Source of the DNA: Yoonia sp. BS5-3
GTDB lineage: Bacteria; Pseudomonadota; Alphaproteobacteria; Rhodobacterales; Rhodobacteraceae
Assembly (NCBI RefSeq): GCF_038069655.2
Contig: NZ_CP150951.2
Location: forward strand, 3,188,001-3,252,000
Length of the DNA: 64,000 nt
Direction: 5' to 3'
Made by a program: the position numbers and the translations under genes. Positions 1 to 64,000 of this stretch are shown here, in pieces. Each line of letters begins with the position of its first letter. The first letter of the stretch is position 1. Under the pieces are notes generated by a model. That model did no database searches, had not been told where the DNA came from, and was given only the letters and a program-made list of their open reading frames with translations.

Positions 1-350
1 ATAAGGCCGAAGAGCTTTTGGTGCTGACGACGCAATTCATCGACGGGTTTGTCGGGGCCAAAGACAAGATGGCCTATCTGCGGATTGCTGGTGTGCCTTT
101 GGAAATCGATTGCCCCAACGGCGGGGCACCGATGAAACTGGTGGATGTGACACTGACCACCGAATGGCAGGTCGGCACGGCCAGCCCATCTTTCGGCTCA
201 CGCGAGCTCAGCTATTTGCCTTATCCGGGCGATATGGTGACTGAGCGGACGAATATGGGGTTTGTCTATGTGTCGCTGGACGCCAAACATGTGACAGACC
301 TGCGCAGTTTCTTGCAAAACCATCCGGCTGCGGCGAAAGATCACGCATGA
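1..350 (+). CDS. 3' end of an unrecognised protein, start outside window
   Basis: The frame is open from the first bases (Lys-Ala-Glu-Glu-Leu-Leu before position 18), so the true start lies upstream and only about the last 116 residues are seen. The segment is mixed alpha/beta in appearance, with no membrane segment and no motif I can assign. Its TGA overlaps the ATG of the next small gene (ATGA), so the two are probably translated together. No function is assigned. Confidence 0.6.
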   Translation, partial: KAEELLVLTTQFIDGFVGAKDKMAYLRIAGVPLEIDCPNGGAPMKLVDVTLTTEWQVGTASPSFGSRELSYLPYPGDMVTERTNMGFVYVSLDAKHVTDLRSFLQNHPAAAKDHA

Positions 351-514
351 GACGGATCATCATCGCAGCCGCCGTTATCGGTGGCACGCCAGCCTTCGCG
401 CATCACGAAGTCGTTGTCGCCGTCTCTCTCGCGCCTGTGGCCTGGGGGTTGGCGACGATCACAGCGGCGGGTCTGGCAGCCTGGCACAGGCGGATAAAAA
501 TGCGGCGCAAATGA
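347..514 (+). CDS. Small membrane protein, 55 residues
   Basis: An ATG at 347 overlaps the TGA of the preceding gene (ATGA) and opens 55 codons to a TGA at 512. The product begins with Arg-Arg and a hydrophobic stretch ending in an Ala-Phe-Ala-type signal-peptidase site near residue 18. A His-His pair follows, then a second hydrophobic helix (about residues 24-45) and a basic tail rich in Arg and Lys. That fits a small inner-membrane or exported protein with the tail in the cytoplasm. The stop/start overlap and the membrane-like composition are the evidence that it is real. Function unknown. Confidence 0.55.
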   Translation: MRRIIIAAAVIGGTPAFAHHEVVVAVSLAPVAWGLATITAAGLAAWHRRIKMRRK

Positions 515-613
515 TCCTGGGCGATGCGCAATGTAGAAGAGCGTGGTTCATGGGTGCGCCTTTTGATTAGCATATCTTATCCGTTGGAATGTTCAGGCGA
601 TTGTCTGCGGACA

Positions 614-826
614 TCAAAGATGTGCATTGCTCTTGAAGTTAATTAGGAGCGACCCAGGCAGAAGCGCGGTCAGCCACGCCTCATAATGGGGGCCAAGGGC
701 CGCGAGATGCGATAGTCGTTCAGGTGCATCCGCCATCCAATAGACCGCGTCGCAACTGCCGCATCCCCCAATCTTGGGAAAGAGGTAAGCGCATCCCAAA
801 TAGGCCCCGGAGTGATTTCTGATCAC
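614..826 (-). pseudogene. Possible remnant of a GNAT-type acetyltransferase
   Basis: The 70-residue reading contains Tyr-Leu-Gly-Cys-Ala-Tyr-Leu-Phe-Pro followed by Cys-Asp-Ala-Val-Tyr-Trp. This resembles the central strands of a GNAT subgroup (YLGCVYLYP ... YDAEVYxWVR). The N-terminal half and the acetyl-CoA-binding part are missing, and the reading is far shorter than the 150 or so residues of the family. It is either a remnant or a chance resemblance. Confidence 0.25.
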
Positions 827-1116
827 CTAAGCGTAGGACCGTTTGGCTGTGAACTCACGGTGATACCACTGTAGCTCAATCAGGTTTCAGCCCCTCAACG
901 CGGGCCATGTTTTTCTAAACCTTCGTACCGTCATAATCTATTTACAAACTGTCATGTCATTCCGAATAGAAATGGAGGACAAAGTTAAACCGATGGAAGA
1001 TAAGGCGATCTGATCGTCGGGGCCACCAACAGGAACATCGCCATGCTGGTTGAGCGGTACTCGCGTTAACCGGGCTGGAAGTTTGGCAAGAATGCAAATT
1101 CCCTATGGGGTTGATG

Positions 1117-1172
1117 CTAAAGGGGAAGGAGTCTCATTGATTCAGCCCCATCATTAACGAGTTCCGACAACA
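1117..1172 (+). repeat. Dispersed repeat, copy 1
   Basis: The segment begins CTAAAGGGGAAGGAGTC and ends TTCCGACAACAA. It recurs with a few substitutions at 9064-9120 in the same orientation. Similarity seems to extend about 15 bases upstream. It is probably a piece of an insertion-sequence end, but I could not assign it to a family. Confidence 0.6.
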
Positions 1173-1281
1173 ACTTTCGGAACACTTAGATGCTGAGACC
1201 GTAGATGCAACGAAATCAACGGCTTAGCATTTTCAATTAATGAGACGCCGAACTTTGCGAGCTTTCCGTACAGTTCTCGTT

Positions 1282-1365
1282 AAGCCGACCTTTAAATCGG
1301 GGGCAGTTGATGTCCGCTAAGTAGGACAAAACTGCCATTAGGCCTTTGATCCCCGAGGTCGGCTT
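1282..1365. other. Nested inverted repeats (structured DNA/RNA element)
   Basis: AAGCCGACC (1282-1290) pairs perfectly with GGTCGGCTT (1357-1365), and TCGGGG (1297-1302) pairs with CCCCGA (1351-1356). Inside these, GCAGTT (1303-1308) pairs with AACTGC (1330-1335) and GTCC (1312-1315) with GGAC (1324-1327). Four nested helices in 84 bases, with only one short bulge in the outer stem, are unlikely by chance. It could be a structured RNA, a decayed element end or a recombination site. It does not match any class I know. Confidence 0.45.
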
Positions 1366-1397
1366 TGAAATTTCTTCTAGCCCTCAGATCCTCTTGA

Positions 1398-1427
1398 ATC
1401 GACTCTCGAGTGATGACGAGAGTCGAT
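1398..1427. other. Perfect 11-bp hairpin
   Basis: ATCGACTCTCG (1398-1408) and CGAGAGTCGAT (1417-1427) form a perfect stem around an eight-base loop, about 70 bases upstream of the membrane-protein gene at 1496. No clean T-run follows, so it may be an operator or a weak terminator. Confidence 0.45.
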
Positions 1428-1495
1428 GCATTTGTTAAAAGTGTCGCGGTTGCTGCGGGTAGGCACGACCATTGTATCTAGAAACGAGCACCACT

Positions 1496-1939
1496 ATGCG
1501 GTTTTTGGCGAACCTCCAGCGGAATGGTATCTGTGTTTGCAGTCTTGAGGAATTCTACATAAAGGCGTTTTTTTGGTTCTTATTGTTGATCATAGCCGCT
1601 TGCGGATTCATTGCATCTGCGGTTTCCCCATCACGGATCGAAAGTGGCCATGCTGACCCGGCAATGGGTCCACTTGTAACGGGCTTTGGCTGGATATTGC
1701 TGCTCACGGCAGTAGGGATTGGTGCTTTCGTAGTGGTTTTTGTCGTAATCGCATTGATATCGGACAAGTCAAAGCCAAACCCGGATAGCTCAACGGCGAC
1801 GCCAAGCCAAACGGCCACCATCATAACGCCAAACAAGTATGGAAAGTGGACTGTTGCAGCTGGGTTCTTCTTTATTACATTGACCGCCATCTTTTGGCTT
1901 TTTCAGTCTGGCAACGGTGCTGAGGCATCCCTGATTTAG
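1496..1939 (+). CDS. Hypothetical three-helix membrane protein, perhaps cut by an in-frame TAG
   Basis: The product is 147 residues from the ATG at 1496; a TTG at 1472 would add eight. Three hydrophobic helices are clear: about residues 22-42, 60-85 and 118-136. A Ser/Thr/Pro-rich loop lies before the last. After the TAG at 1937 the same frame continues without interruption to a TGA at 2072. That continuation encodes a further hydrophobic helix (ILGVLLMIAGCVIG) and a basic tail. The gene may once have been about 192 codons and acquired an amber stop, or a small second gene may follow. No family was recognised. Confidence 0.5.
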   Translation: MRFLANLQRNGICVCSLEEFYIKAFFWFLLLIIAACGFIASAVSPSRIESGHADPAMGPLVTGFGWILLLTAVGIGAFVVVFVVIALISDKSKPNPDSSTATPSQTATIITPNKYGKWTVAAGFFFITLTAIFWLFQSGNGAEASLI

Positions 1940-2296
1940 AACCTTCCACGCAATACCATACTAGGTGTCTTGTTGATGATCGCAGGCTGTGTGATTGGAC
2001 GTGTGTTTCACACGGCTCGCCCAGCGGTTGTCTCAGAACGCAAAGGATCAAAGTTACACAGACCTCCAAACTGATGCGCCGTGTCTTGTCGGACCTTTCA
2101 AACGTCAAACTGACGGCGCGACACAAAGACGAGCAATGAAGAGCAGACATTGGACCAACTGGCAGCATCCTACACTTTGGGCCCAAACCAGCCATTAGGC
2201 TCAGGACCCATTAATCGGCTTGATGCTGAATCGTTGCTGTGATGCAGCATCCCCAAATATTTGGGGGTATGATGAGCAATCTGTAATGGCTGAGTG

Positions 2297-2465
2297 CAGC
2301 AAATTCATCAAATACGAAAAGCGTCGCTACAAGCACCGCAATCGCATCGAGAGAATGTTCGGTCGCCTCAAAGACTGGCGACGCATTTCAATCCGTTATG
2401 ACAGCTGCTCCAAGGTTTTCTTGACAGCCATCGCTCTCGCCGCAACCATCATATTCTGGTTATGA
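2297..2465 (+). mobile_element. IS5-family transposase tail (remnant)
   Basis: The reading Lys-Tyr-Glu-Lys-Arg-Arg-Tyr through RIERMFGRLKDWRRI and ALAATIIFWL-stop is the C-terminal end of an IS5/IS427-group DDE transposase, including the E of the catalytic triad region. The rest of the transposase is missing upstream. A homologous tail lies in the opposite orientation at 7991-8178, on the far side of the peptide cluster. Confidence 0.8.
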
Positions 2466-2575
2466 ATGTGGAGCCTAACAATCAAATTGGACCACTCACG
2501 TGGGGCTGATCAACACGTTGTATCCAACTTGTCCGGCGGAAGACTGCCCAAAACACCTTAAACGGGTCTTCGGAA

Positions 2576-2603
2576 TTGACCAGGCGCCTTTCGCTTGTAT
2601 CGT
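2576..2603 (+). promoter_or_regulatory. Candidate sigma-70 promoter of the peptide cluster
   Basis: TTGACC (2576-2581) and TATCGT (2598-2603) are separated by 16 bases. They lie about 95 bases upstream of the peptide ATG at 2697, in the gap between the IS remnant and the cluster. The match is fair, and no other equally good pair was seen in this gap. Confidence 0.35.
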
Positions 2604-2696
2604 AGTCCACGGCAGCTAAAGCAAATTAAGCCATTTGTGCTTTACACGTCCTAGCTGTCAGAAAGCCAAATGGCTAGTTCAGAAAAAGGAACGGAA

Positions 2697-2861
2697 ATGA
2701 ACACTTCAAGCAAGTCGCAGGATCTCGAAATGGCATCTCCTTCTACTGAGAAGCCGTATCCAAGCACATTGGAAATGGCATCTCCTTCTACTGAGAAGCC
2801 GTATCCAAGCACATTGGAAATGGCATCTCCTTCTACTGAGAAGCCATATCCAGTTCGCTAA
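2697..2861 (+). CDS. Three-repeat peptide, putative RiPP-like multicore precursor
   Basis: The product is 54 residues. A nine-residue head (MNTSSKSQD) is followed by three copies of the 15-residue unit LEMASPSTEKPYPST. The last copy ends Pro-Val-Arg instead of Pro-Ser-Thr. ATG 2697 was chosen because AAGGA lies six bases upstream; an ATG at 2670 would give an 18-residue head but has a poorer ribosome site. Each unit carries one Tyr flanked by prolines (Pro-Tyr-Pro) plus Ser-Pro-Ser-Thr. These are plausible targets for the sulfotransferases and the prolyl-hydroxylase-like enzyme encoded directly downstream. No membrane segment or Cys is present. The repeats, the size and the position in front of modifying enzymes and an exporter suggest a ribosomally made, modified peptide. 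That is inference: no known precursor family was recognised. Confidence 0.7.
   Translation: MNTSSKSQDLEMASPSTEKPYPSTLEMASPSTEKPYPSTLEMASPSTEKPYPVR
2724..2858 (+). repeat. Three tandem 45-bp repeats
   Basis: Units lie at 2724-2768, 2769-2813 and 2814-2858. Units 1 and 2 differ only in the first codon (CTC versus TTG). Unit 3 differs from unit 2 by one silent change (CCG to CCA) and its last two codons. The repeats are in frame and encode the repeated part of the peptide at 2697. Confidence 0.95.
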
Positions 2862-2888
2862 CTAATCATTCGAAATAGAAGCAAATAG

Positions 2889-2919
2889 CGCAGGGGCACA
2901 TTCCAATGTAGTGCCTGCG
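2889..2919 (+). promoter_or_regulatory. Hairpin between peptide gene and enzyme genes
   Basis: CGCAGG (2889-2894) pairs with CCTGCG (2914-2919), and CAC (2897-2899) with GTG (2911-2913), with a two-base bulge and an 11-base loop. It lies just after the peptide gene and before the sulfotransferase. No T-run follows, so it could be an mRNA-stabilising or partial-termination hairpin that lets the peptide be made in excess of the enzymes. Confidence 0.45.
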
Positions 2920-2952
2920 TGCTAACATCAGATTCTGGGTGGTAGTCCATCT

Positions 2953-4536
2953 ATGTCGTCGACCAAACATCCAGCAACCACACAAACATGTTATAGTTCT
3001 GAAAAGTTAGTCTGCCTTGCCGCTGACGTTCCCGAGGGAATAGGAATATTCAAACAGCACATCAACAATGACGTAACAGATATTGTAGCGGCAGACGAAG
3101 TTGCAAAGATTCTAACAAAATGTGGACAATATGCTCAAGCAATAGAATACTATCTATATTCATTGGAGCAGAAACCGGACTGTTCCGTACGGCTTGAACT
3201 GCTAGCCGCAGCACATGAGAGAACAGGTGATTACATCGCAGCAGTCATTGCGAGACAGGCGATCATAAGAGTCAACCCACGCTGTCGCGCAGCATACCAC
3301 AATTTGGCGCGGTTACTAATCCGCCAAGGTCGCAGCGACGACGCTCTGAAGGTATTTCAAGAGCTTCAAGAAGTTTGTAAAGATCTTGTTGGTGCGTTAC
3401 TTGGACGTGTAGTAGTTCACCGGGCTCTGGGCCAAACCCCAACAGCAACGAGCCTTTTGCGAGATGTTCTCTCAATCGATCCAGAAAATATCGACGCACT
3501 AGATGCACTGGCGGAGCTTTCCGGATCACCTTCAGAAAAAAGACGGCTCACTAATAAGATGGAGGAACTTTGGAACGACAAATATACGTCACCTGATGCC
3601 AAGATCGTTTTGGGCTACGGTCTGGGACGAATTGCTGAGGAAGAATCCGAGCATAGTTTGGCAATGACCTACTTCAAAAAAACGAACCTATTGCAAATCG
3701 CGCAGTGCGGTTTGGACAACCACTCCCACATGGATGACTACGTCAAGGAAACTATTGAAGTATTTGGATCGAAAAAAATGGCTATTTCAGAAATAGCCGA
3801 CCAAGGTCAAATGACACCAATCTTTATTCTGGGAATGCCACGATCTGGAACTACCCTAGTCGAGCAAATTTTTTCGAAACATTCAGAAGTTTGCGCTGGT
3901 GGTGAGCAGACGCATATGTTTGATTTAGTTGAACAAATAATGCGGAGAGCGAAGAGTGAAGAAACTTCCTATCCTAGATGTCTTATGAGTTACGGTAGTG
4001 ACGAATTTTCGAGTATAGGAAAGACGTTCATAAATAGAGCCGGTAGAACCGCTTCAGCCAGGGCGTTTACCGACAAGCTACCCCATAATTTCCTTAACAT
4101 TGGCCTTATTGCTCTGACATTGCCGCAAGCACGGATAATTCATGTTCGGCGAAACCCTTTGGATACCTGTCTATCGATATTCAAGAACAATTTTTCTACA
4201 TTTCATAGCTACGCCCGCGACTTGAGAGCTCTTGGGAAGTACTATAGGGCCTATCAGCAGTTGATGGATTTTTGGACGACACGGTTTCCTGCTCGGTTGC
4301 ATCTCATTGAATACGAAGAGCTAGTCAAGCGACCAATGGAAGTCGTATCAAACGCTCTCCGGTTTTGCGGCTTGGAATGGGAAGACCAATGCCTACACTA
4401 CGCAAACAGTCCGCGAATGGCCAGAACTCTGAGTGTAAATCAGGTTCGTCAGCCGTTGAATGGAAATTCAGTTGGCATCTGGCGGAATTACAAACAACAA
4501 CTCGTTGCGCTGATTGATGAGTTGCCAGACAAATGA
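2953..4536 (+). CDS. TPR-repeat sulfotransferase
   Basis: The product has 527 residues. Roughly residues 50-240 form TPR-like helical repeats (AIEYYLYSLEQKPD, AVIARQAIIRVNP, SLLRDVLSIDPENIDAL). Roughly residues 285-525 form a sulfotransferase domain. The PAPS 5'-phosphosulfate loop GMPRSGTTL is near residues 294-302, the acidic AGGEQTH motif sits about 20 residues later, and the 3'-phosphate motif RRNPLDTCLS is near residue 400. The C-terminal RQPL ... WRNY motif is typical of TPR-sulfotransferases (Sulfotransfer_3). This family is distantly related to protein-tyrosine sulfotransferases, and the GGE motif corresponds to the acidic catalytic region. The enzyme is expected to transfer sulfate from PAPS, and the TPR part could bind the peptide. 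Given the Pro-Tyr-Pro in each upstream repeat, tyrosine sulfation is the natural hypothesis. The upstream spacer is 91 bases. Base composition is AT-richer than flanking genes. Confidence 0.85.
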   Translation: MSSTKHPATTQTCYSSEKLVCLAADVPEGIGIFKQHINNDVTDIVAADEVAKILTKCGQYAQAIEYYLYSLEQKPDCSVRLELLAAAHERTGDYIAAVIARQAIIRVNPRCRAAYHNLARLLIRQGRSDDALKVFQELQEVCKDLVGALLGRVVVHRALGQTPTATSLLRDVLSIDPENIDALDALAELSGSPSEKRRLTNKMEELWNDKYTSPDAKIVLGYGLGRIAEEESEHSLAMTYFKKTNLLQIAQCGLDNHSHMDDYVKETIEVFGSKKMAISEIADQGQMTPIFILGMPRSGTTLVEQIFSKHSEVCAGGEQTHMFDLVEQIMRRAKSEETSYPRCLMSYGSDEFSSIGKTFINRAGRTASARAFTDKLPHNFLNIGLIALTLPQARIIHVRRNPLDTCLSIFKNNFSTFHSYARDLRALGKYYRAYQQLMDFWTTRFPARLHLIEYEELVKRPMEVVSNALRFCGLEWEDQCLHYANSPRMARTLSVNQVRQPLNGNSVGIWRNYKQQLVALIDELPDK

Positions 4537-4589
4537 AAAATATCGGTTAGACCGGATTCTCGATTGAACTTTAATATGAGGCGAGCAAT

Positions 4590-5273
4590 ATGATTGATGA
4601 TTGGATTTCGTCAGAACATACTGGACTTGAAGAGAGGAATTATTACCGTCAAGTGTTCGCCAATGGGGACCATTTACCCTTGAGAATTCCGAATGTCCTA
4701 AGGTCAGATAAGGTGGATATTTTGAACGATTTCTTCGAACATGATGCAATTTGGGCAGAATCCGACTTGGCTCTGAGAGGAAAAGGTTTCGTCTCGAGGC
4801 AAGAGTGGGAAGAAGCGTCCGAGAGTGAACGTTTGTCTGCAATCAAGAGCTTGGATTCAGAGCAGATAGAGAACTTCGGCCCCAGCAGAGATATCTTCTT
4901 TGAGTTTATCAATGCTATAAAGTTCGACAGATCGATATATGATTGGTTTGTAGATGTGAGCGGGCTCCCTCTCGTTCCGGTGCCTAGTATCTCTGCTAAA
5001 GCAATGGGGGCGAACGATTTTCTTGGTCCACATAATGATCGAACCGAAAACCGGAGACTTGCATATATCTTCTACTTTTCGCGTGACTGGCAAGCCAAAT
5101 TTGGGGGCAGTCTTGAGTTTCGATCAGGAGAAAAAACGTCAAGCTTAGCATGCGAACATAACAGTCTGGTGATATTCGACGTTCTTGCAGATCAGATCCA
5201 TTGGATAAGCCCAGTCCATGAAATCGCCAAGTCCAGGTTGAGATATACAGTCGGTGGTTGGTTTGACGCTTAG
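4590..5273 (+). CDS. Prolyl-hydroxylase-like 2OG-Fe(II) oxygenase
   Basis: The product has 227 residues. The C-terminal half is a double-stranded beta-helix oxygenase. The iron ligands are His-Asn-Asp (HxD) near residues 148-150 and the distal His in QIHWISPV near 204. The 2-oxoglutarate Arg is in SRLRYTVGGW near 215-217. The segment FGGSLEFR after the HxD strand is characteristic of the prolyl 4-hydroxylase-like group (2OG-FeII_Oxy_3). GAGG eight bases before the ATG supports the start. By context it would hydroxylate the repeat peptide, most simply one of the three prolines per unit. Hydroxylation of a free amino acid cannot be excluded. Confidence 0.85.
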   Translation: MIDDWISSEHTGLEERNYYRQVFANGDHLPLRIPNVLRSDKVDILNDFFEHDAIWAESDLALRGKGFVSRQEWEEASESERLSAIKSLDSEQIENFGPSRDIFFEFINAIKFDRSIYDWFVDVSGLPLVPVPSISAKAMGANDFLGPHNDRTENRRLAYIFYFSRDWQAKFGGSLEFRSGEKTSSLACEHNSLVIFDVLADQIHWISPVHEIAKSRLRYTVGGWFDA

Positions 5274-5422
5274 CCCGAGAAAAGTACCGTTGAAACCGGA
5301 TATAACTGCCTTCTACCAACTACACAGTTCGAAAAAATGCTAGACTTTCTCATGTCTAGCGAAATCATGGCACTCTGATGCAGGCTATAATTGACACCAA
5401 CTTCGAAATACGGTGGTAAGCG

Positions 5423-6454
5423 ATGACAATGACTATGAGCATTTTTGACGACCCTATGCAATATGTGAGGTCCTTTGATTGGCAAAATCAGAAGGTTGAT
5501 GTGGTTCCAATGAACCGAGAAAAATACTCAGAATCTACCTTTCTTGACCGTCGAACACTTGGCCTTGACGTTCCGAAAAGCGCATCTCTCGCTAGACTAC
5601 TACAGGAATACCACCAATTGGACTTGCCGTCGCCAAAGCTTGGCTTTATTTTTCATACCGCATTTTGCGGATCCACATTGTTGAGCCGCTGTTTGGACCT
5701 CCCAGGGTATAGTATGGTATACAAGGAGCCGTTGACACTTCATCAGGTTGCCTTCGCTAAGCGGTACGAAGGCCCTTCGGACTTATTTGGAGATACGTCG
5801 GAGTGCCTAAGTGTAGCTTTGACGTTGTTAGGCAAAAACTTCACCCAACATGAAACAATCCTTATAAAACCGTCGGACTCTTGTGCAAATATTGCACGGG
5901 AAATGCTGTCTGGACATGAGAAATCAGCAGCTATATTTTTGTTTGCCACACTTGACGACTTTTGCGTCTCGATGTTGAAATACAGTTTCCGCCGTGAGTT
6001 TCTTCATAAGATGCTTGATCGTTCGAGGTTCGACTTGAATAACTCTGGCCACAAAATAGGCAATGGCAACATAGAGAATGATGCGCAGGCGGCAGCAGTG
6101 GTATGGTTGGCGTTGATCATTCAATTTGATGATATTTTGAAGGACAGAAGCTTAAATGCGCGTTCATTGAACAAGAAGGACTTCTTCAGAAACCCCGAAA
6201 ATGCGCTGGATGCAGCAGCTCAGCTATTTGGAGTAAGTATGTCGCCTGAACAAATTGAAAGAGCTACAACATCAGGGCCCTTTAAGCGGCATTCGAAGAA
6301 CCCTGGAGCAGCGTTCGATCACGATAGTTACTTCAAAACAGTTGCAAAACAACGGGCATCGCTAGATGATGAAATACAAGAGGCCCGAAACTGGATTCGT
6401 GACATCGCACCGCGATACTCAGAAATTGGTAGTTTGGCTAGACCACTGATCTAG
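5423..6454 (+). CDS. Second sulfotransferase-like protein
   Basis: The product has 343 residues. Near residues 76-90 the segment FIFHTAFCGSTLLSRCLD has the shape of a PAPS-binding loop. It is the variant seen in a proteobacterial sulfotransferase-like family (FHTAFCxSTLL) rather than the usual PRSGTT. A following YKEPL resembles the acidic substrate-side motif. The later 3'-phosphate-binding Arg/Ser motif is not obvious to me, so sulfate transfer is inferred. A second ATG four codons in is possible. The gene lies 149 bases after the oxygenase and two bases before the transporter frame. It probably modifies the same peptide at another residue, or acts as a partner of the first sulfotransferase. 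Confidence 0.65.
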   Translation: MTMTMSIFDDPMQYVRSFDWQNQKVDVVPMNREKYSESTFLDRRTLGLDVPKSASLARLLQEYHQLDLPSPKLGFIFHTAFCGSTLLSRCLDLPGYSMVYKEPLTLHQVAFAKRYEGPSDLFGDTSECLSVALTLLGKNFTQHETILIKPSDSCANIAREMLSGHEKSAAIFLFATLDDFCVSMLKYSFRREFLHKMLDRSRFDLNNSGHKIGNGNIENDAQAAAVVWLALIIQFDDILKDRSLNARSLNKKDFFRNPENALDAAAQLFGVSMSPEQIERATTSGPFKRHSKNPGAAFDHDSYFKTVAKQRASLDDEIQEARNWIRDIAPRYSEIGSLARPLI

Positions 6455-6510
6455 AATTGGCATGCGGCGAAGTTACATTATCTAATTCGATAAGTGAGTG
6501 CGACCTTAGC

Positions 6511-7812
6511 ATGCATGAACCTTCTGGAAACCTATCTTCTATTTCTTCGAATCGATTGGTCCAAGAAGCTCGGCTAGCGAGTAGGTCAAATTTGGTGATC
6601 CAAATTTACATTGTTCTATTCATTTCGGTAGGGCCAGTTGCACAGATTTTCTATTCCGAAGGTTTAGGATTTACAGCTTCTAATTTCATGACGCTATCTG
6701 TACTATTGATACTTGGTAGTTTTTCTATTCTGGCTGGTCCAAATCTCATATCAAAATATGGCGCAAGTTCTGTTATAAACAAGGGTTACTTTCTTCGCTT
6801 CTTTTTGGTATTTTTGCTTCTTATTTCTCTTACTGTGTTCCAAGGTGAATTTTTAATTTTGAGTACGATTTTTCTCATACTTCTATTGTCCATTTTGCAT
6901 CATGTTGCCTTTACCATTGGTTGGTTTCCTCTCGTTCGAGTGATAGTTCATAAGTCACAATTGGGCGCCTTTTTTGGGGAAACTCGACGGCTAGCCGGTA
7001 TGGTTAAGAACACTATCAGCGTCATTATGGTTGTTTTGGCAATCGGTGGTGTTTCAACATTTGATTTTATGACAGTTTTTGCGATTGTTGGACTGCTTCT
7101 TTTGTATAGCGCGTTTAAAATGAAGAAGATATTTGCAACTGTGAGTGACGCAGTGATAGCAGAGAAGCTAGGAAGTCCTCCCACCATTAATGACTATCGA
7201 AATGTAGTGTCCGCAAAACAGAACCGCTACTTCTTTGGCGTTGTATTTTCTGCGAAGCTCTTTGGAATTGCAATGTTACCTGTATTTCTAGTTGGTCATC
7301 TTGACGTAAGCCCAGCCTTTGTGATGTCATGCTTCATTTTGTTCCAGTCGATAGGATCCCTGCTGGCGCCGACGATTGGCAAACTGGTAGACGTGCGGGG
7401 TCCAAGAGAAGTTTTTCGCGTTGTTGGCTTGGTCAATTTCGTCCCAGTAACGTTAGTTATTTTAGCGTTGTCAGTTGTGGAGACCGTTGATACCGGGCAC
7501 TTTGAAGTGTTGCTGATTTCAAGTATCGCAATTGCTCTGCAAGTTTTTCTATTTCAAATGGTAACGATGGCCGTCGCCGTCGTGTCCTTTACATTTGGTG
7601 AAGGGACAGAGGCAGTTGCTCGATATTGTATGACTGCATTTGTAACGATGGGCGCCGACTTTCTCAAATTATTCATCGGTGGAGTTGCGTTGATTACATC
7701 AGATTACTTCTTCGGTGCAGGGCATGCGATCAGCGGTTTTGGAACCATATCTATTTTGATGGTTTTTGTTACCTATGCCTTGAATCGATATTGTGTTCTG
7801 CGATTAGAATGA
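6511..7812 (+). CDS. MFS-like multi-span transporter
   Basis: The product has 433 residues from ATG 6511; a TTG at 6457 would add 18 polar residues. Neither start has a strong ribosome site. About twelve hydrophobic helices are visible. A central cytoplasmic loop carries many basic residues (FKMKKIF ... VVSAKQNRYFF). The second half has GKLVDVRGPREVFRVVG, a typical MFS loop 8-9 motif. It follows the sulfotransferase-like gene within a few bases. By position it is the best candidate for export of the modified peptide, although MFS proteins more often carry small molecules. Its TGA overlaps the ATG of the next small reading frame. Confidence 0.75.
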   Translation: MHEPSGNLSSISSNRLVQEARLASRSNLVIQIYIVLFISVGPVAQIFYSEGLGFTASNFMTLSVLLILGSFSILAGPNLISKYGASSVINKGYFLRFFLVFLLLISLTVFQGEFLILSTIFLILLLSILHHVAFTIGWFPLVRVIVHKSQLGAFFGETRRLAGMVKNTISVIMVVLAIGGVSTFDFMTVFAIVGLLLLYSAFKMKKIFATVSDAVIAEKLGSPPTINDYRNVVSAKQNRYFFGVVFSAKLFGIAMLPVFLVGHLDVSPAFVMSCFILFQSIGSLLAPTIGKLVDVRGPREVFRVVGLVNFVPVTLVILALSVVETVDTGHFEVLLISSIAIALQVFLFQMVTMAVAVVSFTFGEGTEAVARYCMTAFVTMGADFLKLFIGGVALITSDYFFGAGHAISGFGTISILMVFVTYALNRYCVLRLE

Positions 7813-7946
7813 GTGCGGAAGCCGTTCTGCTTCATTCCATGTCAGTGGGGAAGGTAGCGAAAGCACTTATAGACCTTGGCGCAAGCCATGATCTTCTTAA
7901 GAGATCTCAATTTGCTCCTGCGAACTATTTTGTTGTATTGACCTGA
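7809..7946 (+). CDS. Small translationally coupled reading frame, 45 residues
   Basis: The ATG at 7809 overlaps the TGA of the transporter (ATGA). The reading encodes 45 residues (MSAEAVLLHSMSVGKVAKAL...) ending at 7946, 44 bases before an IS5 remnant. It may be a genuine sixth cluster gene or the intact beginning of a gene whose remainder was lost when the IS arrived. It shows no similarity to the peptide precursor and no known motif. Confidence 0.4.
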   Translation: MSAEAVLLHSMSVGKVAKALIDLGASHDLLKRSQFAPANYFVVLT

Positions 7947-7990
7947 ATAGCCCCTAGTATTGCAGACGATTTCTTCCCTCGGCTCTAGGC

Positions 7991-8178
7991 TCATAGCCAG
8001 AATATGATGGTTGCGGCGAGAGCGATGGCTGACAAGAAAACCTTGCAGCAGCTGTCATAACGGATTGAAATGCGTCGCCCGTCTTTGAGGCGACAGAACA
8101 TTCTTTCGATGCGATTGTGGCGTTTGTAGCGACCCTTGTCGTATTTGATGGTCTTGCTGCGTGACGTACGGCCAGGGA
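7991..8178 (-). mobile_element. IS5-family transposase tail (remnant, inverted)
   Basis: On the minus strand the reading KTIKYDKGRYKRHNRIERMF ends in ATIIFWL-stop. It is the same C-terminal transposase tail as at 2297-2465 and a little closer to the family consensus (CIPGRTSRSKTIKYDK). The N-terminal part of the transposase is missing. Together the two tails form an inverted pair around the peptide cluster. Confidence 0.8.
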
Positions 8179-8205
8179 TGCAGGGCGTGAAACGCGGCAA
8201 GCGGC

Positions 8206-8670
8206 TTGGCCAGCCTCCAGCGCAGACAGCCGCACAAATATAGCACGCGAAGGATGCCATATTGGCAAATCGAGAAACGGTTTCCGGAATGGCGGAGATA
8301 CTTGGGGCAGGGGGAAGAAGACGATGGTGAACACTGGAGGGCGCTCGAAGAACGGTTCCTACGGAATGTGTGGCCAGTACAAAAGGTCGCACGCACGCCA
8401 CAAAACTCAGCCCGCTTGATCGAACTTACATTCTCAAACGAAGAAACCTTCATGGCCATTTCGGAAGCGATCCTTCCGCTTCTTAGCCCAATTGAACGTG
8501 ACCACATAATGTTGCCTGCTATCCGGCGTGGCGAAGGGAGCATTGCCGATAAGCACCCGGAGCGCGTGCTTAATATCCTGTACTTGGCCCTTCCCGAAAA
8601 TCCGAATTGGTGGCCTTATGAAATAGATGCAGCTTTAGAGCGTATTGCCGATGCAAACCCGTCCCATTGA
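8206..8670 (+). pseudogene. C-terminal remnant of a large unrecognised protein
   Basis: The frame opens directly at the IS5 remnant and encodes a well-formed protein segment (FPEWRRYLGQGEEDDGEHWRAL, then SPIERDHIMLPAIRRG, then NPNWWPYEIDAALERI). There is no start-site context and it begins in mobile-element DNA. The pattern of acidic, Trp-rich segments recalls the extreme C-termini of very large bacterial defence-type proteins. I cannot name the family, and the N-terminal part is absent from the window. Confidence 0.4.
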
Positions 8671-9533
8671 GTGGATCTTAGATTGGTCGAGTTAACCAGG
8701 AAGTGGAATTCAAGGTGATTGCCCGCTGGATGTCCGCATTGGGGACCCACACCGCAGCCTAGTAAATTTCGACGAACCGCGGGATTGGGCCGAGAGGTCA
8801 AACCTGGCGCATGGCCCGAGCAGTGGGGTAGGTGCCAACAACTACTTTGGCCTCGCGACAATTGGATACCACTATGGTTATTGGTTTTGAAAAGCCGACT
8901 TAGTGTTCTGAACACGCCAGCGCAAATGCTCAGGAAATTACGGCGTGTCCATTCTGCGCTTTCTCTGAGGCGCTAGACTTGCCAGCAGATGCTGTGCAAT
9001 TAGGTTTTCACCGTATGACGCGTTTAAATCGTTTAAATTGCCGGAAGTCTTATGTGGTTTATACTAAAGGGGAAGGAGTCCCATTAATTCAGTCCTATTA
9101 TTTAAGGTTTCCGACAACAATAACGAAAGGTAATGTTGCAACCAAGTAGAAATGTCACTCGATCTGCAAGGCAGAAATGTCACCAAGAACGCTGACGGTA
9201 GCAAAGCCTGACAGGGCTGACACCTCACATATCGCTGCACTGGCTGGCTTTGCGGGGGCAGGGAGAGCGGACGTTTGCAACCAAAGCAGCGGACGTCTCG
9301 AGTGAGCCCTTTTTACCGGATGCTGCGCGCCGTACGAATTTCAACTCTTTAGAAAGACTGCCAAAGACGTGTCAAAATCAAAGGCAGTTTTGCCAAGAGT
9401 TTGTGGCTTAAGGTTTTTCACTGTTGCGGGTGACCCTGCCGTGAGTGACAAAAACGAGCACTTGTGGCGCGGCACCTTAAGGTGTGGCATGCGGCACTTT
9501 GCCGAATTCCGCAGTAGTTAGATAGGCGTCCGT
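8671..9533. other. Gene-poor debris
   Basis: No intact gene is seen. The stretch contains the second copy of the dispersed repeat (9064-9120). It also holds two nearby copies of AGAAATGTCAC (about 9142 and 9170), which resemble sequence next to the ISNCY transposase start at 22630 and may mark a lost element end. Confidence 0.45.
9064..9120 (+). repeat. Dispersed repeat, copy 2
   Basis: CTAAAGGGGAAGGAGTC through TTCCGACAACAA matches 1117-1172 with scattered substitutions and one small indel, in direct orientation about 7.9 kb away. Confidence 0.6.
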
Positions 9534-9758
9534 TTAGCGTAAAATTTGTGCTTCGTTCACCCATAGCAGGGTATCTTTTGCGCGGCTTACAATTTCCAGT
9601 TCGATACACCTGTCAAATGATAAGAAGTTATCCAAAAAGGTTAAATTTTGCAGCTCTTTAGATAAAATATGGTACCTCAATTCGCCATCCGAAATCGCAT
9701 GACCACTGTGTTTTGCATATTCTTCGAAAAACGCAATTGAGCAGTCTTGCTGTTTGTC
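9534..9758 (-). pseudogene. C-terminal remnant of a gene cut by the IS3 element
   Basis: On the minus strand 74 sense codons run from the exact IS3 boundary to a TAA (TTA at 9534-9536). The reading includes CSIAFFEEYAKHSG and LRYHILSKELQNL. Its smooth, AT-leaning coding character and abrupt start at the IS end show it is the tail of an interrupted gene. Product unknown. Confidence 0.45.
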
Positions 9759-9833
9759 TTGTCCGTCGTCAGGGATTTTGGGACAGATGGCTGCCTAACC
9801 TAAGAGAGGGTCTGGCGCATCTGGCTGTCGTGA

Positions 9834-10814
9834 TTATGCGGCGGATTTGCGGTGAAGCAAGCGTCGCGTTTCGATGGTCTTTCGCTTGATCCTTTCTCGT
9901 TGTTTCAAAATAGTCTCCCCGCGCCCGAAGTAGACATCGGCAGGCGTGAGGTTCTGCAGGCCTTCGTGATAACGCCGGTGGTTGTAGTGATCGACAAAGG
10001 CATCGATCTGTTGTCTGAGATCACCGGGCAGGTAGTAGTTTTCAAGCAGAATGCGGTTCTTTAGCGTTTGATGCCACCTTTCGATCTTGCCCTGGGTTTG
10101 CGGGTGATATGGCGCACCTCGAACATGATCCATCTTCTGATCTTCCAGCCAATCAGCCAGTTCGCCCGAGATGTAGCTCGACCCGTTGTCACTGAGCAGG
10201 CGCGGCTTGTGCAGCACCGTCGCCTGATCGCAGCCCGAAGCCTGCAGCGCGAGGTCGAGCGTATCGGTCACATCTTCGGCCTTCATCGTTGTGCAGAGCT
10301 TCCAGGCGATGATGTAGCGGCTGTAATCATCGAGGATAGTGCTGAGATAGAACCAGCCCCATCCGATGACCTTCAGATATGTGAAGTCGGTTTGCCATAG
10401 CTCGTTGGGACGCGTTGTCTTTTCTTTGAACTCGTCGGCGGCTGACAGAACCACATAGGCCGGGCTGGTGATCAGATCATAAGACTTGAGGATGCGATAT
10501 ACGGAAGCCTCTGACACAAAATACTTTTCTGTATCAGTAAACTGAACGGCCAACTCGCGCGGAGACAGGTCGCTTTCCTGCAAAGCCAGGTCCCTGATCT
10601 TCTCTCGAATGGGCTCGGGAATGCGGTTCCAGACCCGTGACGGTATCGGACTACGATCGTCAAGCGCCTCGGGGCCACCTGACATATACCGGTCGTACCA
10701 GCGGTAGAAGGTGGTCCTGGGAATCCCCAGCTTGTCCAGGGTTCGCTTGATCGGGAGATGCGAGCCTTCGACCAGGCGAATGATCTCCAGTTTCTCAGAT
10801 GCGGGGTACCTCAT
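9834..10814 (-). CDS. IS3-family transposase OrfB (DDE integrase domain)
   Basis: The product has 326 residues. An N-terminal HTH_21-type segment is followed by an rve integrase core. The DDE residues are visible in WQTDFTYLK, LLSDNGSSY and QGKIERWHQ, and the tail is the usual PADVYFGRG. Its ATG overlaps the stop of orfA (ATGA), so it may be made by coupling or as a frameshift fusion. It carries out cut-and-join of the element and looks intact. Confidence 0.93.
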   Translation of the reverse strand: MRYPASEKLEIIRLVEGSHLPIKRTLDKLGIPRTTFYRWYDRYMSGGPEALDDRSPIPSRVWNRIPEPIREKIRDLALQESDLSPRELAVQFTDTEKYFVSEASVYRILKSYDLITSPAYVVLSAADEFKEKTTRPNELWQTDFTYLKVIGWGWFYLSTILDDYSRYIIAWKLCTTMKAEDVTDTLDLALQASGCDQATVLHKPRLLSDNGSSYISGELADWLEDQKMDHVRGAPYHPQTQGKIERWHQTLKNRILLENYYLPGDLRQQIDAFVDHYNHRRYHEGLQNLTPADVYFGRGETILKQRERIKRKTIETRRLLHRKSAA

Positions 10815-11185
10815 TCGTCGTCCTCCCCATCCCCGAGCATGCTTTTTTTGAGCAGCCGTAGCTCCAGGGCTTGTTCAGCGACGACCTCTTTCAAATCACG
10901 GGATTCCCGACGAAGGTCTTTGACTTCGGTCGACGTCGCTGCACGGGCCGTGTCGCCAGCCAGACGCTTCTTGCCCGCTTCAAGGAACTCTTTGGACCAG
11001 CTATAATACAGGCTCTGAGCAATGCCCTCTCGACGGCAAAGCTCGGCAATGCTGTCCTCACCCTTAAGGCCGTCCAGCACGATCCTAATCTTCTCTTCGG
11101 CGGAATACTGTTTGCGCGTCGCACGGCGGATGTCTTTGACGACCTTATCACCGTGGCTCTTACGTGTTCCGGGTTTCTGTCTCAT
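10811..11185 (-). CDS. IS3-family transposase OrfA (HTH)
   Basis: The product has 124 residues from the ATG at 11185, which has AAGGAG five bases upstream; a GTG two codons earlier is also possible. RKQYSAEEKIRIVLDGLKGE and the following LCRREGIAQSLYYSW form the HTH_Tnp_1 DNA-binding domain. A C-terminal leucine-zipper-like coil (LRRESRDLKEVVAEQALELR) is present. It acts with OrfB in transposition. Confidence 0.93.
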   Translation of the reverse strand: MRQKPGTRKSHGDKVVKDIRRATRKQYSAEEKIRIVLDGLKGEDSIAELCRREGIAQSLYYSWSKEFLEAGKKRLAGDTARAATSTEVKDLRRESRDLKEVVAEQALELRLLKKSMLGDGEDDE

Positions 11186-11270
11186 CTCCACTCCTTGGTG
11201 GTTACGATGTGCCAGAAACCCTCCCTTATCAAATCGGCCTAAACTGTCCCATAGGCGCTGACGTCAGACA

Positions 11271-11417
11271 GAAACAACGAGAAAGGATCAAGCGAAAGAC
11301 CATCGAAACGCGACGCTTGCTTCACCGCAAATCCGCCGCATAATCACGACAGCCAGATGCGCCAGACCCTCTCTTAGGTTAGGCAGCCATCTGTCCCAAA
11401 ATCCCTGACGACGGACA
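11271..11417 (+). mobile_element. Inverted end fragment of a second IS3 copy
   Basis: Bases 11271-11417 are, as far as I can compare by eye, the exact reverse complement of 9760 to about 9906. They hold the last codons of orfB plus the terminal repeat, in the opposite orientation. The fragment starts directly at the end of the intact IS3 copy and ends with its own terminal repeat next to the ISNCY gene. The intact copy therefore probably inserted into, or recombined with, an older copy. Confidence 0.8.
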
Positions 11418-12130
11418 GGTGCAGGTTTGTCCTGTTCCTCCTTAATGTAGGCGAGAACTGCACCGAGGCGCTTGTTCTCGGTGATAGCTGCATGCGTGAT
11501 CCGGAGCTCGGGGTTGAGGATAGAATGGGGCAGGGCGACGCCATTTGCGCGTACCTGAATGCGTTCGTCAGCCAGCTCATATACATCGACATATTTACCC
11601 ACGAGACCGCGGCTCAGATCGTTCACTTCCAGTTTGATCCGTTTCCGGTCGTACTTGATCGTCAGGTCTTTAGTGACATAGCGTTTGTCACGCAGGCAGA
11701 AGATCTCGGCAAGGCGGTCCGGTTCGACGTTTAGTGCGCAATGCAGGTTGTCAGGTCGTGCGGGAGCCTTTGCAAACTTGGCATTGTAGCGCTCAACGAA
11801 ACCCGCCAGAAACGCGTTTCCGTCATCCATGTTCGAGACGCCAGCGATGCGCAGTTCCTTCACAAGCCGATCCTGAAGTGTCCGGTTTGCGCGTTCGACG
11901 CGGCGTTTGGCCTGGGAACTGTTTGCACACAGTATCTCAATGTTCAGCTCAGCCAAAGCGCGCCCAAACTGGGTCATACCCGTCATGTGCTTGCTTGGCT
12001 TGGCAACCCGAAAGACGGAGTGTTTGTCGCTATAGAATGCAACGGGCCGACCATGTTTGACCAGGTAGCTTTCCAATGCGTCAACATAGGTAAAGGTGCT
12101 CTGCGATACCACGAACCGCAGCTCCATCAA
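11418..12130 (-). pseudogene. ISNCY-type transposase, C-terminal half
   Basis: The reading MELRFVVSQSTFTYVDALES ... YSDKHSVFRV ... ANRTLQDRLVKELR is the C-terminal half of an ISNCY/IS1202-like DDE transposase. It begins exactly at the Tn3-family insertion point. Its N-terminal half, ending DDATSTLM, is at 22155-22639 on the same strand. Joining the two across one copy of the TTGAT duplication restores the frame. The extreme C-terminus was replaced by the IS3 fragment at 11417. Confidence 0.85.
12126..12130 (+). repeat. Target-site duplication (left), ATCAA
   Basis: ATCAA immediately precedes the terminal repeat of the Tn3-family transposon and is repeated at 22155-22159. Five bases is the size typical of this family. 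Confidence 0.9.
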
Positions 12131-12186
12131 GGCCGAACCGCCCCGAACGTGCGCAGATAGGGGTTATCAGGAACAATAGTAGAACA
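12131..12186 (+). repeat. Tn3-family left terminal inverted repeat
   Basis: The end starts GGCCGAACCGCCCCGAACGT and matches the reverse complement of 22099-22154 over about 56 bases, with a handful of substitutions and one indel each way. The 38 bases usual for Tn3 elements are exceeded. The start GGCC differs from the common GGGG. Confidence 0.85.
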
Positions 12187-12251
12187 AGAGAGCGCTTGAC
12201 GGTCTTCTGTTTCCTCCGAACGCTTGGCCTTTTTGGGGAAGGGACAACTGG

Positions 12252-15134
12252 ATGGATCGTGATGCGCTGAATGTGTGGAGCTTGTCGTTTGGCGAGCTGG
12301 ATTTTATTCAGGGATACCGGCACGCAATGCGCGCGGGGTTGGCGCTTCAGTTGGTTCATTTCCGCAGCTACGGGTACTTTCCTGAGGCCGTTGAAGACAT
12401 CACTGACGACCGCATCCAGTATATCGAGGAACAGTTGGGTACCCGTGTCCATCTATACGATCTGCAATCTGATGCTGCCCGCCGTCACCGCCTTGATATC
12501 TTGCGGTATCTGAGGTTTCGCAGGGCGAATGATCGGGATCGCGCGGAACTCCACTCTGTCCTTGTTGAGGAAAGTGACAGATCAGGCCCAGCTATCGACC
12601 CTCTCGTTGAATTCGGTTTTAATTGGGCGTTGCAGAACGGAATATCCGTGCCCTCACGGAAAATCATGGAACGCGCAACCCGCTCTGCGTTGCATGCATT
12701 CCAGGAGCACTTTCTGGCAGAGGTCTCGGGAAAGGTTTCGAAGAAGGCAAGCCCGGCATTGGAAGAATGTCTTGCCGAACCAAGAGGCGTGCATGGTTTT
12801 CTGCGGCTGAAAGATGATGTTGGGGCTGCGACGCTTGATAACATATTGGAGGCTGCAGATCGGCTGGCGTTCATAGAAGGTCTTGATCTCCCTTTTGGTG
12901 CAACAGATCGCGTCGATCCGTCTTGGTTCAAGCACTTTGCGCGCCGCGCTGAAGGCGAAACGGCCTATGAGATGCGCCGTCATGCTGACAAGAAGCGGAT
13001 CGGGTTTCTGGCGCTATATGTAATGTCTCGTAAATCGCAGCTGATTGATGGGTTGGTGGACCTATTGATCTATGTGGTTCACCGGATCGGAACCAGATCC
13101 AGGCGAAAGGTGATCGGTAGGATCGCCGCCGACATCGAGAAGGTACACGGCAAGGAGCGATTGCTGGTCGATATCGCCACGGCTGCGATGCTGACTCCGA
13201 ATGGAAAGGTCTCGGATGTGATTTTTCCTGTTGCGGGCGCTGCGAAACTGAAAGCGATTGTCGACGAACATCGCGAAAAGGGCACGCTGGATGCGCGGAT
13301 CCAGATGGTGATGCGTGGGTCTTGGGCCGGACATTACCGCCGAATGTTGCCGTCGCTACTATCTGTTCTGAAGTTCCATTCAAACAATGAAAGCTGGCGC
13401 CCGATCCTTGATGCCCTGTCTTTGATCACGCGCCTGAACGAGGAAGGGCGGCGCGTCGTTCCAACATCAATCGTCCCCGAGGGGTCTATCCCGCGCAGAT
13501 GGCGTGACACCGTTTTTGATCACCAGGGCCGGTTGAATGTCATTTCCTATGAACTCTGTATCCTGACGCAACTACGAGAGCGTATCCGGGCCAAGGAAAT
13601 CTGGGTCGAAGGCGCGGATCGCTATCGCAATCCGGATGACGATTTACCGAAAGATTTTTCAGAAATGCGCGCGGCTTACTATGCCGGGCTGAAGCTCACT
13701 CAGGATGCGCGGGAATTTTCCAACTTAGTTCGTGAGAAACTGGAATTCGAGCTGCGTGAACTGAATGCAACTTTACGTTCCAATGACCGGGTTCGGCTTC
13801 GATGGTCTGGTGAAAACCGGATTCACGTCACGCCTTTTGCGTCAGCGCCTGAACCGCGTGGCCTCCTTTCATTGAAGGCAGAAATCGGAAGACGATGGCC
13901 GATGACGGGTTTGCTGGATGCGCTGAAGGAGACCGCGCTGGATACTGGGTTTCTCGACGTCTTTGAAACTTCAGCGAGCCGAGAGGCGCTTGATCGCAAA
14001 GTCAGAGACCAGCGTTTGCTTCTGTGTCTCTACGGTCTGGGCACCAATGCCGGTTTGAAGCGGGTGGCCGCCGGGGTGCCCGGAACCAGCTATGATGAAT
14101 TACTGCATATTCGCCGCCTGTATATCGATCCGGCGTCGCTTCGGGCTGCGGCAGCCAAAGTCGCGGATGCCACTTTGGCAGTTCGGAACCCGGCCGTATG
14201 GGGTGAGGCCGGAACCGCATGCGCCGCGGATTCCACCAAATTTGGTGCCTGGGACAGGAACCTGATGACGGAATGGCACGCCCGTTATGGCGGGAGGGGC
14301 GTCATGATCTATTGGCATGTCGAGCGGCAGGCGACATGCATTTATTCCCAGCTGAAACGCTGCTCATCTTCTGAAGTGGCGGCCATGATCGAAGGGGTCT
14401 TGCGCCATTGTACCGACATGGAAATCCAGCGCCAGTATGTTGACAGTCACGGCCAGAGCGCCATTGGTTTCGCCTTATGTCACCTTCTAGGCTTTGAACT
14501 GGCCCCGCGACTTAAGGCCATTGCACGACAAAAGCTGGCTTTAGCGAGTTCTGGGATGCGAGGGCAATTACCCAACTTGCTACCGATCCTGTCTGGTACT
14601 GTTGACTGGTCAGAGATCGAAAGACAGTACGATGAAATGGTCAAGTATGCCGCCGCCATGCAGCACGGCACGGCTGACCCGGAAGCCATTCTGCGTCGTT
14701 TTGCACGCGCCGGTGTGATGCACCCGACCTATAAAGCGCTCGCTGAGTTGGGGCGGGCGATCAAGACCATCTTTCTGTGCCGCTATCTTCGATCCGAAGA
14801 TTTCCGACGCGAGATTCATGAAGGGTTGAATGTGGTCGAGAACTGGAACAGCGCCAATGGCTTTGTATTCTTCGGTAAAGGCGGTGAGATTTCCAGCAAT
14901 CGGATTGCTGATCAGGAAGTCTCAGCTCATGCACTGCACCTGCTTCAAGCCTCACTCGTCTATGTGAACACGCGCATGATGCAATCGGTGCTGGCAGAAC
15001 CGATATGGGCAACCCGGCTGACTGATCGGGACTATAGCGGGCTTTCCCCGCTGATCTATGCTCATATCAATCCGTATGGCCGGTTCGATGTTGATCTGGA
15101 GCGGCGGATTGATTTCGGCACAATGGCAGCGTAA
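12252..15134 (+). CDS. tnpA: Tn3-family transposase TnpA
   Basis: The product has 960 residues, close to the usual 970-1000. The N-terminal DUF4158-type region ([20 protein letters not shown]) precedes the DDE_Tnp_Tn3 domain. Catalytic residues are visible as Asp in [11 protein letters not shown] (near 660), Asp in [10 protein letters not shown] (near 731) and Glu in [10 protein letters not shown] (near 878). The frame is intact and runs from just inside the left repeat. TnpA should bind the terminal repeats and make cointegrates. The ATG at 12252 has GGGAAGGG-like purines upstream, though a longer N-terminus from a non-ATG codon is possible. Confidence 0.95.
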
Positions 15135-15262
15135 TCACTGCGTCACAAAAGGGTACACCTTCAGGAGACATATAGATGTGACAGCATGAAATGTCACAAA
15201 AGGGTGGCGCAGCTGGAATTGTGACAGTATCACGGACACAGCCACCCTAATGTGACAGGTTG
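15135..15262 (+). promoter_or_regulatory. Res-like resolution region
   Basis: Between tnpA and tnpR, TGTGACA/TGTCACA motifs are repeated. One pair, TGTGACA (15177-15183) and TGTCACA (15192-15198), forms an inverted repeat. Single motifs lie at 15220-15226 and 15251-15257. The string GTCACAAAAGGGT occurs twice (15142-15154 and 15193-15205). Such arrays of half-sites are where serine resolvases bind and where the tnpA/tnpR promoters lie. Confidence 0.7.
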
Positions 15263-15265
15263 CAC

Positions 15266-15832
15266 ATGCCCCGGATCTGATATGCCCGCGTCAGCATTTC
15301 AAGCCAAGATCTCGATATTCAGAAAGCTAAGTTGAAGGCGGCGGGTTGCGAGGTCATCCGCTCCGAAACGGTGTCTGGCGCTTCCAGGGATGACCGTTCT
15401 GAACTGGCGACCGTGATGGAATTTTTGCGCGGTGGTGATGAGTTGGTTGTGCATCGACTAGACCGCCTTGGTCGTTCCACTCGTGATGTGTTGAACCTGG
15501 TGCATGAGCTGGATGCCAAAGGCGCATCACTCCGCGTGCTTGAACCGGAAGTCACCACCGCCGGTGACATGGGACGCGTGGTCATCACTGTGCTTGGCAT
15601 GGTGGCAGACATGGAACTAAAGTTCATTCGTGACCGGCAGCGCGCGGGAATTGAGGCAGCGAAGGGCAGGGGCGTTTACAAAGGGCGTCGGAAATCTATT
15701 GATAACGCGGAAATCCGGCAATTGGCTGATGTAGGTGTCGCCAAAGCCAAAATCGCCCGTGACCTGGGGGTTTCCAGAATGACCGTCTACCGGGCGCTGG
15801 CTGAGCCCGAAACCGAAACGGACGTTGATTGA
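15266..15832 (+). pseudogene. tnpR: Serine resolvase TnpR with an in-frame stop at codon 5
   Basis: Read from the ATG at 15266 the frame gives Met-Pro-Arg-Ile-STOP-Tyr-Ala-Arg-Val-Ser. The TGA at 15278 stands where resolvases have Gly (IGYARVS). The remaining 183 codons are open and complete: catalytic Ser in ARVS, Arg residues in HRLDRLGRSTRD, the E helix, and a C-terminal HTH (IRQLADVGVAKAKIARDLGVSR). The total of 188 codons matches the family. No standard start codon lies between the TGA and the catalytic Ser. Protein from the later TTG at 15332 would lack the active Ser. The gene is therefore inactive, unless the base is an assembly error or the TGA is suppressed. Confidence 0.8.
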
Positions 15833-16228
15833 GCATGTGGCGAATGAATCAAAAGAGCCCAACCTGTGAATTCAAGTATCTCGCTGCGCGCGCTCGCAGC
15901 GTAGAGAATGCGGCAGGTGCGCAATCGATGGTGCTGCAATGCGGCATAACAACCGGCCATTCAGCAAAAATATAGCGAGACCATTCTGTTGGACTCACAT
16001 CCTCCAGACAAACTGCGTGGTATCTTGCCGTATCTGCTCAAGTAGGGAACATGCGCGGTTACGGCACAAGCGTCGCAGTGTTGAGGTGATTTTCTCCAAA
16101 GTGGCCGTTCCTTCACTTTAATCGAGACTCGGCGTCGCCGAAGCCGTAGGGTCTTCATCTGAAGCGATGTGATCGTGCGACTATAAAAGTACGTTCATGC
16201 ATCGCTCAATCCCACAGGGAGCCAATTC
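15833..16228. other. About 400 bases without a recognisable gene
   Basis: The stretch lies between tnpR and the BLUF gene. A GC-rich near-palindrome (around 15881-15900) is the only structure noted. No convincing coding frame is seen on either strand. Confidence 0.5.
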
Positions 16229-16645
16229 ATCACAAATCTCATTCAGATCGTTTATGCGTCACAGCCGTTTGGATACGATGAGCCGATACTTGCAGGCATT
16301 TTGCTCGATGCCAGACGCTGCAACAAGCGTGATGACGTGACCGGCGCGTTGGTTTGTCGGCATGACATCTACCTCCAACTACTCGAAGGACTGGAAGATG
16401 CAGTGCGCGCAGCCTATGTACGAATTCGTGGCGATGATCGTCATGCTGAGATCAAAGAACTCCTGAACCACGAGATACAAAGTCGCTTGTTTGCAGATTG
16501 GGCGATGCTTCATGATCCTGCGAAGACTTGGATTTGGACGGAAGAAGAGATCGCAGATGCGGCACTTAATCGCGCAGAACCAGCAGAAATCATAAAAGTA
16601 TTCAAAGACCTGTCGGATCGATCCGGAAAAGCGGCTGTGCATTGA
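16229..16645 (+). CDS. BLUF-domain blue-light sensor, start codon altered
   Basis: The 138-codon frame matches a single-domain BLUF protein. Visible features are the flavin-contacting Tyr in QIVYAS, Asn in RRCNKRDDVTGAL, Gln in IYLQLLEG and Trp in ADWAMLH. The C-terminal helix continues to the stop. The natural start is at 16229, where AGGGAG is seven bases upstream, but the codon is ATC rather than ATG. No ATG, GTG or TTG occurs in frame back to the TAA at 16184. The next usable codon, TTG 16301, would delete the Tyr strand. The protein is therefore made from ATC at low level or not made. No output domain is fused, so if active it would signal through a partner. Confidence 0.7.
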   Translation: MTNLIQIVYASQPFGYDEPILAGILLDARRCNKRDDVTGALVCRHDIYLQLLEGLEDAVRAAYVRIRGDDRHAEIKELLNHEIQSRLFADWAMLHDPAKTWIWTEEEIADAALNRAEPAEIIKVFKDLSDRSGKAAVH

Positions 16646-16691
16646 TGCAAACTTTTGGCGCGTGGGCGCATCCGCGATTTACGGTTTGTAG

Positions 16692-17255
16692 ATGGTGGGT
16701 GGAATGATGGCTGTGCACTCAGTGCCCAATGCGTTTACTACGGGGGAATGCGATCACATCGTTGCGGCAATTTCTAACATCCCCACCTATGACGCGCTGC
16801 TTGCGGGCCGCAATCGGGATCACAATCTGCGTCATGCGGAACTCGTTTGGATGGACGATGTCGGAGACCTAAGCTGGGTGATGACCCGGTTGATTGAGCT
16901 TGTCAGTCATTCCAACAAGCACCAGTTTGATTTCGACGTGCGCGAATTTGCGGAAAGCCCGCAAGTAGCCAAATATGATGCTGCCAAAGGGGGGCATTTT
17001 GCCTGGCACTCTGACATTGGCCATGGTCTCGCGGCTAGTAAGAGAAAGCTCACGCTTGTGCTGCAATTGAGCAATCCGGACACCTACGACGGGGGTGACT
17101 TGGAAATCAGGCCAAGTGCTCAAATCCAAATGGCCAATCGGATGCAGGGATCTGTAAGTGTATTTCCGAGCTTTGCACTGCATCAAGTAACGCCGATCAA
17201 GCGGGGCATTCGGCGTTCACTGACGGTCTGGGCACATGGGCCCCCGTTTCGCTGA
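16692..17255 (+). CDS. PKHD-type 2OG-Fe(II) oxygenase
   Basis: The product has 187 residues from ATG 16692 (ATGs at 16704 and 16707 are alternatives). The iron ligands are His-Ser-Asp in FAWHSDIG near 106-108 and the distal His in ALHQVTPI near 164. The oxoglutarate Arg is in RRSLTVWAHG near 173-175. YDGGDLEI matches the conserved GGxL turn. This resembles PKHD-type and related small hydroxylases. The substrate is unknown. It is not closely similar to the oxygenase at 4590. Confidence 0.8.
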   Translation: MVGGMMAVHSVPNAFTTGECDHIVAAISNIPTYDALLAGRNRDHNLRHAELVWMDDVGDLSWVMTRLIELVSHSNKHQFDFDVREFAESPQVAKYDAAKGGHFAWHSDIGHGLAASKRKLTLVLQLSNPDTYDGGDLEIRPSAQIQMANRMQGSVSVFPSFALHQVTPIKRGIRRSLTVWAHGPPFR

Positions 17256-17596
17256 AGGCGGCGAGAATAGGCCAAAAATGGTAGACCCATCGATGGTGTT
17301 GAGAAAATGGTCAGGTTAGCTAGCATTGTAAATTAGGTGCAAAGCGACTACGTACATTATACAAAGTTGTAGTTTTCTTCGGCAAAGGCGCATCGCCTGC
17401 CAGAGCCAGTTGCAATTATCTATCATTAAAATTCGACTGTCACATGCCGTAACAGGCATCTGACGCTAGGTAGGGAAGGTTGCCGATGTTGTCGTGCACG
17501 AGCATGCGTCGTGTTCTTCCACCTTGGCGGCCAGACTGACCCGCGATTTGCGACCGGGCATAGATTGCGCGTTGTCGATCAAACGATCTCGAAACG
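17256..17596. other. About 340 bases without a recognisable gene
   Basis: No supported gene on either strand. The stretch ends at a strong palindrome (17597-17622). Confidence 0.45.
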
Positions 17597-17622
17597 GCTC
17601 TGACAAAATGTTTTGTCAGAGC
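17597..17622. promoter_or_regulatory. Perfect palindrome, 12-base arms
   Basis: GCTCTGACAAAA and TTTTGTCAGAGC are separated by TG and lie 41 bases before the ATG at 17664. A-run rather than T-run follows on the plus strand, so it is not a terminator for the upstream genes. It looks like a dimeric regulator site for the downstream operon. Confidence 0.5.
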
Positions 17623-17663
17623 AAAAAAAGCGTGGCGGCGCATTCTCCGTCAAAGGATCAAAA

Positions 17664-18017
17664 ATGACTCTTCCTGAATGGACGAAACCCGGCATCTACG
17701 GAGCTTTGGGTGGCGCGATTGCGGTTTCTATCTTGGGCTTCTCTTGGGGCGGCTGGACAACAAGCGGCAGTGCCCAAACCATGGCACAGGACTTGGCTGC
17801 TGAAGAGGTGACTTTGGCGATGGTGCCGGTCTGCCTCAATATGTCAGCGGCTGATCCAGAACGCATAGAGAAGCTCGCAGCTCTACAAGAAGTTTCTGGC
17901 TTTGGTCGTCGCAATGCCCTTATGGAAACAGGCTGGGCGACCCGGCCCGGTACAGATGCGCCAGACCGTGACCTTGCAGATGCTTGCCTCGCGGGGCTTG
18001 AGTTGGATGGATCGTAA
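17664..18017 (+). CDS. Membrane-anchored hypothetical protein
   Basis: The product has 117 residues from the ATG at 17664, which is preceded by AAAGGAT. One N-terminal helix (about residues 10-29, YGALGGAIAVSILGFSWGGW) is followed by a soluble alanine-rich domain with two Cys residues. The pattern PEWTKPGIYGA ... GFSWGGW ... GWATRPG is one I recognise as a conserved alphaproteobacterial hypothetical family, without known function. The next gene's candidate ATG overlaps its end. Confidence 0.7.
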   Translation: MTLPEWTKPGIYGALGGAIAVSILGFSWGGWTTSGSAQTMAQDLAAEEVTLAMVPVCLNMSAADPERIEKLAALQEVSGFGRRNALMETGWATRPGTDAPDRDLADACLAGLELDGS

Positions 18018-18834
18018 TTCAAGAACACCAATGCCGTCGCCACAAGTAGTTTGCGGGACACCTATATTGCCGGCCCCCCGATTCCTTTGGTTTTTTTTCA
18101 TGGGGCCGGTATTTGCTCTGCTACTCCTTGCAATGCCCGCCATGGCACAAACCATGCCAGAAAACGCCAGTGCAAAGAACTATGGCGACGGTTGGCAGTG
18201 CAATGTTGGGTATCGGCTCACGGACGAGACCTGTGCAGCTATTGTCGTCCCAGACAATGCGTATGAGACGAACCGCACCTATGGATCCGGATGGGAATGT
18301 CATCACGGTTTCCGCAAGGTAGATGAGACGGCATGTGTCGCAGTCGTTGTCCCCGATGGTGGGTTTCTAGACCCATCTGGCGAACGCTGGCACTGCTTAC
18401 GCGGATTTTTTAAAGTCGACGATACGTGCCAAGAGCTCGTCGTGCCAGAAAACGCCTATCTGGTGGAAGGGTCCCGTGGGTCGTCTTGGGAATGTGATCG
18501 AGGGTTTGAACAGACAGGTGACCTTTGCGGCGCCATTGCTGTTCCCGCCAACGGCTACTTGAACGGATCTCGTTATGGTCAACCCTGGTCATGTGAACGT
18601 GGGTTTTTCGAACAGGATAGTCAGTGCCGGGCCGTCGTCATCCCAGAATTCGCATACTTTGACGATGCATCATACGGCGAGGGATGGAGATGCCAGAGGG
18701 GATATGAAGTTTCCGGTGCAGGCTGCGCAGCAATCGATATCCCCGCAAACGCCCATCTTGACAGGTCTGGAAACCGTTGGGAATGCAATCGGATTTTCCA
18801 AAAGTCCAAGGGCCAATGCGTTCTCAATAACTAA
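18007..18834 (+). CDS. Exported protein of seven Cys-containing repeats
   Basis: A hydrophobic export segment (FLWFFFMGPVFALLLLAMPA, cut near Ala-Met-Ala-Gln) is followed by seven repeats of about 30 residues with the pattern YGxGWxCxxGF ... C ... VPxNAY. Each has two Cys, probably one disulfide per repeat in the periplasm or outside the cell. ATG 18007 overlaps the previous gene and gives 275 residues. ATG 18100 would begin directly at the signal peptide and is equally plausible. The repeats have an EGF-like feel but are shorter. Function unknown; possible roles are adhesion or ligand binding. Confidence 0.65.
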   Translation: MDRNSRTPMPSPQVVCGTPILPAPRFLWFFFMGPVFALLLLAMPAMAQTMPENASAKNYGDGWQCNVGYRLTDETCAAIVVPDNAYETNRTYGSGWECHHGFRKVDETACVAVVVPDGGFLDPSGERWHCLRGFFKVDDTCQELVVPENAYLVEGSRGSSWECDRGFEQTGDLCGAIAVPANGYLNGSRYGQPWSCERGFFEQDSQCRAVVIPEFAYFDDASYGEGWRCQRGYEVSGAGCAAIDIPANAHLDRSGNRWECNRIFQKSKGQCVLNN

Positions 18835-18893
18835 GCGCGTCGCACCAAAGCGTCCGTTTGAATAGACGGGCTCGCCATCAAAAGGAAAATACG

Positions 18894-20084
18894 ATGAAAA
18901 CCGAATTCCAGACGGCAGATACCGTTCGCCTTCCCATCAGGAGTACGCAAGCGACTCCCGTGATCGTAGCCGCACCGACAGGATCATCTTCGCGGTCTCA
19001 GATCCCGACCGCAGTTGTCTATTGCGAGGGCAACTTTGCCAAAATTGACGGCAAGACGGCCAACGGCCTTGTACGTCATTCACAGGCCTACAGGATCGTC
19101 TCGGTCATCGACAGCGCGCACAGCGGCGAGAACAGCGGTCAGGTTCTTGATGAAGCGATCAACGCCATACCAATTCTCGGAAGTCTAGATGCCGCTATCG
19201 CCCATGCAACTACTTTGCCTGATACCTTCATCTATGGAATGGCCCCCTCAACAGGGCGGCTTTCGACCGCTGATCGTGGCGTCGTGTTGGACGCAATCGC
19301 GCGCGGCATGAACATCGTCAGTGGCCTGCATGAATACCTCAGCAACGATACCGAAATCGCGCAGGCGGCATCGGAACGGCAGGTCACCATTCGCGATATC
19401 CGCAAACCCAAGCTCAGCAACGACATGCGCTTATTCGATGGCAGCGTCGCAAGTGTTCATGCACTGCGCATTGCCGTTCTTGGGACCGATTGCGCCATCG
19501 GAAAGCGGACCACAGCGACGGTTTTGGCCCGCACGCTGAACGCAAAGGGCATCAAAACCGTGCTCGTTGGAACGGGCCAAACGGGTCTGATGCAGGGGGC
19601 AAAATATGGTGTGGCAATGGACGCCGTCCCGCCCCAATTCTGCTGTGGTGAACTTGAGGGCGCAATCGTTGCGGCCTCGGAGGCGGAGCACCCCGATGTC
19701 ATTTTGATCGAGGGCCAAGGCGCGTTGAGCCATCCCGCGTTCTGTACATCGGCGTTCATCCTGCGCGGCAGCCAACCCGACGCGGTCATCCTTCAGCACG
19801 CACCAAAACGCGCACATCGCTGCGATTTTCCCAATATGCCAATGCCCACCCCGGCAAGTGAGATTGCTTTGATCGAGGCGTTTGCCGATACCAAGGTCAT
19901 CGGCGTCACACTCAATCACGAGGGGATGTCCGACGCTGAGGTCACAAATGCGATCTCTGTGCAAACAGACAAACTCGCTTTGCCTGTAACCGACGCCCTC
20001 AGTCGACCAGCGGCCCACTTGCTGACGATGGTTGTCGCAGCCTATCCCGGCCTGCAGCAAGGAACACCCAAGGTCGCGGTTTGA
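18894..20084 (+). CDS. DUF1611 family protein, DgcN-like
   Basis: The product has 396 residues from ATG 18894, with AAAAGGAAAA upstream. An N-terminal Rossmann-like domain (AVVYCEGNFAKIDGKTANGL ... GMAPSTGRL) is followed by a P-loop domain. The P-loop GTDCAIGKRTTA is near residues 195-206, and VGTGQTGLMQG and LIEGQGALSHPA come after it. This is the DUF1611 layout. Members named DgcN have been described as D-glutamate N-acyltransferases in marine bacteria, so an amino-acid N-acylation role is suggested but not shown. Its TGA overlaps the TTG start of the racemase-like gene, indicating one translation unit. Confidence 0.8.
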   Translation: MKTEFQTADTVRLPIRSTQATPVIVAAPTGSSSRSQIPTAVVYCEGNFAKIDGKTANGLVRHSQAYRIVSVIDSAHSGENSGQVLDEAINAIPILGSLDAAIAHATTLPDTFIYGMAPSTGRLSTADRGVVLDAIARGMNIVSGLHEYLSNDTEIAQAASERQVTIRDIRKPKLSNDMRLFDGSVASVHALRIAVLGTDCAIGKRTTATVLARTLNAKGIKTVLVGTGQTGLMQGAKYGVAMDAVPPQFCCGELEGAIVAASEAEHPDVILIEGQGALSHPAFCTSAFILRGSQPDAVILQHAPKRAHRCDFPNMPMPTPASEIALIEAFADTKVIGVTLNHEGMSDAEVTNAISVQTDKLALPVTDALSRPAAHLLTMVVAAYPGLQQGTPKVAV

Positions 20085-21202
20085 GGTGCCCGCGCATAGA
20101 AGTTGATCTGCGCAAGATACGCCACAACACCCATACGATAGCTGAACGGTTGAAGAGACCTGGCATCCGCGTGACCGCAGTGACGAAAGCCATGTGTGGA
20201 CATCCAGCCATCGCCCGGGCTATGCTCGACGGCGGCGCTGCGGGCCTGGCTGAAGCGCGTTTGAGCAATGTGAAGCGGTTGCGTCAGGCTGGTGTGACTT
20301 GTCCGATCACATTGATCCGCACACCAATGCTGAGTCAGGTCGATGACGTCGTGCAATCCTGTGAGGCGAGCTACAACACCGAGATGGCTGTGATCGCAGC
20401 ATTGGCGGCTGCTGCAAGCCGACAAAATACGGTTCACGGCATTATCCTGATGGTCGAAATGGGCGACCAGCGAGAAGGGATCATGCCACACGACGTTGGC
20501 CATATGGGCCAACGAGTCGTCGACATGCCCGGCGTGACGTTGAAGGGCATTGGGGCCAACTTTGCTTGTCTGAATGGCCTTGCCCCGACGGCAGCAAAGA
20601 TGCGGGCATTGTCTGCGCTAGCGAATGATGTGGAGGGGCGGTGTGGCCCAATTATTGGGACGGTATCGGGCGGCAATTCTGTAAACCTGCCTTGGGCGTT
20701 TGGCGCGTGCGCCACAGGCCGGATCAACGATCTGCGCATCGGCGAAGCCATACTGCTTGGCGTCGATCCAATCACAGGGGATCAGATTGGTGGCATGTAT
20801 CGGGACGCTTTTACGCTTGTCGCCGAAGTGATCGAGACGGATGCCAAGTCTGTGCACCCATCCATAAGCAATGCTGACCATACCTTGGCAAGAATTCGGC
20901 TTGTATCCGCCAACTTGGAAACGACGCGGATTATTCTTGCCATCGGGCATCAGGATACGGACGCAGCAGGGCTTTTAATGCCTACCGGAAACACACTTAT
21001 TGGCGCAACAAGCGATCATCTGGTCATTGGCACGAAAGATGCGGCGCTCTGCGTTGGATCGGAAATGCGGTTTCAGATGAGTTATGGCGCTTTGATGCGC
21101 GCCATGGCCGCCCCGGATATTCAGATAAACCTGCGAAATGACAGAACTGCGACAAATGTACACAAGGTCAATGGCCCAAGCAAACACCTGGCATTAACTT
21201 GA
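20081..21202 (+). CDS. Alanine/ornithine-racemase-like PLP enzyme
   Basis: The product has 373 residues starting at a TTG that overlaps the previous stop (TTGA). It has the fold-type III N-terminal pattern: IEVDLRKIRHN, then the PLP-binding Lys in VTAVTKAMCGHP near residue 35. The conserved SGGNSVNLP phosphate-binding loop and RIGEAILLG follow. This corresponds to the alanine/ornithine racemase family rather than classical Alr. Coupled to a DgcN-like gene it suggests interconversion and N-acylation of a D-amino acid. The substrate cannot be read from the sequence. Confidence 0.8.
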   Translation: MRCPRIEVDLRKIRHNTHTIAERLKRPGIRVTAVTKAMCGHPAIARAMLDGGAAGLAEARLSNVKRLRQAGVTCPITLIRTPMLSQVDDVVQSCEASYNTEMAVIAALAAAASRQNTVHGIILMVEMGDQREGIMPHDVGHMGQRVVDMPGVTLKGIGANFACLNGLAPTAAKMRALSALANDVEGRCGPIIGTVSGGNSVNLPWAFGACATGRINDLRIGEAILLGVDPITGDQIGGMYRDAFTLVAEVIETDAKSVHPSISNADHTLARIRLVSANLETTRIILAIGHQDTDAAGLLMPTGNTLIGATSDHLVIGTKDAALCVGSEMRFQMSYGALMRAMAAPDIQINLRNDRTATNVHKVNGPSKHLALT

Positions 21203-21251
21203 ACAGTCCTGTTCAGACACGGCTGGATGAAATCAAAAAGGAGATTGCCAC

Positions 21252-21443
21252 TTGGCAAAGCTGACAAAAACAAGCGTATTTAAAGCGCAAGGCTCCAAGG
21301 CGGAAACACCATTGGACAAGACAACCCGTGTAGTTCGAAAAATGGTCGAAGAAGAGGCCGAGCAGCGACAAACCAAGATGAACCGTCTTCGTAACGCGCG
21401 CCTCGAACGAGAGGCCAACACTCCGATAAAGCCGTCGCGCTAG
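21252..21443 (+). CDS. Small basic helical protein, TTG start
   Basis: The product has 63 residues from TTG 21252, with AGGAG eight bases upstream. It is strongly charged and helical (TTRVVRKMVEEEAEQRQTKMNRLRNARLERE). The pattern recalls a small conserved protein of Rhodobacteraceae. In another frame an open stretch (ALEAQEWLNQGHYIPATHVS) runs from before its stop to a TAA at 21536 without an obvious start. This suggests decay or a frameshifted neighbour. Confidence 0.6.
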   Translation: MAKLTKTSVFKAQGSKAETPLDKTTRVVRKMVEEEAEQRQTKMNRLRNARLEREANTPIKPSR

Positions 21444-21549
21444 AAGCGCAGGAATGGTTGAACCAAGGCCATTACATCCCAGCAACCCACGTTTCGCCTG
21501 CGTCTTTCAATCTGCCTGAGCGACCGGACACACCGTAAGGAATTTGCCA

Positions 21550-21831
21550 ATGACCCACGCAGACGAGAGCACAGAAAAAGTTCACTATATCTGTCAGACA
21601 TACGTGGAACAAAAGCCAGGGCGCGACGGGCAAGCGAGCCTGAAGATTGGCAAACAGTTTCGATATTCAACGGCAGCAGAGGCTCAGAACAGAGCGGAGC
21701 GGGAAGTCCAGTCTGTGGATTGTGCCGGTGCGGATGCCTATATGATTAGCGAAGACCCAGACAGTGGTGAAATCGGATCACCAAGCTTTCTTGTCAGGCT
21801 TGGGAGCGTCCCGGAAACTGATGACTTCTAG
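21550..21831 (+). CDS. Small conserved-looking hypothetical protein
   Basis: The product has 93 residues from ATG 21550, with AAGGA eight bases upstream. It reads as a compact cytoplasmic protein (VHYICQTYVEQKPGRDGQ ... AEAQNRAEREVQ ... FLVRLGSVPE) without membrane segments. It lies 270 bases inside the right end of the transposon. Function unknown. Confidence 0.6.
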   Translation: MTHADESTEKVHYICQTYVEQKPGRDGQASLKIGKQFRYSTAAEAQNRAEREVQSVDCAGADAYMISEDPDSGEIGSPSFLVRLGSVPETDDF

Positions 21832-22098
21832 TGCTACGCCTCTGGCGAAGTGCCTTCTAAAAGGCGTCCCTCCACCATGGGCCGACGTCGTTAGAAAAGT
21901 ATTTATCGGCGCAGCCATAGAGAACAGTAAAGGTGCCGATCAGCTCAATATCGAAGTTTTGAATGACTGCATCTAGGTACTAATCATGCCGCACCAGCGA
22001 AGAAAAGCTGCGTCAGCAATGGCTGCGAATGCACAAGTCTGCTTTGTCCCGCATCTTAACAGTTCGAACAATGCGCAGCGAACGGCCTCTACATCATG

Positions 22099-22154
22099 TG
22101 TTCTCTTTGCGTTCCTCATGAACCCCATCTGTGCACGTTCGGGGCGGTTGGGCC
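22099..22154 (-). repeat. Tn3-family right terminal inverted repeat
   Basis: Read on the minus strand the end begins GGCCCAACCGCCCCGAACGT, the partner of the left repeat at 12131. The preceding 21832-22098 holds no recognisable gene. Confidence 0.85.
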
Positions 22155-22159
22155 ATCAA
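22155..22159 (+). repeat. Target-site duplication (right), ATCAA
   Basis: A second copy of the ATCAA found at 12126-12130, directly outside the right terminal repeat. Confidence 0.9.
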
Positions 22160-22639
22160 GGTGCTGGTGGCATCGTCAATGAAGACCAGAAGGGTGCAAG
22201 GATCAGCGCGATCTTCAAACCACCGATGATCTGATCCGTCGATTTGGATCAGTTCGCCAAAGCATTCCAGGCGCAAGCGTGGCTGATCGAAAGTGCGGCG
22301 CTGCCTGCGGGACAGCCATATCCCATCTTCCTGCATCCAATTGCGCAGTGTCTCACGCGAAACTTTAAGGCTGTGGTGTTCGACCAGCATCTCCGCCGCC
22401 AAGGTTGGCCCGAAGTCGGCATAGTTCTCCTTAACCAATGCCAGAGCATAATCTCGCTTGGCATTATGGATGCGATTGTTTGGAGGTTTGCCACGCGCCT
22501 TATGCCTGATCGCAGATGCACCGTCCTGGCGATATCGCTTCAAAAGCCTGAAAATCTGTCGTCGTGTCAGGTCTAACATGTTCGCAGCATTATCGACACT
22601 CAGCCGACCATCATGCCTGAATTGCAGATGGGTGACATT
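22155..22639 (-). pseudogene. ISNCY-type transposase, N-terminal half
   Basis: The minus-strand reading runs from an HTH region (MLDLTRRQIFRLLKRYRQDG) through GPTLAAEMLVEHH and the first DDE segment (LIQIDGSDHRWFEDR) to FIDDATSTLM. There it meets the Tn3-family right end. The remainder is at 11418-12130. In frame the coding continues back to a TAA at 22640-22642 without a clear ATG, so the start may also be damaged. Confidence 0.85.
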
Positions 22640-22736
22640 TTAGCTTTGCTGCTACACATCAAAACACGCATAATCAATATTATGTTATATTATGATATCA
22701 CCATTTAGACACTTAGGTCCTATGAAATTACTTTTC

Positions 22737-23720
22737 TCACAGACACTTAATGCTGTTTTTCCAACCAGCTTGGCTTTCGGATGCAAGGCCGGCCTTGGGA
22801 TCCCCGATTACGGGACACGATCGGCTTTCGACTGTGTCCTGAATCTTTGTAGCCCAATCACACACCTTATTCTGTTCAACGTAGTCGGCACCTAGTCCAG
22901 CGTGGTCGATCAGGCCGTCAATGCCGCTACAGACAAGTTTCCGTCCAGATGCGAGCGTTTCGATCGCAACCAGACCGTAGGCTTCCCAGCGTGATGGCAT
23001 CACAACAGCATCGACTTCGGCATAAGGCGCAACCGGATGAGATGCGAAACCTTCAAAGACGATCCTCGGATCATCCCCAGCCAGTTGCCGCAAGGCTGTC
23101 TCTTCCGGCCCTTCACCATAGATCGAGAGTCTGAGTTCTGGGTTTTCAACTGTACGAAACGCCTGAATGATCACATCAAATCCTTTTTGCCGGTCAAGCC
23201 GTCCGATCGCTCCGAAATGCCGGATCGGTCCCTTCGGACGCGCGATCTTTTCAAATGGCGAAAGATCAACATAGGAGCGGATGACTGTCAGCTTCGCGGG
23301 TTTGACCAGCTGCATCTTTTGAAGCCAGTCGGCTTGTCCTTTGCTCACGGCAATCACTTTGTCAAACAGCCAAAAACCCAGCCGCAAAAGCAGATAAAAT
23401 CGCCCCGTGGACTGCACATTATGTTCTACAAAGCCGCCGGTATAACTGTGTTCTACATGCACAATCTTTGCAAATGGATGGGCCAGCCTCAGCGCCAAAA
23501 GCGCGGGCAATGTGCGCCAACTGATCGACAGATGCGAGACGATCATATTTGCCTTGATCCGGCGCAACATGATCCGGCCGCGTTTGACTTTCAATATCCG
23601 ATGATCTGCGTCTTCTGCCAGATCTGATGATGTGGTCAGATGATCAAGCACCCGCATAACGCCGCCAGCTGTCGTATCATCGATCAGATGCGCGACTTTG
23701 GGCTTTGGTTGCCCAATCAT
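22737..23720 (-). CDS. Glycosyltransferase family 4 (GT-B), probably C-terminally altered
   Basis: The product has 327 residues from an ATG overlapping the stop of the upstream gene (ATGA). GAIGRLDRQKGFDVIIQAF and the later YAEVDAVVMPSRWEAYGLV with an E-x7-E signature (EAYGLVAIE) are typical of GT4/Glycos_transf_1. It would transfer a sugar from a nucleotide donor during repeat-unit assembly. It is somewhat shorter than the 350-380 residues usual for the family. Its last residues run into IS-like sequence carrying AGACACTTA twice, so the end was probably changed by the ISNCY insertion. Confidence 0.85.
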   Translation of the reverse strand: MIGQPKPKVAHLIDDTTAGGVMRVLDHLTTSSDLAEDADHRILKVKRGRIMLRRIKANMIVSHLSISWRTLPALLALRLAHPFAKIVHVEHSYTGGFVEHNVQSTGRFYLLLRLGFWLFDKVIAVSKGQADWLQKMQLVKPAKLTVIRSYVDLSPFEKIARPKGPIRHFGAIGRLDRQKGFDVIIQAFRTVENPELRLSIYGEGPEETALRQLAGDDPRIVFEGFASHPVAPYAEVDAVVMPSRWEAYGLVAIETLASGRKLVCSGIDGLIDHAGLGADYVEQNKVCDWATKIQDTVESRSCPVIGDPKAGLASESQAGWKNSIKCL

Positions 23721-24697
23721 GACTGCACCTGGCGCAAGGCGGACAGACCGCGCAGCGTATTTGGCCCGATGATCCGCATCGCGCCTAAGGCTAGCAGCGT
23801 TTCCAACGACTTCCGAGGCTCTTCGATAAATGTCCGTTTCGATGTCTTCAGCCATGCGGCAGCCCAGAATTTTGCCTTGCCCACATCCATATCGCTGATT
23901 GCACGCCGGCATAGGTAACGGTGCTGGTAGGCGCGCGCGATCGGTGCGTGTTCTGCGAACAGAGCTGGCGCCAGCGGTGTCAATTTCTTGATCATCCGTT
24001 CCCAGGCTGCAAGCTGCTTATCGGTTCCGGCGGATAAGCCGCCCTGGTTAATCCGGTAGCGGGTCAAAAGCCCCCCTACCCCTTCGAACCGCCACCCGGT
24101 TGTCAGGGCAATGCGCAACCAGCATTCGATATCTTCCGATTGCCGAAAGGTTTCATCGAAAAACCAATCGCGCATCATTTCGTGTTTTGGCCGGTACGCG
24201 ATATCGTCAAAGACAGTCCTGCGGATCACCGGCGCAGAGCCATTCCCGATCGGGTTGCGCTTGAGGATATGGGCCGCGCTGATACCCGTCAGGCGCGGCT
24301 TTTGCGCCCGCTTCATCGGCGCACCATTATCATGCATCAGTTGTGAGCCCGCATAGCTGACCCCAACTTTTGGGTTTGCGTTTAGATGCGCGACATGAGC
24401 GGCCAGCTTTGTCGGCTCCCACAGATCATCGGCGTCGCAAAAACCGATATAGGTGCCCTTTGCCGCTGCGATCCCCGTGTTGCGGGCACCGGCAAGGCCC
24501 CGATTAGGCTGCCTGACGATGCGCAGGCGCGGATCATCTGCAAAGCCTTCGGCGATGGAAATCGTATCGTCAGATGATCCGTCATCCACGACGATGATCT
24601 CAAAATCAGCGTAAATCTGGGCAAATAGCGCGGTGAGCGTTTCGGCCAGTGTCGCGCTGACGTTGAAGCTGGGTACAATGATTGAGGCGATGGGCAT
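23717..24697 (-). CDS. Glycosyltransferase family 2
   Basis: The product has 326 residues. The GT-A core is clear: ASIIVPSFNVSATLAETL, then EIIVVDDGSSDDT, QPNRGLAGARNTG and the metal-binding FCDADDLW. The later RQSEDIECWLRIA carries the catalytic acidic residue (ED). It is cytoplasmic and adds a sugar to the lipid-linked repeat unit. It is part of a four-gene minus-strand unit with the flippase and two other transferases. Confidence 0.92.
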   Translation of the reverse strand: MPIASIIVPSFNVSATLAETLTALFAQIYADFEIIVVDDGSSDDTISIAEGFADDPRLRIVRQPNRGLAGARNTGIAAAKGTYIGFCDADDLWEPTKLAAHVAHLNANPKVGVSYAGSQLMHDNGAPMKRAQKPRLTGISAAHILKRNPIGNGSAPVIRRTVFDDIAYRPKHEMMRDWFFDETFRQSEDIECWLRIALTTGWRFEGVGGLLTRYRINQGGLSAGTDKQLAAWERMIKKLTPLAPALFAEHAPIARAYQHRYLCRRAISDMDVGKAKFWAAAWLKTSKRTFIEEPRKSLETLLALGAMRIIGPNTLRGLSALRQVQS

Positions 24698-24709
24698 CGG
24701 GGATATCCT

Positions 24710-25633
24710 TTAATGTGAGAAAAACGCGCGTGAAATGTACCGCGGCAAACCAAGATTGAGCAGCGCGGCAGCTAGTGTCAGAACACCGCGCCGGGGCGGC
24801 GACATGAAACCTTTGGGGCTTTGCAGAAAACCGGCGCAAGCGATCTTAGCCGCCCAGGTCCGATCATGCCCCAGGCGCAAAGCCCGCCGGACCAGATATC
24901 TTTTATGGATCGCTTCGGCCGCGTTTGAAACCGCGACACCAAAGCCTTGCGCCGTCCGAATTGCATGTGCCCGACCGCTTTGCATCGCTGGCAGATCAGC
25001 TGACAGGCCGTTAGGGCTGCTGCGATACCAGACTTGCAAGTTTTGGTTTCCTTGGATGATGCCGCCTTGCCCGACAATGCGGATCAGCCATTCCAGATCC
25101 TCGTTATGCACCACAGCCGGATCAAAACCGCCAAATGCAGCCCAACTTCTACGCCGGATGGTGATGTTGGACATTGTGCAGACCGGGTTTTCGCCCAGAA
25201 GCATCTGAATGCTTAGCGGTATAGTCGGGACCGTTGAGAATACCTGCGCCAGATTGGGATCATCCTGGAAAAATCCAATTTTTCCGAAAGTCGCATCAAC
25301 CTCCAGAGTGCTGAAAATACTTTGTGTTTCAGCAAGCTTATCAGTTGTCCAAAGATCGTCAGCATCGCAAAAAGCAATGTAAGTGCCGCTAGCAAGATGT
25401 GTCGCACCAAAGTTCCGGGCGGCGCTAGGCCCCTTCCCCGGGTTATAGGCCAGCCTGATCCTCCGATCATGCTTGGCGGCATCCGCGATCAAATCGCGCG
25501 TCAGATCCGTTGATCCATCATCCACGCAGATCAGTTCCCACTCTTGACAGGTTTGCGCGCGAATGCTCTCCAAAGTCTGAAGAATGGTTTCCGCCGCATT
25601 GAAGCACGGCATCACGATAGAAAATACAGGCAT
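24710..25633 (-). CDS. Glycosyltransferase family 2
   Basis: The product has 307 residues from the ATG at 25633. FSIVMPCFNAAETILQTL, ICVDDGSTDLTRD, GPSAARNFGATH and FCDADDLW are the GT-A signatures. VHNEDLEWLIRI carries the ED motif. It is a paralogue of the next transferase in the operon and is encoded three bases after the flippase gene. Confidence 0.92.
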   Translation of the reverse strand: MPVFSIVMPCFNAAETILQTLESIRAQTCQEWELICVDDGSTDLTRDLIADAAKHDRRIRLAYNPGKGPSAARNFGATHLASGTYIAFCDADDLWTTDKLAETQSIFSTLEVDATFGKIGFFQDDPNLAQVFSTVPTIPLSIQMLLGENPVCTMSNITIRRRSWAAFGGFDPAVVHNEDLEWLIRIVGQGGIIQGNQNLQVWYRSSPNGLSADLPAMQSGRAHAIRTAQGFGVAVSNAAEAIHKRYLVRRALRLGHDRTWAAKIACAGFLQSPKGFMSPPRRGVLTLAAALLNLGLPRYISRAFFSH

Positions 25634-25635
25634 GT

Positions 25636-26865
25636 TCAAGCCCTTTGAAAGCTGTGGCCGCGATTGGCCAGGATGACGGGAAATGATGCGATTGACATCA
25701 AGGTGAAGGATGTGATTGCGTAGCCAGTGGCCACGGCCAACAGACCAAACGGGACCAGGCATATCGTGCTAAGCGCCAGGCCAAGGGTGATCCCAACTGT
25801 GCCGATAAATTCGACCTGCGGCCGCCCCTCGCTGCGCAGCAAGCCAGACGCTGCTGCCCACAGTGTTGTCGGAATAGCCACAAGGCACAGCACAGAAACG
25901 ATAGCCGACACGTCGTCCCAACCCGATCCAAAGAGGATCGGGACATAGTGCGGTGCCAAGGCCGATTGCAATAACACCGCGGGGGTGATCAAACCCAAGC
26001 CAAGGAACATACTTTGGCGCAACGCAATCGCCTTGTCCTTTGCCCGGCTCAAATGTGGGAACAACACAATTGAGAAAGCCTGTGAGAACGCGTTTGAGAG
26101 GCTTAGCCCCGCATTAAAGGCCATAAAATAGAGCCCCAGCGCGTCGGCCCCCATCATCATCCCAATAATGATCTTATCCGATTGCAGGCGAAGCGCCTTG
26201 ACGATCTCAACACCAAGTACGGCCCACCCGAAGCTGATGAACGGCCCCAATGGCGCAAAACCTGCATGCGCGCTGCGTGTCCAAGGGTGCAGCCGCCGCA
26301 TGGCGATCAGCCAAATCGGTGCGGCCAGAAGCCGTGGCAAGATCAGCGCAATTGCACTGGGCCACATGAAGACAAGGAGCACCGAAATCAGATTGGCACC
26401 GACGATTTGCGCCCCGGCAATCCCAGCTGTCGCCTTCAGCTTTCCGGTCCGCATGGCCAGCGCCGCCTGGACCAGGCCTGCGGGCATAAACAGATACTCA
26501 GCGGCAAGAATGGCGATCAATGCAAACAGCATTGCGCTGCCACCGGAGGCAAAGATCACCGCGCCAATGCCAACCTGCAGAGCGCATAGCGCGAGGCACC
26601 AAACCCAAAAAATGCGATGGGCCGTGGCACATGTTTTCTCTAAGCTGTCATCTGATGCTGCGATAATTCTTTGGCCAACGCCGTTTTCAGTCACGGCCTT
26701 GAGGACATCGCCCGCGGCGAAGGCAGCTGCGGCCAGCCCGATTTCAGTCAGTTCCAATGTCCGCGCCACCGCGATCACAACCAGCAGGCGTGACGCCTTG
26801 GCGGCGACTTCAGACGCCCCATAGGCGATCAGGTTTTGCGCAAGTGTTTGAGTGGTCCACGGCAT
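25636..26865 (-). CDS. Wzx-like polysaccharide flippase (MOP superfamily)
   Basis: The product has 409 residues with about twelve hydrophobic helices. The start NLIAYGASEVAAKASRLL and the mid segment VEIVKALRLQSDKIIIGMMM ... LGLYFMAFN are typical of lipopolysaccharide/exopolysaccharide flippases of the MATE-like/Polysacc_synt group. It would flip lipid-linked repeat units across the inner membrane. It heads the minus-strand operon. The operator-like palindrome at 26964 lies about 100 bases upstream. Confidence 0.88.
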   Translation of the reverse strand: MPWTTQTLAQNLIAYGASEVAAKASRLLVVIAVARTLELTEIGLAAAAFAAGDVLKAVTENGVGQRIIAASDDSLEKTCATAHRIFWVWCLALCALQVGIGAVIFASGGSAMLFALIAILAAEYLFMPAGLVQAALAMRTGKLKATAGIAGAQIVGANLISVLLVFMWPSAIALILPRLLAAPIWLIAMRRLHPWTRSAHAGFAPLGPFISFGWAVLGVEIVKALRLQSDKIIIGMMMGADALGLYFMAFNAGLSLSNAFSQAFSIVLFPHLSRAKDKAIALRQSMFLGLGLITPAVLLQSALAPHYVPILFGSGWDDVSAIVSVLCLVAIPTTLWAAASGLLRSEGRPQVEFIGTVGITLGLALSTICLVPFGLLAVATGYAITSFTLMSIASFPVILANRGHSFQRA

Positions 26866-26963
26866 AGGTCAGGCTTTCATTGCTATGCCCTATCCCTAGC
26901 AAGCCAAGGCGCCTGTCGTCTCGGTCCTGTCTGGCCAGCAGAGCGGGGTAAAAGCCCGCGTAC

Positions 26964-26979
26964 CTATCCGTTTGGATAG
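26964..26979. promoter_or_regulatory. 7-2-7 palindrome, EPS operator site 1
   Basis: CTATCCG-TT-TGGATAG lies in the divergent region between the flippase operon and the wza-type gene. It matches 31419, 33896 and 34619. The spacing of two seven-base half-sites by two bases is that of NarL/LuxR-type regulators. Confidence 0.7.
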
Positions 26980-27060
26980 TTTCGCCTTCTAATTGCGTCA
27001 TAGACGGTTAACCTGTGATCGCTTAACACAGGTAAAGACAGTTCTTAGGTGGGGTGCAGA

Positions 27061-28284
27061 ATGCGCTTGCGTCCATATTTTTCGATTTTCGCCGCCGCAG
27101 TGCTGAGCAGTTGTGCAAGCTATGACGTGCCCGATAATTTAGAGCCCGTTGATGCGGGCGATGGATATCAAGCCCAGTACCGCGCCATAGATGTCACGCG
27201 CAGCAACGCCCAATTTCTACGATCTGCGACGATCAACGCGCGCAAATGCCTGCCGCTGCGCGGCGGGATTGAGGCCCAACAAAATGGCGGCAAAGGCGGT
27301 GGGCTGGCCGCAATCGCGCTGAAAGGCGAGCGGCTGACCCGCAACGATCTGGTTGATATCCGCGTCGGCGATGATGAGACATTCAATGGCGATTATGTCA
27401 TTTCGCGGGATGGGACTTTAAAGTTGCCATTCCTGCGCCCGATCACGGCCCAAGGGCGCACCACCGATGAAATCGAAGATGAGATCGCCCGGCAATTGCT
27501 GGATGATGATTTTTACGCAGATCGTCCGCGTATATCTGTCCGTGTTGCCGATTTTGCATCCGTTACCATCGGCGTGGCTGGCGCGGTGTTTGAACCCCGC
27601 TCTGTCGAAATCGGCGGCGTGCCCGGGGATCAAACGGATGGCCGGCGCCAAGATGCGCTTGGCGCATCGACCGAAGGGCGTAATTTGTCGGCCGCCTTAC
27701 GCGCCGCGGGCGGGGTGCGGCCTGATGCCGATATTTCCGCAGTTGAGGTCCGGCGCGGCGCCACAAAATACACATTGGATATGCGCGGCGTGTTCGAAGG
27801 GCAAAATGTTGTCGATATCATGCTGCTGACCGGGGATGAGATTTCGGTCCCCAGCCGTCAGTGTTTCCAAGAAGATCTGATGCGGCCGACCCCAATCAGC
27901 CCGCCTGGGATTAGCCTGTTTTTGTCCAATCTGACCCAACCTGCCACCGATAACGCCTCTTCCGCGATTGGGCGCAGCGTGCGCGAGGTGCCTTATGGCA
28001 CCCGCTATCTGCAGGCTGTAATCGACAGCAATTGCGTTGGCGGGGCACGCGGCTCTAGCGCGGATCGTTCATCGGTACTGTTTTCGCGCAACCCGGTAAC
28101 AGGCGTTTCTGTGGTGATTGAACGCGATATCGAAGATCTTTTGCGGCGCGCGGACCGTGATGATTTTGACCCCTATCTGCTGCCCGGCGACGCGCTGGCC
28201 TGTTATGATAGTGCAATCACCAATGTTACAGAAATCAGCCGCGTTGTCGGCGTGGTCGGGGCGGCGGTTTTGCTTGGCCAATAA
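27061..28284 (+). CDS. Wza-type polysaccharide export lipoprotein
   Basis: The product has 407 residues from ATG 27061, with AGGTGGGG upstream. The lipobox Val-Leu-Ser-Ser-Cys places the acylated Cys near residue 18. A Poly_export domain (NDLVDIRVGDDETFNGDYVISRDG ... LPFLRPITAQGRTTDEIEDEI) and SLBB-like segments follow. It should form the outer-membrane channel for the polymer. A hydrophobic C-terminal helix (VVGVVGAAVLLG) fits the Wza-like outer-membrane helix. It ends three bases from the convergent kinase gene. Confidence 0.9.
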   Translation: MRLRPYFSIFAAAVLSSCASYDVPDNLEPVDAGDGYQAQYRAIDVTRSNAQFLRSATINARKCLPLRGGIEAQQNGGKGGGLAAIALKGERLTRNDLVDIRVGDDETFNGDYVISRDGTLKLPFLRPITAQGRTTDEIEDEIARQLLDDDFYADRPRISVRVADFASVTIGVAGAVFEPRSVEIGGVPGDQTDGRRQDALGASTEGRNLSAALRAAGGVRPDADISAVEVRRGATKYTLDMRGVFEGQNVVDIMLLTGDEISVPSRQCFQEDLMRPTPISPPGISLFLSNLTQPATDNASSAIGRSVREVPYGTRYLQAVIDSNCVGGARGSSADRSSVLFSRNPVTGVSVVIERDIEDLLRRADRDDFDPYLLPGDALACYDSAITNVTEISRVVGVVGAAVLLGQ

Positions 28285-28287
28285 GCC

Positions 28288-30795
28288 TTAGGGTGCGACG
28301 CCGACCTCCTGCCAGACCTGTTCAATTGCAGCGATCCCGTCATGCATGGTTGCAAGGTCCACTGCCTTCGCCGCATCTTCGATGGCAAGCAATGCCTTGC
28401 GATAGGCATCTACTGAAAAGGTTCCTGCGCTTCCTGCAACCTTGTGACACCGCGCCGCGATCTCGTTTGGTTCTGGAGGTGGATCGCTAAGCAGCCATGT
28501 ATGCAGTTCATCGACTTCAGCCACAAAACGCGCGACCATGATTTGGTAAGTCTCTTCGCCCAAAATCTCACGCATTTCGTTGCGATGCGCAGCTTCTGGT
28601 TCAATAACATCGGCCTTGATCGTATTCACCGCAATATCGTCAATAGCCTGCCGCAAAGCATTTTGCGACAGCGGCTTGATCAGGACGCTATTCATCCCGT
28701 CCTCGAGAAATGCCGCTTGCTCCGACGCCATTGCATTCGCCGTTAAAGCGATGATCGGCGTGTCAGCGCAAATGCCACCACCTTGCCGGATTGCCCGTGT
28801 GGCCGCGCGCCCATCCATGACAGGCATACTAATATCCATCAAAATCAGATCAAATGGGGTTTCCCCAGCCATCTCAACCGCCGCCATGCCGTCATGGGCT
28901 TCTTCAACAGAATGTCCGTCGGCCACAAGCATTTCATGGGCAACCATCCGATTGATTTTATTGTCCTCGACAATCAAAATATGCAGACCGAACAGCGGCT
29001 TAGCCGAATGCTCGGTTTGTGGTTGCTCGGGTTCCGCATCCGTAATGGCCAGCGGCAGCCTGACTTCGAATGTACTGCCCATATCAGGGGCACTGTCCAC
29101 GTCGATCTGCCCGTTCAAAGCAGCAACGGAGCGGCGCACGATACCAAGGCCAAGCCCAGTGCCGCCGACATCGCGGTTATAGGCGACTGTGCCGGTGACG
29201 AAATCGTCAAATATCCGTCCCTGTAGGTCGGCATCCATCCCCTGCCCCGTATCCTGGACACGAAAGACAAAATTTGCCAGATCATCGCTAGTCTTTTCAA
29301 CTTCGACCGTAATGACGACCTTGCCATCACGGGTGAATTTGACGGCATTGCCCACCAGATTGAGCAAAATATGCTGCAGCGCATCTCGATCAGAGCGCAC
29401 CCAATGCGATGGGGGGCCGACCCAGCCCCATTCAATTGTCGTGTTATTGTTGGCCGCCAAACCCGCCTGGCTATCGACAATCGACTGCACTATTGACGCA
29501 ATGTTCAGCGGCTCAGACCGCAATTCGGTGTGTCCAACATCGTAGCGAGATAGATCAAGCACATCGCTTATATGTTGCAGCAACAGATCGCCTGAAGTCT
29601 CCATATTTCGGGTATAGCGCAACTGATTGGGGTTGAGCCTCGTGTCCAAAAGCAGGCTCAAATTTCCAAGCAAACCGTTCAGTGGCGTGCGAATTTCATG
29701 GCTCATCGTGGCGAGAAATTCGGTCTTTAGCCGATCAGCTGCCAAGGCCTGATCACGCGCGGCTGTCAGATCTTTCTCCGCGGCGACCGCCACCGAAATA
29801 TCACGCAAGAACGCTATAAAGATCGTCCCCTCTGTCGTTTCTGCGGTTTGAATGGCTAATTCGACAGGAAATGTTGTACCCGCCTTGTGCTTGGCCTCAA
29901 GCTGCACCCGTCCTTTGCCGACCACCCGTTTTTCACCACCTGCACGCATCCGCGCCATCCCAGCCTCATGCGCGTCCAGCAGGTGACCCGGGACAATCAA
30001 TGGCCCGAGCTTTTGGCCCAAAACATCATCCGACTTATGGCCAAAAATCGTTTCAGCTGCGGTGTTAAAAGCAAGAACCTGCCCTTTCGCATTGGCCACA
30101 ATAACCCCATCAAGCGAGGTTTGAATCACCGTGTCCATGCGCGCGGCGGCCTCTTCGGCCTCGCGTTGTTGCGCGGCGCGTTGCAGGTTCAAACGCCGCA
30201 GATAGAAGACCGTGATGGCAAGCGCCGCAATCAGAACAGCGACAAAGCTGGCAAGTTTGATCAGCGTTTGTGCAAAATCCCGGCGACGTTGATCCGCCTC
30301 GCGCGCAAAAAACTCAAGCGCGGCATTAGCGACCGTTCGTGCGGCAGATCTATTTGATGCCGCGCTGGCTTCAAGCGCGGGCAGCCCTGCCCGCAACACA
30401 TCATCACCCGCATCAATCAATGGTACCGTTTCATCCAAGAACGCCCGCAAGGCGGTCAATGCCTCAGCATAGATCTCATTTTCCATGAGGGGCCGATAGA
30501 CAGTTGCAGATTCGAGAATGTTGATCCGACTGTAGAATACATCAAACCGCCGCCGCAGACGTTGCAGGTCAGTGGCGTCGCCGTCGGCCGATAGACTTAA
30601 TTGCTTCGAAAACTCAAGAAACTCAACCTCTGTCTGTGATAGGGTCCATTGCACGTTGTCCGAATGGGCAGAGCCCAGGTTTTCAAGATCCTGGGCAACT
30701 GAAAACGCCAAAAAGAAGACAATCCCAAGAAGAGGGATGCCTGCCAGGGCGACATACCCGATGCTAAGCCATTGCTTTGCGCGTGGGGCCGCCAT
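28288..30795 (-). CDS. Hybrid sensor histidine kinase with receiver and Hpt domains
   Basis: The product has 835 residues. TM1 is about 10-32, a helical sensor region spans about 33-180, and TM2 is about 183-205. A PAS domain follows (IQTSLDGVIVANAKGQVLAFN). HisKA carries His near 365 (SHEIRTPLNGLLG), and the HATPase has N and G boxes (LVGNAVKFT, GTGLGLGIV). The receiver has Asp near 654 (LILMDISMP) and the Hpt domain has His near 784 (RCHKVAGSAGTFS). This is a full phosphorelay that needs an outside response regulator; the NarL-type protein at 34003 is the obvious partner. It follows the periplasmic protein gene by 32 bases. Confidence 0.93.
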   Translation of the reverse strand: MAAPRAKQWLSIGYVALAGIPLLGIVFFLAFSVAQDLENLGSAHSDNVQWTLSQTEVEFLEFSKQLSLSADGDATDLQRLRRRFDVFYSRINILESATVYRPLMENEIYAEALTALRAFLDETVPLIDAGDDVLRAGLPALEASAASNRSAARTVANAALEFFAREADQRRRDFAQTLIKLASFVAVLIAALAITVFYLRRLNLQRAAQQREAEEAAARMDTVIQTSLDGVIVANAKGQVLAFNTAAETIFGHKSDDVLGQKLGPLIVPGHLLDAHEAGMARMRAGGEKRVVGKGRVQLEAKHKAGTTFPVELAIQTAETTEGTIFIAFLRDISVAVAAEKDLTAARDQALAADRLKTEFLATMSHEIRTPLNGLLGNLSLLLDTRLNPNQLRYTRNMETSGDLLLQHISDVLDLSRYDVGHTELRSEPLNIASIVQSIVDSQAGLAANNNTTIEWGWVGPPSHWVRSDRDALQHILLNLVGNAVKFTRDGKVVITVEVEKTSDDLANFVFRVQDTGQGMDADLQGRIFDDFVTGTVAYNRDVGGTGLGLGIVRRSVAALNGQIDVDSAPDMGSTFEVRLPLAITDAEPEQPQTEHSAKPLFGLHILIVEDNKINRMVAHEMLVADGHSVEEAHDGMAAVEMAGETPFDLILMDISMPVMDGRAATRAIRQGGGICADTPIIALTANAMASEQAAFLEDGMNSVLIKPLSQNALRQAIDDIAVNTIKADVIEPEAAHRNEMREILGEETYQIMVARFVAEVDELHTWLLSDPPPEPNEIAARCHKVAGSAGTFSVDAYRKALLAIEDAAKAVDLATMHDGIAAIEQVWQEVGVAP

Positions 30796-30827
30796 CAGAG
30801 GGCTTTCCTTAAAAACATGTCCCGTTT

Positions 30828-31337
30828 TTATTCGACGATCTCCATACGGTCGAGTTGCCAGATACTTCGCGCATAAATCACCTCAGACCGGTAATCCGCG
30901 TTGCCGTCATAAGGGTAAACCACCCAAAGCGGTCCTTTGTCACGCACTGACATCGTGTCGCCGTTTACCTTATAGGCAACCATCGGCCCGCCTTCGACAG
31001 CGTCTGATACAGGGATTTCAACCGTGTAGTCGTTAATTGCTGTCGCCAGAATAGTGCCTTCTGTGACCCCGAGCTGATCCATCAACACATCGAGCGCAAC
31101 ACCTTCAAATACCTGCACCCCATCCGTCCAAATCGTTGTGGTTTCGAAGGCTGTGCCATCCAAATCGGTCAGCATTTGCATATCAAACTGGGCCGTCCCA
31201 TCGATATTGCTGTGCGATATGGCGCCGCTGACCGTTAAAATGACTTCAGTTTCAGGCATCGCCAGCGTTTCTGCATGGCTTGCTACCGGACTGGCCAATG
31301 CAGCGATCAGGCCGAGCATTTTGATGAAAGACGTCAT
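30828..31337 (-). CDS. Periplasmic protein with a molybdopterin-oxidoreductase-like fold
   Basis: The product has 169 residues from the ATG at 31337, which has CGGAG seven bases upstream. A cleavable signal peptide ends near SHAET. The body (VILTVSGAI ... FDMQMLTDLDG, FEGVALDVLMDQLGV, YTVEIPVSDAVEGGPMVAYKVNGD, GPLWVVYPYD) is the small SUOX/YedY-like fold without the cofactor Cys or the large domain. Such proteins are often encoded next to hybrid kinases and may serve as ligand-binding or redox sensors for them. The triple half-site region at 31408 lies about 70 bases upstream. Confidence 0.7.
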   Translation of the reverse strand: MTSFIKMLGLIAALASPVASHAETLAMPETEVILTVSGAISHSNIDGTAQFDMQMLTDLDGTAFETTTIWTDGVQVFEGVALDVLMDQLGVTEGTILATAINDYTVEIPVSDAVEGGPMVAYKVNGDTMSVRDKGPLWVVYPYDGNADYRSEVIYARSIWQLDRMEIVE

Positions 31338-31407
31338 GTTCAAGCTCCGAAGTAAGGGATGTTGCATCCGTCATGCCACAAATTCGTTGTGAACTCATCA
31401 AAGCAGA

Positions 31408-31438
31408 CGGATAGCCACCTATCCGTTCGGATAGGTGG
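31408..31438. promoter_or_regulatory. EPS operator site 2, three half-sites
   Basis: CGGATAG (31408-31414), CTATCCG (31419-31425) and CGGATAG (31428-31434) are present. The last two, with flanking bases, make a perfect palindrome at 31415-31438 with 11-base arms. The site precedes the periplasmic protein-kinase operon. It also lies seven bases beyond the 3' end of galU, so a role as a galU terminator is possible as well. Confidence 0.7.
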
Positions 31439-31445
31439 CCTGGCA

Positions 31446-32333
31446 TCACGCAACCGCATCCACGGTTGTTTGATGCCCCCTGAGGAAACTTTCATATTCT
31501 GCCCGCAACTCGGGCCGATCCAATGCAAAGGATGTTGTTGCTTGCACGAAACCTTGCACTGACCCGCAATCAAAGCGCTGACCGTCGAACCGGAAACCCG
31601 TGACACCTGCACGCGCCACGTCGGCGTTGATTGCGTCCGTCAACTGAATTTCGCCGCCTGCACCGGGGCCCTGACAAGCCAAACGATCAAAAATCGAAGG
31701 CTCAAGAATATACCGCCCCACAACGGCGAGTGTCGATGGCGCGATATCCGGGCGCGGCTTTTCGACCAAACCGCGTGCTGTGGCGAATTTGCCGGTCTCG
31801 GTTTCGACATCCAGCACACCGTAGGACCCGGTATCGGCACGCGGTACATTCATCGTCGCGACCATGTGGCCGCCTGTTTGGGCATGCGCCGCGACCATTT
31901 GTGCCAACGCACCTTGCGGCGCGCGGATCACATCATCCGGCAGCAGGACGGCAAAGGGTTCGTCCCCGATAACGCGCTGCGCCAGTTTTACCGCATGACC
32001 CAACCCCTTGGGCTGGCTTTGGCGAATGAAGGTCAGCGCGCCTTCGGGCATTCGGGTCGGCGCCAAGGCATCAAGTGCTTTTGTCTTGCCGCTTTTTTTC
32101 AGCCTTTCTTCAAGGGTCGCAGCGGTGTCAAAATAGTCTTCAAGTGCGCCCTTCCCTGCGGCGGTCACAAAGAGAAACTCTTCGATGCCAGCCTGCCGCG
32201 CTTCATCAATCGCGTATTGGATCAGCGGGCGGTCAACAAGAGGCAGCATTTCTTTCGGGATCGATTTGGTTGCTGGAAGAAAACGTGTGCCCATGCCTGC
32301 GACAGGGAAGACGGCTTTGCGAATATGTGTCAT
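31446..32333 (-). CDS. galU: UTP-glucose-1-phosphate uridylyltransferase
   Basis: The product has 295 residues, the usual GalU length. The nucleotide-binding start KAVFPVAGMGTRFLPATKSI and the motif KEMLPLVDRPLIQYAIDEA are diagnostic. FAVLLPDDVI and VEKPRPDIAPS follow. It makes UDP-glucose, the precursor for the UDP-glucose dehydrogenase encoded at 40870. It is co-oriented with the fusion glycosyltransferase upstream, 27 bases away. Confidence 0.96.
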   Translation of the reverse strand: MTHIRKAVFPVAGMGTRFLPATKSIPKEMLPLVDRPLIQYAIDEARQAGIEEFLFVTAAGKGALEDYFDTAATLEERLKKSGKTKALDALAPTRMPEGALTFIRQSQPKGLGHAVKLAQRVIGDEPFAVLLPDDVIRAPQGALAQMVAAHAQTGGHMVATMNVPRADTGSYGVLDVETETGKFATARGLVEKPRPDIAPSTLAVVGRYILEPSIFDRLACQGPGAGGEIQLTDAINADVARAGVTGFRFDGQRFDCGSVQGFVQATTSFALDRPELRAEYESFLRGHQTTVDAVA

Positions 32334-32360
32334 TGGGAGTTCCTTTCGTCGAATTGAGTT

Positions 32361-33749
32361 TCAGTAAGCGCCGCGACCAGAGACAACGGCGCGAAATGTC
32401 AGAAGAATGAGAATGAGGTCGAGCATGACAGTCCGCGAACTGGCATAGGCCAAATCCATTTCGACCATTTCGTTAAAGCCCACATCCGCGCGGCCAGAGA
32501 CCTGCCAGATACCGGTGATACCCGGCTTGACGGCCAGCCGACCAAACGCGCGGGTCGGATATTGGGCCACCTCTTTGGGAAGCGCAGGCCGAGGACCGAC
32601 AATCGACATCTCGCCGCGCAAGACGTTGATGATTTGCGGCAGTTCATCGATTGATGTGCGGCGAATAAAACGACCCACACGCGTGATCCGTGGATCCTTA
32701 CGCGCTTTAAAGCAAACACCTTCACGATCAGACGCGGCATTCACCTCGGCCTGGCGCGCTTCGGCATCCTGATACATCGAGCGGAACTTCAGCATGGTGA
32801 AACGCGCGCCGTTCTTGCCGATCCGGGTTTGCTGAAACAGCGCCGGACCGTCCGATTCCATCCGGATGGCAATGGCCGTGGCCGCAAAGACCGGGGCAAG
32901 GGCAACCAATGCCAGTGACGAGATCGCAACATCCATGATCCGCGTTGCGATATGTTGTTTTGGTGTATGCGCAATGGCCTTCGATGCAGCCCGCGCAAGG
33001 AACGTGAAATTGCCAACAAGATAACGTTTGGCCAAGCGCTTTGGTTCTTGCGCAAGGCGCCAGACCCATTCCATGTTTGCGTTTTGTACAACTTTGGGTG
33101 CACGCGAAACATTGCCAGCAAGAAAGTCCAGTGCGGCGCCGACGCCTAGGCACAAAGATGCATTAAGCTGGTTGGCATAGCGGTCGATCCACATTTCCTG
33201 CATCGGCACGCCCATCGCCACGATAACAATGTCAGCCCCGCTGGCATTGATGTCTGCGATGACCAACTGTGGATCAAGCGCCCCAACAAAGCCGTCGCGT
33301 GTCCCAGCAACTTGGAGATGCGGAATCGATGTTGTGAGCGTCGCAGCCGCAACTTTTGCAGTGCCAGGTGTGCCCCCGAACAGATAGACCGACTTGCCCA
33401 TATCAGCGGCTTGGGCCAACAACGCCGGCACCAGATCAGTGCCGTTGAGGTTCGCAGCCAATGTGTCGCCTGTCATCATGCCTGCCAGCTTTACACCGAT
33501 CCCATCGGGCAGAAGCACATCGGCCCGGCGAACGGCCTGAGCATATTTGGCGTCTGCAGCCATCAGGTTGCAGCAATGGGCATTCATGAAAAAGGCGGTG
33601 CGCCGTCCAGGACCAAGAAGTGCGTCGATAGCGGCGGTCTGCCTCGCATCCACCAATGTCAGGCCCAACGACGGAAGATAAGTTGTTTTCGTACCTGTAC
33701 GTGTTTCGATCGGTGTGGCCTGGCCAAATTCAATTTTCGAATGTTGCAT
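32361..33749 (-). CDS. WecG/TagA glycosyltransferase fused to a sugar-phosphate transferase
   Basis: The product has 462 residues. About residues 30-220 are a GT26 (WecG/TagA/CpsF) domain: NAHCCNLMAADAKYAQAVRRAD, LLPDGIGVKLAG, VYLFGGTPG, VAMGVPMQEMWI. About residues 262-462 are a bacterial sugar transferase (PGPT) domain. One membrane helix leads to KFRSMYQDAE, RRTSIDELPQIINVLRGEMS, VGPRPALP and PGITGIWQVSGR. One polypeptide would thus start the lipid-linked unit (sugar-1-phosphate to undecaprenyl phosphate) and add the second sugar. Such fusions occur but are uncommon. The operator at 33896 is upstream. Confidence 0.9.
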   Translation of the reverse strand: MQHSKIEFGQATPIETRTGTKTTYLPSLGLTLVDARQTAAIDALLGPGRRTAFFMNAHCCNLMAADAKYAQAVRRADVLLPDGIGVKLAGMMTGDTLAANLNGTDLVPALLAQAADMGKSVYLFGGTPGTAKVAAATLTTSIPHLQVAGTRDGFVGALDPQLVIADINASGADIVIVAMGVPMQEMWIDRYANQLNASLCLGVGAALDFLAGNVSRAPKVVQNANMEWVWRLAQEPKRLAKRYLVGNFTFLARAASKAIAHTPKQHIATRIMDVAISSLALVALAPVFAATAIAIRMESDGPALFQQTRIGKNGARFTMLKFRSMYQDAEARQAEVNAASDREGVCFKARKDPRITRVGRFIRRTSIDELPQIINVLRGEMSIVGPRPALPKEVAQYPTRAFGRLAVKPGITGIWQVSGRADVGFNEMVEMDLAYASSRTVMLDLILILLTFRAVVSGRGAY

Positions 33750-33895
33750 GTGACTGATCCATAGTTTGATTTGCGGTTGCCCTTAGGTTGCGGAACAACG
33801 GATCATCACTCAACGAAGCGAGCGGACAGGTCTGTGGGTCAGAAGAGCATGAATGATAACATGTGAGGCAAATTTCGCTCAAATTTTCCGATAAT

Positions 33896-33911
33896 CTACC
33901 CTTACGGATAG
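33896..33911. promoter_or_regulatory. EPS operator site 3, one degenerate half-site
   Basis: CTACCCT-TA-CGGATAG lies in the divergent region between the fusion glycosyltransferase (start 33749) and the response regulator (start 34003). The right half is identical to the other sites and the left half differs at two positions. Confidence 0.55.
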
Positions 33912-34002
33912 GCCGCCTCGCCCAAATGGCAGGGTGACTTCGCACATCTAAAAGATGTATAAAGTAAATTGGTGTGGGCCGTTGTTATAGAAGGACAATT
34001 CA

Positions 34003-34617
34003 GTGCGCGTATTGATTGCTGACGATCACGAGCTTTTGCGGGATACCCTTGTTCTTTATCTGAATAGCGAAAGCGAGATTGAGACGGTCGCTGTTGGCAC
34101 GCTTGATGAGGCCCATGCGCGTATCTCTGCGGACGATCCCTATGACCTGGTCCTGCTGGATTACAATATGCCGGGGATGGATGGTCTGAGCGGATTGACC
34201 CGCACCTTGGAAATGGAAGGTGGACAGCGCGTCGCCTTGATTTCTGGTGAGGCAAAGCGCGACATCGCCGAACAAGCACTGGAAGCGGGCGCCGCAGGTT
34301 TTGTGCCCAAAACGCTCTCGGCCAAATCGATGATCAATGCGGTACGCTTTATGGCAATGGGCGAACAATACGCCCCCCTTGATTTCATGACTGCGCCGGA
34401 TGACAGCCCAAGCAACCCGTTGGCCGATAAACTATCCAGCCGGGAACTCGACGTTTTGAAGGGGCTGACCGAGGGTAAATCGAACAAGGAAATCGCCCGT
34501 GATCTTGATGTGACCGAACCGACGGTCAAGCTACACATGAAAACCTTGTTTCGAAAAGTCGACGCAACAAACCGCACGCAGGCTGCGCTGATTGCGCGCG
34601 AAGCAGGACTGTTCTAA
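34003..34617 (+). CDS. NarL/FixJ-type response regulator
   Basis: The product has 204 residues. The receiver domain (RVLIADDHELLRDTLVLYL) has the phospho-accepting Asp near 51 (LVLLDYNMPGMDG), with Ser and Lys of the switch in ALISGEAKRD and AAGFVPKT. The C-terminal LuxR-type HTH spans about 140-200 (LSSRELDVLKGLTEGKSNKEIARDL). Its gene is flanked by two copies of the palindrome that also stands before the flippase/wza and kinase operons. It is therefore the likely regulator of the polysaccharide locus and of itself, receiving phosphate from the hybrid kinase at 28288. Confidence 0.92.
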   Translation: MRVLIADDHELLRDTLVLYLNSESEIETVAVGTLDEAHARISADDPYDLVLLDYNMPGMDGLSGLTRTLEMEGGQRVALISGEAKRDIAEQALEAGAAGFVPKTLSAKSMINAVRFMAMGEQYAPLDFMTAPDDSPSNPLADKLSSRELDVLKGLTEGKSNKEIARDLDVTEPTVKLHMKTLFRKVDATNRTQAALIAREAGLF

Positions 34618-34618
34618 C

Positions 34619-34634
34619 CTATCCGATCGGATAG
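34619..34634. promoter_or_regulatory. EPS operator site 4
   Basis: CTATCCG-AT-CGGATAG is a perfect palindrome directly after the response-regulator stop and 91 bases before the Wzz-like gene. This is the cleanest copy of the motif. Confidence 0.75.
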
Positions 34635-34725
34635 CCCGCGCCTCTAATTGCCCCATATTCCAGACTTTCGCGCGCGCGCAATCTTGCCCCATCTTCGGTA
34701 ATGCTGTTGGCCAAGGAGATGCGAC

Positions 34726-36168
34726 ATGACAACAGCGACACATCCACCACTCACGAAGCCAGCAAGCCCGGATATAAAGGGCCGGCTGAAACGCGCCGTC
34801 ATGGGCGGACGTCTGGGGGATCTGGGGCGATTGCCCCGGTATTTCGCCTTTGCACTCCTCGGCGGGGCGGCGATTTGGGGGCCGATCACCGGCTATTTGA
34901 AGACCGCCCCGCTCACCTATAAGTCAAGCACATCCCTGATCCTGCCCGGCTCAGGTGCTTCGGCGTCGATGAACCTTAATGGGATCGGCCAGGCATCGTC
35001 TTATGCGAACTCAGCTTTCGCCAGCAACGCCGTCAGCCCCACCGAAACATATAAACGGCTTCTGAGCGCGGATCGTATCTTGGATGCCGCAGCAGGCAGC
35101 TTGAACATTACCCGCGCCGAATTAGGCAAACCTCGGGTCAACTTGGTAGATCAAACTAGCCTGATCCATTTCGAAATGAGTGGTGGCGCACCGATTGAGG
35201 CGCAAGCACGCGGCGACGCCATTTTGGAAGCGTTCTTTACTGAGCTGGACGCTTTGCGCGCCGATGAGCAGCAGACCCGCGAAGACAGCAGCCTTGACGC
35301 GATCAATGACTACCGCGCCTCTGTTGCTGGCACGCGTATCGAGATTGAGAACCTACAATCCACGACCGGCCTGCTTTCGGTGGCGCAATATGATGCGCTC
35401 TTGGCGCAGCAAACCGCGCTTGAGGCCGAGATTGGCAATCAGCAAACGATTGTACGGGAAAAGCAGGCGGCGGTTTTGGCCTTGGAAACAAGCTTGGGGA
35501 TCACAGTCAGTGGTGCAGCGACCACATTGAAGCTGTTTGCCGATGATGAATATCGCCAACTGATCGATCAGGCGGCCATTCAGGCAGCAACGCTGGCCGA
35601 TGCTTCAGCGCAGTATGGTGGGAACCACCCCAAAGTCCAAGAGGCGCGCAACGCCAAAACCCAAGCTGAAAACGCGGCTGTCATGCGGGCATTGACGCTG
35701 ACGGGATTATCAATGGCGCAATTGGTAGAATTGGACATCGCACCCAGTGGCGAGCGGGCTTCGCTTTTGGCCGAATTGGTTGAACGGCACGCGATCTATC
35801 TGGGCGCCGCCGAACAGCGCGATGCCATGCAGGCACAGTTGGCCACACAATCAGCGCGTCTTGATCAAATGGCCGCAGCAGCGGCACAACTGCAAGATTT
35901 ACAACGGGACTTTTCGGTCGCTGAGGCCATCTTTGCCTCGGCCATTGCACGGGCGCAGAGCACAAAATCTGATGTTTACGCATCCTATCCACTGGTTCAG
36001 GTGCTCGAAAACCCGTCCCTGCCTGACGCGCCATCTTCGCCAAACCGTAAGCTGGCCATCGCTGCAGGGCTTGCGGCGACACTCATGATGCTAATGGGCC
36101 TTGTCCTTGGTTGGACCCGCTCAGCCATCATCCAAACGCTGATCAAGAAAACGACACGTGCGTCATGA
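34726..36168 (+). CDS. Wzz-like chain-length/export protein without kinase domain
   Basis: The product has 480 residues. One N-terminal helix (about 42-62) is followed by a long periplasmic coiled-coil region (DALRADEQQTREDSSLDAINDYRAS onward). The second helix, near 445-468 (LAIAAGLAATLMMLMGLVLG), is preceded by the proline-rich SLPDAPSSPNRK motif. This is the PCP/Wzz layout. No Walker tyrosine-kinase domain follows. It should set polymer length and link synthesis to the Wza channel. ATGA overlap with the polymerase gene. Confidence 0.88.
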   Translation: MTTATHPPLTKPASPDIKGRLKRAVMGGRLGDLGRLPRYFAFALLGGAAIWGPITGYLKTAPLTYKSSTSLILPGSGASASMNLNGIGQASSYANSAFASNAVSPTETYKRLLSADRILDAAAGSLNITRAELGKPRVNLVDQTSLIHFEMSGGAPIEAQARGDAILEAFFTELDALRADEQQTREDSSLDAINDYRASVAGTRIEIENLQSTTGLLSVAQYDALLAQQTALEAEIGNQQTIVREKQAAVLALETSLGITVSGAATTLKLFADDEYRQLIDQAAIQAATLADASAQYGGNHPKVQEARNAKTQAENAAVMRALTLTGLSMAQLVELDIAPSGERASLLAELVERHAIYLGAAEQRDAMQAQLATQSARLDQMAAAAAQLQDLQRDFSVAEAIFASAIARAQSTKSDVYASYPLVQVLENPSLPDAPSSPNRKLAIAAGLAATLMMLMGLVLGWTRSAIIQTLIKKTTRAS

Positions 36169-37451
36169 CCAATATGAACCCGGCAGAGCGGCTGATTTAC
36201 AAGACCCTTGTCCTGACATGGCCCTTCTATGCGGTCGGTGCGCTTTATGTCGTGGGGCCGGTCTTGGCCTGGATCCTTGGGGGGCTTGCTGTTCTGTCGC
36301 TTTTCCTTGGGCCCGCCATGCGCCCGGATTTGCGGGCGACCGGGACAATTCCACCGGTTGTCTGGGCGTGGATCATCGGCATGTTTGTGATGCTGGTTGC
36401 GCTTTGGGTCGGACATCTTGATTGGTCGCTTGGACTTAAACAAACGATCAAATCGTCCATCGGTTGGGCCAAGGGATGGGCGCTGATGGCGCTGTTTCCG
36501 CTTGCTGGCGCTGTTCTGCCCATCCGGCGCGAGGTGTTGATACGCGCGCAATGCGTGATTGGGCTGGGCACACTCATTCTGGCGCCAATCCTGCTTGCCG
36601 CCCCCTATATCGGCTTACCTGAACGGATATTCACATCACCCCTCAAGGCGGTTGGCGGACCGGGGCCGGAATATTTCAGCGTCTACTTTTTCACCTATGA
36701 TCCGGCCAGCTGGACGCCGCGCTGGCAGTTCTACGCGCCTTGGTCGCCTTTTGCCGCACTTCTGGGAGTGGTGATGATCCTCTTCGCGCTTGAAGAGCGG
36801 GCAATCAAATGGAAAACCGTCGGGATCGCGGCCGGCGCATTGATGATCTTTGCATCCAAATCGCGTATGGGGTTGGTCGGGCTTGTTGCCTGCACGGTCG
36901 GACCCCGGATGATGCCGCTGATCTTGCGGGGGTGGGCGTGGCAAGCGGTTGCTGCGCTGACGGCCTCCTTGGCGATCATCGGACCGGCATTGGCAACCAT
37001 GGGTCAGGACGCGGTCGCGGCCTTTAAAGGCGCACGCGCCGACAGCACCCGTGTTCGAGAAACACTCCAAAGGATCGCTGGTGAGCGTTGGATCAACGAA
37101 GCCTTCTGGTTTGGGCATGGACGGGTGCATCCTGGCTCTCATGCTGTCGAATATATGCCCATAGGCAGTCATCATACGTGGTGGGGGCTTTTGTTCGTCA
37201 AAGGCGTCGTGGGTATGCTGGCATTGCTGGTCCCGTTTGTGTGGCAAACGCTGATCGCGTTGATCGACGCGGCCAAGAGCCCCAGAGGTCGGTTGCCTAT
37301 GGGTATTATGATGACCCTGACCCTTTTGTCCTTTGGCGAGAACATCGAAATCGAAGCCTATATGCTATGGCCTGGTCTGATCGTGCTGGGAATACATGCG
37401 CGCGAGGTGGGGCATTGTAGCAAACCAAAGAATGTTAACAGTCAGACGTAA
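36165..37451 (+). CDS. Wzy/O-antigen-ligase-like polymerase
   Basis: The product has 428 residues from an ATG overlapping the Wzz-like stop. About ten hydrophobic helices are visible. A large periplasmic loop (AFKGARADSTRVRETLQRIAG ... FGHGRVHPGSH) carries Arg and His residues typical of Wzy_C/WaaL proteins, and IFASKSRMG precedes it. It would polymerise repeat units at the outer face of the inner membrane. Confidence 0.82.
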   Translation: MTNMNPAERLIYKTLVLTWPFYAVGALYVVGPVLAWILGGLAVLSLFLGPAMRPDLRATGTIPPVVWAWIIGMFVMLVALWVGHLDWSLGLKQTIKSSIGWAKGWALMALFPLAGAVLPIRREVLIRAQCVIGLGTLILAPILLAAPYIGLPERIFTSPLKAVGGPGPEYFSVYFFTYDPASWTPRWQFYAPWSPFAALLGVVMILFALEERAIKWKTVGIAAGALMIFASKSRMGLVGLVACTVGPRMMPLILRGWAWQAVAALTASLAIIGPALATMGQDAVAAFKGARADSTRVRETLQRIAGERWINEAFWFGHGRVHPGSHAVEYMPIGSHHTWWGLLFVKGVVGMLALLVPFVWQTLIALIDAAKSPRGRLPMGIMMTLTLLSFGENIEIEAYMLWPGLIVLGIHAREVGHCSKPKNVNSQT

Positions 37452-37620
37452 TGACTTAGGTCGATCAAAGCGGCACTACATAATCGGTGAAACTGCATCC
37501 TCCGTGGGCGCGCGCCGGGTGTCCAGACGAACAGAGCGCCGGGCTTGTTACGCTAAGAAATGTAACTTGCGTCTCACCCAAAGGTCACAAAATCACTTTT
37601 CGCGCATGCGCATGATTTGC

Positions 37621-39744
37621 TTATGCACTCAATGCAAGTCTAGGTGAAGACGATCCAGTTCCGCTGTGGGTGATCTGAAACTGATTGATCAGTTCCTCGA
37701 GCCGCTGCGCCTCTGTCACAAGGCGCTGCCCCTGGGCAAAGGACATGTCTACCATGCCCGCATTTTTTTGCGTAACTTCATCGAGCATATTAATGCCAAC
37801 GTTGATTTCGGTCAGCCCGGTTGCCTGTTCGGCCGATCGTGATGTGATTTCACTGATTAGCTGTGAGACGCTGTCCACGGCGGCGACGATTTTGACCAGG
37901 GCATCGCCAGCATGATTGACAAGCTTGGTGCCCTCGGCGACCTCGCTGGTGCTTTTCTCAATAAGGTCAGAGACCTCCCGTGCGGCTTCGGATGATCGTT
38001 GTGCAAGCGCGCGCACTTCAGAGGCGACCACGGCAAAGCCGCGTCCCGCTTCACCGGCGCGGGCGGCCTCTACACCAGCATTGAGCGCCAGGAGGTTGGT
38101 TTGAAAGGAAATATCCGAAATGACATCGGTGATTTGGGATATCTGGGCGGAGGATTCCTCTATTCTGCCCATAGCCATCACAGCATCGCTGACAACCGCT
38201 TCGCTGGCTTTTGCCTCTTGCCTGGCCTGCTGCACGGTGTGATCAACTTCCTTATTTTGTTCGGCCGATGATTTGATGCTGACGGTAAGCTCGTCTAAGG
38301 CCGCAGCAGATTGTTCCAGCGTGGCCGCTTGGTTTGCGGTTCGTTCTGACAAGTCTTGAGAAGCATTGTTAATCTTGCCGACGCCACTTTCAACCGCTTT
38401 GGCTGCTGATATGACGTGCTGCATTGTCTCTTCGAGACGGTCAAGGGTCGTATTGAAATTCAGACGCAAGGGTTCATAGCTGTCTTTGAATTTCTGGTTC
38501 AGACGCTTATCAAGATTTCCATCAGCTAAGGCCTTCAGCGCATTTGATAAGGTTGTAACAACCAGTTCCTGTTCTGCGTTTTCCTGTGCGGTGCGGACCG
38601 CGGTCTCATGATCCCTTTCAATCGTATCGCGAAAGACATTGAGCGCACGCGCCATTTGCCCCAATTCATGCTTATGCTCGCGACCTTCGATCATGACGCT
38701 CGTGTTTCCATCGGCCAACGCTTGTGTGGTTTTTGCAAGTGTCCGCAAAGGTACCGTGACCCAACGGCCAATCGCAAAGGCAATCAAAATTGCCAGAATA
38801 AATGCGGCGCCCCCGATCATTGGTGTCAGGCTAAGAACCCGGTCCACAACTGATTGCCCCGCTGCGCCGAGGTTTTCTTGCGTTGTTACGATGCGGCTCA
38901 CGGCGGCCTCAAGACTCTGCTTCATTGCCGGACCAACAACATCAAGCACAGCTTCGTTCGCTTCGCCGACCATATTCCAATCGGCTTGGGTCACGTCCAG
39001 ACTGTCCTTCAAGGCTGTTATAGCAGCTAAGCCCGCTTCAACATGCGTTGCGACCTCAACCATCCACGGCTCTTCCGTCGACCCACCAGAGCTATCCATT
39101 TCACGCAGCGATGCGCTTGCCTCGTCAAATGCTATATTGCTGGCTTCAAGTTGGGATGGATCGCCATTGGCAACGTAACGTTCTGCCGCTTCATGCCCCA
39201 ATTGCAGGTTTGTCAGGATTGTTGTCCGCTGCGTACTTTCCGCCAAAATGTCATTGAAACTTTGCCCCGGTCGGCCCACATTTTCGAGCTCCCACAACGC
39301 CGCGATAACGGCGTCGTAATGTGCTTGGACCTGCGTGGCCGTTTGTGTGATCTTGGACCTGAGCCGCACGGTTTCATTAAACGCAGATTGATATTGCACC
39401 GCCATAGACGCAACATTCGCGATTTCGGACTGGACTGCTTCAGGTGCGGTCGCGACAAGCGGATCAGTTGCTTTCACCGCTACAGCGTCAAAATTTCGCC
39501 GCACCTCCGCATCTAGAGCATCGCTCGGCGTTATGCGGTATTTTAGGGCCGCCGCGCGCCCATCAACGATATCACTTACCAAACCGCTGATGAGCAGTGT
39601 CTGTTGGGTTGTCGATCGGTAGTCCTGATAGCTTTTGCCCAGTTGGTTTACCGCGACATAGGCCATCCCGGCGAGGGACAGTATGGCGCAGGTCAATAAC
39701 GCGTAGCCAATATTTATACGGTTCGTGACGGAAATCGACGACAT
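37621..39744 (-). CDS. Methyl-accepting chemotaxis protein
   Basis: The product has 707 residues. TM1 is near 13-32, a helical periplasmic sensor spans about 33-315, and TM2 is near 318-340. HAMP (GRWVTVPLRTLAKTTQALAD) and a second HAMP-like segment follow. The signalling hairpin carries NLLALNAGVEAARAGEAGRG. No other chemotaxis gene is in the window. It sits inside the polysaccharide locus with its own promoter region (a GATAG inverted repeat with wide spacing lies near 39748-39769). It may couple surface or solute sensing to movement or polymer output. Confidence 0.95.
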   Translation of the reverse strand: MSSISVTNRINIGYALLTCAILSLAGMAYVAVNQLGKSYQDYRSTTQQTLLISGLVSDIVDGRAAALKYRITPSDALDAEVRRNFDAVAVKATDPLVATAPEAVQSEIANVASMAVQYQSAFNETVRLRSKITQTATQVQAHYDAVIAALWELENVGRPGQSFNDILAESTQRTTILTNLQLGHEAAERYVANGDPSQLEASNIAFDEASASLREMDSSGGSTEEPWMVEVATHVEAGLAAITALKDSLDVTQADWNMVGEANEAVLDVVGPAMKQSLEAAVSRIVTTQENLGAAGQSVVDRVLSLTPMIGGAAFILAILIAFAIGRWVTVPLRTLAKTTQALADGNTSVMIEGREHKHELGQMARALNVFRDTIERDHETAVRTAQENAEQELVVTTLSNALKALADGNLDKRLNQKFKDSYEPLRLNFNTTLDRLEETMQHVISAAKAVESGVGKINNASQDLSERTANQAATLEQSAAALDELTVSIKSSAEQNKEVDHTVQQARQEAKASEAVVSDAVMAMGRIEESSAQISQITDVISDISFQTNLLALNAGVEAARAGEAGRGFAVVASEVRALAQRSSEAAREVSDLIEKSTSEVAEGTKLVNHAGDALVKIVAAVDSVSQLISEITSRSAEQATGLTEINVGINMLDEVTQKNAGMVDMSFAQGQRLVTEAQRLEELINQFQITHSGTGSSSPRLALSA

Positions 39745-39841
39745 GTGGGCAGCCTATCAGTGGTGTTCGATAGGTGACCCTAGCCCCATGAGATTGAGAT
39801 TGGGTGAATGCCTTTGAGGATAAGGCCAAGCACCTGATCTA

Positions 39842-40870
39842 TCAGGCTTCACGAAACGCATTTTGTTGACCGTAATAGGACCGATGCCAATTGACATAAG
39901 CGCGGGCTCCGTCGCCGATCTCAGTCTGAGGCGTGTATCCTGTCAATGCATGTAGCAGCCTGTTTTCCGCCCAAGTCGCTTGTACGTCTCCGGGCTGCAT
40001 CGGGAGCATGTTCTTCTCTGCCGTGATACCACAAGCCTGTTCAATCGCTTCGATAAAGGCCCCAAGCTGTACGGGATGGCCATTCCCGATATTCACGACA
40101 CGCCACGGCGCAACCGGTGAAAGGCTGTCTTTCTCAGTTGTTGCCCCCTGCCCCGGAATGGCGTCAAACAGCAGAAAGATTGCCCGTACCAAATCGCCCA
40201 CATATGTAAAATCGCGCATCATATCGCCGTGATTGAACACGTTGATTGGCCGCCCTTCGAGGATGGCCTGCGTGAAAAGGTAAGGCGACATGTCCGGTCG
40301 ACCCCACGGGCCATAGACTGTAAAGAAGCGAAATATTGTGGTCGGGATATCAAATAGATGCGCGTAGCTATGCGACATCGCTTCGGTCGCTTTCTTGGTC
40401 GCCGCATAATAGGACATTGGCAGATCGACCTTGTCCAATTCCCCGTAAGGCATCGCCGTATTCGCCCCGTAAACCGAGCTGGTCGAGGCCATCAGCAAAT
40501 GTTGCGGCGGATGCGCGCGGGCAGCTTCAAGCAGTTCGAAAGAGCCGATCAGATTAGACTGCGTATAACTACGCGGGTTTTCTATTGAGTGACGGACGCC
40601 CGCTTGGGCAGCAAGATGCACGACGATGTCGGGTCTATGTTTGGCAAAAACATCCAAGAGAAACCCAGCATCTTCGACAGAGCCGACGATACCAGTGTAA
40701 CACGCATCACCCAAAAGCTGCGACTCTCTAGCCGATTTCAAGCCGGGATCGTAATAATCATTGTGATTATCAATACCGATCACCCGGTGCCCCTGCCCCA
40801 GTAAAAGCTGGGATAAATGAAAACCGATGAACCCGGCCGCACCTGTTACAAGCACCGTTTGGTCAGACAT
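39842..40870 (-). CDS. UDP-glucuronate 4-epimerase-like SDR enzyme
   Basis: The product has 342 residues. The NAD-binding start VLVTGAAGFIGFHLSQLLL and YYDPGLK are typical of UDP-GlcA 4-epimerases, as are the catalytic SxxxYxxxK (SYYAATKKATE) and FFTVYGPWGRPDMSPYLF. It converts UDP-glucuronate to UDP-galacturonate. Its ATG overlaps the stop of the upstream UDP-glucose dehydrogenase gene, giving a two-gene uronic-acid unit. Confidence 0.9.
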   Translation of the reverse strand: MSDQTVLVTGAAGFIGFHLSQLLLGQGHRVIGIDNHNDYYDPGLKSARESQLLGDACYTGIVGSVEDAGFLLDVFAKHRPDIVVHLAAQAGVRHSIENPRSYTQSNLIGSFELLEAARAHPPQHLLMASTSSVYGANTAMPYGELDKVDLPMSYYAATKKATEAMSHSYAHLFDIPTTIFRFFTVYGPWGRPDMSPYLFTQAILEGRPINVFNHGDMMRDFTYVGDLVRAIFLLFDAIPGQGATTEKDSLSPVAPWRVVNIGNGHPVQLGAFIEAIEQACGITAEKNMLPMQPGDVQATWAENRLLHALTGYTPQTEIGDGARAYVNWHRSYYGQQNAFREA

Positions 40871-42036
40871 CAGTCCACCTCAAACAGATCGCGGGTAAAG
40901 ACCTTATCCGCGACGTCGCGAATATCGTCGGTAACCCGGTTTGCGAGGATCAAATCCGCACCATCCTTAAAACTTTCCAGATCCTTGACCACCTCACTGT
41001 GAAAGAAATGATCTGCATCAAGCACGGGCTCGTAAACCGTGCAGGTAATGCCCTTTGCCTTGATCCGCTTCATAATGCCCTGGATCGAGCTGTCGCGGAA
41101 ATTGTCAGAACCGGCTTTCATAACCAGCCGGTAAACCCCTACTGTCTTTGGGTTTTTCGCGATGATCTGATCGGCGATAAAGTCCTTACGGGTGCGGTTG
41201 CTGTCAACAATTGCAGCAATCAAATTCTGGGGTACTTGATCGTAATTGGACAACAACTGCTTGGTGTCTTTGGGTAAGCAATAGCCCCCATAACCAAATG
41301 AAGGGTTATTGTAGTGGCCGCCAATACGCGGATCGAGGCTGACCCCCTCAATCACTTCACGCGCATCCAAGTCATGGGCGATGGCATAGCTGTCTAGCTC
41401 GTTAAAATAGGCGACGCGCATCGCAAGAAATGTGTTGGCAAACAGCTTGATTGCCTCTGCTTCCGTCGCTTTGGTGAACAGGACGGGCATGTCCTTTCGG
41501 ATCGCACCGTCGACCAAGAGCTGTGCAAATTGCCGGCCTGCCTCGGTATGCGCGCCAACAACGATCCGTGAGGGGTGCAAATTATCCTCAAGCGCCCGCC
41601 CTTCGCGGAGGAATTCTGGGGAAAAGATGATGTGATCATAGTTAAAGTCATCTTTTAGCTTTCGCGTGAAACCCACTGGAACCGTTGACTTAATGACGAT
41701 GACCGCTTCCGGTGCGACGTCGCGCGCTTGAGCCACCACAGCCTCAACACTTCTGGTGTCAAAAAGGTTGGTCTTGGGATCGTAATTTGTAGGTGTTGCC
41801 ACAAGAATGAACGCAGCATCCTTCATCGCATCCACAGCATTGGTCGTTGCTGACAGATCCAGATGCGTATCCGCAAGATAGCCATCCGTCAGAGGATCTT
41901 CGACTGTTGAGCGGCCCTTATTGATCGCTTCAACCCTGGTCTCGTCAATATCAAAGGCTACGACAGTGTTTTGCTGCGCCAGCAAAATCGCATTGGAAAG
42001 CCCGACATACCCCAACCCAGCAACAGCAATTTTCAT
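40870..42036 (-). CDS. UDP-glucose 6-dehydrogenase
   Basis: The product has 388 residues from the ATG at 42036, where [17 protein letters not shown] gives the classic Rossmann start. [21 protein letters not shown] and the catalytic Cys in [12 protein letters not shown] are present. It oxidises UDP-glucose to UDP-glucuronate with NAD. With galU and the epimerase it supplies uronic-acid precursors for the polymer. Confidence 0.95.
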
Positions 42037-42107
42037 AGCAGGCGAACCCTTCCACGAGACGATGCGCGCTTGATTACAGGAAGCCGTTCCAATCAACAAT
42101 CCGTTTG

Positions 42108-43622
42108 TCAGCCCAGTGGCGTGATATCGTCAGGACTGAAGGGCGGTTCGTCGCCAAAGATATCCACATATCTTTCGAGCCCCTTGGTAAGACGCGATTG
42201 GCGTTTGGTAAATGCCTCTGGCGTCTCGGTCAGATCGGCTGGCAACTCGTAGGCGAATGGTAAGGCCGCAAGGACCGGGTCCGCCCGCAAAAGCAGGTCG
42301 GTCGTCGGGGCATTGGTTAGGCGGTAGGCCGTGTCCGGCTGCATTGAAATTTGCACCAACCTGCGGCTGTTGAATGGCGATAGAAAGAACGCATGATGCT
42401 GCCCAGGGAACAAGGTTCCAAGCACATTTGGAACCCGAGTTTCAAACAACATCATGTCAACTGAACGATTCCGAGCATTTACAGGAAGATCGTCGTAGTA
42501 CTTCCAGAAGAAGGACTCGAAAGCATGAATGTGCTCTCTTTTGGATACACTGCGACCGGCCAGCCGCATTTGCCTTATCTGCCAGTCTGGTTTCGCCCGC
42601 TGTTTCAGGTTGGAGGTGACAATATATTGCCCTCTCAAAATATTTGTATGATGGCCGCGCATGACCACGGAGTCGGCTTTCACATTCAAGAAAAGCCCAT
42701 TCTCAATTTCCTTCGGAGTAGATGCAAAGACCCCTGAAGCTATTCGAAATTGTCGTCCTGCAAGGCGTCTAATGTATCGCTTTACAGTAATTTTTTTTCT
42801 GTCGTGCACCTCATGGCTTACTTTCTTCGCCTGACATAGAGACGCGGCAACCTGCGCGTCGCGTCTATTTGCATAGTTGTTTATGTGGGAGAAAACTTGG
42901 TCAATGTTTTCGAGAACACCATCACCAGCCAGCGCCATCAATATGCGACTGTCGTTCCCTCCCGACAAAGGCAGAGATGTGTGGCCCAATGTTGTCATGC
43001 GACTCATTATCGCGCGTATCGCTAAAATTATTTCGTCATAGATGGGCTGATTGCTGCTCTCCGGAGCTGAGAATATGTCGCTTTCGCGAGGCCAAAACCG
43101 TTTTGTTTCGAGGCTATCTAGCTCTAGACGGTGGTTAGCGTTCATTCGGTGAACGCCGGTATCACACGTATGCGAAAAACCATAGCTTCCGTCGCCTGCT
43201 TGAACCCTATCGTGATCATAAAGCGGGTGCCATTCTACCGGGCGGTCAATACATAAGAACGTGCTAGAGGCGACGCGCCCGGTCTCTGGTGCATAAACAG
43301 CACCGATCATCCCGACAGGGTCACAATGAAAATAGGTGCGATCAGACAAATGCGTGATCAGGGCGTATCGTCCTGAAAGGATAGGCAGATAGCCTTCAAG
43401 CGCATCCAAGGCCTGCGCAGCAGTGCTGTCAAAATTTTCGGCAAAATATTCTTCTGGCAGGCTGCCGTTGTGATCGACCGCGATACCCAGGCAAACCCCA
43501 AATCGGACGCCATTTCGGTCCAACAGCGGCACCCGGCGCAATGCTTCGCCCGAGCTGACCCAGAAGCCGCCGCAAGTGCCGGTGATAAAGCCCGGCAGAC
43601 TTTGCGGGGTCGGACTAATCAC
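42108..43622 (-). CDS. Asparagine-synthase-like protein lacking the glutaminase Cys
   Basis: The product has 504 residues. The N-terminal part resembles the Ntn/glutaminase half of class II asparagine synthases ([30 protein letters not shown]), but there is no Cys at position 2. The C-terminal part has the PP-loop [15 protein letters not shown]. The catalytic glutamine-hydrolysing residue is therefore missing, so ammonia would come from elsewhere or another nucleophile is used. Next to uronic-acid genes, such proteins may amidate sugar acids. This is inference by analogy with uronamide-containing glycans. Confidence 0.75.
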
Positions 43623-43845
43623 ATATTGATAGCGGAAGGTTTATGTAAAGCTGATATTATTGTCGCTGCAAAGCTGTCGAGCATATGTGGTCAAACGCTG
43701 TGGCCTTTGTCGGTTTCGTCACGCGGTTTTAAGCTGCAAAACGCCTTGATGCCAGTCTTCGCGTGCCATTGACGGAATAATCCATCGAGACTACGCAAAC
43801 AGCTATCCCCGCAACGGCTAAATTGCGCTATGCGAAGTGGTGTTG

Positions 43846-44328
43846 ATGAGAACCCCTTTCGAACCCGGCAATTTGTTGGACATTATCTCGAGCGGGTCAT
43901 CCGCTATACACTACTCGAGAAGGTTTGAGCACCGGGCCGTCTATCTGATCTCACGCGGTAGCGGTGATCATAATGCATTGTTCGGTCGCTTCTGCGCGGC
44001 GATGCCTCTGCCAACCGCCATCATACATTTGTGTCTGTCTGCCGATCAGAGCTTTGCCCGTGCCCAGGCGCGTCTTCAGGAGCGGGACAAATCGGGTCAA
44101 TCGCCTGAGTTCATTGCACGCAGGATCACCAAAGCACATGGCGATGTTCAGACATTGGCCCATCGTCAAAACCTTCTCTTGCGCGCCAGAAAAAACATGA
44201 CGGCGCGCGGTGTACCAGTTATTCAAATCGCAACTGATGGTGATCTTGATACGGCGATCGCCGAGACAGCAGCTGCCTTGCGGCCTGTGTTAATGTCAAA
44301 AAGCCTCGCTCAACCGCAGCCAAAATAG
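43846..44328 (+). CDS. Unrecognised protein, possibly truncated
   Basis: The product has 160 residues from ATG 43846 (GTG 43837 is an alternative). The C-terminal two thirds are basic and helical (AQARLQERDKSGQSPEFIARRITKAHGDV, VPVIQIATDGDLDTAIAET). They recall the lid and C-terminal region of small P-loop kinases, but no Walker A motif is found in or before the frame. It may be a truncated gene. It lies alone on the plus strand between minus-strand genes. The preceding 43623-43845 holds nothing recognisable. Confidence 0.4.
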   Translation: MRTPFEPGNLLDIISSGSSAIHYSRRFEHRAVYLISRGSGDHNALFGRFCAAMPLPTAIIHLCLSADQSFARAQARLQERDKSGQSPEFIARRITKAHGDVQTLAHRQNLLLRARKNMTARGVPVIQIATDGDLDTAIAETAAALRPVLMSKSLAQPQPK

Positions 44329-44351
44329 GACGCTGATCGCAGGCTGAGCGC

Positions 44352-46562
44352 TTAGTCCAAACCTGCCAATCCTCGCCGGACCGCCCGGTTTGGGTTTTTC
44401 TTGAGGATATGCGCACCCAGCGACCGGGCCAGCGGTAGATGCCCCTTTGCAACCGTGCGATTGAACAATTCACGTTGATACCGGACCGATCCTTTGCGGG
44501 CGCGCAGCAATTTGTAGTAATCAAGCGGGCTTAGAGTCCCATCCAACGCCCCAAGGATGATTGGGCTGAGTATCCCCATCTGATTGAGTGAGCTTCCCAA
44601 CCTATGCCCCAGCAACGGTGCGCGCAGATGTGTGACGTTGTCATTTGTGAAGCGTGCTGCATGTTGGGCATCAAGTGGCTCATACGGATCATAAAGGATC
44701 GACACGCGCCGCGCGGCCCGGCTGACGGTGGCTGCATCGCCGTATGGGCCTGTAAAGTCCCGTTTCCAAACGACTTTATAGCGCGTCTCCCAAGGTACGA
44801 CGGTTTTGTCGACGGTTGATTGGGGGGATATCGCAACCACGTCGCAACCCGGTGCGGAGGGTGAAAACGCGCAGGCTGCATAGCCCCCCATTGACGCACC
44901 GTAAAAGACGACGCGTTTGAATTGATCAAAGAAACCATCGGCTTTCAGCTGGTCGAACTGATCATAGACCCAAGGTTCGCGATACCACGTCCAGCCACCG
45001 GCCAAGACGCCAAGCATCGACCAGCCCTGATCTTTGATAAAGCTATAGCCCCATGGCCGCCGGTCCGTCCGTTTGGTCATCGCAATATCCAGATTGTCAA
45101 ATGTGACAACCAGCGTATCCATGCTGCGCCGCGTGTAGAGGAAACTATGACCATTGGTTCCAGGTCGATACCAGCCGTCCTGCCCTGCCAGCTCGGTCGC
45201 AATCTGATCCCATCCCGCCTCTGCATCGGCCGGTTCCGGCGGCTTTGGGGTCACACAAACCCGTGTGATCTGGGCAGCACCATCGGTGCGGGTCGAGAGC
45301 TGATCGGCCTTCCCCACATTGCGCAAAAACGGAAACGCGCCCGAGCCTTTGCGGATGTCCATGAAAAGCCGGGTATTGGAATGCAAACAGTGATCTACGA
45401 ATTTCTGCAAAAACCCGGTTTTATATTGATCGCCGAAGCCCGACAGATTGCACAGCACATCAACCGGGCGCAGATCTGCTGCGTCGTTGACAATCTGGAT
45501 ACGGGTTTCGTCAACATCATTTGAGACAAGAAAGGCCGTATAATCGGGGATCCAAGCTGCGGGCTCTTCGCCGATCACGCCGCGCCGGTTGGTGTTTACC
45601 AGCTGAATATCGCAGTCAAACTTGTGATGCAGCGCCAGTACAAATGACCGTGCCCCACCTGAGATATCTGCCACAACTGAAACGTCATCAATATCCAGCG
45701 CCTCTATCAAGCCCGCATCAAAAGTGGCCGTGCCGCGCCCCTTGATCGGTGCCAAGTGGGGGTTGATCCCATGCTTTTCAATCAGCTTTTCAAGATAGCT
45801 GCCCTTGGGCGGAATACCATCATGCAGCCGGCCCAGCTGACGTTTATTCGAGGCCCAAAGATGCAATGCGGTGGTTTCATCCGTCATCAGACCTTCTGCC
45901 ACAGTGCTTTTACGCAGAAATTTCAGCCGCTCGCGAAACGTGATTGGATAAAATGCGTTGAGCGGCATCACCTTATCCTGCAGCCCTAGCGCATGGACAT
46001 AGTGGGTAATCATCAGCGGCCCCCAAACACCCCATGGCTGTTCAGAGACATGTTGCGGTTTGCCAGCCGCAGCCAGTTTGCGCATTTTGGCTTGCCGCCC
46101 TTTTGGCAAGAAAGGCGCGATTGAGCTGCGATCTTCGGTAAATGCCAGCATCTGGGTCAGCATGTCGCTATCCGCAGGTAGTCCCAGCACCGCATTATTG
46201 ACCCTATGTTCGCCCGGAAGCTCAAAGCCCATTACATAATCACTGTCGTAATCCATTGGCCGATGACAATAGACGTCGGTGTCGATCCAGATCATCCCCG
46301 GGTTTTGATGGATCATATGCAGCCGGAACCAATCCGCGAATAAGGCGTAGCTGTTCTTTTGTTCGTATTTGATGAAATCATCGGTATCGATAATCTCGCG
46401 CCCATCGCGGCGGATAACGCCCGCCGGAACGTTGGGGATATCTTCATAGGAAAACAGCGTGATCTTTTGGCCCTTATCAACAAAGGATTTCAGGCAAAGC
46501 TGTTCCATCCAACTTAGCGCGCCCCCGATCCAAAGCGTGCCGACCTCGCGTGTGCGTGTCAT
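44352..46562 (-). CDS. Multidomain glycosyltransferase with alpha/beta-hydrolase-like end
   Basis: The product has 736 residues. About 1-250 resemble a GT32/Gly_transf_sug-type transferase (LFSYEDIPNVPAGV, FADWFRLHMIH and the DxD motif WIDTDVYC). About 270-430 resemble a nucleotide- or methyltransferase-like Rossmann segment (VSVVADISGGARSFVLALH). About 470-680 look like an alpha/beta hydrolase with the nucleophile elbow FYGASMGGYAACAF. A single protein could thus add and then trim or acylate a sugar. The middle and end assignments are tentative. Confidence 0.65.
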   Translation of the reverse strand: MTRTREVGTLWIGGALSWMEQLCLKSFVDKGQKITLFSYEDIPNVPAGVIRRDGREIIDTDDFIKYEQKNSYALFADWFRLHMIHQNPGMIWIDTDVYCHRPMDYDSDYVMGFELPGEHRVNNAVLGLPADSDMLTQMLAFTEDRSSIAPFLPKGRQAKMRKLAAAGKPQHVSEQPWGVWGPLMITHYVHALGLQDKVMPLNAFYPITFRERLKFLRKSTVAEGLMTDETTALHLWASNKRQLGRLHDGIPPKGSYLEKLIEKHGINPHLAPIKGRGTATFDAGLIEALDIDDVSVVADISGGARSFVLALHHKFDCDIQLVNTNRRGVIGEEPAAWIPDYTAFLVSNDVDETRIQIVNDAADLRPVDVLCNLSGFGDQYKTGFLQKFVDHCLHSNTRLFMDIRKGSGAFPFLRNVGKADQLSTRTDGAAQITRVCVTPKPPEPADAEAGWDQIATELAGQDGWYRPGTNGHSFLYTRRSMDTLVVTFDNLDIAMTKRTDRRPWGYSFIKDQGWSMLGVLAGGWTWYREPWVYDQFDQLKADGFFDQFKRVVFYGASMGGYAACAFSPSAPGCDVVAISPQSTVDKTVVPWETRYKVVWKRDFTGPYGDAATVSRAARRVSILYDPYEPLDAQHAARFTNDNVTHLRAPLLGHRLGSSLNQMGILSPIILGALDGTLSPLDYYKLLRARKGSVRYQRELFNRTVAKGHLPLARSLGAHILKKNPNRAVRRGLAGLD

Positions 46563-46694
46563 GTGTTATTCCTTGTTTGCACGGCCAAGATCATTCAAGA
46601 ACGCAGCAAATGATTGACCAATCAGATCGTAACCTCAAGACCCGGGATCGCTTTGCGTTCATGAAACCACTGTTCCAATTGCTGTGTTGCCTCA

Positions 46695-48944
46695 ATGACG
46701 CCTGAGGTCATCACACGCCGCCTTGCCGGTCGCAAGATGGATAATTGCGTCCTGCTTGATGCCGTTGAACGGGTTGAGGGCGATAGCCGTCTTGTCAGTT
46801 TGTTTTTTGAAGCAGATGTGCTGGGCACGACCATCACGCCCCCAAAAGGCGCAGAATTGATCCATACGCGCGTGATCGGCGGCGCACCGATACAAACCTA
46901 CCGCGTGCCCCAAGGCGTCAAACCGGTCTTCGCCTTTGCCGATCAAAGCGTCACGCTGACATTGGCCGAGACGGAAACAGACCTGTTTGAGGGTGAGAAT
47001 GCCATCCTGGCCACCCGCAATGGCGAAAGCGCCGAGACGGTGCTGGATTGGCTCAGCTATCATCAGCAGCAGCAGGGGCTTCAATCTGCCGTCATCCTTG
47101 ACCGTGCAAAGCCCGGCAGTGACACAGCATTTGCCAAAAAGTTGCAGGTCGGTCTGCGCAAGCAAAAAATGCCGTGCAAAGTCGTCTTGGTCAGCAGTGA
47201 CCTACCGCTTGGCAAACGGGATCTTCCCGCAGAAGCCCATCCATTTTGCGTCCCAGAGGCACCTGGCAAAGACAGAATGACAGTGCCCGCCCCGGCCCCG
47301 TGGGCCGCACCCTTGGCCGCGTTGACCTGGTTTGAGATTGCGAAAACCCGTTTTTTGGCCGAGGCCCGGGCTGTCGCACATGTTGATGTACATGACCTGA
47401 TCCCAAAACAGAATGACACCGTTTTTGACGCGGCCATTGCCGCCAAAGAAGGCGTGATCCCATTGACTGGGCAGCATTGCTACCCATGGCGGGTGCGCAG
47501 CGGTAAGCGGACGCTTTTTGCCGATCATATCTGCGTGCAATTCGATGCGTCAGGCGGGCGCACGCGTTGGTGTATCGCCCCAGCAAAGGCCCCCACGGAT
47601 GCGGTTTGGCGAATGCTGCGGATTGGCAATGCAACTGCAGACCCCGAACACCGCCAAGCGTTTTACCGGCATATGGCACTGCGTCATCCGACCGACAGCA
47701 TTTCAAAGATCGTGCCCAAAACATCATTGATCGAAGATCAGGCCCTACTATCTCAGGCCCGCGATTATTTCGGCCATGACCCAATCCGCGTGCCAAAACT
47801 GGCTGCCATCAAACTGCCTGAAGGGCGCGGCCGCCGGGCGATTGTGACGACCATGAAAAATGAAGGGCCGTTCATTCTGGAATGGCTGGCCTACCACCGA
47901 GCCATCGGATTTGACGATATTCTTGTCTATACGAATGATTGTGACGATGGCACCGACGTCATGCTTGAGCTGCTGATGCGCAAAGGCTTTGTTCAACATC
48001 GGGTGAACCAGTTCCGCAAAATGGACCTGAAGCCACAGCATGCCGCCTTGCAAATGGCAGAGGATGAGCCGCTTATTCAGCAAGCGAAATGGGTCACCTG
48101 CATCGATGTTGATGAATATGTGAACATTAAGACGGGTGACGGCACGCTGGATGCTCTCTTTGCGGCCGTTCCCGATGCAAACATGATCGCGATGACCTGG
48201 CGACTTTTTGGCAACGCTGATGTGCATGATTTTACCGACGAGCCGATTACGCGCCAGTTCCTGCACTGCGCGCCTGAGCTTGCCCGAAAACCGCATCAGG
48301 CCTGGGGTTTTAAGACACTCTTTGCCAATAACGGGATCTTTAAAAAACTCGGCGTACATAGGCCCAAAGGGCTGAACCCGCAGCTATGGGAAGACATCCA
48401 TTGGGTAAATGGGTCAGGTGTGCCCCTGCCCCGCGACATGTTCCGCAATGGCTGGCGCTCAACAACCGAAACTTACGGCTATGATTTGGTGCAGCTAAAT
48501 CATTATGCCGTGCGCTCGGCCGAGAGTTTTCTGGTTAAGCGGGATCGGGGCCGGGTCAACCATGTGGATCGTGATCAGGGCCTGTCCTATTGGTTTCGTA
48601 TGAACCATAATGTCATGCAAGATCGCTCAATCCAGTCGCGATTGCCGATGATGCAGGCCCAGTTGAACAGGCTGATGGATGACCCAGAAATTGCCGCAGC
48701 GCATGCACATGCGGTTGCCTGCCATCGCGCCAAAATCACAGCGTTGCGCCAGGCGACGAACTACGCTGCGTTTTTTGAGGTACTCACCAGCCCGCGTATG
48801 GAGCAACTATCGCGCTTGCTGCCGCATTTCGGGGCCAACGTGTTTCTTTCCGGTCCAGACGTTATTCCCGATGAAATCCTTGAGCGGGATCCAGATGCCG
48901 ATTGGTTTTTTACCGTCGAAATGCAAGGTGAGACGACGCATTAA
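46695..48944 (+). CDS. Large glycosyltransferase (Glyco_tranf_2_4/GT92-like)
   Basis: The product has 749 residues. The first 370 or so have no motif I recognise. The second half is a Glyco_tranf_2_4 domain (RRAIVTTMKNEGPFILEWLAYH, DILVYTNDCDDGTDVML, CIDVDEYVNI), with the C-terminal HYAVRSAESFLVKRDRGR. It is homologous to the convergent neighbour at 48941. The two genes overlap at their stops by four bases. It is probably a surface-glycan transferase. Confidence 0.82.
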   Translation: MTPEVITRRLAGRKMDNCVLLDAVERVEGDSRLVSLFFEADVLGTTITPPKGAELIHTRVIGGAPIQTYRVPQGVKPVFAFADQSVTLTLAETETDLFEGENAILATRNGESAETVLDWLSYHQQQQGLQSAVILDRAKPGSDTAFAKKLQVGLRKQKMPCKVVLVSSDLPLGKRDLPAEAHPFCVPEAPGKDRMTVPAPAPWAAPLAALTWFEIAKTRFLAEARAVAHVDVHDLIPKQNDTVFDAAIAAKEGVIPLTGQHCYPWRVRSGKRTLFADHICVQFDASGGRTRWCIAPAKAPTDAVWRMLRIGNATADPEHRQAFYRHMALRHPTDSISKIVPKTSLIEDQALLSQARDYFGHDPIRVPKLAAIKLPEGRGRRAIVTTMKNEGPFILEWLAYHRAIGFDDILVYTNDCDDGTDVMLELLMRKGFVQHRVNQFRKMDLKPQHAALQMAEDEPLIQQAKWVTCIDVDEYVNIKTGDGTLDALFAAVPDANMIAMTWRLFGNADVHDFTDEPITRQFLHCAPELARKPHQAWGFKTLFANNGIFKKLGVHRPKGLNPQLWEDIHWVNGSGVPLPRDMFRNGWRSTTETYGYDLVQLNHYAVRSAESFLVKRDRGRVNHVDRDQGLSYWFRMNHNVMQDRSIQSRLPMMQAQLNRLMDDPEIAAAHAHAVACHRAKITALRQATNYAAFFEVLTSPRMEQLSRLLPHFGANVFLSGPDVIPDEILERDPDADWFFTVEMQGETTH

Positions 48945-50005
48945 AGCGGCTTATCCTCTTCAGCCCTGGCGCGGCGCTCTGCCTGCAGCTTTCGAACAAC
49001 ACCCAGCTGGCGTAACAATTGGCGCTGCATCTGCATCGGTAAAACCTTGGTCGGTGGCATCTGCTGCAGCCGTGCCATCAGGTAAAAACTGTCGCTCTGG
49101 CGCATCAACTCGGCGATTTTCGCCTTGCGCCAGGCAACGCCCGCATCATGAAGACGGGCCGTTTCTGCATCGCTGCGCAGATCCGCGAGGCGCTCTTCAA
49201 CTGCCGGAAGGTGGCGCAGGATGCGTTTGTCTTCCATGTCGTTGAAATTTCGGTCTGCCCAATAGGCCAGATCAATCGGATCGCTGCTGTGGTTTGGCTT
49301 TCCTCGGGCGGATTTAACCAAAAAGCTGTCCATCGCGCCGACGGCATAATGGTTGATCTGGGCCAATGCGTAGCGATCGCCCGTGGTTAGGGCCACCGTA
49401 CCTGGAACAGCCGGCATTGCAGCGCCGTTGCCATCCACCCAATGCCCGGCTTTTTCCCTTTCCCGGATGCGGGGCTTGTGCACCCCCAACCGGTCATATC
49501 GCGGATCGTTTCGATAAAGGGATTTGAACTGCACCGCGCGCCACGGCCACAGCAGCCGCTCTGGAGCCGCTCTGGTGAATTGCCCTAAAATAGGCGCGTC
49601 TTCGAAAGCCTGCACGCCGTTATTGCCGAACATGCGCCAAGGAATTGCAAAGCCTTCGGCATCTGGCGCCGCTGCCATCAAATCATGCAAATGGCCGCCA
49701 CCTGCATGAATACACAAAAATTCATCAACATCCGCGACATAGACCCAATCGGCATTCTGGGCCAATACGTGATTACGGGCTTTGCTGAGCGCCCGCCATT
49801 GAACCGTCTTCTTACCGCCCGCATGATTGCGCACATGACTGATGATGCCACGCGCTTCCAGCCGATCAAGCAGCAAATCCGTGCCGTCTGCGCAATCATT
49901 GCTGTAGATCAGAAAATCGGTCACCCCAATGTGCTGATGGTAGGCGATCCATTCGAGCACAAACGGGGCCTCATTTCGCATCGTCGTGATGACTAGAACG
50001 CGCAT
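48941..50005 (-). CDS. Glycosyltransferase (Glyco_tranf_2_4 family)
   Basis: The product has 354 residues. RVLVITTMRNEAPFVLEWIA, FLIYSNDCADGTDLLL, YVADVDEFLCI and NHYAVGAMDSFLVKSARGK match the C-terminal half of the convergent gene at 46695. It is the single-domain form of the family. Between it and aroQ, 50006-50179 holds nothing notable. Confidence 0.85.
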   Translation of the reverse strand: MRVLVITTMRNEAPFVLEWIAYHQHIGVTDFLIYSNDCADGTDLLLDRLEARGIISHVRNHAGGKKTVQWRALSKARNHVLAQNADWVYVADVDEFLCIHAGGGHLHDLMAAAPDAEGFAIPWRMFGNNGVQAFEDAPILGQFTRAAPERLLWPWRAVQFKSLYRNDPRYDRLGVHKPRIREREKAGHWVDGNGAAMPAVPGTVALTTGDRYALAQINHYAVGAMDSFLVKSARGKPNHSSDPIDLAYWADRNFNDMEDKRILRHLPAVEERLADLRSDAETARLHDAGVAWRKAKIAELMRQSDSFYLMARLQQMPPTKVLPMQMQRQLLRQLGVVRKLQAERRARAEEDKPL

Positions 50006-50179
50006 GATTTTGGGGCTCCGATCAACAGTTTGCGCTGCTTTGTGGCGATCTAGCCTGCCTGCGCATCAAATCGCAAGGGCTACAGCCAGCCGATGCGGAT
50101 CGGAAACAGTTCGAAACTCAGGTTTCGGAGCTGAATATTTCTGTTTTGATCAACCGGTCAAAGCTGTTAGATCAGCGCT

Positions 50180-50626
50180 ATGACGCATTCAATCCTCATT
50201 CTGAACGGGCCCAACCTAAACCTTCTTGGTACTCGCCAGCCAGAGGTGTACGGCCCCACGACCCTTGCCGATATTGAGGCGCTTTGCGCTGCCAAAGCGG
50301 CTGAACTAGGTGTGGAGCTGACATTCATGCAAAGCAATCATGAAGGCGCCATGATAGACGCGCTCCATGCTGCGCGCGGTGTGCATGCTGGTGTCATCTT
50401 GAATGCGGGGGCTTACACACATACCTCTGTGGCGCTCATGGATGCGATATCGTCAACCATGTTGCCTGTTGTTGAGCTACATCTGTCTAATATTCATGCA
50501 CGCGAAGAATTTCGACATAAATCTTTTATCGCCCCGGTTGCAGTCGGCCAAATTTGCGGCTTTGGTGCTGCAGGCTACCCGCTCGCACTTGATGCGCTGG
50601 TAAGTTACCTCGGAGACCCCCAATGA
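50180..50626 (+). CDS. aroQ: Type II 3-dehydroquinate dehydratase
   Basis: The product has 148 residues, the normal length. [21 protein letters not shown] has the catalytic Tyr and Arg, [13 protein letters not shown] and [14 protein letters not shown] follow, and the catalytic His lies in [14 protein letters not shown]. It dehydrates 3-dehydroquinate in the shikimate pathway. ATGA overlap with the following LuxR gene. Confidence 0.97.
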
Positions 50627-51384
50627 GCGAGTTAGTCACACAACTTGATAAGCTGACCAATGCACGTACCGTCGAAGAGCTGTGGGATATCCACACCCGG
50701 CAGATGCGGCATTATGGTTTTGATCGCCTGATGTATGGCTTCACGCGTTACAGGACCTCCAGTTCATTGGGAGACCCGCAGGACTGGGTGCTTTTGTCGA
50801 CGCAAAGTCCTGAATATATGAAAGTTTTCTTCGATGAGGGCCTTTATTATCATGCCCCAATGCTGAACTGGGCGCTTGCCAATAATGGCGCCTGTAGCTG
50901 GCGCTGGATGATGGATATGAGCCGGATCGACAATCTAACAGCCAGCGAAAAGCGGGTGATGGAATTCAACCGGCAAATGGATGTGACCGCCGGTTACACG
51001 ATCAGCTTCCGCTCAATTTCAGAGCGGACAAAGGGCGCCATCGCGCTGACGGCAAAGGCAGGTGTGACACAAGACCAGGTTGAGCAGACGTGGGCGCAAT
51101 ATGGTGATGCAATCATTGTGATGAACAACGTCATGCATCTCAAATTGCTCACGCTTCCCTATTCAGGTGAACGGCAACTTACCAAACGGCAACGCGAGGT
51201 GTTGCAATGGGTCGGCGATGGAAAGACGACACAAGACATTGCGCTGCTGCTCGATCTGACGCCAGCGACGGTTGAAAAGCATCTGCGACTTGCGCGCGAG
51301 GCGCTGGATGTGGAAACAACCGCCCAAGCTGTTCTGAAGGCTGCGTTTTACAACCAAATGTTTGTGATGGACGCGGATACTTAA
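50623..51384 (+). CDS. LuxR-family regulator, solo
   Basis: The product has 253 residues. The N-terminal autoinducer-binding-type domain has the usual Trp/Asp positions ([29 protein letters not shown]). The C-terminal HTH is [25 protein letters not shown]. No luxI gene is in the window, so it is a solo. It is translated with aroQ through an ATGA overlap, an arrangement I believe is conserved in roseobacters. Confidence 0.88.
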
Positions 51385-52328
51385 GCTTTCGCCGGACCTT
51401 TGGCCTTGCGTAAGCGCCACCAAAATCGCAACTGCGCCCAGTGGAAACGCCAAATCCAACGTCGGCGATGGGAATAGTAATGGGAAAGGTGGAAGTCCCA
51501 TGGCTTAAACCGGCCACTGAAATGGACGATAGCTGGATCGTTGCGCGAAGCCGCGTAGGTGTCTTGCATATCCGCAGTATAGCGACTGGTGCCTGATTTT
51601 GGGTTACCCCAGAACGAATTCCATTTTGGATCGATCAGCAGAACCCGCCCCTTGAGAACGGTATTCAGCCAGTCCTGATCCATCAACTCAAACTTGGACG
51701 CCGCTTCAACATCACGGATCTGTTTTGCCAATGTAGGATCGTTCGAGATTGCATCGCAATCAAGCAGCAGAACACCCGCATTAAAGTAATCCTCGGTCAT
51801 CCCCTTGCCGATCCGAGCTTCAGTATCGGCCAGTCGCTTCTTGGCCCGCGCTGCGCGCCGTTTATGTTTCGCGCTTGCATTTTCGGGCGTATGCAGCGCC
51901 CATTGGCGCATATCGACAATGCCAAAGTCGCGGACTGCAGCGGCCACGTGCCCCTGCAAATCAATCTGGGCAAGCGCCGCCAAGTCGCCCCGGATGATCG
52001 TATCGAAATCTAAATAGATCACGCGGCCATTCAGTATCTCAGGCAGCAATAGCCGGGCCAAGGTCATTGTCGTGATATAAAGATGGTCGATAGCCACATC
52101 TTGCATCTTGGTTTTCTGCATTGGGTGCAGGTGAAGTTCGGCCTCTTGATAACTTCCGACAACGTTCTTAATGCCTGTGACGGTCCCCTCATCCAGTTCC
52201 GAATGTAACAGATGGACAGCGACCTTCCCGGTCGTTGCACGAAGCGCCGTATCAATGGCCAAGGCGCATGGCCCGATACCGGCTTGATCAGTCGCGAAGG
52301 CGATTTGTGTCGTGGGAGGGACAGTCAT
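51381..52328 (-). CDS. Glycosyltransferase family 8
   Basis: The product has 315 residues from the ATG at 52328. IAFATDQAGIGPCALAIDTAL, the DxD motif YLDFDTIIRGD and YFNAGVLLLD are GT8 signatures, and the late ... VHFSGRFKPWD is also typical. It probably transfers glucose or galactose to lipopolysaccharide. The end overlaps the convergent LuxR gene by four bases. Confidence 0.9.
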   Translation of the reverse strand: MTVPPTTQIAFATDQAGIGPCALAIDTALRATTGKVAVHLLHSELDEGTVTGIKNVVGSYQEAELHLHPMQKTKMQDVAIDHLYITTMTLARLLLPEILNGRVIYLDFDTIIRGDLAALAQIDLQGHVAAAVRDFGIVDMRQWALHTPENASAKHKRRAARAKKRLADTEARIGKGMTEDYFNAGVLLLDCDAISNDPTLAKQIRDVEAASKFELMDQDWLNTVLKGRVLLIDPKWNSFWGNPKSGTSRYTADMQDTYAASRNDPAIVHFSGRFKPWDFHLSHYYSHRRRWIWRFHWAQLRFWWRLRKAKGPAKA

Positions 52329-52692
52329 ATCGAGCAGCTTATGGGATATCGCGACATAAATGAAAAGTGCGTTCCAGCAGCCCATCAAGGACAGGCAAAA
52401 TAGCCACCGTGCGTAATCATATTATTCGTGACGCAAGGTCTAAAGTTCAGAGATTGCGTCCAAGGTCAGGTTTCCCTGACTTTTGTCACGCGCCAAATTT
52501 TGCCATATTTACCTTGTTCCGTGAGTGGTGGCCTTAGGCCTGGGAACGGCGGGTAGCATCCCTTGAGATTGCAAGGCTCTGATATCCGTGCCGGTTATCC
52601 GGACGCTGACCGCTTTGGGTTTGCCCAGAGGGTCAGCACCTTTGTGATATGTCTGTCCTTCGTCCCGAAATTCGGGCAGACAACACATTTTA
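52329..52692. other. Intergenic stretch without a recognisable gene
   Basis: No supported coding frame. A small CCCGAA/TTCGGG inverted repeat lies near 52664-52676. The stretch should hold the promoter of the GT8 gene. Confidence 0.45.
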
Positions 52693-52725
52693 GCGGCACC
52701 GCCTGTCTTCCGAGCGCGGTGCCGC
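52693..52725. other. Strong GC-rich hairpin
   Basis: GCGGCACCGC (52693-52702) and GCGGTGCCGC (52716-52725) form a perfect 10-bp stem around a 13-base loop. No T-run on either side. It lies 50 bases beyond the tsf terminator. Confidence 0.45.
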
Positions 52726-52775
52726 GCCCTTCCCCATCAGATCGACTGCCCCCATATGAATGCTGCGGAAAATAA

Positions 52776-52810
52776 AAGGCCGCCTCGCAATCCGCGGGCG
52801 GCCTTCTTTT
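52776..52810 (-). terminator. Rho-independent terminator of the rpsB-tsf unit
   Basis: AAGGCCGCC (52776-52784) pairs with GGCGGCCTT (52797-52805). On the minus strand the stem is followed by TTATTTT, and on the plus strand by CTTTT. It lies just beyond the tsf stop. Confidence 0.85.
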
Positions 52811-52826
52811 AGTCAAAAGAGCAGGT

Positions 52827-53699
52827 TTAGCCGCCCAGTTTAGCAACCTCAGCTGCAAAGTCTTCTTCGACCTTCTCGATACCTTCGCCGACAGCGAGAC
52901 GAATGTAGCCAGTAATCGCAACGCCGGCTTCCTTTGCCGCCTGTGCTACAGTCTTTTTGTTATCAATGACGAACTTTTGGTTCATCAGGGTCGATTCCTT
53001 AATGAATTTAGCAACTTGTTTTTCGGACCAGCTTTCAACACCGGCTTCAGATTTACCGGCTTCTTGCGCCTGCCCGACAAACACCGCCTTTTCCCGTGCG
53101 CGCACAGCTGGATCTACGTCGTCTTCTGTCATGCCGATTGGCGGCATCGCTGCGATATGCATCGCAACTTGGCGACCGAACGCTTCGTTGTCGCCGGTCA
53201 TCGCAACCAGAACACCGATATTGCCCATACCGTCAGCGGCAGCATTATGCACATAGTTCACGACTGTACCGCCTTCGATGGCAGCCATGCGGCGAACGGA
53301 CATATTTTCCCCAATGACAGCAACAGCGTCGGTAACCGTCTGTTCGACGGATTTGCCGCCCATATCGGCCGCTTTCAACGCGTCCACATCAGAAACACCC
53401 AAAGCAGTCTGGGCAATGCCAGCAACCATCTTTTGGAAATCTGCGTTTTTGGCCACAAAATCCGTTTCTGAGTTCACCTCAACCGCGACACCTTTGCCGC
53501 CGCTGACGGCCACAGCCACCAGACCTTCGGCAGCCGTACGGCCGGATTTCTTGGCGGCCTTGGCCAGACCTTTGGTGCGAAGCCAATCAACGGCGGCTTC
53601 GATGTTACCGTCGTTCTCTGTCAGCGCCTTTTTGGCGTCCATCATGCCTGCGCCTGTGCTGTCGCGCAGCTCTTTCACCATTGCAGCGGTGATTGCCAT
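52827..53699 (-). CDS. tsf: Translation elongation factor Ts
   Basis: The product has 290 residues from the ATG at 53699, with AGGAG upstream. [20 protein letters not shown] is diagnostic, and [14 protein letters not shown] and the core repeats ([31 protein letters not shown]) are present. It catalyses GDP release from EF-Tu. It lies downstream of rpsB with 75 bases between. Confidence 0.98.
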
Positions 53700-53774
53700 G
53701 TTACTTCTCCTAGTGAGAGGAAATTGAATATCTGCGGGCGGGGCTAGCACCCCTACCCGGCTGTTTTGTGACGC

Positions 53775-54554
53775 TTATTCAGCAGCGGCCTCGGCGGCGG
53801 CTTCTTCAGCCACGACTTCTTCTGCCAGCTCTTCCATGGCGCCCATGTCGACACCAGCAGCACCCAGCTGCGCAGTCATACCGTCAAGCGCTGCGCGTGC
53901 AGCCAAATCGGTGTAAAGCGCGATGGCGCGGGCCGCGTCGTCATTGCCTGGGATGATGTAATCAACACCTTCGGGCGAGCAGTTTGTATCCACAACAGCC
54001 ACAACCGGGATACCCAGTTTTTTGGCTTCTGCGATCGCCAGATCTTCTTTGTTCACGTCGATGACGAACAGCAGATCAGGCACACCACCCATTTCACGGA
54101 TACCGCCAAGCGAGGCTTCCAATTTGCCCTGCTCACGCTCCATGCCAAGACGTTCTTTCTTGGTCAGACCACCAAAGCCTGTCTCGGCGGCTTCATCAAT
54201 GGCTTTCAGGCGGTTGATGGATTGCGAAACAGTTTGCCAGTTGGTCAGCGTACCGCCCAACCAGCGGTGGTTCATGTAGAACTGCGCGGATTTCTCAGCG
54301 GCTTCCATGATCGGCTTGGCGGCCTGGCGCTTGGTGCCGACGAACAGAACGCGGCCACCTTTGGCCACTGTGTCGCGGATAACCTGCAGCGCCTGGTCCA
54401 GCAGCGGAACCGTCTGTGTCAGATCCATGATGTGGATGCCGTTGCGCGAGCCGTAGATGTACTGTGACATCTTTGGGTTCCAACGGGCGGTCTGGTGACC
54501 GAAGTGTACGCCTGCTTCAAGCAGCTGACGCATGGTGAACTCAGGAAGAGCCAT
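53775..54554 (-). CDS. rpsB: 30S ribosomal protein S2
   Basis: The product has 259 residues from the ATG at 54554. [51 protein letters not shown] and [20 protein letters not shown] are S2 signatures. The alanine/glutamate-rich tail is usual for alphaproteobacteria. First gene of the rpsB-tsf unit. Confidence 0.98.
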
Positions 54555-54720
54555 GTCGTTTTCCTTTTCCGGTTTCAAGCCTCAGCGGGGGAAAGATCCC
54601 GGATGAATTCCGGGACAACCGTTGGACCCTTTGGGATGTCTCCCCATCGGACCCGCCCCCGCCTGCGGGATTAAGTGAGCGCGCTATACCCAGCGTTTTT
54701 GTTTGTTGCAAGCGTTCAGA

Positions 54721-54752
54721 CGCCTCCGGCGGGAGTATTTTGGGCAAAATGA
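54721..54752 (+). repeat. Rhodobacteraceae-type intergenic element
   Basis: The string CGCCTCCGGCGGGAGTATTT followed by TGGGCAAAATGA is, from memory, a very common intergenic element in Rhodobacteraceae genomes. Only one copy is in this window. It supports the taxonomic call. Confidence 0.55.
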
Positions 54753-54776
54753 TAAAGTATTTTACAAAAGGCCCTG

Positions 54777-56093
54777 TTACAGCGCCCAATAGGCCGCTGT
54801 AACGGCGATAAGGCTGGAACAGGGGATCACGATAAAGCGGCTGTATGCCCGCACCTGATTGCGCATTTGAATCGACACAATGCTGCAGACAGAAGCGAAG
54901 GCAATCGCAAGAGCAAGAAGCAGCGCCCCATTGTTCAGAAAAGACACCGGCACCAAAAGATCAGTTGGTTCTGAACTGCGTTGTAGGACCGCCATCAACA
55001 GTCCCAGTCCGAGAGTGACCCCATAAACGATGGTGCCACGCATTGGCACATCAGCGCCCGCATGGATGCGTAGGGCCAGCCACAGAAACAGAAAGCTTGC
55101 TGAAAGAATTGTAAGCGCCGCAATTTGCGTTCCAAGGAGAAAGCCAATCACAGCTGCGATAAATTGGCCGTCTGGCACGCCAATTTGCGCAAGATCAGCC
55201 CCGAGAGCCAGCCCATGCATCAGCCCGAATGCGACGACAAGCGCGGATTGCAAAGCACTGGCGCCTCGGCCCCAGATCGCTTGGATTGCGATGATAATGA
55301 CAGATGCCGTCATAACAGCTTCAACCAAGCTTTCAGAAAGCGCCAGAAACCCCGAAGCTGCCAGTACAACCGTCACTGCAGTTCCAGACCCAAAAAACGC
55401 GATCTGCATCAGAAGCGCCCGGGGCTGCGTTGTTAGAAAGAAGAGGCCTAGCACGAACAGGATATGCTCAAGCCCGAGCGGAATAACTTGATCAAAGCCA
55501 ACGGTAATATAGGCAATGAATGCTGCCATACCTGTGCCGGGACCGCCGCCAGTTAGACTGATCGGCGCCGACAAGCCACCGCCCACAAGCGTGCCGTCAA
55601 AGGGTGTCGGTACGTCTTGTTGACGCAAAACAAGCATCCCAAATGTCGAATCCCAACCGATTTGAACGCTGTTGGCCCCCTCGGGCAGGGCAGCGCTAAA
55701 CTGAAAGACCGAGTTGCGAACAAGTTCCACGTCACCCACCGGATCAACTGTCACGCTTTCCAAAATGGGGGTTAGCGGCACACCATCGGCAACCACGGTA
55801 ATACCAGCAGCCATTTCGGGCCAGAAATCGGTAAACGCCTCTTCAAGCGCTTGCGGCTCTAACGCGCGTAATTGATCATAAATCGGGGCCTCAACCGCCT
55901 GATCTGTGTGCGCAGTTTGGGCCAGATCTATTCCGGCGACAAAGCTTTCGATATTCCCAGAGATATCAAAAACAACGCGATCATCGACCACGCGCATATC
56001 ACCAATCGTTGGAAAGACCTCATGCGCTTGCGCCCCAGACAGCATAACCGAACAGAGCAGGATCGTGCTTGACAACAGGCGGTGGACGGCCAC
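54777..56093 (-). CDS. HupE/UreJ-family membrane protein
   Basis: The product has 438 residues from a GTG at 56093; longer starts would overlap the divergent gene. A signal peptide ends at GAQA-HEVFPT. A periplasmic beta-rich domain of about 190 residues is followed by six or more helices. GFDQVIPLGLEHILFVLGLFF carries the HupE/UreJ_2 histidine motif, and FGLMHGLALGADLAQ follows. Members may transport nickel or cobalt, but this long subgroup is uncharacterised. It is divergent from the DUF4198 gene. Confidence 0.8.
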   Translation of the reverse strand: MAVHRLLSSTILLCSVMLSGAQAHEVFPTIGDMRVVDDRVVFDISGNIESFVAGIDLAQTAHTDQAVEAPIYDQLRALEPQALEEAFTDFWPEMAAGITVVADGVPLTPILESVTVDPVGDVELVRNSVFQFSAALPEGANSVQIGWDSTFGMLVLRQQDVPTPFDGTLVGGGLSAPISLTGGGPGTGMAAFIAYITVGFDQVIPLGLEHILFVLGLFFLTTQPRALLMQIAFFGSGTAVTVVLAASGFLALSESLVEAVMTASVIIIAIQAIWGRGASALQSALVVAFGLMHGLALGADLAQIGVPDGQFIAAVIGFLLGTQIAALTILSASFLFLWLALRIHAGADVPMRGTIVYGVTLGLGLLMAVLQRSSEPTDLLVPVSFLNNGALLLALAIAFASVCSIVSIQMRNQVRAYSRFIVIPCSSLIAVTAAYWAL

Positions 56094-56121
56094 CTTTAGC
56101 TCAGCAAAAAAGGAAACGGAT

Positions 56122-56931
56122 ATGCGCATTCTCGCCCTCATTCTCGGCCTGATCACCGCCCCTGCGGCGGCACATGAGTTCTGGATTGAACCAATTGCCT
56201 ATCAGATCGCGCCGGACCGTACGCTTGAGGCGCATCTTGTCAATGGGCAGGAATTTGCAGGCACCCGCATTGCATATTTCCCCGGCCGGTTCGTGAATTT
56301 CGTGCTATTTTCTGGCGAAGAGGCCGCTCGCGTTCAAGGACGTCCCGGGGACACACCTGCCCTGAACCAAGCCCCACTTAATGAGGGGTTGCATATCGCA
56401 GCTTATCAATCACGCAATGAAACGGTTGGCTACGAAACATGGGAGAAATTTCAGACTTTCGTCGATCACAAGGATTTTGGCGATGTTCTTAGCTTGCATC
56501 AGGCCCGTGGACTGCCCGAAGCTGATTTTGAAGAGGTCTATGGTCGTTACGTCAAAACACTGATTGGTGTAGGCCACAGCGCTGGCGCAGACCGCAGAGT
56601 CGGGCTTGAGACTGAAATTGTCGCGCTAAACAACCCATACACGGACGATCTGTCGGACGGTTTTTCCGTACAGGTCCATTATCGAAACCAATTGCGGGCC
56701 GACACACAAGTCGAAGTCTTCAGCAAAGCACCCGATTACAGCGTGACCATCGCATTGTATCGCACCAATGCTGAAGGTATCGCCACATTCCCTGTTGAGC
56801 CGGGCCATGAATATATGGTCGACGCGGTTGTCTTGCGGGAACCCAGTGCTGAGCTTGCCAGCGAAACCGGCGCAGTGTGGCAATCGCTTTGGGCGAACCT
56901 GACATTTGCTGTGCCCGACCGAGGGAACTGA
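56122..56931 (+). CDS. Periplasmic DUF4198-family protein
   Basis: The product has 269 residues from ATG 56122, with AAGGAAA upstream. The signal peptide ends AAA-HEFWIEP, and the HEFW motif after cleavage could bind metal. The rest is beta-rich with a carboxypeptidase-regulatory-like end (VEVFSKAPDYSV ... EGIATFPVEPGHEYMVDAVV). DUF4198 proteins are often next to metal-uptake genes, which fits the divergent HupE/UreJ gene. Confidence 0.8.
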   Translation: MRILALILGLITAPAAAHEFWIEPIAYQIAPDRTLEAHLVNGQEFAGTRIAYFPGRFVNFVLFSGEEAARVQGRPGDTPALNQAPLNEGLHIAAYQSRNETVGYETWEKFQTFVDHKDFGDVLSLHQARGLPEADFEEVYGRYVKTLIGVGHSAGADRRVGLETEIVALNNPYTDDLSDGFSVQVHYRNQLRADTQVEVFSKAPDYSVTIALYRTNAEGIATFPVEPGHEYMVDAVVLREPSAELASETGAVWQSLWANLTFAVPDRGN

Positions 56932-56937
56932 CGACTT

Positions 56938-57150
56938 ATGACTGCGCCACAGATGGTCCAGCCGACCCAATTGACGGTTCATGATTTAGTCAAGGACGAA
57001 CAACCCTATTTGGGGGTTGGCTTTACGTGCAAATGGGACCGTGAACATGGCTTAGGCGTCTTGATGCATGGTGCCCTCTGCGTCGAAGTTGGCGGCGCTG
57101 ATACGGCATTTCTAGGGTGGATTGCCCGGCGCCATGCAGAGGCGCGCTAA
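56938..57150 (+). CDS. Small conserved hypothetical protein (DUF6985-like)
   Basis: The product has 70 residues, six bases after the DUF4198 gene. FTCKWDREHGLGVLMHGALC and VEVGGADTAFLGW resemble the conserved core of DUF6985-type proteins. It is probably in the same operon. Function unknown. Confidence 0.6.
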   Translation: MTAPQMVQPTQLTVHDLVKDEQPYLGVGFTCKWDREHGLGVLMHGALCVEVGGADTAFLGWIARRHAEAR

Positions 57151-57234
57151 AGCAGAAGACAAGCACATGTGAAATTCCACGAAAGGGTGCATTATCAGAT
57201 TGCCCTTCGCCTGCCCCTACGCCAAAACGCGACT

Positions 57235-58128
57235 ATGAAAGACACGGCAGACATTCTTTGTATCGGCTCGGTCCTTTGGGACGTCATTGGACGCACGGCC
57301 AGTCACATGCGGGTCGGCTCGGACGTACCCGGGCGCATTACGCGCCTGCCTGGTGGGGTGGCGATGAATATCGCCATGACGCTGCGCCGCTTTGGAATGT
57401 CCCCTGCCCTGCTGACAGCTGTGGGCCAGGATGCTGAGGGCAATGAGCTGATCGCTGAAGCTGAACGGATGGGAATGATCTGTGATCACATTTACCGATC
57501 CGAGGATTTGCCGACGGATGTTTATATGGCAATCGAAGGTGCCAACGGGCTGATTGCGGCCATTGCAGACGCGCATTCGCTTGAAGCTGCTGGCGCAAAA
57601 ATCCTGCGCGCGCTTGAAGATGGGGCGCTGGGCACAGCTAAACAACCTTTTGACGGGCCGATTGCATTGGACGGGAACCTCACGGTTGAGCTGTTACAAG
57701 ATATCGCCAAATCACCGCTGTTTCGGGCGGCTGACCTTCGGGTTGCGCCTGCCTCGCCGGGCAAGGCTGAACGTCTTCTTGCTCTGATCGATCATCCATC
57801 TGCAACATTTTATGTAAATATTGAAGAGGCTGGACTGCTTTGCCAGACCCGGTTTGACAGCTCGGCCGCTGGCGCCGCCGGGTTGATCGCGCGCGGGGCG
57901 CATCGCGTGCTTGTCACCGATGGCGGAAACGCGGCCTCCGAAGGCACCGCCGGTGACATTATCACGCAAACCCCGCCATCCGTTATGGTGACACGGGTGA
58001 CCGGCGCGGGCGACACGTTCATGGCAGGGCATATCGCGTCCGAAGCACAAGGTATGGATCGAAGCGCGGCCCTTCACCGCGCATTACAAGCCGCCGCAAC
58101 TTATGTATCCGGAGAAACACCTTTATGA
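57235..58128 (+). CDS. psuK: PfkB-family kinase, likely pseudouridine kinase
   Basis: The product has 297 residues from ATG 57235. ILCIGSVLWDVIG and LPGGVAMNIAMTLRRFGM are the PfkB start. The catalytic GAGDTFMAGH is in the C-terminal ATP/anion-hole motif. Its TGA overlaps the start of psuG, which makes pseudouridine the likely substrate. Confidence 0.88.
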   Translation: MKDTADILCIGSVLWDVIGRTASHMRVGSDVPGRITRLPGGVAMNIAMTLRRFGMSPALLTAVGQDAEGNELIAEAERMGMICDHIYRSEDLPTDVYMAIEGANGLIAAIADAHSLEAAGAKILRALEDGALGTAKQPFDGPIALDGNLTVELLQDIAKSPLFRAADLRVAPASPGKAERLLALIDHPSATFYVNIEEAGLLCQTRFDSSAAGAAGLIARGAHRVLVTDGGNAASEGTAGDIITQTPPSVMVTRVTGAGDTFMAGHIASEAQGMDRSAALHRALQAAATYVSGETPL

Positions 58129-59030
58129 TCCCTATCGCGTATAGCACCGAAGTTGCCGAAGCCCGTAAGAACGGGACCGCAATCGTGGCTTTGGAAAGCA
58201 CGATCATCACCCATGGGATGCCATTCCCGCAGAATGTTGACACAGCGCGACTGGTAGAAAATGACATTCGTGCTGCTGGCGCGACACCGGCGACCATTGC
58301 TGTGCTTGACGGTCAATTGCATGTCGGGCTTGAGGACATTGCGCTGGACGCCTTGGGCCAGGCACAGAATGTATCCAAGCTGTCGCGCGCTGATTTTGCA
58401 GCCTGCATTGCGCAAGGTGGCACCGGATCCACGACCGTCGCAGCGACCATGATTGCCGCGCATCTGGCTGGCATTGACGTGTTTGCGACTGGCGGGATCG
58501 GCGGCGTGCATAGGGGCGCGGAGCTAAGCTTTGATATCTCTGCCGACCTTCAAGAGCTGGCACAAACGCCCGTCATCGTCGTGGCAGCGGGGGCAAAAGC
58601 GATTCTTGACCTGCCAAAAACCTTCGAAGTTCTCGAAACACTTGGCGTTCCGGTGATTGCTTATGGGCAAGATGTCTTGCCTGCCTTTTGGTCCGCCCAA
58701 ACTGATATGGCCGCGCCGCTGCGCATGGACAGCGCAGATGAGATCGCAACGGCCCAAAAGACACGGACGGCGATGGGGCTTCGGGGTGGGCAATTGGTCA
58801 CAAACCCGATCCCGCAACAAGATGAAATTCCGGCGGAGACGCTCGCGCCAATTATTGCGCAGGCTTTGAGTGAGGCTGACGCGCGGGGAATCAGCAGCAA
58901 AGACGTGACGCCATTCCTGCTGGGGCGCATTTTTGAGCTAACAGAAGGCCGGTCCCTGACCGCGAATATTGCCCTGGTACGCAATAACGCGCGGCTTGCT
59001 GCACAAATAGCCATCGCTATGATGAAATAG
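58125..59030 (+). CDS. psuG: Pseudouridine-5'-phosphate glycosidase
   Basis: The product has 301 residues. ALESTIITHGMPFPQNV, GGTGSTTVAATMIAAHLAGI and FATGGIGGVHRGAE are diagnostic PsuG motifs, as are FWSAQTD and NPIPQQDEIP. It splits pseudouridine 5'-phosphate to uracil and ribose 5-phosphate, the second step after PsuK. Confidence 0.96.
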   Translation: MIPIAYSTEVAEARKNGTAIVALESTIITHGMPFPQNVDTARLVENDIRAAGATPATIAVLDGQLHVGLEDIALDALGQAQNVSKLSRADFAACIAQGGTGSTTVAATMIAAHLAGIDVFATGGIGGVHRGAELSFDISADLQELAQTPVIVVAAGAKAILDLPKTFEVLETLGVPVIAYGQDVLPAFWSAQTDMAAPLRMDSADEIATAQKTRTAMGLRGGQLVTNPIPQQDEIPAETLAPIIAQALSEADARGISSKDVTPFLLGRIFELTEGRSLTANIALVRNNARLAAQIAIAMMK

Positions 59031-59110
59031 TGTGCCCATATCTGCACTGCGCCTTGCCGCTAAGGGGGGCAGTACATAGATGATACGCAGCGACATTTCG
59101 GACGAATTTG

Positions 59111-59845
59111 ATGATTGATCCACAGCATGAAGACAGCAAGCGGCGCGGCAAGCCCGGCATTATCGCGCGGCTGCGCAGCAATTTTCTGGCAGGGTTGATC
59201 ATTGTCGCACCGATTGGGCTGACGCTTTGGCTGATCTGGACGGTGGTTGGATGGGTCGATAGCTGGGTCTGGCCCTTTGTGCCTGACGCCTACCAACCAA
59301 CGGCACTGTTAAACCGGATCTTGAACCGGGAGCCAGGCAATGAAATCACCGTGAACGTCCGTGGCGTGGGCGTGGTGATCTTCTTAGTGTTCACCGTCCT
59401 CGTCGGTTGGGTCGGTAAAGGGCTGATCGGCAAGTCATTTTTGGGCATGGGCGAGCGGTTTGTCGATCGGATGCCGATTGTGCGGTCGGTCTATAACGCG
59501 GCCAAGCAAATTGCGGAAACGGTGTTTTCGCAGCGCGATACCTCTTTCGACAAGGCCTGTCTTGTCGAATATCCAAGACGCGGCGCCTGGGCCATCGCCT
59601 TTATATCAACCAATGCCAAGGCCGAGATTGACGCAAAACTCAACGATGGCGAAACGATCGTGACGGTATTTCTGCCAACAACCCCCAACCCGACCTCAGG
59701 TTTCCTGCTCTTCCTCCCAGCAAGCGATGTGAAAGTGCTGGATATGTCGGTTGAGGATGCAGCCAAATTGGTGATTTCGGCAGGGCTTGTTTACCCGAAC
59801 GGGGCAGAACCGAACGGCACTGATACACAGACTTCGCCTAACTGA
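59111..59845 (+). CDS. DUF502 family membrane protein
   Basis: The product has 244 residues from ATG 59111. Two helices are visible, about 22-45 (LAGLIIVAPIGLTLWLIW) and 85-105. PIVRSVYNAAKQIAETVF and FLPTTPNPTSGFLLFLP are the conserved DUF502 motifs. Function unknown in the family. Its end overlaps the convergent patatin gene by eight bases. Confidence 0.92.
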   Translation: MIDPQHEDSKRRGKPGIIARLRSNFLAGLIIVAPIGLTLWLIWTVVGWVDSWVWPFVPDAYQPTALLNRILNREPGNEITVNVRGVGVVIFLVFTVLVGWVGKGLIGKSFLGMGERFVDRMPIVRSVYNAAKQIAETVFSQRDTSFDKACLVEYPRRGAWAIAFISTNAKAEIDAKLNDGETIVTVFLPTTPNPTSGFLLFLPASDVKVLDMSVEDAAKLVISAGLVYPNGAEPNGTDTQTSPN

Positions 59846-60869
59846 ACATCTCGGCCAAATCGACAGTACTTTGTTTGCCCAGATCATCCTTGTGATCGTG
59901 CAAAAATCGGTCCGCTGCGGCCTGCCCTGCTTCTTTCAGCCGCGCCAGGATAACCGGTGTAGGTATAGATTTAGTGGCAACATTCAACGTATTCATTAGA
60001 TCATCATCCGCGATCATATGAACAAGCACATCCTTCATCTTACCCTGTTGGATCGTATCATCAGCAATGAGGCGTTTGACAAATGCAATGGCGCGCAGTT
60101 CGCGTAGCAATGAGCTGTTAAAGCTGATCTCATTAATGCGGTTCTGGATTGACTGACTGTCCGTCGGCAAGGCTTCGCGATAGAGCGGGTTGATGTTCAC
60201 GATCAGAACATCATCCGGTAAGTTGCTGGCAAACAAAGGATAAAGCGCCGGGTTACCGGTATAGCCACCATCCCAAAATGCCTCAACCTGTCCCGTTTTC
60301 GGGTCCGCGAATTCGACCGCCTGAAACAGGCTTGGTAAACAGGCCGAAGCCATGATCACCTCGGGCATGATCTCATCTTCGGTGAAGACCCGGATTTTGC
60401 CGGAACGGACATTGGTTGCGCAGATATGCAGATCGGGCCCTTCGCTTGCGCAGACCGCATCATATTTGAATTCATTCACAATACGTTCCAGCGGATTGCG
60501 CATCGTGGGCCCATACACATAGGGCGACATCAGGCGAGTGGTCAGATCAAAGGCAGAGTAAAGCGGCGAATATTCCAGGGCCTTGGCCCAAATTTCGGCC
60601 GTTGGGGTCAGCGCACCCATCCATGGCGTAAACATCGGGTCAGTGATGGCGCCAATTTGTGTCCAAAGCCAATCAAGGTTTTCAATCGCCCCGGCACGAC
60701 CATTGGCCACCCACCCCGATTTTAAGGCCGCTGCGTTCATGGCCCCAGCGGAGGTCCCCGAAATGGCTGCAAAGTTGATATCATCATCCTGCAATAAGCG
60801 GCACAAAACGCCCCACGTAAACGCACCGTGGGCGCCGCCGCCTTGCAAAGCCAGATTGATATTGATCAA
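59838..60869 (-). CDS. Patatin-like phospholipase
   Basis: The product has 343 residues from a TTG at 60869 that overlaps the expected stop of hbdH (TTGA). Upstream GTG codons inside hbdH are less likely. LALQGGGAHGAFTWGVL is the oxyanion loop, ISGTSAGAMNAA the GxSxG nucleophile, and DGGYTGNPALYP carries the catalytic Asp. It is expected to hydrolyse acyl esters. Pairing with hydroxybutyrate dehydrogenase suggests a role in polyhydroxybutyrate or lipid turnover. Confidence 0.9.
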   Translation of the reverse strand: MININLALQGGGAHGAFTWGVLCRLLQDDDINFAAISGTSAGAMNAAALKSGWVANGRAGAIENLDWLWTQIGAITDPMFTPWMGALTPTAEIWAKALEYSPLYSAFDLTTRLMSPYVYGPTMRNPLERIVNEFKYDAVCASEGPDLHICATNVRSGKIRVFTEDEIMPEVIMASACLPSLFQAVEFADPKTGQVEAFWDGGYTGNPALYPLFASNLPDDVLIVNINPLYREALPTDSQSIQNRINEISFNSSLLRELRAIAFVKRLIADDTIQQGKMKDVLVHMIADDDLMNTLNVATKSIPTPVILARLKEAGQAAADRFLHDHKDDLGKQSTVDLAEMFS

Positions 60870-61638
60870 AGCGCGGTCCACCCCCGTCAACACTGATGGT
60901 GGTGCCGGTCACTTGGGCCGCCGCATCCGAGCAAAGATAAACCGCAGTGCCGCCTAATTGCTCGACCGTGGCAAATTCTTTGGATGGCTGACGCTCAAGC
61001 ATGACGTTTTTGATCACATCCTCGCGGGACATGTCATATTCTTTCATCGTATCAGGGATTTGCGACTCGACCAGCGGTGTCAGCACATAGCCTGGGCAGA
61101 TCGCATTACATGTGATCGGCTCTTGGGCTGTCTCTAGGCCAAGCGTTTTGGTCAGGCCAACAATCCCATGTTTCGCGGCGACATAAGCCGACTTGTAGGG
61201 TGATGCCGTCAAACCATGGGCCGATGCGATATTGATGATCCGGCCCCATCCGCGTTCGCGCATGCCGGTCACCGCCGCCGCTGCCGTATGAAAGGCCGAG
61301 GACAGATTGATTGCGATGATGGCATCCCATTTGGCTGCGGGAAATTCTTCAACAGGGGCAACATGTTGAATACCCGCGTTATTCACCAAAATATCGCAAC
61401 CACCTGCGGCAACGATCAGCCTGCGGCAATCATCTGATTTCGACATATCTGCCTGCACGTATTTGGCATCGACGCCGGTCACATCCGCAATTTCAGCAGC
61501 CAATGCGTGGTCCTCGGGGGTATCGGTGTAGGAATTCAGCACCACATTTGCGCCCGCCTTGGCTAGTTCCCGCGCGACACCCAGCCCAATGCCGGAGTTT
61601 GATCCGGTAATCACAGCGGTTTTTCCTGTAAGATGCAT
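60866..61638 (-). CDS. 3-hydroxybutyrate dehydrogenase, 3' end frameshifted
   Basis: An SDR enzyme: KTAVITGSNSGIGLGVAREL, NNAGIQHVAPVEEF and the YVAAKHGIVGL active site are clear, and ICPGYVLTPLVESQIP is typical of HbdH. Family members end VDGGWTAL or similar at about 257 residues. Here a run of five Gs after the GAC codon (60880s) puts the frame out by one. The raw reading then runs on to 60784 with an unrelated basic tail, inside the patatin gene. With one extra G the sequence reads Gly-Gly-Trp-Thr-Ala-Leu-stop, ending at 60866. It is either a real deletion or a homopolymer error. The coordinates given assume the corrected end. Confidence 0.85.
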
Positions 61639-61719
61639 AATCGCCCTCCGATTCTTTTGCGTTGCGACTCAGTCTATATGCTGCAACTGCAAATGCCACG
61701 CTGTGCGTCAAATCGCCCA

Positions 61720-61747
61720 TAAAAAAACGCCCGCACAAGGCGGGCGT
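61720..61747 (-). terminator. Rho-independent terminator on the minus strand, upstream of hbdH
   Basis: CGCCCGC (61728-61734) pairs with GCGGGCG (61740-61746), and on the minus strand the stem is followed by at least seven Ts. It stands before hbdH, not after a gene, so it must end a separate short transcript or attenuate hbdH transcription. Confidence 0.75.
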
Positions 61748-61795
61748 GAAGTTATTGAGGCAGGTTTCATACAGGCAAGAAACCTATCGAGCAGT
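61721..61795 (-). ncRNA. Candidate small RNA of about 75 nt
   Basis: A sigma-70 promoter (61802-61830) points at this stretch and a rho-independent terminator closes it. Inside, AGGTTTC and GAAACCT form a second perfect stem-loop with loop TTGCCTGTAT. There is no plausible coding frame of this size. It would be a trans-acting small RNA or a leader that terminates before hbdH. No known family is recognised. Confidence 0.5.
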
Positions 61796-61801
61796 GACCC
61801 T

Positions 61802-61830
61802 TTTATAAGCAATCCGTCGCGCGCGTCCAA
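61802..61830 (-). promoter_or_regulatory. Consensus-like sigma-70 promoter
   Basis: On the minus strand TTGGAC (61825-61830) and TATAAA (61802-61807) are separated by exactly 17 bases. The expected start is near 61795. It drives the small-RNA candidate. Confidence 0.6.
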
Positions 61831-61909
61831 GCTAAAAGTTTGAAAAGGTTGAAAACCCTGATTACCATCAGGTTCAAATGAACAAACAATCAGCAGGGGG
61901 CACGAAAAA

Positions 61910-63724
61910 ATGACCATCTCTTTTCACAAGATCGCGAGGCCGATGGCACTGGCGTTTGCCATAAACGGGATCGGGGCGGCCTTATTTGCCGAGCCGCAGC
62001 ATGGCATAGCTATGTATGGGGACCCTGCCCTGCCACCGGATTTTGTGTCCCTCCCCTATGCTAATCCCGATGCGCCCAAGGGCGGACGGGTCGTCACGGC
62101 CGAGGTCGGCAGCTATGACAGCCTGAACCCATATATCACCAAAGGCCGGGTGCCGTGGCAGCTTCGCTTTTTGATTGGCGAGAGCCTGATGGGCCGCTCG
62201 TTGGACGAACCCTTCTCACTTTACGGCGTTTTAGCCGAATCGGTTGAAACGGGGCCGAACCGCGAATGGGTCGAATTCACGATCAACCCTGCTGCAAAAT
62301 TCAGTGACGGTAGCCCGGTAACCACCGAAGATGTGATCTGGTCGTTTGAGATTTTGGGCACCGAGGGCCATGGCCGCTATCGCGGTTTTTGGGAAAAGGT
62401 CGAAAGCCTGGAAGAAGTGCGACCCGGCACTGTACGCTTCACCTTCAATGTAGAAGATCAAGAACTGGCGCTTCTGGCCGGTTTGCGCCCGATCTTGCAA
62501 AAGGCACAATGGGAGAACCTGGATTTCACCGAAAGTGGAACCGACGTGGTCCCTATTACATCGGGGCCAATGGTCATCTCGGATTTCGAACCCGGCCGCT
62601 ATATCTCGCTGACGCGCAATCCTGATTATTGGGGTGCTGACGTGCCGTTCCGCCGCGGCACATATAATTTTGATGAGATCCGGCTTGAGTTTTTCGGCGA
62701 TGAAACCCCAGCTTTTGAGGCATTTACGGCAGGCGAAGTGAATTTCACCCGTGAATTCAACATTGCCCGCTGGGAAACGCGCTATGAATTTCCGGCTGTC
62801 CAGTCCGGCGACGTGGTCAAATCCGTGCTTCCTCATGGACGCCCGACCGGAATGACAGGCTTTGTGATGAACACTCGCGATCCGCTTTTTGCGGATTGGC
62901 GGGTCCGCGATGCGATGCTGCATGCATTTAACTTCCAAGTCATCAACGAAACCGTCACAGGCCGCGCGCAGCCGCGTATCGCATCTTATTGGGGTAATTC
63001 CCCACTTGGAATGCAAGAAGGCACAGCAACCGGTAAGGTGGCTGAAATCCTTGCGCCATTTGAGGATGAACTACTGCCCGGAACCTTGGAAGGTTACGCG
63101 CTACCTGCTGGTGATGAAAGCCAGCGCAATCGGGCCGATATGCGCGTTGCTATCGACCAGATGGAAGCCGCAGGTTGGACGATCGAAGATGGTGTTATGC
63201 AAAATGCCGAAGGCACCCCCTTTGCCTTTGAGCTGCTGCTGGAACAAGGCAGCTCTGAAAACCTTGCAATGGCCGATATCTTTGCCGAAACGCTGGAAAG
63301 CATGGGGATCGCGATGGAAATCGGTGTCGCCGATGCTGCTCAGTACAAAGAGCGGACCGATGCTTATAATTTTGACATGACCTATTATCGGCGCGGTGTG
63401 TCACTTTCGCCAGGTAATGAGCTTTACTTCTACTATGGCATGGAAAACGCAGACACGCCGGGCGGGCGGAATCTGATGGGCATCAAATCACCCGCAGCGG
63501 ACGCAATGATCGACCGAATGCTCACTTCGCCCAGTCAGGATGACTTTGTCGCAGCCGTTCAGGGGCTTGATCGGATTCTGACTGCGGGACGTTACGTGAT
63601 CCCGTTCTATCAATGGAACGTCAGCCGGATCGCCCATGCCAAGGAACTTCACCACCCCGAATACATCCCGGTTTGGGGTGACTGGCCCGGTTGGCAGCCC
63701 GATGTCTGGTGGTACGAAGAATAA
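61910..63724 (+). CDS. YejA-like oligopeptide ABC transporter binding protein
   Basis: The product has 604 residues. A signal peptide ends near ALFA-EPQHGIAMYG. SBP_bac_5 features are LPYANPDAPKGGRVVTAEVG, KFSDGSPVTTEDVIWSFE and LTRNPDYWGADVPF. DKNAYNFDMTYYRR-like and WQPDVWWYE ends are typical of the YejA type. It captures peptides or similar solutes in the periplasm. The partner permease and ATPase genes are not next to it here. Confidence 0.92.
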   Translation: MTISFHKIARPMALAFAINGIGAALFAEPQHGIAMYGDPALPPDFVSLPYANPDAPKGGRVVTAEVGSYDSLNPYITKGRVPWQLRFLIGESLMGRSLDEPFSLYGVLAESVETGPNREWVEFTINPAAKFSDGSPVTTEDVIWSFEILGTEGHGRYRGFWEKVESLEEVRPGTVRFTFNVEDQELALLAGLRPILQKAQWENLDFTESGTDVVPITSGPMVISDFEPGRYISLTRNPDYWGADVPFRRGTYNFDEIRLEFFGDETPAFEAFTAGEVNFTREFNIARWETRYEFPAVQSGDVVKSVLPHGRPTGMTGFVMNTRDPLFADWRVRDAMLHAFNFQVINETVTGRAQPRIASYWGNSPLGMQEGTATGKVAEILAPFEDELLPGTLEGYALPAGDESQRNRADMRVAIDQMEAAGWTIEDGVMQNAEGTPFAFELLLEQGSSENLAMADIFAETLESMGIAMEIGVADAAQYKERTDAYNFDMTYYRRGVSLSPGNELYFYYGMENADTPGGRNLMGIKSPAADAMIDRMLTSPSQDDFVAAVQGLDRILTAGRYVIPFYQWNVSRIAHAKELHHPEYIPVWGDWPGWQPDVWWYEE

Positions 63725-63729
63725 GCCTA

Positions 63730-63779
63730 TTGGCCCCGCTGTCATGGTTTTGTTACGAAACCAGCCTAGGCGGGGCCAA
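63730..63779 (+). other. Two-tier hairpin after the binding-protein gene
   Basis: TTGGCCCCGC (63730-63739) pairs with GCGGGGCCAA (63770-63779), and within it GGTTT (63746-63750) pairs with AAACC (63758-63762). No T-run follows. It may act as a terminator or mRNA stabiliser. Confidence 0.5.
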
Positions 63780-63796
63780 CACGAAAGAAGGCCCAT

Positions 63797-63862
63797 ATGA
63801 CGACCCCCCATAATTTAGGCGCAAACACCGCAGCTTGGACCGGCATGCAGGTGCTATCATGA
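63797..63862 (+). CDS. 21-codon reading frame coupled to the aquaporin gene
   Basis: ATG 63797 has GAAGG upstream, and its TGA overlaps the aquaporin ATG (ATGA). The peptide MTTPHNLGANTAAWTGMQVL plus Ser has no known match. It may be a leader peptide, or the remnant of a gene such as an upstream ars gene. Confidence 0.35.
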   Translation: MTTPHNLGANTAAWTGMQVLS

Positions 63863-64000
63863 AACAGAAACTCCTGGCCGAAGGATTGGGCACCGCTTTT
63901 TTGCTGATCGGTGTCGTTGGATCGGGGATCATGGGGGCGTCCCTATCAGGGGGAAACATCGCCATCGCGCTTTTGGCGAATGCGATCGCAACCGGATGTA
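63859..64000 (+). CDS. Aquaporin/MIP family channel, 3' part outside window
   Basis: The first 47 residues are seen: KLLAEGLGTAFLLIGVVGSG and GGNIAIALLANAIATG form the first two helices of a MIP channel. The Gly-Ser-Gly-Ile-Met variant recalls AqpS-type channels linked to arsenic genes in rhizobia and roseobacters, but no ars gene is in view. The gene continues past the window. Confidence 0.8.
   Translation, partial: MKQKLLAEGLGTAFLLIGVVGSGIMGASLSGGNIAIALLANAIATGC

Follow-up and report, generated by a model that had tools for sequence, protein, structure and literature searches.

A composite-transposon-like cassette that may make a sulfated and hydroxylated repeat peptide in Yoonia sp. BS5-3

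Some of the tyrosine-sulfated peptide hormones of plants also carry hydroxyproline. These plant hormones include PSY1, and on the bacterial side TPST genes are described as sparse and as often adjoining export genes (PMC9372746). A sulfated RiPP is described from Xanthomonas, where it belongs to the raxX-raxSTAB cluster, which has spread horizontally (PMC6637879). Our searches of the open-access literature found no description of a bacterial pathway that combines peptide sulfation with hydroxylation, none of a sulfotransferase-2OG module and, by exact phrase, no paper on sulfated hydroxyproline. Here we describe five genes in a window of 64,000 nucleotides (the whole stretch of DNA that was analysed) from Yoonia sp. 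BS5-3, which we read, tentatively and at a little less than an even chance, as a cassette that makes and exports a small peptide bearing sulfate and hydroxyl groups.

As called from the open reading frames, the genes occupy 2697-7812 as five plus-strand frames in the order repeat peptide, TPR-sulfotransferase (ST1), 2OG-Fe(II) oxygenase (OG), sulfotransferase-fold protein (ST2) and membrane protein. The gaps between them are, in gene order, 91, 53, 149 and 2 nt, which bears out the original prediction of five consecutive plus-strand genes with short gaps. Two inverted-repeat arms, separated by 5,505 nt, enclose the block:

2296..2475, plus strand: left arm of a 180-bp inverted repeat, 3' end of a DDE transposase remnant (90% complementary to 7981-8160)
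2697..2861, plus strand: candidate precursor peptide, 54 aa, three LEMASPSTEKPYP(ST) units (ORF, ribosome site)
2727..2852, plus strand: 45-bp tandem repeat array, 2.8 copies, 98% matches (tandem-repeat scan)
2953..4536, plus strand: ST1, TPR and sulfotransferase domain with PAPS loop and a TPST-like Glu (GGEQT), 527 aa (Pfam, PDB alignment)
4590..5273, plus strand: OG, 2OG-Fe(II) oxygenase, PF13661, OGFOD1/Tpa1-like, 227 aa (Pfam, PDB rows)
5423..6454, plus strand: ST2, sulfotransferase-fold protein outside Pfam families, with FHTAFCGSTLL loop and KEP motif, 343 aa (fold comparison)
6457..7812, plus strand: membrane protein, candidate exporter with 12 hydrophobic segments and no family match, 451 aa, TTG start (hydropathy)
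7981..8160, minus strand: right arm of the 180-bp inverted repeat, transposase remnant (complementarity to the left arm)

On the left side, PF13586 scores above its Pfam cut-off at 2220-2462, and on the right side it scores under that cut-off at 7994-8401 on the minus strand. The GC content is 42-48% per kilobase over 2001-8000, with 49% in 1001-2000, 53% in 8001-9000, 48% in 9001-10000, and 51-58% in the first kilobase and in 10001-20000. ST2 was not found in any of the 35 congeners searched. By its looks, the block is a small composite-transposon-like cassette, presumably mobile and horizontally acquired.

In common with raxX-raxSTAB, the cassette has a small precursor gene beside a TPST-type sulfotransferase, apparent horizontal spread and export genes within the cluster; the 91 nt between peptide and ST1 place the sulfotransferase next to the precursor gene, as a RaxX-type cluster requires. 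It differs in its extra sulfotransferase-fold protein, its 2OG oxygenase and its repeat precursor. It also has no double-glycine leader (the 54 residues contain no glycine) and no RaxA/RaxB-like ABC secretion genes (there is no ABC domain in the five proteins), and because both are missing we do not regard it as a member of the raxX-raxSTAB group. Plant hormones of the PSY1 type resemble the proposed product in being short secreted peptides that contain proline and bear both kinds of modification, whereas here the setting is bacterial, the enzymes are encoded in an operon and the modifications are predicted ones.

The 45-bp array is by far the top tandem repeat of the window, with a score of 245 against 50 for the runner-up, and its in-frame translation is MNTSSKSQDLEMASPSTEKPYPSTLEMASPSTEKPYPSTLEMASPSTEKPYPVR. 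The original prediction spoke of three identical units; the 54-residue frame does hold three units, while in the DNA copies 1 and 2 are the same and copy 3 is shortened and carries one synonymous base change. An AAGGA box lies six bases before the ATG at 2697, a good spacing for a ribosome site, and apart from the repeat peptide the stretch from the left remnant to ST1 has no plus-strand frame of at least 40 residues. We consider it the likely substrate of the cassette enzymes. Typical TPST sites are strongly acidic around the tyrosine, and the tyrosine context of the unit, EKPYP, is unlike them in not being strongly acidic. Inspection by eye found no double-glycine motif, no signal peptide and no protease gene; the proposed release as three copies per precursor thus lacks any visible protease or leader. 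The peptide has no homologue, no protein in a set of 5.8 billion sharing three 5-residue words with it, and no second copy occurs elsewhere in the host genome. A reading of the array on the minus strand, where a frame is open, was rejected, as it is without operon context.

ST1 matches TPR and Sulfotransfer_3 in Pfam, the latter scoring 155 bits where the cut-off is 27, and its PAPS loop, GMPRSGTTL, is intact, as had been claimed. In alignment, GMPRSGTTL and GGEQT of ST1 stand opposite GMPRSGTTL and GEET of a tick TPST, and the PDB sequences nearest to its catalytic domain are TPSTs, namely the human enzymes (5wrj, 3ap1) and a tick one. This kinship suggests that ST1 is a TPST-type enzyme that sulfates tyrosine, distinguished from human TPST1 and TPST2 by an additional N-terminal TPR arm. 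OG matches PF13661 at 58 bits (cut-off 27), and the residues H148, D150, H204 and R218 are present, in line with the claim of an oxygenase with all its iron ligands; the same residues occur in P0061, the single other homologue returned by the protein search. Its best PDB rows are the prolyl hydroxylases OGFOD1 and Tpa1 (4nhx, 3kt1), with which it shares intact iron ligands; unlike them, it is a short, single protein (227 aa) encoded within a cassette that resembles a transposon. OG is accordingly best described as prolyl-hydroxylase-like, and peptidyl-proline hydroxylation would be its probable activity from that relationship. Against two NCBIfam families of peptide or other 2OG enzymes it scores weakly, with 18.6 bits far under the cut-off of 150. 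OG was not found in viral contigs, and plasmids gave two weak matches, of which one was opened.

For ST2 (339 aa in its database record, which begins at 5435), the Pfam rows up to E 10 include no sulfotransferase family, the top row being unrelated at E 0.2, and a profile search found no relative in the PDB, where the best hit was an antibody at E 0.68. It has the sulfotransferase fold all the same, and the nearest solved structures by fold are human TPST1 and TPST2 (5wrj, 3ap1) at 8-10% identity. Its P-loop is invariant in 17 of 17 alignment rows, and a distant relative, P0019, matches PF00685. Fold and P-loop thus agree with the earlier call of a second sulfotransferase-like protein, though without a Pfam sulfotransferase match. 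No ST2 was found in viral contigs or in plasmids. The ST2 homologue P0006 and the OG homologue P0061 each lie on a contig of 83,994 bases, which we take to be the same contig.

The membrane protein shows 12 hydropathy peaks in a simple scan, the number of helices expected of an MFS transporter, and its gene begins two bases past ST2. The original label of an MFS-type protein could nevertheless not be upheld, as Pfam contains no MFS family among its rows up to E 10 (the top row is unrelated, at E 0.83) and no PDB sequence matches up to E 10. A search of 288 other genomes from the host's class gave no homologue at E 1e-5, and none was found in viral contigs or plasmids; a single-sequence structure model was too poor for use (pLDDT 47). 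We regard the protein as a likely exporter.

Put together, the proposed pathway would begin with translation of the 54-residue precursor from its own ribosome site. OG would hydroxylate proline of the SPSTEKPYP units, as its kinship with OGFOD1/Tpa1 suggests, and ST1, related to TPSTs, would sulfate the tyrosines while its TPR arm holds the repeats, so that the product may contain both sulfotyrosine and hydroxyproline. ST2, whose relatives recur near 2OG oxygenases, could add a further sulfate at a second site, perhaps on a hydroxyl made by OG. PAPS may be supplied by the host's own APS kinase, the gene for which is present, and the 12-helix membrane protein would export the product, with release of the repeat units. 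If true, bacteria make peptides with the pair of decorations known from plant growth hormones by means of a compact, mobile-looking gene set, and a function would be at hand for a sulfotransferase-fold family unnamed in Pfam and for the unexplained clusters in which 2OG oxygenases, TPR-sulfotransferases and TonB receptors occur together.

The company that ST2 keeps in other genomes was surveyed in 32 loci of ST2 relatives, collected irrespective of their neighbours: 16 from named genomes, 2 from relatives of the host, those of 5 of 385 genomes in the host's class (host included) and those of 11 of 369 in the class of Vulcaniibacterium (two already counted). A 2OG oxygenase lies within 6 kb of the ST2 relative at 16 of the 32 and a TPR-sulfotransferase at 8, against 0 of 20 for each in control stretches of 13 kb, which were drawn from eight of the same genomes and from none of the 16-locus named-genome set. 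The 2OG models were seeded from the ST2 loci L012, L013, L016, L018 and L040, and also from L034, L035, L036, L038 and two OG proteins; without the seed loci the oxygenase count is 11 of 27 against 0 of 20, with a Fisher p of 0.001 that is a guide only, because the loci are partly related (L016 with L018, and several from Phycisphaerales) and the controls miss the named-genome set. The match at L010 is weak and in an uncertain frame. An OG-type match lies within 300 bp of ST2 at L013, L075, L076, L081 and L082, and PF13661 was confirmed in the last four. TPR-sulfotransferase, 2OG oxygenase and ST2 occur together within 6 kb at L013 (Vulcaniibacterium), L040, L075, L076 and L081, so this cluster is not alone in having these enzymes, and the gene combination, leaving aside peptide and membrane protein, recurs as a module. 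The original prediction knew of no described bacterial pathway with the combination, and our searches of the open-access literature found none either; the enzyme set itself recurs at these five loci.

No 2OG match was found within 6 kb at the other 16 of the 32 loci, among them 4 of the 5 from Planctomycetota; some of the contigs end near ST2. Started from OG, the linkage is looser: the search of the host's class gave OG in 7 of 385 genomes, the host's own included, and the six regions found in the others (L033-L038, one region per genome, with a second match in G273 excluded) contain no ST2 match. One of these genomes, G359, does have an ST2 relative elsewhere, 473 bp from another OG-type match (L072). 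Loci with a 2OG match are scattered over the ST2 tree, with 10 changes of the label against a shuffled mean of 12.5, and 49 of 500 shuffles were as low. That tree was built from 24 of the 32 loci together with another copy from L075 and 12 database proteins; of the loci omitted, L072 and L079 have a 2OG match, and the others are L007, L008, L011, L015, L021 and L084.

A repeat peptide next to homologues of the enzymes had been proposed as a check. By tandem-repeat scan, a short repeat ORF lies within the gene group at three distant ST2 loci (L012, L016 and L018), and at the other 29 of 32 the scan rows, judged by eye, show no repeat peptide beside ST2; nor did a look by eye for KPY/PYP short ORFs near the first ST2 loci give anything convincing. 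The three ORFs encode proline-rich peptides of 55-61 residues and sit between the oxygenase gene and an ABC-exporter gene, opposite in strand to both; Pfam confirms the exporter of L016, which those of L012 and L018 resemble in sequence. In L016 and L018 a Gly/Met part is followed by Ala/Pro, and in L012 Ala/Pro repeats are flanked by Gly-rich ends; ribosome boxes are clear for L012 and L018 and farther off for L016. The oxygenases combine PF13640 with SEC-C (L012 and L016 by Pfam, L018 by alignment) and keep H-D-H-R intact, and the ST2 relatives retain the P-loop. Six repeat rows of similar score occur in 5 of the 20 control stretches, so that repeats as such are not rare and it is the shared position and composition that count. 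These loci resemble the cassette in having an ST2 relative, an adjacent 2OG oxygenase, exporter genes and a short proline-rich repeat ORF. They differ in the SEC-C on both ST2 relative and oxygenase, in an ORF that is tyrosine-free and opposite in strand to the oxygenase, in exporters of the ABC type and in having no TPR-sulfotransferase match within 6 kb. L016 and L018 are closely related to each other. Further SEC-C loci were sought in the orders to which L016 and L012 belong, and the matches, in 2 of 5 and 1 of 3 genomes, were all known already.

The L018 peptide has five Thr; Ser, Thr and Tyr are all missing from the L012 and L016 peptides, so that, if these are substrates of the ST2 relatives, their only side-chain hydroxyl would be one made by the oxygenase. 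This is the ground for an alternative to the sulfotyrosine and hydroxyproline scheme originally proposed, in which ST2 represents an unrecognised sulfotransferase family that sulfates the hydroxyl made by its partner 2OG oxygenase, giving peptidyl hydroxyproline sulfate or the sulfate of another hydroxy-residue; in the cassette, ST1 would then act on Tyr, and OG with ST2 on Pro. We think this unlikely, at perhaps one chance in five, and it would, if true, perhaps add a new chemical group, sulfated hydroxyproline.

The main rival to the reading of the cassette as a maker of a modified peptide has the enzymes act on a large surface protein (a TonB-dependent receptor, an autotransporter or similar), the cassette having lost or never had this target and the array being incidental. 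TonB-dependent receptors lie within about 5 kb of ST2 at L013, L014, L081 and L083. Relatives of ST1 have 49 records on plasmids, and the neighbours in the eight regions opened are autotransporters in three (L044, L045, L047), TonB receptors in two (L046, L050) and unrelated genes in three, with no 2OG match in any, a pattern that suggests large surface proteins as possible targets of ST1-type enzymes. We nonetheless hold this rival to be rather unlikely here, where the cassette itself contains no such gene, the repeat peptide, which has a ribosome site of its own, is the sole plus-strand frame of at least 40 residues from the left remnant to ST1, and the membrane protein follows ST2 so closely. 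Action on an exopolysaccharide or a small molecule, for example a polymer of genes further along the window, seems to us quite improbable. Glycans are substrates of many sulfotransferases, and frames named by eye as glycosyltransferase-like and otherwise polysaccharide-like lie at about 22.7-52 kb; but they are set apart from the cassette by about 14 kb with several frames that resemble transposases, and the cassette looks like a separate acquisition. ST1 and ST2 moreover both have TPSTs as their closest solved structures, and the TPR arm and the OGFOD1/Tpa1-like oxygenase suggest protein targets, which makes the protein-directed enzymes of the original prediction plausible.

It might also be asked whether the 54-residue frame is coding at all, or a non-coding minisatellite in the operon leader with only the four downstream genes of consequence; to this we give the lowest probability of the readings considered. 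Of the 6 frames of the unit 4 are open, which is also what 5000 45-mers from the window show most often, and one antisense frame across the array is open too, so openness alone is no proof that the peptide is made. The peptide has no protein relative by which to gauge selection on its frame, and the array copies are too similar to reveal any. Against the minisatellite stand a period divisible by three, the good ribosome site at the frame start and the synonymous nature of the sole base change among the copies, weak as a single change must be, and short repeat ORFs are found at distant ST2/2OG loci as well.

Short repeat ORFs lie within the clusters of three loci opened through relatives of ST2, the sulfotransferase-fold protein of the cassette, and further Gly/Met repeats were located as follows:

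L012, 12195-12362: short repeat ORF, Gly/Met- and Ala/Pro-rich
L016, 12370-12555: short repeat ORF, Gly/Met- and Ala/Pro-rich
L018, 12326-12502: short repeat ORF, Gly/Met- and Ala/Pro-rich
L016, 8412-8507: additional Gly/Met repeat ORF, very short, with GGGM at its end, 5′ of the cluster
L018, ~7908-7987: additional Gly/Met repeat ORF, very short, with GGGM at its end, 5′ of the cluster
L010, 1695-1738, minus-strand reading: Gly-Met-type repeat from the tandem-repeat scan

Each of the first three ORFs is flanked by a SEC-C 2OG oxygenase gene and an ABC exporter gene, and is adjoined by a SEC-C sulfotransferase-fold protein; together, these components perhaps form a separate peptide system of their own. 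A ribosome box is present at the additional, very short ORF of L016. The L010 repeat, in a Planctomycetota genome, is ~8 kb away from the ST2 relative.

Four other such loci (L075, L076, L080 and L081) group 2OG oxygenase matches, TPR-sulfotransferases and ST2 relatives in clusters. Those of L075 and L081 also hold methyltransferases, and that of L081 has a TonB-dependent receptor as well. In L036, two tandem frames resembling the cassette's 2OG oxygenase are followed immediately by a tryptophan-halogenase-like frame, named by eye. On plasmids of Pacificitalea, Thalassospira and Lelliottia (L044, L045 and L047), autotransporter genes lie near TPR-sulfotransferases, and a simple guess is that the passengers are the sulfation targets.

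Right of the cassette, the window carries more transposase-like frames, named by eye:

9834-12130: transposase-like frames, IS3/IS481-like

Those at 9834 and 11288 have a C-terminal segment in common.
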